IMG/VR virus record: IMGVR_UViG_3300030104_004678
Span: 1-21,962 of that record
DNA length: 21,962 bases
Source: a virus
Direction: 5' to 3' (one strand)
The first letter of the stretch is position 1. Each line of letters starts with the position of its first letter. The position numbers were made by a program, and so were the translations under genes. Below, one piece after another: positions 1 through 21,962 of this stretch. The notes beneath the pieces are model-generated. The model did no database searches, was not told the DNA's origin, and saw only the letters and a list, made by a program, of their open reading frames with translations.

Positions 1-2
1 GC

Positions 3-257
3 CTTACAACTAGCATAGTAAAATCTATAATTGTATCAGAGGATTCAGGTAATGCCGACACTATAACACTTACGTTAACAGATGCAGAGTCATCACCCTC
101 TACATTTAGTTTGTTTAAAACCAAATCTATATCAGCAAATAGTACTACAGAATTATTAACACAGCCGTTGGTGTTAAAGACAGGTGAGATATTAAAAGTT
201 ACAGCAGCTACTGCTAACAGGTTACACGTTGTAGCAAGCATATTGGAGATATCATAG
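3..257 (+). CDS. Small beta-rich virion structural protein, C-terminal part
   Basis: The frame is open from the window edge to the TAG at 255-257, giving 84 residues without a start, so the N-terminus lies outside. The peptide alternates polar and hydrophobic residues (KSIIVSED, TITLTLTD, STFSLFKT, ELLTQPLVLKTGEILKVTA, RLHVVASILEIS), as expected of a beta-sandwich. From memory it resembles a family of about 100-residue proteins found among structural genes of marine phages, with a TLTD...QPLV...KVTA...LHVV pattern; their role (decoration, neck or tail) is not settled. Its stop shares one base with the GTG start of the next gene, which places it in the structural operon. The reading frame is convincing; the function is an inference from family resemblance and neighbours. 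Confidence 0.75.
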   Translation, partial: LTTSIVKSIIVSEDSGNADTITLTLTDAESSPSTFSLFKTKSISANSTTELLTQPLVLKTGEILKVTAATANRLHVVASILEIS

Positions 258-709
258 TGCAAATGGTAGACAGCAAAGAAAAACTGTTAAAAATGCCAGA
301 AATAGTTCTTATATCTGCACAGGACATAGGTACAGGTGGAGTTCCTTTACCTTCAGCATTAGCAAGTGTTGCAAAAGAAGGTACATTACCCAGTGCGGAC
401 GTAGTACAAGTAGGAAATACTGCATTTCTTGCTCACAGGGGAGAGGGTAAAAATAAAAACAAAGTAATTGGACGAGTCTTTAACGCTGACATAGCAAGAA
501 ATTACATAAAAAATTTTGTAGAATATTTCAAATATTTAAAAAACAAAGGAATTACTCATTATAGTGCTCAATTTAACGGAGAAAGAATGCGTGATTTGTT
601 AAATATAGTAGGGCAAAACATACAAGATATAACAACTAAATTTTTAATTGCCCGCACTAAACGAGAGAACACCTATAGATTGATGGTATCATTTGGTGAT
701 AATCAATGA
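257..709 (+). CDS. Unknown 150-aa protein in the structural operon
   Basis: The product is not recognised. The start is taken as GTG at 257, overlapping the upstream TAG by one base, because a GGAGA ribosome-binding sequence at 245-249 lies seven bases before it; the in-frame ATG at 263 would be 13 bases away. Residues 1-65 are loosely ordered with a GTGGVPLPSA turn-rich stretch. Residues 70-150 look like a compact alpha/beta unit: a helix NYIKNFVEYFKYLKNKGITH, then a helix with GERMRDLLNIVGQN, then a strand YRLMVSFG. That pattern, a helix followed by 'KGITHYSAQF', faintly recalls GNAT-type small proteins placed before internal virion genes in T7-like phages, but no acyl-CoA motif is evident, so this is only a suggestion. 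The 3' end overlaps the next gene as ATGA. Confidence 0.8.
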   Translation: MQMVDSKEKLLKMPEIVLISAQDIGTGGVPLPSALASVAKEGTLPSADVVQVGNTAFLAHRGEGKNKNKVIGRVFNADIARNYIKNFVEYFKYLKNKGITHYSAQFNGERMRDLLNIVGQNIQDITTKFLIARTKRENTYRLMVSFGDNQ

Positions 710-3636
710 GTTTTATAATAGAAACATTTGAAGATATTGTAGAATTTATAGATGATAGTAAAGATTTTGTTGTTGATGATGTAGCTGATCCTATACTTGA
801 TACTGTAACTGCTGTTATAAAAGATGACCCTGTAAAAGCTATAGCTCAAATAACTGCTGTAGCAACAGGACAAACATGGGCATTACCTCTTATTGAAGGT
901 GCAGATGTTGTTCAAAATGGTGGAGATATAGGAGATGTATTAGAGGCTGCAGCAAAGGTGTATGTTGCTCAACAAGTGGGTAGCATGGCAGGAGAGTATG
1001 CAGGCACGGCAACACAGACAGCAACAAGTTCTGAAGTAGCAGCATCTGTGATAGGAGCAGGTGTAGGATCAGCCGCATCTGCTGTTATATTAGGGCAAGA
1101 CCCTATAGAGGCACTAAAAACAGGTGGTATATCTGCAGCTATTGGAGCAAGTATAGGGCAACTTGAAACAAATACAGGGTATGGTAAATTACCACCATCA
1201 GCTAAAGCAGTTATAAATGCAGGCATCACCGCTGCTGTTACAGATGGAGAAATATCACCACAGGCTCTTACAACAGCTTTAGTGCAATCAACTGTAACTA
1301 CAAATATAATTGATAAATATGTAAAAGATAATCCAGATTTAAGTGAAGCAAGCCAAGCTATATTAACTGACAGTATATTAGCAGCGAGTAAAGCTGCTTT
1401 TAGCGAAGGTAATGTAACTCAAGAAGTAATGAATGCAATTACAAATCAAGGGTTCAAACAGCTTACAGCTGGACTAGAAAACTTAGTAAAAACAGGAAAT
1501 GTGCAAGGAGTAAAAGATAGTTATGATGTGCTAAAAACAACAGCATCTTCTATAACAAATGAGTCAGCCTCTTTAAAAGATAACATAGCAGAACATAATA
1601 AGTTAATAAGTGAACTAAACCCACGATTTACGGAACGTGATAGGCTATATAATATTATGGAAAGTGCTAGAATAGATGATAATAGAGACCCTACAGTAGA
1701 AACAAGAACAACACTTAATAACGCTATAACAGCTTATAATGAGTATGCAACACAACTTAATGATGACTATTACAATAATTATCAAACTAAAATAGAAGAT
1801 TTAAAGTTTAAAATAGACAAATCACAGTTAGATATAACTGGTTTTGAAGATACTTATGAGAAACAATACAATAAGTTAGTAGCTAGTGCTGATAAATTAG
1901 ATGATGATACTGCACCTATATACAGCACAGCAGAAAAAGTATTTACTCTGGGTATGGATGAAACCTTTAACCCTGATGAGTATGCATCTTTAAACAACTT
2001 AAGTGAAGACCAAGACCCATACTATCATTGGCTAACAATAGGTAAAAATGATGGGCTACATACTAACAATGCATCTTACAAAAATGAGTATGACCAGAAA
2101 CAATTTAAAGTATTACAAAATTCTCTTGCAGTTGCAGGTTTAGATGTAACTAACTTATCTAAAGAACAGATAAAAGAAGGTTTAACAACAATAAAAAATC
2201 AATCAGATGGTAAGATTGAAAATTTAAACAACATAAATGTAACAGAACTAGGAACAAATTTTGGGTCAAACTATTTATCAATGAACCCTTTAAATCAAGT
2301 TGTTGATACAGCAGATAAACTTACGTTAGAAGATATAAAAAACAAAACTAGTGGGTTTGTAAGTGAACTTATTGGCATTAATCCAGCTGGAGCTAGTGAC
2401 CTTGACATAGCCAGCGGTGCTGCTGTTATAAGTGTAAATGATGATGGAGGATTAGAATTTAAAGTAAGTGATCCTTTTGCCCAATGGGATAATGCAAGTG
2501 GACAGAAGGTATCAAAAGAATTTAAAAGACCAACATATAATACTGATGGGTATTATACAGTAAAAGATACAAAAGGTAATACGTTAGATAATATAACAAT
2601 AGATAGTTATGTTAGTTTTGTTAATAAGGGTGGAATTGAAAATTATGGGGGGAACCCTACAAGTATAGGTGCATATGCAGAATATCAACAGTCTCTGGGA
2701 TTTGAGACTTTCTCGTCTAGTGACGAGATGGAAATTACTAGACCTCTAGTACTAGACCCCACGCAAACATACACAGAGTCTGAAGATGGGAGTTTTTCTA
2801 TAATTAAAACACCTGAAAACTCTAATATAGCTGGAACAACATTGGCAGACACATTTAAAACAGACCCACAATCTGCTGTTAAAATAACATCAGGTCTATC
2901 TCAAGATGTAAAAGATGTTATAAATGAACAGGTTGGTCTAAATGTATATGATTTTTCTCAAGCTTTAAATACATACGCAAGTGCTACACAACCAGACGTG
3001 CCTATAGAACAAACAGAAATATTTAAAAATATAGGCACAGAAATAACACAAGATGATATTGATGCATTAAATACGGCAGTATCTGGCATGGGGGGACAAG
3101 AAAGTGATGGTGCAGAGGGCACAGATGTGGTACAAGATACTACAGGAGTTGGTGATTATTTAGGTACAATAGGAGATTATCAAAGTCAAATAGCCAATTT
3201 AACAGGTGAAATAACAGGTTTAGAGGGTACTGTAGGTGAACAAGCAGGTACGATAACAGGGCAACAGAGCAGTATTTCTGAATATTTAGACACCATAAGT
3301 GGTTTACAGGGTGACGTAAGTGGGTTAGAAGATATAAAGGGTGGTTTAGAAGGTCAGGTAGGTGAGTTAGAAGGTGAAGTAGAAGGTTTAGAAGGTAAAA
3401 TAGGCGAAACGGAAAAAGCAAAACAAGCATTTCAACAAGTGGGAGCCATGCAACAATTAGGACAACTTTTACAACCAACTATTGTAGAGCCAATAGAAAA
3501 GGATGACAAAACACCAGATATTATTACACCTTATGATTTTAGTAGCATATTTGCTACTCCTGAAGAAGAAGAGAGACTTATAAGTCCATACGATAGAAAT
3601 GAAGAATTGTTAAAACTTATAAAAGGACAAACATAA
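706..3636 (+). CDS. Large internal virion / ejection-type structural protein (976 aa)
   Basis: The ATG at 706 overlaps the upstream TGA and follows GGTGA at 695-699. Residues 1-30 are acidic. Residues 45-150 are rich in Ala and Gly with hydrophobic stretches (VAASVIGAGVGSAASAVILG, GGISAAIGASIG), as in tape-measure or DNA-ejection proteins that insert into membrane. Residues 285-400 are helical and charged. Residues 421-451 (FNPDEYASLN...YYHWLTIGKNDGL) resemble one copy of the 'FDpxxYLxxNPDV...HYlxxGwxEGR' repeat seen in bacterial surface proteins. Residues 820-905 form a heptad repeat (LEGQVGE, LEGEVEG, LEGKIGE) with Leu and Val/Ile at a/d positions. No enzymatic motif is seen. It is the first of five large proteins in a row, matching the position of T7 gp14-gp16 type proteins. 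The role is inferred from composition and context. Confidence 0.75.
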   Translation: MSFIIETFEDIVEFIDDSKDFVVDDVADPILDTVTAVIKDDPVKAIAQITAVATGQTWALPLIEGADVVQNGGDIGDVLEAAAKVYVAQQVGSMAGEYAGTATQTATSSEVAASVIGAGVGSAASAVILGQDPIEALKTGGISAAIGASIGQLETNTGYGKLPPSAKAVINAGITAAVTDGEISPQALTTALVQSTVTTNIIDKYVKDNPDLSEASQAILTDSILAASKAAFSEGNVTQEVMNAITNQGFKQLTAGLENLVKTGNVQGVKDSYDVLKTTASSITNESASLKDNIAEHNKLISELNPRFTERDRLYNIMESARIDDNRDPTVETRTTLNNAITAYNEYATQLNDDYYNNYQTKIEDLKFKIDKSQLDITGFEDTYEKQYNKLVASADKLDDDTAPIYSTAEKVFTLGMDETFNPDEYASLNNLSEDQDPYYHWLTIGKNDGLHTNNASYKNEYDQKQFKVLQNSLAVAGLDVTNLSKEQIKEGLTTIKNQSDGKIENLNNINVTELGTNFGSNYLSMNPLNQVVDTADKLTLEDIKNKTSGFVSELIGINPAGASDLDIASGAAVISVNDDGGLEFKVSDPFAQWDNASGQKVSKEFKRPTYNTDGYYTVKDTKGNTLDNITIDSYVSFVNKGGIENYGGNPTSIGAYAEYQQSLGFETFSSSDEMEITRPLVLDPTQTYTESEDGSFSIIKTPENSNIAGTTLADTFKTDPQSAVKITSGLSQDVKDVINEQVGLNVYDFSQALNTYASATQPDVPIEQTEIFKNIGTEITQDDIDALNTAVSGMGGQESDGAEGTDVVQDTTGVGDYLGTIGDYQSQIANLTGEITGLEGTVGEQAGTITGQQSSISEYLDTISGLQGDVSGLEDIKGGLEGQVGELEGEVEGLEGKIGETEKAKQAFQQVGAMQQLGQLLQPTIVEPIEKDDKTPDIITPYDFSSIFATPEEEERLISPYDRNEELLKLIKGQT
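3178..3411 (+). repeat. Heptad-coding repeat inside the 976-aa gene
   Basis: Degenerate 21-base units of the type GGTTTAGAAGGT are repeated within the coding region. At protein level they give G-L-E-G-x-[IV]-G heptads with alternating 4/3 spacing of Leu and Val/Ile, a regular coiled-coil register that is unusually rich in Gly. The repeats can recombine, so length variation between related phages would be expected here. Confidence 0.7.
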
Positions 3637-4373
3637 TGAGCTTGACAGATATTATTAAAAATCTAGGAACCGATATATATGACTTTTCAACAAGTGTTCT
3701 TGGAGATGATTTTGGTTCTTACATAGCAGATTTTGACTTTAGCGATCCTAGTAAAACAGGACTTCTTGAAGATGCTTTAAAAATATTTTCAAGCACAGAC
3801 GATAAAGGTAATGTAAGTTATAATACTAAAGCACTCGGTGCTGGATTAGGTGCTTTACTACCATTTATATTACCAAAAAGTTTTACAGGGTCTGCAACTC
3901 CACCAGTGGGGTATCAAGAACCTATACCAGAATTTACAGCTACACGAACAAGGTTACCTTTAGATGATACAGACAGAAGACCAGGAAGTGGGGGACGTAG
4001 ATATTTTAGTGATGTCACGTATACACCTAAACAGATGAACAAAGGTGGACTTGCTGGAGGTATAGCTAATATAGCACCAAGACCTAAATATAATATTGGA
4101 GGTGGTATTCCTAACATGAACTCGCAATATTTAGATTCTATGCAAGATGGTATGGCAGATACAATACCTGCTACAATAGATAATAAAGACCCTGCAGCAC
4201 TATCTGGTGGTGAGTTTGTAATAGCAGCAGATGTGGTAAGTGGATTAGGTAACGGTAATTCAGATGCAGGAGCTAAAGAACTTTATAGTATGATGGATAG
4301 AGTAAGGCAGGCAAGGACAGGTACAACTCAACAGGGTAAGCAAATAGACCCTAGACAAATGATGAGGGCATAA
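3636..4373 (+). CDS. Virion protein with tape-measure-like 'GGEFVI' C-terminal motif
   Basis: The ATG shares its A with the upstream TAA (TAATG), suggesting coupled translation. Residues 1-60 are acidic and probably helical. Residues 66-81 (ALGAGLGALLPFILPK) are a short hydrophobic segment. Residues 92-130 contain GYQEPIP...RPGSGGRRYFSDV, a pattern I recall from marine phage structural proteins. Residues 171-221 contain DGMADTIPATID...ALSGGEFVIAADVV...NSDAGAKELYSMMDRVR, which resembles the 'DtVPAmLtpGEFVi' motif shared by many tape-measure and internal virion proteins. The last residues are basic. It sits between the 976-aa and 303-aa proteins and is probably a particle component made with them. 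Membership of a conserved phage structural family is fairly sure; the exact role is not known. Confidence 0.75.
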   Translation: MSLTDIIKNLGTDIYDFSTSVLGDDFGSYIADFDFSDPSKTGLLEDALKIFSSTDDKGNVSYNTKALGAGLGALLPFILPKSFTGSATPPVGYQEPIPEFTATRTRLPLDDTDRRPGSGGRRYFSDVTYTPKQMNKGGLAGGIANIAPRPKYNIGGGIPNMNSQYLDSMQDGMADTIPATIDNKDPAALSGGEFVIAADVVSGLGNGNSDAGAKELYSMMDRVRQARTGTTQQGKQIDPRQMMRA

Positions 4374-4375
4374 AT

Positions 4376-5287
4376 ATGGCGGAAAGTGATATTTCAGGTA
4401 TAACAGACGATTTAGTACCAGATAGCGAAACTGTTGGTAAACAAACAGGTATAGAGTCTTCCTTATCTACATATGCAGGGCCTTACGTTGGTGATATGCT
4501 TGGTACAGGTCAGGCATTAGCAGATTTACCTTATGAGCCTTATGAAGGGCCTCTTACAGCAGCTGCATCAAATTTACAAACAGATGCGTTTTCAGGTATT
4601 GCAGGGCTAACTGTGCCCACTGACGAGCAAATGGGTGTGTACAACCCTATGAGTATAACAGATGAAGGTTTTGATCTAACAGGTTACATGAATCCTTTCC
4701 TTACAAATGTTGTAGATGACCAGATAGCTGACTTAAAACTTGAAGCAGATAAAAGAAAATTAGCAAACAGGGCAAGAATGACTGCTGCTGGTTCTTATGG
4801 AGGTAGTAGACAAGCTGTGCAAGAAGGGTTAGTTGAAGCAAAATTACTTGATGATATTTCACAAGCCATAAATACAGGTAATGTACAGGCATATGAACAG
4901 GCAATCAAACAGTTTAATCTTGAACAAGATAAAAAAGCTACAGCTCAAGATAAAGAAACTGAGTATGGGTTTGACGTAATTAACAAACTTGCTGAATTAG
5001 GGGGTGTTAAACGTGGTATAGAACAAGAAGGCATTGATGCAGATATAGCACAATTTGAAGAAGAAATGAATTATCCATATAAACAAGTTCAATTTATGCA
5101 ATCATTATTGCAAAACTTACCTCTTGAAACACAACAATACTCATATGCAGAACCTAGTGAATTTGCAAATATGCTTTCAAGCTCGGGTGGTTTATTAAAA
5201 TTATTTGAGATACTATTTGGTGGGGGCGATAAGGAACCAGAACCAGAACCAGAAGAAGATAAAAACGAAGAAACAGCTGTAGGGTAA
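4376..5287 (+). CDS. Internal virion-type protein with MNPF...GGSRQA motif
   Basis: The ATG at 4376 lies two bases after the upstream stop, with GAGGG at 4364-4368 seven bases before it. Residues 30-60 are rich in Tyr, Pro and Gly. Residues 104-150 hold YMNPFLTNVVDDQIADLKLE and then ARMTAAGSYGGSRQAVQEG, a pattern (MNPy...AGaFGGSRQAi) common in structural proteins of marine podoviruses. Residues 150-250 are strongly helical and rich in Gln, Glu and Lys. Residues 271-284 form a short hydrophobic patch (GGLLKLFEILFGGG), followed by a very acidic tail with EPEPEPEED. It sits amid the ejection-type protein genes, so an internal core or head-tail role is likely. No enzymatic signature is seen. The family resemblance is from memory; the function is inferred. 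Confidence 0.75.
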   Translation: MAESDISGITDDLVPDSETVGKQTGIESSLSTYAGPYVGDMLGTGQALADLPYEPYEGPLTAAASNLQTDAFSGIAGLTVPTDEQMGVYNPMSITDEGFDLTGYMNPFLTNVVDDQIADLKLEADKRKLANRARMTAAGSYGGSRQAVQEGLVEAKLLDDISQAINTGNVQAYEQAIKQFNLEQDKKATAQDKETEYGFDVINKLAELGGVKRGIEQEGIDADIAQFEEEMNYPYKQVQFMQSLLQNLPLETQQYSYAEPSEFANMLSSSGGLLKLFEILFGGGDKEPEPEPEEDKNEETAVG

Positions 5288-5293
5288 AGTATT

Positions 5294-7339
5294 ATGAACA
5301 TGAGAGGCATAGACGCACAAATTAAACGTAGAATGATGCAAGACCCTAGACGTTTGCAACAGAACTATAAACAAAGCAGAGATATACTAGACCTCATTGC
5401 TTTACAGATGATAAAGTCTGAAAAAGATCAAAAAAAGAAAGATATGATGCTTAAAATGCAGGGCAACCCTGCAACTATAAAGCAACAGATGGAACAAGAT
5501 TTAGTAAGACAAACTAAAGATGATTTAGTAAAACAGACATCTGGTATAATGCAGATTCAAAATGCTCAAAAAAATAAAAACTTACAAAAATTGTTAGCCG
5601 GTGCAGGTAAACGTAGACCACCACCTATGGGGGGTATAGCACAACCGTTTAACAGGCAAAGACCTAAAACACCAACTATGGCAAACCCTCTAGCTGTAGG
5701 TTTAGCTAAAGCACCTGCACCAAATATGCAAGGTATGACAAGAAGAGCCGCACAGGGTGGTATAATTGGTTTTTCTGCAGCAGGGTCTGTTCCTGACAAT
5801 AAATCTACAGGAGAGCAATGGTCAGATTGGTTTAAAGAAAACTTAATAAGTGGACAAGACATAGCTAACTTTGTAAAAAATAATCTACCTTCTATAAGCC
5901 CAGTGGCTAAAACAAGATTTAAACAATACATACAAGGTAATGTTGCCCCTGATGTGTTAGAAAAATCTGGGTTAACTAAAGACCTTAGCGATGATTATCT
6001 TAACCCTCAAAAAAATGTAAACCCTGCAAAACCTAACTATACTGTGTTTGATGATGAGGAGGATTTTTATGGTTTGGAATCATATAAACCAACAGGGCCT
6101 AAACAGTTTTCAATAAAACCAAAAAAAGAACCCGAATTACCTAAAGAACCTGAAAAATCAGGTATAGAATCAATCGATGTTGGAAATGTTGAAAAATTAT
6201 TTAACGAAATAAATACCGGACTTAAACGTCTTGGTACTCCTTCGTACAAAGGCACAGAAATACAAGAGGGGCAAGCAACAGCATCTGCAGATTTGATGGG
6301 CACCGCTAAAGGACTTGCTGAAACAGACCTTGGTAAAACACAAAAAGATGCTTTTGAAAAGTATGAAGAACAGTTGGGTTTGACACAAGACCAAAAAACT
6401 ATATTAGATGACAACATAGAAGCACGAAAAACTAGGCTTTCTGATGCAGAAAATTTATTTAAAGAAGCTTATGGAAACAAAGAACAAAATAGAATGGATG
6501 ATTTAATATCCTTCTTGGTTGGGGCTGGTGGCACAGCGGGCATTGGAGAGACTCTTGGACGAGGAACCGAAGCTAGCAGAAGAAACAAAAAAGCAAGACT
6601 AAATGCTATGGCTACAGCTAGAAAAGATTTAGAAAATTTATTTGATAAAAAAGTTACAGCTCAAGAAAATTTAATTAACAAAGAACTAGATATAAAAAAC
6701 AAAGCCTTTGATGGCAGCATGAAAGATAAAGAAATTTATGGAAGTTTAACAGAAAAAGGACTTTCTATCATGGGCACTCTTACAGCAGAGAAAATGAAAG
6801 GGTTGTCTCAAGATGCTACTAATTTAATTAACTTAGATGTAGCTAAGTTTAAAGAAGAAGGTGCTAACTTAAGAGCAGAGTTGAGTGCTAGTTCTCAAGT
6901 AAGAATAGCAAAAGCAAATAATACTGTTAAAGTAATGGTTGCAAATCTTGAGGGTAAACTAGATCAAGAAAGAATAGCGGTTGATAGAGAGATAAAAACA
7001 CTTATAGAACAGGGCAATCAGGAAAGAGCCTTATCAACTGCGTTGAACTACATAACTAATAGTATAAACGCAACAAGAGCAGGTTATACTAAAATATATC
7101 AAGGTATAATATCTAAATTACAACAATCTAAGTCAATACTACCAGAAGATCAACAAGGTAAAATAGATGAGTTAATTAAATTTTATCAAGACGAAGAGCA
7201 ACTTCAAGTAGCTAATGCACTCGAGGCATCAAAGAAAATTGCTGACACATATTTAGCAAAACTTCAAAGTTTAACTGGGGTTGGGAATCTTAGTGCCGAA
7301 CAAATGGCTGAGATAGATAAAATTTTAGGTACTAAATAA
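5294..7339 (+). CDS. Helix-rich internal virion-type protein (681 aa)
   Basis: The ATG at 5294 follows AGGG at 5281-5284; a second in-frame ATG at 5300 is a possible alternative. Residues 1-100 are very basic and helical (MRGIDAQIKRRMMQDPRRLQ, then LIALQMIKSEKDQKKKDMM). Residues 106-165 are Pro- and Gly-rich and end in AAQGGIIGFSAAG, a version of the 'maGGGIvaFadGG' motif frequent in marine phage structural proteins. Residues 170-400 are polar. Residues about 402-425 (DDLISFLVGAGGTAGIGETL) form a Gly-rich hydrophobic segment that could insert in membrane, followed by some 240 residues of charged helix (430-670). This layout fits an ejection-core protein delivered with the DNA. It lies directly before the giant gene with a gap of two bases. 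The role is inferred from layout and neighbours. Confidence 0.75.
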   Translation: MNMRGIDAQIKRRMMQDPRRLQQNYKQSRDILDLIALQMIKSEKDQKKKDMMLKMQGNPATIKQQMEQDLVRQTKDDLVKQTSGIMQIQNAQKNKNLQKLLAGAGKRRPPPMGGIAQPFNRQRPKTPTMANPLAVGLAKAPAPNMQGMTRRAAQGGIIGFSAAGSVPDNKSTGEQWSDWFKENLISGQDIANFVKNNLPSISPVAKTRFKQYIQGNVAPDVLEKSGLTKDLSDDYLNPQKNVNPAKPNYTVFDDEEDFYGLESYKPTGPKQFSIKPKKEPELPKEPEKSGIESIDVGNVEKLFNEINTGLKRLGTPSYKGTEIQEGQATASADLMGTAKGLAETDLGKTQKDAFEKYEEQLGLTQDQKTILDDNIEARKTRLSDAENLFKEAYGNKEQNRMDDLISFLVGAGGTAGIGETLGRGTEASRRNKKARLNAMATARKDLENLFDKKVTAQENLINKELDIKNKAFDGSMKDKEIYGSLTEKGLSIMGTLTAEKMKGLSQDATNLINLDVAKFKEEGANLRAELSASSQVRIAKANNTVKVMVANLEGKLDQERIAVDREIKTLIEQGNQERALSTALNYITNSINATRAGYTKIYQGIISKLQQSKSILPEDQQGKIDELIKFYQDEEQLQVANALEASKKIADTYLAKLQSLTGVGNLSAEQMAEIDKILGTK

Positions 7340-7341
7340 AG

Positions 7342-10300
7342 GTGGCTACTCTTCAAGAGATTGGTAATTGGATACTTACTAATCAAGATAAAAAAGGTAC
7401 GCCTGATTTTGAAACTGTAGCTAACGCCTATAGACAATTAAGAGCTAAATCTTTTGAAGGACTACAAAAAGAAAGACAAACAAAAGAACAAACTTTTCAA
7501 GATGAGTTAAGAGCGTTACGTGAAAGTGCAAGAACACCTGTAACGCCTGTTGAAAAACCTCCTAAAGATAAAGTAACAGTTGCTGACCAGTTTGAAGAAT
7601 TTTTTAAAGGTATTCCGGGTGGGGCAGCTGGGTTTGCAGAAAGTGCCGCTCTTGGTGTAACTGCACCAGAAGATATAGTTGGGTCTGATGTGCTACGTTC
7701 AGGCGTAAAAGCAGTAGGTGATGTAGGAGATAAAGTATTTGGTGCAGACCCTGGCTCAGAAGAAATATTTGGACGTAAACTTGGAGAAACAATAGGTTCT
7801 TTTGGAGCGGGCATAGCTGTTACCCTACTTAACCCGTTACTAGGTATAGGTGCATTTACTGCTGCAGGTGCTGGAGAAGCAAGAGAACGTGCAAAACAGG
7901 CAGATGCTACCAAAGGTCAAACGCTTGGTGCTACAATACTGGGTGCTGGTGTAGGTGCAGCAGAAACATTTGCTCCCCTAAGATTTGTAAAAAGATTTAA
8001 ACAGGCACGTGGTGCTAAAGAAGTAATGAACATTAGGACAAGAGGTAAGAGAATACTTGAGTCCGCTGGTGAAGAGGCAGCACAAGAATTTGCAGCTGCT
8101 GTAGCTCAAAACCTTATAGAAAAAGGAATATATAACCCTGAAAAAGGTGCATTTGAAGGTTCTGTAGAGCAGGCAGGATATGGTGGTGGTGTAGGTGGTC
8201 TTGCTCAAGGTATATTTGATTTAATAGCCCCTCGTAGCAGAGGAGCAGATAAAGCTATACAGGGTGAGCTGTTTGAGGGTGAAGACTTAGGACAGGCTCC
8301 TGTAACTGACACACCTAAAGATGATACAAAACAAGGAGATTTATTTGAAGGTGAAGATTTAGGGGAGACTCCTGTAACAGAACAGCCCAAAACAGATACA
8401 AAACAAGAAGAGTTATTTGATTTTGATGAAGAAGGAAAAGCAACACCTAAAAAACAACCTAAAGTAAAAACGGAAGAAAAGTTACCTGAACAGCAAGAAT
8501 TATTTGATGATGCTGTACCTAAACCACGTGAGATAACACAAGATTTATCACCTGAAGGACAATTAGAACTTGCAGACCCTGAAAATTTGGCTAGAGCAGG
8601 AGTAGTAGATAAGATAACAAAAGAAGCTCCTATAGCCACAGTAACAAGTGGAGAAGAACTTAACTCTGTAGTAGGTAACTTAAAACAAGAGGTAAAAACA
8701 TCTAAACAAGAAGATACAAGTAAAAATACAAATGCATTTGAAATAGATAAAGATGTATTTAGCCCTTCAACCGAACCTCAGTTGGTTGATAATAGAAATA
8801 AACCTGACCCTAAAGAAAACTTTCAAAATGTAGATATATCAGGGGGTAATAAAGAAGGAACTATAACCAGTCCTGTAAAATTAAAAGCAGAGTTTGATAA
8901 AATTAATTATGAACCTGAAATTTCATTAACCCCAACTGACGTCTTAACAAAGAACCTTTTATCTACATATAAAGATGCTTTACCAAATATAAAAATATTT
9001 TCTGATGTTGCTCCTTGGACAGGTGCTCATATGGACGGTGGGGTCGCTATACAACATGACATTGCAACAGCAGGAAATACAGACTTAATAGCTTATATAA
9101 TGGCCCATGAATTAGGGCATGCATCACACTCTCTTCTTGGAGATAAAGTAAACAAAAATAAAAACATAAAAAAAGAAATAAAAGATATAGAAAATGTATT
9201 ATATCCTGACCTACGAGAGAGGATAATACAAGCTGAGGCTGAAGGTAAAAATGTAGATACTACATTATACAATTATTTACTTTCTCCAGAAGAGTTAATA
9301 GCCCAGTTTAATGCTCTTAGAGTAGCTAGTCCTGAAACAGCAGACATGCTAGCACCTACCTTATCTAAATTATTAAAGTCAGTAGAAAAAAACAAAAATT
9401 TAGTAAAGCCAAGAGACGTATTTAGAGGATACACAAACCACAAAGTTAGCGGTAATTTTGATGCAGAGTTAAATCCTATTATTGATTTTGAGTCTTTTAA
9501 AGGTAACAAAGGCAAAACACCTTTTGATGTAGCACGTAACAAATATTATAAAGAGTTTAGAAAAACAGACGATTTAAATAAAAAACAAGAGATATATAAC
9601 GACTTCTTAAAAGGTAGTTGGTATGATTCTTTAGCTAAAAAAGACATGGGTGATGTGCCTACACCTGTAACTAAAACTGTGCCACAACCAGTCAAACGTA
9701 AGACAACACGTAAAAAGAAGTTATCAGAAGATATTAAAGAAAAAGTAAAAGTTATTAGGCAAAGAAAAAAGGTTGTAACGGAAGCAGATAAAGCAAAAGC
9801 TAAAATAAAAGAAGGTAAGGTTATATCAAAACCAGATAGAAAACCAACAAAACCTCAAGTAAAGGCTGAAAAAAGAAAAGAACTTACTCGTGCTAAAGTT
9901 GAGGGTCAAAAATTAAAAGAAAGATTAAGAGACGATAACAAGTTAGTTTTAAAAGAGCAGATTGCTAAGAGAATACGAGAAATAAAATATTTTAAAAAAA
10001 GAGTAGCAACATTCAAAGACCTGCAAGACATAACACCACGAAGTAAAAAACCTGAAGGTACATCTCTTCAAGACTTTAGAAAAGCAATGCCTAGTTTTGA
10101 AGCAGGTGATTTTTTAGATACAAGTGATTTGAAAAAAATTGTAGAACTTATACGGTCAGATTTTACAACTACAGAGTTTTCGCAGGCATCATCAAAAACA
10201 GGTAGAGGAGTAAAGTCGCCTCGTTCAATGGCAAGAATGTATTTTTCTAAAAATGAAGACCCTAATGAAACAGTAAATCATATAGTGTACGACACTTTAA

Positions 10301-13300
10301 ATAGTTTAGTGTCTAAAGATAGAGAAATATACTCAAAAGACAAAGATTCTACCGAAGGAGAGATAGCATACTTTAGCTTTACGGGTGGAGAAAATGCACA
10401 GCTAGCCTTTCAATGGCTTGAAGCTAACTTATCTAAAAAAGGTTTGGACAGTATAGCTGAGTTAGGAGAAATACATAATGTTAACAGTGAAAGAAATACA
10501 GGAAAAAGATACAAAGAAAGAGTAAGACACGTAAAATTTGATGCTAAAGTAAGTAAAAGACAAGAAAGATTAGATGCAGCAGAAGCATATAATGTGGCCG
10601 AAAAAGACCTTACAAAATTTATGTTAAAAAATTACAGAGCATCAAGCCAGAGTAAAGCTATACAAACAGGCATGCAAAAAGCTCGTTTTATTGCAATGAC
10701 CCCCGCACAAAAAGCTGTTTATAACAAACGTGTTAAAGAGCAAGAAAAACAGATAGCAAAAGATAAAGAGATAGCAGAAAAAAAAGCGAAACAAATACGA
10801 GAAGATAAAGAAATACAAGACATTGTAGATGAAATAATGTCTAGTAAGAAAGCTCGCACAGAAACTAAAAATACAGAAAAACTAAGAAAAGCTTTATTTA
10901 ACGATAGCGAAACTTTAACTGTTGCTGATGGAGAAGTTTATAGAGTTGACCCTGTAGAATCTCCTAGAACAGAGCTAGACCTTGGTAAAACAGCCGAAAA
11001 AAATAGTGGTTACAGATTTTTATATGCAGATGAAGTAGCTAGTTTAGACTTTCCAATGCATCCAATGATAGAAAAGTTATTACGGCAAAGCAATTTAGAA
11101 GGTGCTTTACGTGTCATGCAGATAACTGCACCTACAAAACGTTTAAGACAAATAGCTAAAGGCTTGCAACAAGTTGTGGGCACAACCAAAGTTAGGTTTG
11201 TGTCTGACCATAAAGATGCATCAGGCAGGGCAGCAGCAGGCTCATTTGATCCAAAGACAAATACTATTCGACTTGACCGTGACACTGGTATCAACTTTCA
11301 CACTATAATTCATGAAGCCGTTCATGCTGCTACTTTAGAAACACTTGCTGATAAAAGTAACCCGTCAACAAAAGAAATTACAAAGTTATTTAATGAAGTA
11401 AAAGATTCATTGCATACAGCAGATGGAGCAAGAAACGTAGAAGAGTTTGTATCAGAAGCACTAAGCAATGTAAGGTTCCAACAAAACCTTGGGCAGTTAA
11501 ATGTAAAGGGTGAGCCGTTTACAGTTCTTCAAAGATTTAAAAATGCTATAGCCAACTTAGTTAGACGTTTACTAAGAATGGAAACTAAAGGTTTAGAGTC
11601 TACATTAAATAAAACAGACGAAGTAATTATGGGCATGTTATCTCCTGCACCAAGTAAGAGAGATGCAGGTGAAGTATTCTCCTTACATGAAACGGGCAAA
11701 AACATACAGGGTCTGGTAGATAGCTCTCTAAAAAATATACCTGTATACAGCAAAGAAATAGGTAATAGAATAAAAGATAGACTGTCAGACAATCTTGTAC
11801 CTGATGCAGGTAAAAGTGCAATATTAGGATTGTTACCTCTAAACGCATTAGCAGACATAGCCAAAGGTATAGTGCCGGGAGCTAAAGATTTAGAAAGATT
11901 ATTATATGAACAGGCAGGTTCTGTAGCTAAAGCACGGGCAAAGATGGAGCCTGCAATAAAAAGAATATCTGCATGGGGTATGGCTAACCCTAAATTACAA
12001 GAAGATTTTAACAACGTGATATATGAAAGCACGTTAGAACAAGTAGACCCATCTAAAAATAGAAATGTGTATTTAAAAAATAAAGAAAAATTAAAGATAT
12101 ACGATAAAATGCACAAAAATGAATGGAAAAGGATAGGAAAAGAAGGACGTGACCATTTTCAAACAATGAGAAATTTATATAAATCTCAATATAATGAAAT
12201 AGAACGTGTTCTTAAAACTAGAATAAAAGAAACTATAGACCCAACTAAATCAAAGACAACAGTATTTGATGAAATGTATAAAAAGTTATTTGAAAGTGGT
12301 GTTATAGACCCATACTTTCCTTTAACAAGATCGGGTAAATACTGGTTATCATACAATGCTATAGATGGTAGAACTGGAAAAAGAGAATTGTTTGTAGAAG
12401 CATATGAGAGTAAACCTGAACGTAACAAGGCCATAAGAGAAATAAACGATACTCCTGAGTTAGAAGCAACTGATGTTGAGCCTTTTGCTAATGTTAATGA
12501 AATAAATTATAAAAATGCTCCAGATGCATCATTTGTAAACGAAATACTAACATTAGCAAAAGCAGGCAATGTACCTGTAGAAATACAAGATCAAATTATG
12601 CGATTGTATTTAAATGCTTTACCTGAACGTTCTTTTGCTCAGTCTATGAGAGTTCGTAAAGGTACTTTAGGATTTAAAAGAGATGCTATAGGTGCATTAG
12701 AAACTAAGACTAACGAAATATCAAGACAGCTTGCTCAAATAGAGTTTGGGTATAAAATACAAAAAGTTCGTGGCGAAATGAAAACACAGGTAAGGAATAA
12801 ATCTGATAACGAGTTAGCAGTGCTTTATCAAAAAGAATTAGATCAAAGAGCTCAGTTTGGTATGAATCCTGATGTTCAAAATTGGGCTAAGTTTGGTACA
12901 AGCATGGGGTTTATGATGACGTTAGGATTTAACGTGTCATCTGCATTTGTAAACTTATCACAGTTGCCTATGGTTGTGTTTCCTTATCTTGGTGGTAAAT
13001 ACGGTTACACTAAAACTATGAAAGCTATGGGTAATGCAAGTAAAGTATTTGCATTTAGCGGTAGAAAAAGAAAACAAGAGTCTATAGGCCCTAACGGAGA
13101 TATTGTAGAAACTGTAGGTGCATTACAATCTTTAGATAATTATGATTTTGATGCTGTTAATACACCCGCAGAAATAAAAAGATATAAGGAACTAGCAGAG
13201 GTTGCTGGTAATTTTGGTCAGTTAAATAGGTCTATAACCTATGACATGTTAGATGTACATGATAACTCTAAAAGTAAGTTTCAAAAGTTCAATATGTTTT

Positions 13301-14484
13301 CAGGGTTTATATTTCATCACGCAGAAAGATTTAACAGGCAAAATGTTTTAATAGCTGCATATGATTTAGAGTTAGATAGTTTAAAAGCTCAAGGCAAAAC
13401 TATTGATAAGGCCGCAAGAATAAAAGCCGCAGAAGATGCTATTTATATAACAGAACTTACAAACAGTGGTGCCATAGCAACCATGGCTCCTAGATTTGCA
13501 CAAAGAGGTGTTGGTAAGATAGCTTTCTTGTTTAAACGATATGGCATATCTATGTACTATATGCTAGCTAAATTAACAAAAAACACGTTTAAAGGAGAAG
13601 AAAGAGCTGTAGCTGCAAGACAACTTGCAGGCATATTTGGTATGTCTGGACTTATAGCAGGAGTGCATGGGTTACCTCTTTTTGGCGAACTTGCTCAAAT
13701 ACATGACATGTTGTTTGAAGATGAAGATGAAGATGACTTTGAAACTTCAGTACGTAAGACTATAGGAGAACCTTTTTACAACGGTGTATTTAACTATGCA
13801 TTTGGAGTAGACGCAGCTAGTCGTATGGGATTATCTAATCTTGTATTTAGAGAACCACTTATTAAAAAAGACCAGCCTAGTTTATATACAGGCATTGAGA
13901 TGTTAGGAGGCCCTGTTGTAGGCACATACTTAAATATGAATAGGGGTGTTAATCTTTTATCTGATGGAGAACTGTACAGAGGTACAGAGGCAATGCTCCC
14001 TGCTGCATTTAGAAACGTGCTTAAATCTTATCGTTTTGCCACAGAAGGTGCTAACACGTTAAACGGTGATCCTATAGTAGAGAACATAGGGCCCTTTCAT
14101 TACGCTGCACAGGCCATGGGTTTTGCCCCTGCAGAATACACTAGAAACTTACAGTTTAATCAACACTTTCAAAAAATACAGAAGTACGAAAGAGAAACAA
14201 AAACTAATCTCTACAGAAAATACTACAGAGCTCTAATGGAGGGCGACAGAGATATGAACAAACTGTTTAAAGAGATATTAGAATATAATAGAAGATTCCC
14301 TCAATCAGCTATAACACCTGATGGTATTATGAGGTCTTTAAGAGCCAAAGCACAATCAAAAGCCCGTATGCACAACGGTATGGTAATTAACCCTAGATTA
14401 AGAGCCGAGCTTTATGAGGACGCTGCTGAATGGGGTAGCACATCAACTATATGGGAAGATATAGGACTCGCATTTACTGACTAG
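7342..14484 (+). CDS. Giant polyvalent-type virion protein with two zincin motifs (2380 aa)
   Basis: This is probably the largest ejection protein, comparable in place to T7 gp16 and in make-up to phage 'polyvalent proteins' with LPD domains. The GTG start at 7342 is two bases after the previous stop with only a weak AGGT upstream; the opening LQEIGNWILTNQDKKGTPDF...VANAYRQLR is a recurrent N-terminus in such proteins. Residues 90-300 are Gly/Ala-rich and partly hydrophobic. Residues 307-388 hold four QxxLF peptides on an acidic linker. The first zincin motif is HELGH at 589-593 with candidate third ligand E650/E651 in SPEELIAQ. Residues 780-900 are highly basic. The second is HEAVH at 1324-1328 with E1372 in EEFVSEALSN. 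From about residue 1860 (LGFNVSSAFVNLSQLPMVVF) to the end is a long domain I recall from marine phage giants, with a hydrophobic stretch near 2095-2120 and acidic EDEDEDDFE near 2127. No lysozyme or transglycosylase motif was identified. Protease activity is predicted, not shown. Confidence 0.85.
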   Translation: MATLQEIGNWILTNQDKKGTPDFETVANAYRQLRAKSFEGLQKERQTKEQTFQDELRALRESARTPVTPVEKPPKDKVTVADQFEEFFKGIPGGAAGFAESAALGVTAPEDIVGSDVLRSGVKAVGDVGDKVFGADPGSEEIFGRKLGETIGSFGAGIAVTLLNPLLGIGAFTAAGAGEARERAKQADATKGQTLGATILGAGVGAAETFAPLRFVKRFKQARGAKEVMNIRTRGKRILESAGEEAAQEFAAAVAQNLIEKGIYNPEKGAFEGSVEQAGYGGGVGGLAQGIFDLIAPRSRGADKAIQGELFEGEDLGQAPVTDTPKDDTKQGDLFEGEDLGETPVTEQPKTDTKQEELFDFDEEGKATPKKQPKVKTEEKLPEQQELFDDAVPKPREITQDLSPEGQLELADPENLARAGVVDKITKEAPIATVTSGEELNSVVGNLKQEVKTSKQEDTSKNTNAFEIDKDVFSPSTEPQLVDNRNKPDPKENFQNVDISGGNKEGTITSPVKLKAEFDKINYEPEISLTPTDVLTKNLLSTYKDALPNIKIFSDVAPWTGAHMDGGVAIQHDIATAGNTDLIAYIMAHELGHASHSLLGDKVNKNKNIKKEIKDIENVLYPDLRERIIQAEAEGKNVDTTLYNYLLSPEELIAQFNALRVASPETADMLAPTLSKLLKSVEKNKNLVKPRDVFRGYTNHKVSGNFDAELNPIIDFESFKGNKGKTPFDVARNKYYKEFRKTDDLNKKQEIYNDFLKGSWYDSLAKKDMGDVPTPVTKTVPQPVKRKTTRKKKLSEDIKEKVKVIRQRKKVVTEADKAKAKIKEGKVISKPDRKPTKPQVKAEKRKELTRAKVEGQKLKERLRDDNKLVLKEQIAKRIREIKYFKKRVATFKDLQDITPRSKKPEGTSLQDFRKAMPSFEAGDFLDTSDLKKIVELIRSDFTTTEFSQASSKTGRGVKSPRSMARMYFSKNEDPNETVNHIVYDTLNSLVSKDREIYSKDKDSTEGEIAYFSFTGGENAQLAFQWLEANLSKKGLDSIAELGEIHNVNSERNTGKRYKERVRHVKFDAKVSKRQERLDAAEAYNVAEKDLTKFMLKNYRASSQSKAIQTGMQKARFIAMTPAQKAVYNKRVKEQEKQIAKDKEIAEKKAKQIREDKEIQDIVDEIMSSKKARTETKNTEKLRKALFNDSETLTVADGEVYRVDPVESPRTELDLGKTAEKNSGYRFLYADEVASLDFPMHPMIEKLLRQSNLEGALRVMQITAPTKRLRQIAKGLQQVVGTTKVRFVSDHKDASGRAAAGSFDPKTNTIRLDRDTGINFHTIIHEAVHAATLETLADKSNPSTKEITKLFNEVKDSLHTADGARNVEEFVSEALSNVRFQQNLGQLNVKGEPFTVLQRFKNAIANLVRRLLRMETKGLESTLNKTDEVIMGMLSPAPSKRDAGEVFSLHETGKNIQGLVDSSLKNIPVYSKEIGNRIKDRLSDNLVPDAGKSAILGLLPLNALADIAKGIVPGAKDLERLLYEQAGSVAKARAKMEPAIKRISAWGMANPKLQEDFNNVIYESTLEQVDPSKNRNVYLKNKEKLKIYDKMHKNEWKRIGKEGRDHFQTMRNLYKSQYNEIERVLKTRIKETIDPTKSKTTVFDEMYKKLFESGVIDPYFPLTRSGKYWLSYNAIDGRTGKRELFVEAYESKPERNKAIREINDTPELEATDVEPFANVNEINYKNAPDASFVNEILTLAKAGNVPVEIQDQIMRLYLNALPERSFAQSMRVRKGTLGFKRDAIGALETKTNEISRQLAQIEFGYKIQKVRGEMKTQVRNKSDNELAVLYQKELDQRAQFGMNPDVQNWAKFGTSMGFMMTLGFNVSSAFVNLSQLPMVVFPYLGGKYGYTKTMKAMGNASKVFAFSGRKRKQESIGPNGDIVETVGALQSLDNYDFDAVNTPAEIKRYKELAEVAGNFGQLNRSITYDMLDVHDNSKSKFQKFNMFSGFIFHHAERFNRQNVLIAAYDLELDSLKAQGKTIDKAARIKAAEDAIYITELTNSGAIATMAPRFAQRGVGKIAFLFKRYGISMYYMLAKLTKNTFKGEERAVAARQLAGIFGMSGLIAGVHGLPLFGELAQIHDMLFEDEDEDDFETSVRKTIGEPFYNGVFNYAFGVDAASRMGLSNLVFREPLIKKDQPSLYTGIEMLGGPVVGTYLNMNRGVNLLSDGELYRGTEAMLPAAFRNVLKSYRFATEGANTLNGDPIVENIGPFHYAAQAMGFAPAEYTRNLQFNQHFQKIQKYERETKTNLYRKYYRALMEGDRDMNKLFKEILEYNRRFPQSAITPDGIMRSLRAKAQSKARMHNGMVINPRLRAELYEDAAEWGSTSTIWEDIGLAFTD
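8260..8508 (+). repeat. 72-base tandem repeat encoding QxxLF peptides
   Basis: Two 72-base units start at 8260 and 8332, a diverged third starts at 8404, and a last partial copy starts at 8491. Each begins with the codons of Q-x-[ED]-L-F: QGELF (residues 307-311), QGDLF (331-335), QEELF (355-359) and QQELF (384-388). The first three are exactly 24 residues apart. Between them the linker is acidic, with EGEDLG and PVT in the first two units. The frame is kept throughout, so this is an in-frame protein repeat rather than a DNA site. Confidence 0.85.
14481..14484. other. Interlocked stop codons of convergent operons
   Basis: The palindromic tetramer CTAG holds the TAG stop of the giant plus-strand gene (14482-14484) and the TAG stop of the minus-strand 75-aa gene (14481-14483). 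The two transcription units therefore meet with a four-base overlap and no intergenic space. I found no hairpin with a T-run on either side close by. Confidence 0.9.
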
Positions 14485-14708
14485 CTGACTCTCCATACAC
14501 GAACACCTAATTTGTCATCTTCTATAACAACACGGGTTTCTACTTTCCAGTTCTTTTGCTTTGCTATATTCTTAATTTGTTTAACCGCTGCCTGGGTGTT
14601 AATACACAAGATAAATACAGAGTAACTTATTAACATATGTTCCCAGTTGACTCTAATCCTTATGCCATCAGGGTTTAGATCGTCTTGTTTAAGTACCAAG
14701 ACCTTCAT
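14481..14708 (-). CDS. Unknown 75-aa protein at the end of the replication operon
   Basis: The product is not recognised. ATG at 14706-14708 is preceded by a weak purine-rich AGAGAAAG. The start lies inside the 3' end of the primase gene, a 20-base overlap that suggests coupled translation. The protein has a hydrophobic strand or helix at residues 26-40 (LISYSVFILCINTQA), a basic helix (AAVKQIKNIAKQKNW), and a beta-rich end (VETRVVIEDDKLGVRVWRVS). This is a plausible small alpha/beta fold with paired strands; the end 'TRVVIED...GVRVWRV' looks like a conserved phage tail sequence, but I cannot name it. Being the last gene before the convergent stop, it ends in the shared CTAG. Real-gene status is likely from packing and protein-like composition, and the ORF is short, so some doubt remains. 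Confidence 0.65.
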   Translation of the reverse strand: MKVLVLKQDDLNPDGIRIRVNWEHMLISYSVFILCINTQAAVKQIKNIAKQKNWKVETRVVIEDDKLGVRVWRVS

Positions 14709-17487
14709 CTTTCTCTATGGAACAATCTACTATGATTACATCTGAAGGTGGTAAATTCATATGAGTGCCTTTACTTAACCTCATCTTACTTCTACGGGCC
14801 CCAAGCTTAGTCTGTAAATCATGTATAAACGAGTTATAGTTTATCTGTTGATCGCCACACCAAGCCTTCAAAGGTTTAGGAACAAGGTAAGCTCTTTTTA
14901 AATCTGTTTCATACCGAGCAACTAATCTACCTCTAGGCAATGCTTCGGGTATGATAATCTGTTCTTTCTCTGTCTGTTTGCGTAAATCATCTGTGCTTTT
15001 TATCCACAGCACATTACTCCAATGCTCATGTATGTAATCATTCAGTACTTCCTCAACTGAAGTACTCATATCGGATACTTGACGCTTATTTTCTTTTAGC
15101 TGTTCAACTCCCCATTTAAATATAGCACGAGAATCATAATTTAGTAACCCTGCCTTCTTAGCTATTATTAGTCCAGTTACAGTATGTGATACTAATACTG
15201 ACCAAAATCTATTCTCTGCTGTCAACCCTGCAGCTGCGTCTACCTTTGCTTGCACATCGTTCAGTAACTTCTTAACACCGTCAAGGTTTCTCATAACATA
15301 CTGAATGTATTCCTTGCCTGCATGACCACAATTATCATGTATCGCACTGCTAAACACATCTGTTTCTTCTTTTGTTTCAAACTGTATGCGTTTAACCCTG
15401 CACTCCATTATCCTTTGTGCTTCCGCTTTTGGCATAGCTTTTATTATACTAATACGTTCTATCATACTTGTATTACCAGTAGTCACGGCTAGCAGTCTCC
15501 AAGATTCACCTCTGACTCTTTCCGTATTACTACCACTAGACATTCTACCTCTTTGCCTACCACCCGTCAGTTGGTACGCTATATTACTAAGTTCTCTGCC
15601 GTGTGTATTAGTTAACTCATCCATATACAATGGCAGGTTGTGGTATACTTCACCTCTGTTCATCTTGGTGTTAAACGTATCTCGTTCATGAATAATAAGG
15701 TCTTCAGGTCTGCCCCATATAGAAGCTCCTGCTGCCATGGCTGTTGTCTTACCAACCCCTGACTCCTTACTGTATATATGTAACCCTGCACAGTTTATAG
15801 GCGAAAACTGCATTAACGGTGAACCGAACGAGGTACCAACAACAAACTGGTGTAGCTCAAAACCATCTCGGTTATAAAAATTAATTGCTTCTTTCCAACC
15901 TTCCATAGTGCCCTTTGGTTCAAAAGCTGTGAACAACCCTGCTGTTTGTGTAGAAGGTGGGTTGAAGTCAACCTTGTCTTTAAATATTTCCTGATTACCG
16001 ACTACGAATGATTTGCATTCTTCTCCTGCCCACCCAAATTGTCTATGTGCTTCATCTGCCATACTGTTTGCCTGTAATTGGTTTACCCACGTTGTTGTAT
16101 ATGCCATTAATTCATCCATCCTTGTAACTGCCACGCCTTGCATGGACATATGTTTTCTAAATTCTTCCCTAGAGGTTACAGCAGTTAATGGTAATGTAAA
16201 CTCCCGTACCCCATCTTTTGGTAGGTGCAAACGCATCACTACGGCTTCCCCAATCTCCACATCTCTCAGTCGCCTGACAACGTATAAGTCGTTATGATAT
16301 ATTAACTTATCTTCTGCTTCCCCGTCAGCGTTTGTACTACGGATATATACACCTCCATTTACACCTCTAAAGTATGGTTTAGGGTACATCGGAATCTTGT
16401 ATTTGTTAAGTGGTGTATCAGGTAAATCAAAGGCAGGGGCTTCTATAATATTATCTTCTTCTGTAGCTTCACGCACTCTATGACCTAACGTTATTGGAGA
16501 CTTTATCTTACCCCAGTTAGGACAGCTTGTACATATATCAGGACTATATTCATCAAACGTACTACACAGATAAGGGCCTTTTATAGCTTCCATCTTCCTG
16601 CTAGTCTGTTCTTGCGTGTACTCAGGATGCTTATTTGATATAAGATGAGATGCTTTCTCTGCGTCAACACAATGCTTTGTGATTGATAGTCCTGCCCTCC
16701 ACAATGGCTCGCTTATCTCTCCCTGATTAATCATTATGTGTTTTAGTTGTCCACAGCCCTTACCCTTTTGTGTCTTAACAAGTATATCTTTAAACACGCT
16801 TTCAATGTTATCTCTTAATGCATCGAGCGTAGGGTTGTTTTGCGGGGTGCGTTTTTGAGGGACTTGTACCAAATCTTCACCCAACAGTTCTGAAAAGTAA
16901 TCTACATCTATTGGAGCTGTTAATTCGATTCCAAATAAACCTACTTTGCTTGGTGGGTCAGTTTTATAGTTATGTGTGTTAGGTATCCTAAGTACACGTG
17001 CTGCATCTGCTGTTACTGCAGGGTCTGCTAACAAGTTATTATGCGAGCATAATCTTTTGAGTCTCTCAGCAATAGGTAGCCAATTTTGTATACCAACTGG
17101 TTCTTTTAAAAACCAATATACATGTACACCTCTTCCCGAGTTTATCATTGTGGGTCTAGGCAGTCTAAACTTCATACAAAAAGATTTTAATGCTTGGATA
17201 GCTTCCTCTTGAGTCTTGTAATCTTTACCAAGCCCACAATCTAAATCTAAAAAGAAACTGTTAAGTTCCTTTACGTTATCTACCTTCCTCGATCCTGCTT
17301 CCTTAAATGTGGCTAATGCAAAGTATGCATCATAACCTTCTTTGTCTAAATTTTCTGATACGTCTACAATATCATCTATAGACGAATAGAACTTTTGTAT
17401 TCTCTTGTCATCACGAGTTCTAAAAGCAAATACACAGTAGTTGCCTTCCTTACTCAATACTTTATTTAAAAATGTTCTTGTTTCCAC
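14689..17487 (-). CDS. AEP-type primase fused to DUF927-like helicase ATPase
   Basis: This protein probably primes and unwinds DNA at the phage fork. With the GTG start chosen here it has 932 residues. The N-terminus carries archaeo-eukaryotic primase signatures: FFLDLDCG with D81 and D83, SGRGVHVYW with H122, and ADPAVTADAARVLRIPNTHN with D155 or D161 as a likely third acidic residue. Residues 240-325 have a primase C-terminal-like region with GCGQL, LWRAGLSI and three Cys (308, 319, 322) able to bind zinc. Residues 485-740 resemble DUF927 ATPases: SGVGKTT with K580 (the first Gly of a classic P-loop is missing), LPLYMDE with D623 and E624, TGGRQRGR, and TTGN as a sensor. GTG at 17487 is chosen because GGGGGA lies just upstream; an in-frame TTG at 17532 would add 15 residues but has no such site. 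It overlaps the 75-aa gene. The domain calls are confident, the priming activity is inferred. Confidence 0.85.
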   Translation of the reverse strand: METRTFLNKVLSKEGNYCVFAFRTRDDKRIQKFYSSIDDIVDVSENLDKEGYDAYFALATFKEAGSRKVDNVKELNSFFLDLDCGLGKDYKTQEEAIQALKSFCMKFRLPRPTMINSGRGVHVYWFLKEPVGIQNWLPIAERLKRLCSHNNLLADPAVTADAARVLRIPNTHNYKTDPPSKVGLFGIELTAPIDVDYFSELLGEDLVQVPQKRTPQNNPTLDALRDNIESVFKDILVKTQKGKGCGQLKHIMINQGEISEPLWRAGLSITKHCVDAEKASHLISNKHPEYTQEQTSRKMEAIKGPYLCSTFDEYSPDICTSCPNWGKIKSPITLGHRVREATEEDNIIEAPAFDLPDTPLNKYKIPMYPKPYFRGVNGGVYIRSTNADGEAEDKLIYHNDLYVVRRLRDVEIGEAVVMRLHLPKDGVREFTLPLTAVTSREEFRKHMSMQGVAVTRMDELMAYTTTWVNQLQANSMADEAHRQFGWAGEECKSFVVGNQEIFKDKVDFNPPSTQTAGLFTAFEPKGTMEGWKEAINFYNRDGFELHQFVVGTSFGSPLMQFSPINCAGLHIYSKESGVGKTTAMAAGASIWGRPEDLIIHERDTFNTKMNRGEVYHNLPLYMDELTNTHGRELSNIAYQLTGGRQRGRMSSGSNTERVRGESWRLLAVTTGNTSMIERISIIKAMPKAEAQRIMECRVKRIQFETKEETDVFSSAIHDNCGHAGKEYIQYVMRNLDGVKKLLNDVQAKVDAAAGLTAENRFWSVLVSHTVTGLIIAKKAGLLNYDSRAIFKWGVEQLKENKRQVSDMSTSVEEVLNDYIHEHWSNVLWIKSTDDLRKQTEKEQIIIPEALPRGRLVARYETDLKRAYLVPKPLKAWCGDQQINYNSFIHDLQTKLGARRSKMRLSKGTHMNLPPSDVIIVDCSIEKDEGLGT

Positions 17488-17491
17488 AATG

Positions 17492-17497
17492 TCCCCC
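17492..17497 (-). promoter_or_regulatory. Ribosome-binding site deciding the primase start
   Basis: On the minus strand GGGGGA lies four bases before GTG at 17487 and can pair with the anti-Shine-Dalgarno sequence with one G-U pair. The upstream TTG at 17532 has no purine-rich site before it. Confidence 0.6.
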
Positions 17498-17511
17498 AAC
17501 ACTGAAAATTT

Positions 17512-17543
17512 ACTGCGACCAGTGTATTTCAACCAGTCGCAGT
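17512..17543 (-). promoter_or_regulatory. Hairpin between the SSB and primase genes
   Basis: ACTGCGAC (17512-17519) and GTCGCAGT (17536-17543) are perfect 8-base inverted copies around a 16-base loop. In the minus-strand transcript the hairpin begins eight bases after the SSB stop and ends 15 bases before the primase ribosome-binding site. It is followed by AAATTTT but not a proper U-run. It could be an attenuator, an mRNA-processing or stability element, or a translational control site. If the TTG at 17532 were the start, that codon would sit in the loop. Confidence 0.6.
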
Positions 17544-17550
17544 GTGTAGT

Positions 17551-18231
17551 TTAGTCGTCCCAATTATCTACTATCGCACTTAAATCATCATCAATATCTT
17601 TAGGTGCAGGAGCAGGCTTTTTATTTACCTTTTTGGGTTCTTCTACGGGGGATTTATCAGCTTCTTTCGATGCTGATTCAAACGGATTGTCTTCTCCGTT
17701 GAACTGAAAACCATCTACAGAGTTAAAAGGATTGTCCTCTTTCATCTTTGCAAGTTCTAATACTTGTACAGCACGTAATCTAAGAGACACGCCTGCTTCA
17801 CGCATATTATAAGGAACAAACACGATGGCTATATTAACTTTACTGCCAGTTGTTAGTTGGAAGTCATCAGGTAACTTGATACCCTTGGCATCATACTGCG
17901 TTGGTTTTCTAGTTGCGTCTGTACCATAAGCACCTTTTAACTTTGCTTTAAAAGTCCAAGTTCCATCCTCTTCCTTCTTGAAGGGTCTGTCAAATTTTGC
18001 AGGCCAACTTGCTTCTTTCTTAGCCGTATATGCTTGAGTCATTTTTTCCCATAACTCTTTGGCTTGGTCAGTAGTCATACGAAACTGAAGATTGTAACTT
18101 GCACCATCATCAGTAGGGTTACAAGGAACAGTTCTTTGCTCCATAGTATCATACCTATATGGCTTATCTATGCGAGGCCATAAGACTTCAACATTGTTTA
18201 TATTATGATTTAATTTTATTTCTGATGTCAT
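17551..18231 (-). CDS. Single-stranded DNA-binding protein, T7 gp2.5-like
   Basis: The protein coats single-stranded DNA at the replication fork. It has 226 residues, near the 232 of T7 gp2.5. Residues 15-160 look like an OB-fold core (VEVLWPRIDKPYRYD, QRTVPCNPTDDGASYNLQF, LTTGSKVNIAIVFVPYNM, GVSLRLRAVQVLEL) and match the pattern I recall for gp2.5-like proteins of marine phages. Residues 165-210 form a linker with two copies of EDNPF and a basic Pro/Ala/Lys stretch. The end (DIDDDLSAIVDNWDD) is the acidic tail typical of SSBs, which usually docks polymerase and helicase. The ATG at 18231 has GGGAGA (18237-18242) five bases upstream. It lies between the helix-turn-helix gene and the primase. 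The identification is strong. Confidence 0.88.
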   Translation of the reverse strand: MTSEIKLNHNINNVEVLWPRIDKPYRYDTMEQRTVPCNPTDDGASYNLQFRMTTDQAKELWEKMTQAYTAKKEASWPAKFDRPFKKEEDGTWTFKAKLKGAYGTDATRKPTQYDAKGIKLPDDFQLTTGSKVNIAIVFVPYNMREAGVSLRLRAVQVLELAKMKEDNPFNSVDGFQFNGEDNPFESASKEADKSPVEEPKKVNKKPAPAPKDIDDDLSAIVDNWDD

Positions 18232-18251
18232 TTTATTCTCCCATTAGTTTG

Positions 18252-18506
18252 TTAAACATCATCGTCAAGGTTACCGAAAGACTCCTTTGCTTTATCCTGA
18301 AATTCTTCTCGGACTTCTTCTTCGGGGTCTTTCGTCTTAGTAAGTGCATCAGCCACATCATCAACACAAAACCTGTAAGTATTACCTACTTTTATGTAAG
18401 TATCTTTAGGTATCTGATTCTGACGTACCCATGCACGGATTGTAGATATGGATACTGAAAAGTATTTAGCCACATCTTCTATTGGTACATATCTTGGATT
18501 GTCCAT
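18252..18506 (-). CDS. Small helix-turn-helix DNA-binding protein (MerR/excisionase type)
   Basis: The protein has 84 residues. Residues 6-53 (YVPIEDVAKYFSVSISTIRA, then a WVRQNQIP turn, a KVGNTYRF wing and VDDVADAL) fit the winged helix-turn-helix of the MerR-like/excisionase group (HTH_17). Residues 54-84 are a charged tail ending in LDDDV. Such proteins act as excisionases or small regulators; with no integrase in the window and a lytic-looking gene set, a transcriptional or replication-linked role is more likely. The ATG shares its A with the upstream TAA (TAATG), so it is probably co-translated with the coiled-coil protein. It could bind the palindrome at 18935-18944 and control its own transcript, but this is a guess from proximity. 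Confidence 0.8.
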   Translation of the reverse strand: MDNPRYVPIEDVAKYFSVSISTIRAWVRQNQIPKDTYIKVGNTYRFCVDDVADALTKTKDPEEEVREEFQDKAKESFGNLDDDV

Positions 18507-18898
18507 TATGATTTCCTCACTGCTATTGCGTACTCCGTGTCTTTGTTAAGTCCTTGCGGAAGTACTTCGGGGTTTTCCTCCAAAAATTGTTTCATATTAG
18601 TTTGGTTAATACGCTTGTCCAAGAGTTCGGGTACGCCATGCTCCAGTATAAACTTATGCATAGACTCCCAATCACTTGTCCAGTATTTACTTTTAACTGA
18701 CCTATAAAACAAACCTTCAGAAGTTCTAACACTCTCAACATTCTGCTGTGCACAGTAGTTAAGAAGTGCATTCTTTATTTTCTCTAATTGCTCAACAAGC
18801 ATGTCATCTTCAGCCTTAAAAGTTTTAGACAACTCTGCCCGTTTTGCTCTTATTTTTATATATGCCTTTGTCAATTTATCGGCAGATACTTCACTCAT
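18506..18898 (-). CDS. Conserved phage coiled-coil protein, early-region type
   Basis: The protein has 130 residues: a charged helix or coiled coil at 1-55 (KLTKAYIKIRAKRAELSKTF, VEQLEKIKNALLNYC), followed by a small alpha/beta part with ESVRTSEGLFYRSVKSKYW and NQTNMKQFLEENPEVLPQGL. I recall this architecture from many phage early regions, where it is listed as hypothetical; it is loosely like Gp157-type proteins (a coiled coil then a small beta unit) but that assignment is weak. ATG at 18898 has AGGAGA at 18904-18909 five bases upstream, the best ribosome-binding site in this region. It is the first gene after the predicted promoter at 18928-18956, which implies early or strong expression. 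No catalytic motif is seen. The function is unknown. Confidence 0.75.
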   Translation of the reverse strand: MSEVSADKLTKAYIKIRAKRAELSKTFKAEDDMLVEQLEKIKNALLNYCAQQNVESVRTSEGLFYRSVKSKYWTSDWESMHKFILEHGVPELLDKRINQTNMKQFLEENPEVLPQGLNKDTEYAIAVRKS

Positions 18899-18927
18899 GA
18901 ATGTCTCCTGTTATTATCATATTGTTA

Positions 18928-18956
18928 TATATAGTTACTAGTAATGTCTTAGTCAA
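18928..18956 (-). promoter_or_regulatory. Predicted sigma70-like promoter for the downstream replication genes
   Basis: On the minus strand, TTGACT (18951-18956) matches the -35 consensus in five of six bases, and TATATA (18928-18933) serves as a -10, with a 17-base spacer. The -35 uses the last codons of the helicase gene (CTT GAC TAA). The expected start site would leave a leader of roughly 20 bases before the ATG at 18898, with AGGAGA inside it. The -10 matches TATAAT only in four of six bases, and the surrounding AT-richness makes chance matches easier. Confidence 0.55.
18935..18944. promoter_or_regulatory. Palindrome in the promoter spacer, possible operator
   Basis: TTACTAGTAA is a perfect 10-base palindrome lying wholly between the predicted -35 and -10. 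This is a classic place for a repressor site. No second copy was noticed in the other intergenic gaps of the window. Confidence 0.45.
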
Positions 18957-20484
18957 GTAATTCTTTGTAAAGTTCTATTATTTTTGTGTGTACGTCTATT
19001 TTATTATCTAATAGCCTGTAAACGTGTTTTTCTGCAGCAGAACCTTGTAGCTGGACAACTGTACATTTATGTGTCTGTCCTGACCTGTGAACACGTGCGT
19101 TTGCTTGAGCATATGTTTCTAAAGAACTTGTTGGTGACCACCACACAACGGTGTTAGCGGCTGTTAACGTGACACCGTGTGCTGCCGCCTGTGGTTGTAT
19201 AACCAGAACACGTGGGCTATCTGTTTCTTGAAACTGTTTAAATATAGCTGTCCGTTGTGGTGCAGATACATCGCCTCTTATTATGTTAGTTGCTATACCA
19301 TCTGCTCTAAGCTTGTCGGTTAATATATCTATTACATGTTTAAATGGAACAAATACCAAGACCTTTTTGCTTGACTCATCAATAACTTCTTTTAAGACCT
19401 TATACCTATGTTGTATATCAAACTCTAAAGTCTCGCCATCATCAGTGTACACTGCTCCTGCTGATATTTGTAGTAACTTGTTCATACCCACAGCACTATT
19501 CATAGCTGTTACCTGTTCGCCAGTGATGTTCATAATTAACTTTGTTTTCAGTAGTTTGTAATATTTTATTTGCTGACGGGTAAGTTCTACTTCACGCTTT
19601 ACATAAATCATTGGTGGTAAATCCAAGCACTCATCTTTGGTAAATCGTATGGCAGGCTGTAAGGCATTGAACACTATTTCCTTTGCATTTGCTTTTGGTA
19701 CCCATTTAAACTGTGTGACCTTATTCATTACCATGTCACGGAAAGAACCAAAGAACCTTGGTACACTCTTCGGGTTTACCAGTTTAGCTAGACCGTACGC
19801 ATCTAAAGGACTTTGTGCAGCGGGAGTGCCTGTCATCATCCACAGCCACGTGTTATCCTGTACTATTTTATTTAGTGTCTTCCATCTCTTTGTCTGTGCA
19901 TTTTTGTAATGGGTGGCTTCATCTATAATTATTAAATTAAACCCACCCTTCTTTATTTCATCAGATACTATCTCAACACCATCATAGTTTATTATTACAA
20001 AGTCTGCGTTGTTATCTATTATCTTCTTTCGTTTACTGGCTGTACCATATGCTATGTCTACAGTTCTATGTGGTGCAAAATTAAATAGGTCAGCACCCCA
20101 AGCAGAATCCATAATTGATAGAGGACATATCACAAGCACCCTATCTACCTTACCTTCTTTCATCAAGTAGTCTGATGCCCATATTGCACTGGCAGTTTTG
20201 CCCGTGCCCTGCTCGTTAAAACAAAAAGACTTCTTGTTGATAGTGAAAAATGATGCCGTAGTCTTTTGGTGAGAGAATGGTTTATGGTTCCCTGGCCATG
20301 TATATTGTCTATGTATGGGTGATGGCACGTTAATATTTAAATCTTTAAGGGTCTGTGCTTCTTCTAAACCCCAGTTAACAACAATGTCATGGGCTGATAG
20401 TTTACGGCTTTTAGGTATTGCTTCTATGACTTTAAATGGATTGCGTAACTTAAGCAGTAACGCTTTACCGTTAAATATTCTCAA
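18949..20484 (-). CDS. SNF2-family (SF2) DNA helicase/translocase
   Basis: The protein is an ATP-driven DNA translocase of the SWI2/SNF2 type, common in phage replication modules, with probable roles in fork remodelling or recombination. Its 511 residues carry both RecA-like lobes: HQ at 72-73 (Q motif region), Walker A EQGTGKT (K96), motif Ia-like VLVICPLS (117-123), DEAT at 188-191, TGTP at 218-221, then lobe 2 with VLVFVPFKHV (375-384), HGVTLTAANTVVWWSP and motif VI QANARVHRSGQ with R464 and R467. All key residues are present. The start is TTG at 20484: AAGGAG (20491-20496) is six bases upstream and no ATG or GTG fits as well. It is separated from the upstream HNH-like gene by a 52-base gap with two palindromes. 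The family call is very sure, the process less so. Confidence 0.9.
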   Translation of the reverse strand: MRIFNGKALLLKLRNPFKVIEAIPKSRKLSAHDIVVNWGLEEAQTLKDLNINVPSPIHRQYTWPGNHKPFSHQKTTASFFTINKKSFCFNEQGTGKTASAIWASDYLMKEGKVDRVLVICPLSIMDSAWGADLFNFAPHRTVDIAYGTASKRKKIIDNNADFVIINYDGVEIVSDEIKKGGFNLIIIDEATHYKNAQTKRWKTLNKIVQDNTWLWMMTGTPAAQSPLDAYGLAKLVNPKSVPRFFGSFRDMVMNKVTQFKWVPKANAKEIVFNALQPAIRFTKDECLDLPPMIYVKREVELTRQQIKYYKLLKTKLIMNITGEQVTAMNSAVGMNKLLQISAGAVYTDDGETLEFDIQHRYKVLKEVIDESSKKVLVFVPFKHVIDILTDKLRADGIATNIIRGDVSAPQRTAIFKQFQETDSPRVLVIQPQAAAHGVTLTAANTVVWWSPTSSLETYAQANARVHRSGQTHKCTVVQLQGSAAEKHVYRLLDNKIDVHTKIIELYKELLD

Positions 20485-20490
20485 AATGTT

Positions 20491-20496
20491 CTCCTT
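20491..20496 (-). promoter_or_regulatory. Ribosome-binding site for the TTG-started helicase
   Basis: AAGGAG on the minus strand is six bases before TTG at 20484. It is a near-consensus site and decides the rare start codon. Confidence 0.7.
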
Positions 20497-20501
20497 CGCA
20501 A

Positions 20502-20515
20502 CAGACCAAGGTCTG
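20502..20515. repeat. Inverted repeat before the helicase gene
   Basis: CAGACC and GGTCTG are perfect 6-base inverted arms around AA. In RNA it would fold as a 5-base stem with a 4-base loop, ending five bases before the helicase ribosome-binding site on the minus strand. No U-run follows, so it is not a standard terminator. Confidence 0.55.
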
Positions 20516-20520
20516 CGTTT

Positions 20521-20537
20521 GTTAGTGAATCACTAAC
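20521..20537. repeat. 17-base palindrome at the stop of the HNH-like gene
   Basis: GTTAGTGA and TCACTAAC are perfect inverted arms around a single central base. The last base overlaps the TAG stop (20537-20539) of the HNH-like gene. As RNA it gives a 7-base stem with a 3-base loop; as DNA it has the symmetry of an operator. On the minus strand no U-run follows it. Confidence 0.6.
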
Positions 20538-20788
20538 TACTTCTTCTTTTTCTTTTGCCCGTTTCTACTTCTATTCTTAGACGGGCTCTCTAATTTATAA
20601 CCATCCTTATTGCTACCACCCTTGCTCAACATCTTCTTATGACTGACGTCTTTGCCTTTTCTGTTAACGCCTTTTTTATCTAAGGCTCTTCTTGCACGTT
20701 GACGTTCCATTCTGTTTGGATGTTCACCTCGGGCTTTTTGCTTCTTGTATTCTTTTTTATAAGGTCTTGGGGATTTAGTGTAAGGCAT
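20537..20788 (-). CDS. Small basic HNH-like protein
   Basis: The ATG at 20788 overlaps the stop of the nuclease gene as TGATG and has GGGAG six bases upstream; a TTG one codon earlier is possible but too close to that site. The 83-residue protein is extremely basic and ends in five Lys. The middle part, HPNRMERQRARRALDKKG then DVSHKKMLSKGGSN and YKLESPSKNRSR, follows the pattern of the small phage HNH proteins I recall (R..R..ARR...G, DHK.PL.kGG, N...S..NRS). H50, the GG pair and N72 are in place, but the Asp before the His is Ser and the usual middle Asn is Tyr, and there are no Cys for zinc. It may be a weak or dead nuclease, or a basic DNA-binding protein. It sits among replication genes, which fits either. 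Confidence 0.65.
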   Translation of the reverse strand: MPYTKSPRPYKKEYKKQKARGEHPNRMERQRARRALDKKGVNRKGKDVSHKKMLSKGGSNKDGYKLESPSKNRSRNGQKKKKK

Positions 20789-21453
20789 CAATTACTCCCA
20801 TTATGTATACATTCTATAACAACGCAGTGCCGTTTACACAACCCACTTGGGTGTGCATTCCACACGTCTTTATCATAAGCTGTTTTCATACGCTTAAAGT
20901 TAGATATCCATTTTTTCCATAGTGTTACAATCATATCATCAGTGTAGGTTTGTGCAATAAAATTATTAGATACGACAAATAATAACCCTGCGTTTATCTT
21001 CTTTACATTTGGGAAGTACCTAAATGTTGCAAGTGCCATCAATTCCAACTGACCCTTATCAGCGTATAACGCAGACTTACTTGTCTTATAGTCTACAATC
21101 CATGCTCTATCTCCATCAACTATAGCCAAGTCAACTATACCACGCCACCAAACATCATCAGCATTAAAGTCGCATGGTTGAAGTTTTTTCGTAAGACCCA
21201 TCTTCATCTCACAGTATCTATTACCTTTTTTCTTCTTGAGTGAGTCAAGCACTGGCTTCATATACATAAACTTCTTAGGTATTGGCGTGTTACCACACAT
21301 ATACTCTTCAGCCGCAGCATGTGCGTCCGTTCCGTAACGCATGGCACGAGTCTCTTCTTCTATGTAGTCCTTAGCTATTTTTACGTGGTAGAATTGTTTT
21401 GGGCATTGTTCAAATGCTTTTATTCTACTGAACGACCAAGGCGATATACTCAC
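20788..21453 (-). CDS. PD-(D/E)XK nuclease, Cas4/RecB-like
   Basis: The 221-residue protein is probably a DNA exonuclease or end-processing nuclease of the replication/recombination module. Motifs in order: SFSRIKAFEQCPKQFYH (5-23), GTDAH with H45, a candidate E82, GIVDLAIVDGD with D108, VDYKTSK with D121 and K123, and Q135 in GQLELMA. C17 together with C206, C210 and C215 near the end (GLCKRHCVVIEC) gives the one-plus-three Cys layout used for an iron-sulfur cluster in Cas4 and AddB. The start is GTG at 21453, overlapping the polymerase stop as GTGA, with GGAGA six bases upstream. All catalytic positions are present. The fold and class are confident, the cluster is inferred, and the biological substrate is unknown. 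Confidence 0.87.
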   Translation of the reverse strand: MSISPWSFSRIKAFEQCPKQFYHVKIAKDYIEEETRAMRYGTDAHAAAEEYMCGNTPIPKKFMYMKPVLDSLKKKKGNRYCEMKMGLTKKLQPCDFNADDVWWRGIVDLAIVDGDRAWIVDYKTSKSALYADKGQLELMALATFRYFPNVKKINAGLLFVVSNNFIAQTYTDDMIVTLWKKWISNFKRMKTAYDKDVWNAHPSGLCKRHCVVIECIHNGSN

Positions 21454-21962
21454 TCGCAGTCTCCATAGTTTTTACCAATTCCTGATTCGCAGTCAATCGG
21501 TAGTTTTTGTATTCCTTGAGCCCATATGGGTGCAGTTCGCATACATTCCTCTGTATATTTACGTGCATCTTCTACTTCTTCATCCCGTACACAACACACT
21601 ATCGAGTCATGAACTGTGAGAACTACACGATACTTCTTGCTGATTTCTAACATCTGTTCACCAATTATGCAACGAGCGATGGCTTGGCATATGTTCTCCA
21701 CAACCTTACCACCATATATTTTTGTGCGACCTCGCCTAGTTTGATAGTGAAAATCCATGCCTTCATCTGTTTGGTCAGCCCTTAAATCTTCGTATTTCAT
21801 CTGTAGACCTGATGGCAGTTTTAGAGAATAGTATTGAGGTAGTACTTCTATTGTGCTTTTGGGAAACTTAAACCCTTCGCCATTGACCATGTTCTTCAAC
21901 ATATGTTGTGCATTTCTCCATAACTGGCTAATCTTCCAGTTGGCATCACGATAGATACCAAT
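21450..21962 (-). CDS. Family A DNA polymerase, C-terminal part
   Basis: The replicative polymerase runs off the window edge: 170 residues are visible from position 21962 down to the TGA at 21450-21452, and the frame stays open with no in-frame start needed at the internal ATG (21902). The visible part is the end of the palm domain. It has YGGKVVENICQAIARCI, then VVLTVHDSIV, motif C of family A polymerases with catalytic Asp (VHDS where T7 has VHDE), and the closing LPIDCESGIGKNYG. The exonuclease domain and motifs A and B are outside. It overlaps the nuclease gene by four bases, implying coupled expression. The identification is strong; nothing can be said of its upstream domains. Confidence 0.9.
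   Translation of the reverse strand: MGIYRDANWKISQLWRNAQHMLKNMVNGEGFKFPKSTIEVLPQYYSLKLPSGLQMKYEDLRADQTDEGMDFHYQTRRGRTKIYGGKVVENICQAIARCIIGEQMLEISKKYRVVLTVHDSIVCCVRDEEVEDARKYTEECMRTAPIWAQGIQKLPIDCESGIGKNYGDCE

Follow-up and report, generated by a model that had tools for sequence, protein, structure and literature searches.

A disordered, acidic linker in a giant phage protein carries an array of clamp-binding-like pentapeptides whose pattern is kept in many relatives, and we consider it likely that this linker docks on the host sliding clamp (DnaN, the β clamp), whatever the consequence of such docking. The window, i.e. the whole stretch of DNA that was analysed, is the 21,962-nt IMG/VR record IMGVR_UViG_3300030104_004678, and all coordinates given here are positions within this stretch. 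Its source is an uncultured, probably aquatic phage. The features relevant to the analysis are the following.

4376..5287, + strand: protein weakly similar to DNA ejection proteins, two genes upstream of the giant gene (phrog_4287, E 2e-5)
7342..14484, + strand: giant polyvalent (PLxRFG / DarB-like) protein, 2380 aa, GTG start (NCBIfam NF032893, 391 bits; phrog_10089, E 1.9e-83)
7567..8250, + strand: N-terminal all-helical Gly/Ala-rich domain, aa 76-303, family-defining, preceding the array (alignments; AlphaFold helices)
8251..8931, + strand: acidic linker, predicted disordered, aa 304-530, holding the array (pLDDT; composition)
8260..8274, + strand: pentamer 1, clamp-binding-like QGELF, residue 307 (sequence)
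8272..8420, + strand: 72-bp tandem repeat, 2.1 copies, 82% matches, carrying pentamers 1-3 (repeat search)
8332..8346, + strand: pentamer 2, clamp-binding-like QGDLF, residue 331 (sequence)
8404..8418, + strand: pentamer 3, clamp-binding-like QEELF, residue 355 (sequence)
8491..8505, + strand: pentamer 4, clamp-binding-like QQELF, residue 384 (sequence)
8560..8574, + strand: degenerate QLELA, residue 407, without terminal F/L (sequence)
9106..9120, + strand: HELGH, zincin-like metallopeptidase motif, aa 589 (sequence motif; pLDDT of the predicted fold 40)
11311..11325, + strand: HEAVH, second zincin-like motif, aa 1324 (sequence motif)
11800..12291, + strand: LPD39 (large polyvalent protein associated domain 39), aa 1487-1650 (Pfam PF18858, 41.7 bits, cutoff 27)
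12310..14403, + strand: C-terminal PLxRFG 'tail-700' domain (NF032893)
21450..21962, - strand: the phage's own DNA polymerase A, C-terminal part, running off the window (PF00476, E 6.6e-7)

By its sequence features, namely the PLxRFG/DarB-like match, LPD39 and the two HExxH motifs, the giant protein is a large polyvalent protein of the class described in PMC5512222. The NF032893 score of 391 bits stands against a cutoff of 100, and the match covers the C-terminal 700 residues, which DarB-like phage proteins also match; LPD39 supplies the polyvalent-associated domain, at least one of which marks the class. A structure model of the zincin-like region reaches a pLDDT of only 40, and a scan with this region as query gives matches in the two nearest relatives only. 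Solved structures searched by sequence with the giant protein return no match, and fold searches with its N-terminal domain return no significant one. A Pfam search of all 2380 residues finds no methylase and no SNF2 helicase domain. The antirestriction protein DarB unites methylase and SNF2 helicase domains on a single polypeptide. Elsewhere in the window, a separate SNF2 helicase gene lies at 18949-20484 and a DUF927 primase-helicase at 14689-17532; with the latter as yardstick, the nearest cultured relatives are Pseudomonas phage Rollin and Rhizobium phages RHph_TM27A/TM3_14A. The family of an upstream 976-aa protein (706-3636) shows a conserved YDFSSIFA.P near the end, followed in many members by QE.[LM]F..PY. 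This QE.[LM]F was rejected as a motif array, for it belongs to a conserved segment and is missing in the window's copy.

The four pentamers and the weaker QLELA stand at the residues at which an earlier note on this DNA had read them, and their coordinates also bear out its statement that the first three copies are exactly 24 residues apart, copy 4 beginning 29 residues beyond copy 3. All Q..LF of the 2380-aa protein, four in number, fall in the array. Among 20,000 whole-protein shuffles (mean 0.35 Q..LF), four or more occur in 10, and four within 82 residues in none. The placement of the motifs in a flexible segment, likewise claimed earlier, agrees with the AlphaFold prediction (36 sequences, to aa 440), in which pLDDT is mostly 70-90 up to residue ~240, the helical domain extends to ~260, and values over aa 304-440 are mostly 36-56 except in a small predicted hairpin near 351-370. 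The motifs are thus predicted to lie in a disordered segment or loop, motif 3 adjoining the hairpin. However, copies 1-3 form one tandem repeat and are not independent, so that the count in the window alone is weaker evidence than it looks. The repeat comprises copies 1, 2 and the start of copy 3, and its unit, QGELFxx(x)DLGxxP, extends beyond the pentamer. When copy 2 is compared with copy 1, codons 1-11 (QGELFEGEDLG) differ by six synonymous changes and one conservative change (E/D), and the next 13 codons by two synonymous and five non-synonymous changes.

The stronger evidence comes from homologues, which we defined by the N-terminal helical domain (aa 76-303). Our searches found this domain in viral contigs only, with no match in species genomes or cultured phage records at the sensitivity used. 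The linker that follows it is mostly unalignable between relatives at 40-50% domain identity, yet Q..LF recurs. In the main set of 53 non-redundant homologues (<80% identity), the 250-residue stretch that follows the domain contains 50 Q..LF where 1.36 are expected and 1000 shuffles yield at most 7; in a held-out set of 23 further homologues, fetched once the hypothesis was fixed, there are 12 against 0.6 expected (maximum 4 in 1000 shuffles), numbers to be read knowing that the shuffles ignore shared ancestry and that repeat duplication inflates the counts. The excess is specific to Gln at position 1, Leu/Met at 4, Phe at 5 and their spacing: in the main set, other first residues (A..LF, E..LF, K..LF etc.), Q..LA, Q..EF and other spacings match expectation or come close to it, and the reversed FL..Q occurs once. 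A chance origin of the array is rejected by the family, held-out and whole-protein shuffles alike.

The six-residue form, Q..[LM].[FL], is enriched as well, with 30 occurrences in family linkers against ~10 expected, and Q is the only one of 14 first residues tested for which this holds. The enriched spacings are 2 and, in addition, 0, the latter being the in-phase Q[LM].[FL], i.e. the same motif read from positions 2 and 4. Over the 100 aa that directly follow the domain, Q..LF reaches 5.4 per 1000 aa, and its density falls to 0 between +400 and +600; the remaining proteins encoded on these contigs have Q..[LM]F at 0.15 per 1000 aa. Known or consensus clamp motifs are found among the relatives (QLDLF, QLNLF, QMSLF, QLSLDL, QLELPL, QLQLDF, QIEMPF), five motifs in L153 alone (QLELPL, QGELF, QLSLDL, QLNLF, QLALDF). 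The window's QGELF is shared with L004-L007 (as QGELFEGLDL) and L012, and L013 has QKELF in place of its QEELF. The flanks of the pentamers have roughly twice the acidity of the linker as a whole; automatic clustering of the flanks chained nearly all of them into one cluster.

Two further patterns were seen in the same region. A third Gln motif, Q..[LF]PG[LMIV] (QMSFPGM, QLPLPGL), was counted in 13 of the 76 members where shuffles give 0.25, mostly in one clade, and lies ~270-310 aa after the N-terminal domain (L086, L158, L172 and others; at 211 in L031); it could be a heptameric clamp motif or the site of another partner. In L075, L081, L086, L158, L161, L164, L172 and L174, a conserved QAFGGLAK is followed by Q..[LM]F some 370-412 aa after the domain, with positions 2-3 varying (GD, KE, QE, RE, GE, QD) and Q, L/M and F constant. 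Q[IV]PLF near +1300 in many homologues resembled further motifs but was read as part of the conserved PLxRFG motif of the folded C-terminal domain and not counted.

The bacterial clamp motif takes two forms, Q-phi-x-[L/M]-[F/L] and Q-phi-x-[L/M]-x-[F/L], with Gln at position 1, Leu or Met at 4, Phe or Leu at 5 or 6, tolerance at positions 2-3 and acidic flanks (PMC11139829). All four window pentamers possess this core of Gln 1, Leu/Met 4 and Phe/Leu 5 or 6. QLELA is probably non-functional, because the terminal Phe/Leu is required according to the same source. Position 2 of the window pentamers is G, G, E and Q, which departs from the aliphatic preference of the strong, though not strict, form; the affinity of each single site is probably weak, given that Leu is strongest at position 2 in E. 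coli. In Pseudomonadota replicase α subunits (DnaE, n=50), the forms of the pentamer aligned with the E. coli-type QADMF include QGGLF, QENLF, QDGLF, QHDLF, QNDMF and QSALF, and position 2 includes G, S, E, D and N. This freedom in natural α subunits means that G, E or Q at position 2 does not exclude the window pentamers. A DinB-family positive control, with crude frame selection, gave few clear motifs, and the DnaE control performed better. The Y-family polymerase loci L284, L286, L291 and L295 have P-[PD]-D-L-[VI]-D near the C-terminus, which resembles phage linker segments such as EPDLVDRM and QPDLLDVI; this may be coincidence.

The motif is mobile and non-obligatory. A pentamer occurs within 420 residues after the domain in 42 of 76 members and is absent there from the other 34, and on the tree its presence requires 18 changes, at least 14 of them forced by supported branches. 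Such repeated gain and loss speaks against a role in packaging or structure and agrees with a linear motif directed at the host. We do not count it as support by itself, because loss of the motif had been named as a possible refuter: the earlier note held that homologues keeping the linker while losing Q, L and F would speak against clamp binding. On this point the outcome is divided, with 34 of the 76 linkers lacking the pentamer on one side and the strong Q..LF enrichment across the family on the other. The question it had raised of whether homologues conserve Q..LF beyond the linker around it is answered positively by both homologue sets, and its clamp-binding interpretation is, at the level of sequence, supported.

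If the target is a clamp, it would be that of the host, since the large contigs of the family (54-68 kb, which may be incomplete) encode DNA polymerase A in 15 of 15 cases and a β clamp in 0 of 15. We infer binding, injection and effect on the host from these data. Injection of the giant protein with the DNA is probable by analogy, given its polyvalent/DarB-like family, the neighbouring ejection-protein-like gene and the co-ejection of P1 DarB with DNA (PMC12810830). That many relatives keep the peptides while the rest of the linker changes suggests that the host clamp is probably seized by these phages as infection begins.

Based on the above data, and on the precedent of phage proteins aimed at DnaN or the clamp loader (PMC3594737), we propose that the linker acts as a multivalent docking segment for host DnaN. 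Each Q-x-x-L-F, and in relatives also Q-x-x-[LM]-x-[FL], would sit in the hydrophobic cleft used by host polymerases and Hda, and several weak sites, spaced by ~16-29 residues along a disordered acidic tether, could through avidity occupy the two clefts of the dimeric ring together. With the protein delivered alongside the DNA, host clamps would be occupied before any phage gene is expressed; Pol III would be driven off and replication of the host would stall, and/or the giant protein, together with its metallopeptidase-like modules, would be kept at the replisome. More tentatively, and as a possibility that we would not yet press, this uncultured phage lineage may package a multivalent host-clamp trap in an injected protein, seizing replication ahead of gene expression, with motif number and form repeatedly retuned, perhaps to each host clamp.

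The simplest rival is a plain linker repeat, in which a 72-bp tandem duplication has arisen in a disordered acidic spacer that has no binding partner. Although window copies 1-3 do form a tandem repeat and units of QGELF..DLG..P recur in relatives, this reading appears improbable: Q, L and F are kept in differing flanks (AFE[QPDLF]ALEQEQ, GRP[QTDLF]P, QAFGGLAK[Q..[LM]F]) with positions 2-3 varying, no residue other than these shows the pattern, the hexamer class is enriched although a repeat does not predict it, and the motif half of copies 1 and 2 differs mostly by synonymous changes. Equally improbable is a linear motif for a different partner, which might be a phage virion protein, with the peptides serving as a signal for packaging or assembly, or a host protein other than the clamp. 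One would expect all members to keep a packaging signal, which does not agree with a motif gained or lost at least 14 times, and we know of no bacterial receptor other than the clamp for both Q..LF and Q..L.[FL]; on the other hand, linear motifs with unknown partners are common, and one pattern of this region, Q..[LF]PG[LMIV], does not belong to the textbook clamp motifs. Improbable too, in our estimation, and marginally more so, is that the protein's own zincin-like metallopeptidases recognise Q-x-x-L-F and cut the giant protein after delivery. The two HExxH motifs lie within the same protein, and PMC5512222 proposes that polyvalent proteins are processed by zincins, but the sites are confined to one linker (density 0-0.16 per 1000 aa from +400 to ~+1200), cutting does not need tandem sites 16-29 residues apart, and the pattern corresponds to the clamp consensus in both its forms.

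A variant of our proposal shares the docking step and its motif evidence and differs in the outcome: the clamp would be bound for the benefit of the phage, the injected protein carrying host clamps to the entering genome to serve its repair or early replication, or else protecting that genome from clamp-linked nucleases. RecBCD is reported to contact the clamp (PMC13254535), which would suit such a role. We regard this variant as rather unlikely, though worth serious consideration, as these phages encode a primase-helicase, an SSB and a polymerase A of their own, and the PolA reading frames show no clear clamp motif. Because the phages bring their own polymerase A, in which such a motif is not evident, and no clamp in the large contigs, we prefer blockade or capture of the host clamp to the loading of phage replication.

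If host-clamp docking is correct, it would represent a first-minute takeover in which a peptide array delivered with the DNA strikes at the hub on which bacterial replication centres. One part of the large polyvalent proteins, a class in which most modules are without known function, would thereby gain a concrete role open to testing, and the array would provide natural multivalent clamp ligands, of interest as the clamp is an antibacterial drug target. It would also suggest a cheap route for inferring delivered functions in other phages, through host-hub linear motifs that outlive their disordered linkers.

The giant protein shares LPD39, two HExxH motifs, the C-terminal PLxRFG and its giant size with the large polyvalent proteins of phages and conjugative elements (PMC5512222; NF032893). 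The main text of that 2017 survey makes no mention of clamps, DnaN or linear motifs, and novelty is stated relative to a partial coverage of the literature. DarB-like proteins of seven cultured phages have no array, with 2 hits in ~24,800 aa against 3.2 expected, and the array is rejected as a general DarB-like trait for these seven; the distant uncultured PLxRFG relatives L306, L307, L313 and L314 have single motifs. With the established clamp-binding proteins (Pol III α, Pol II, Pol IV, UmuC and Hda; PMC11139829), the array has in common Q1, L/M4, F5 or F/L6, a location in disorder or a loop, and acidic flanks, whereas those proteins carry one or two motifs and serve replication or repair, and here up to five stand in tandem in a giant phage protein. 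Eukaryotic regulators of the Spd1 type (cited in PMC11139829) likewise combine several clamp motifs, a disordered chain and competition, but their tandem motifs are of the PIP type, bind PCNA and are regulatory and non-viral. Among phage proteins, Twort gp168 and G1 gp240 act against DnaN and N4 gp8 against HolA, i.e. against host clamp or loader (PMC3594737). They are considered here as functional analogues only, alike in the host replisome as target and in the outcome proposed here; they are separate proteins listed as shutting off host replication, whereas the present array is part of a giant protein that is probably virion-borne.
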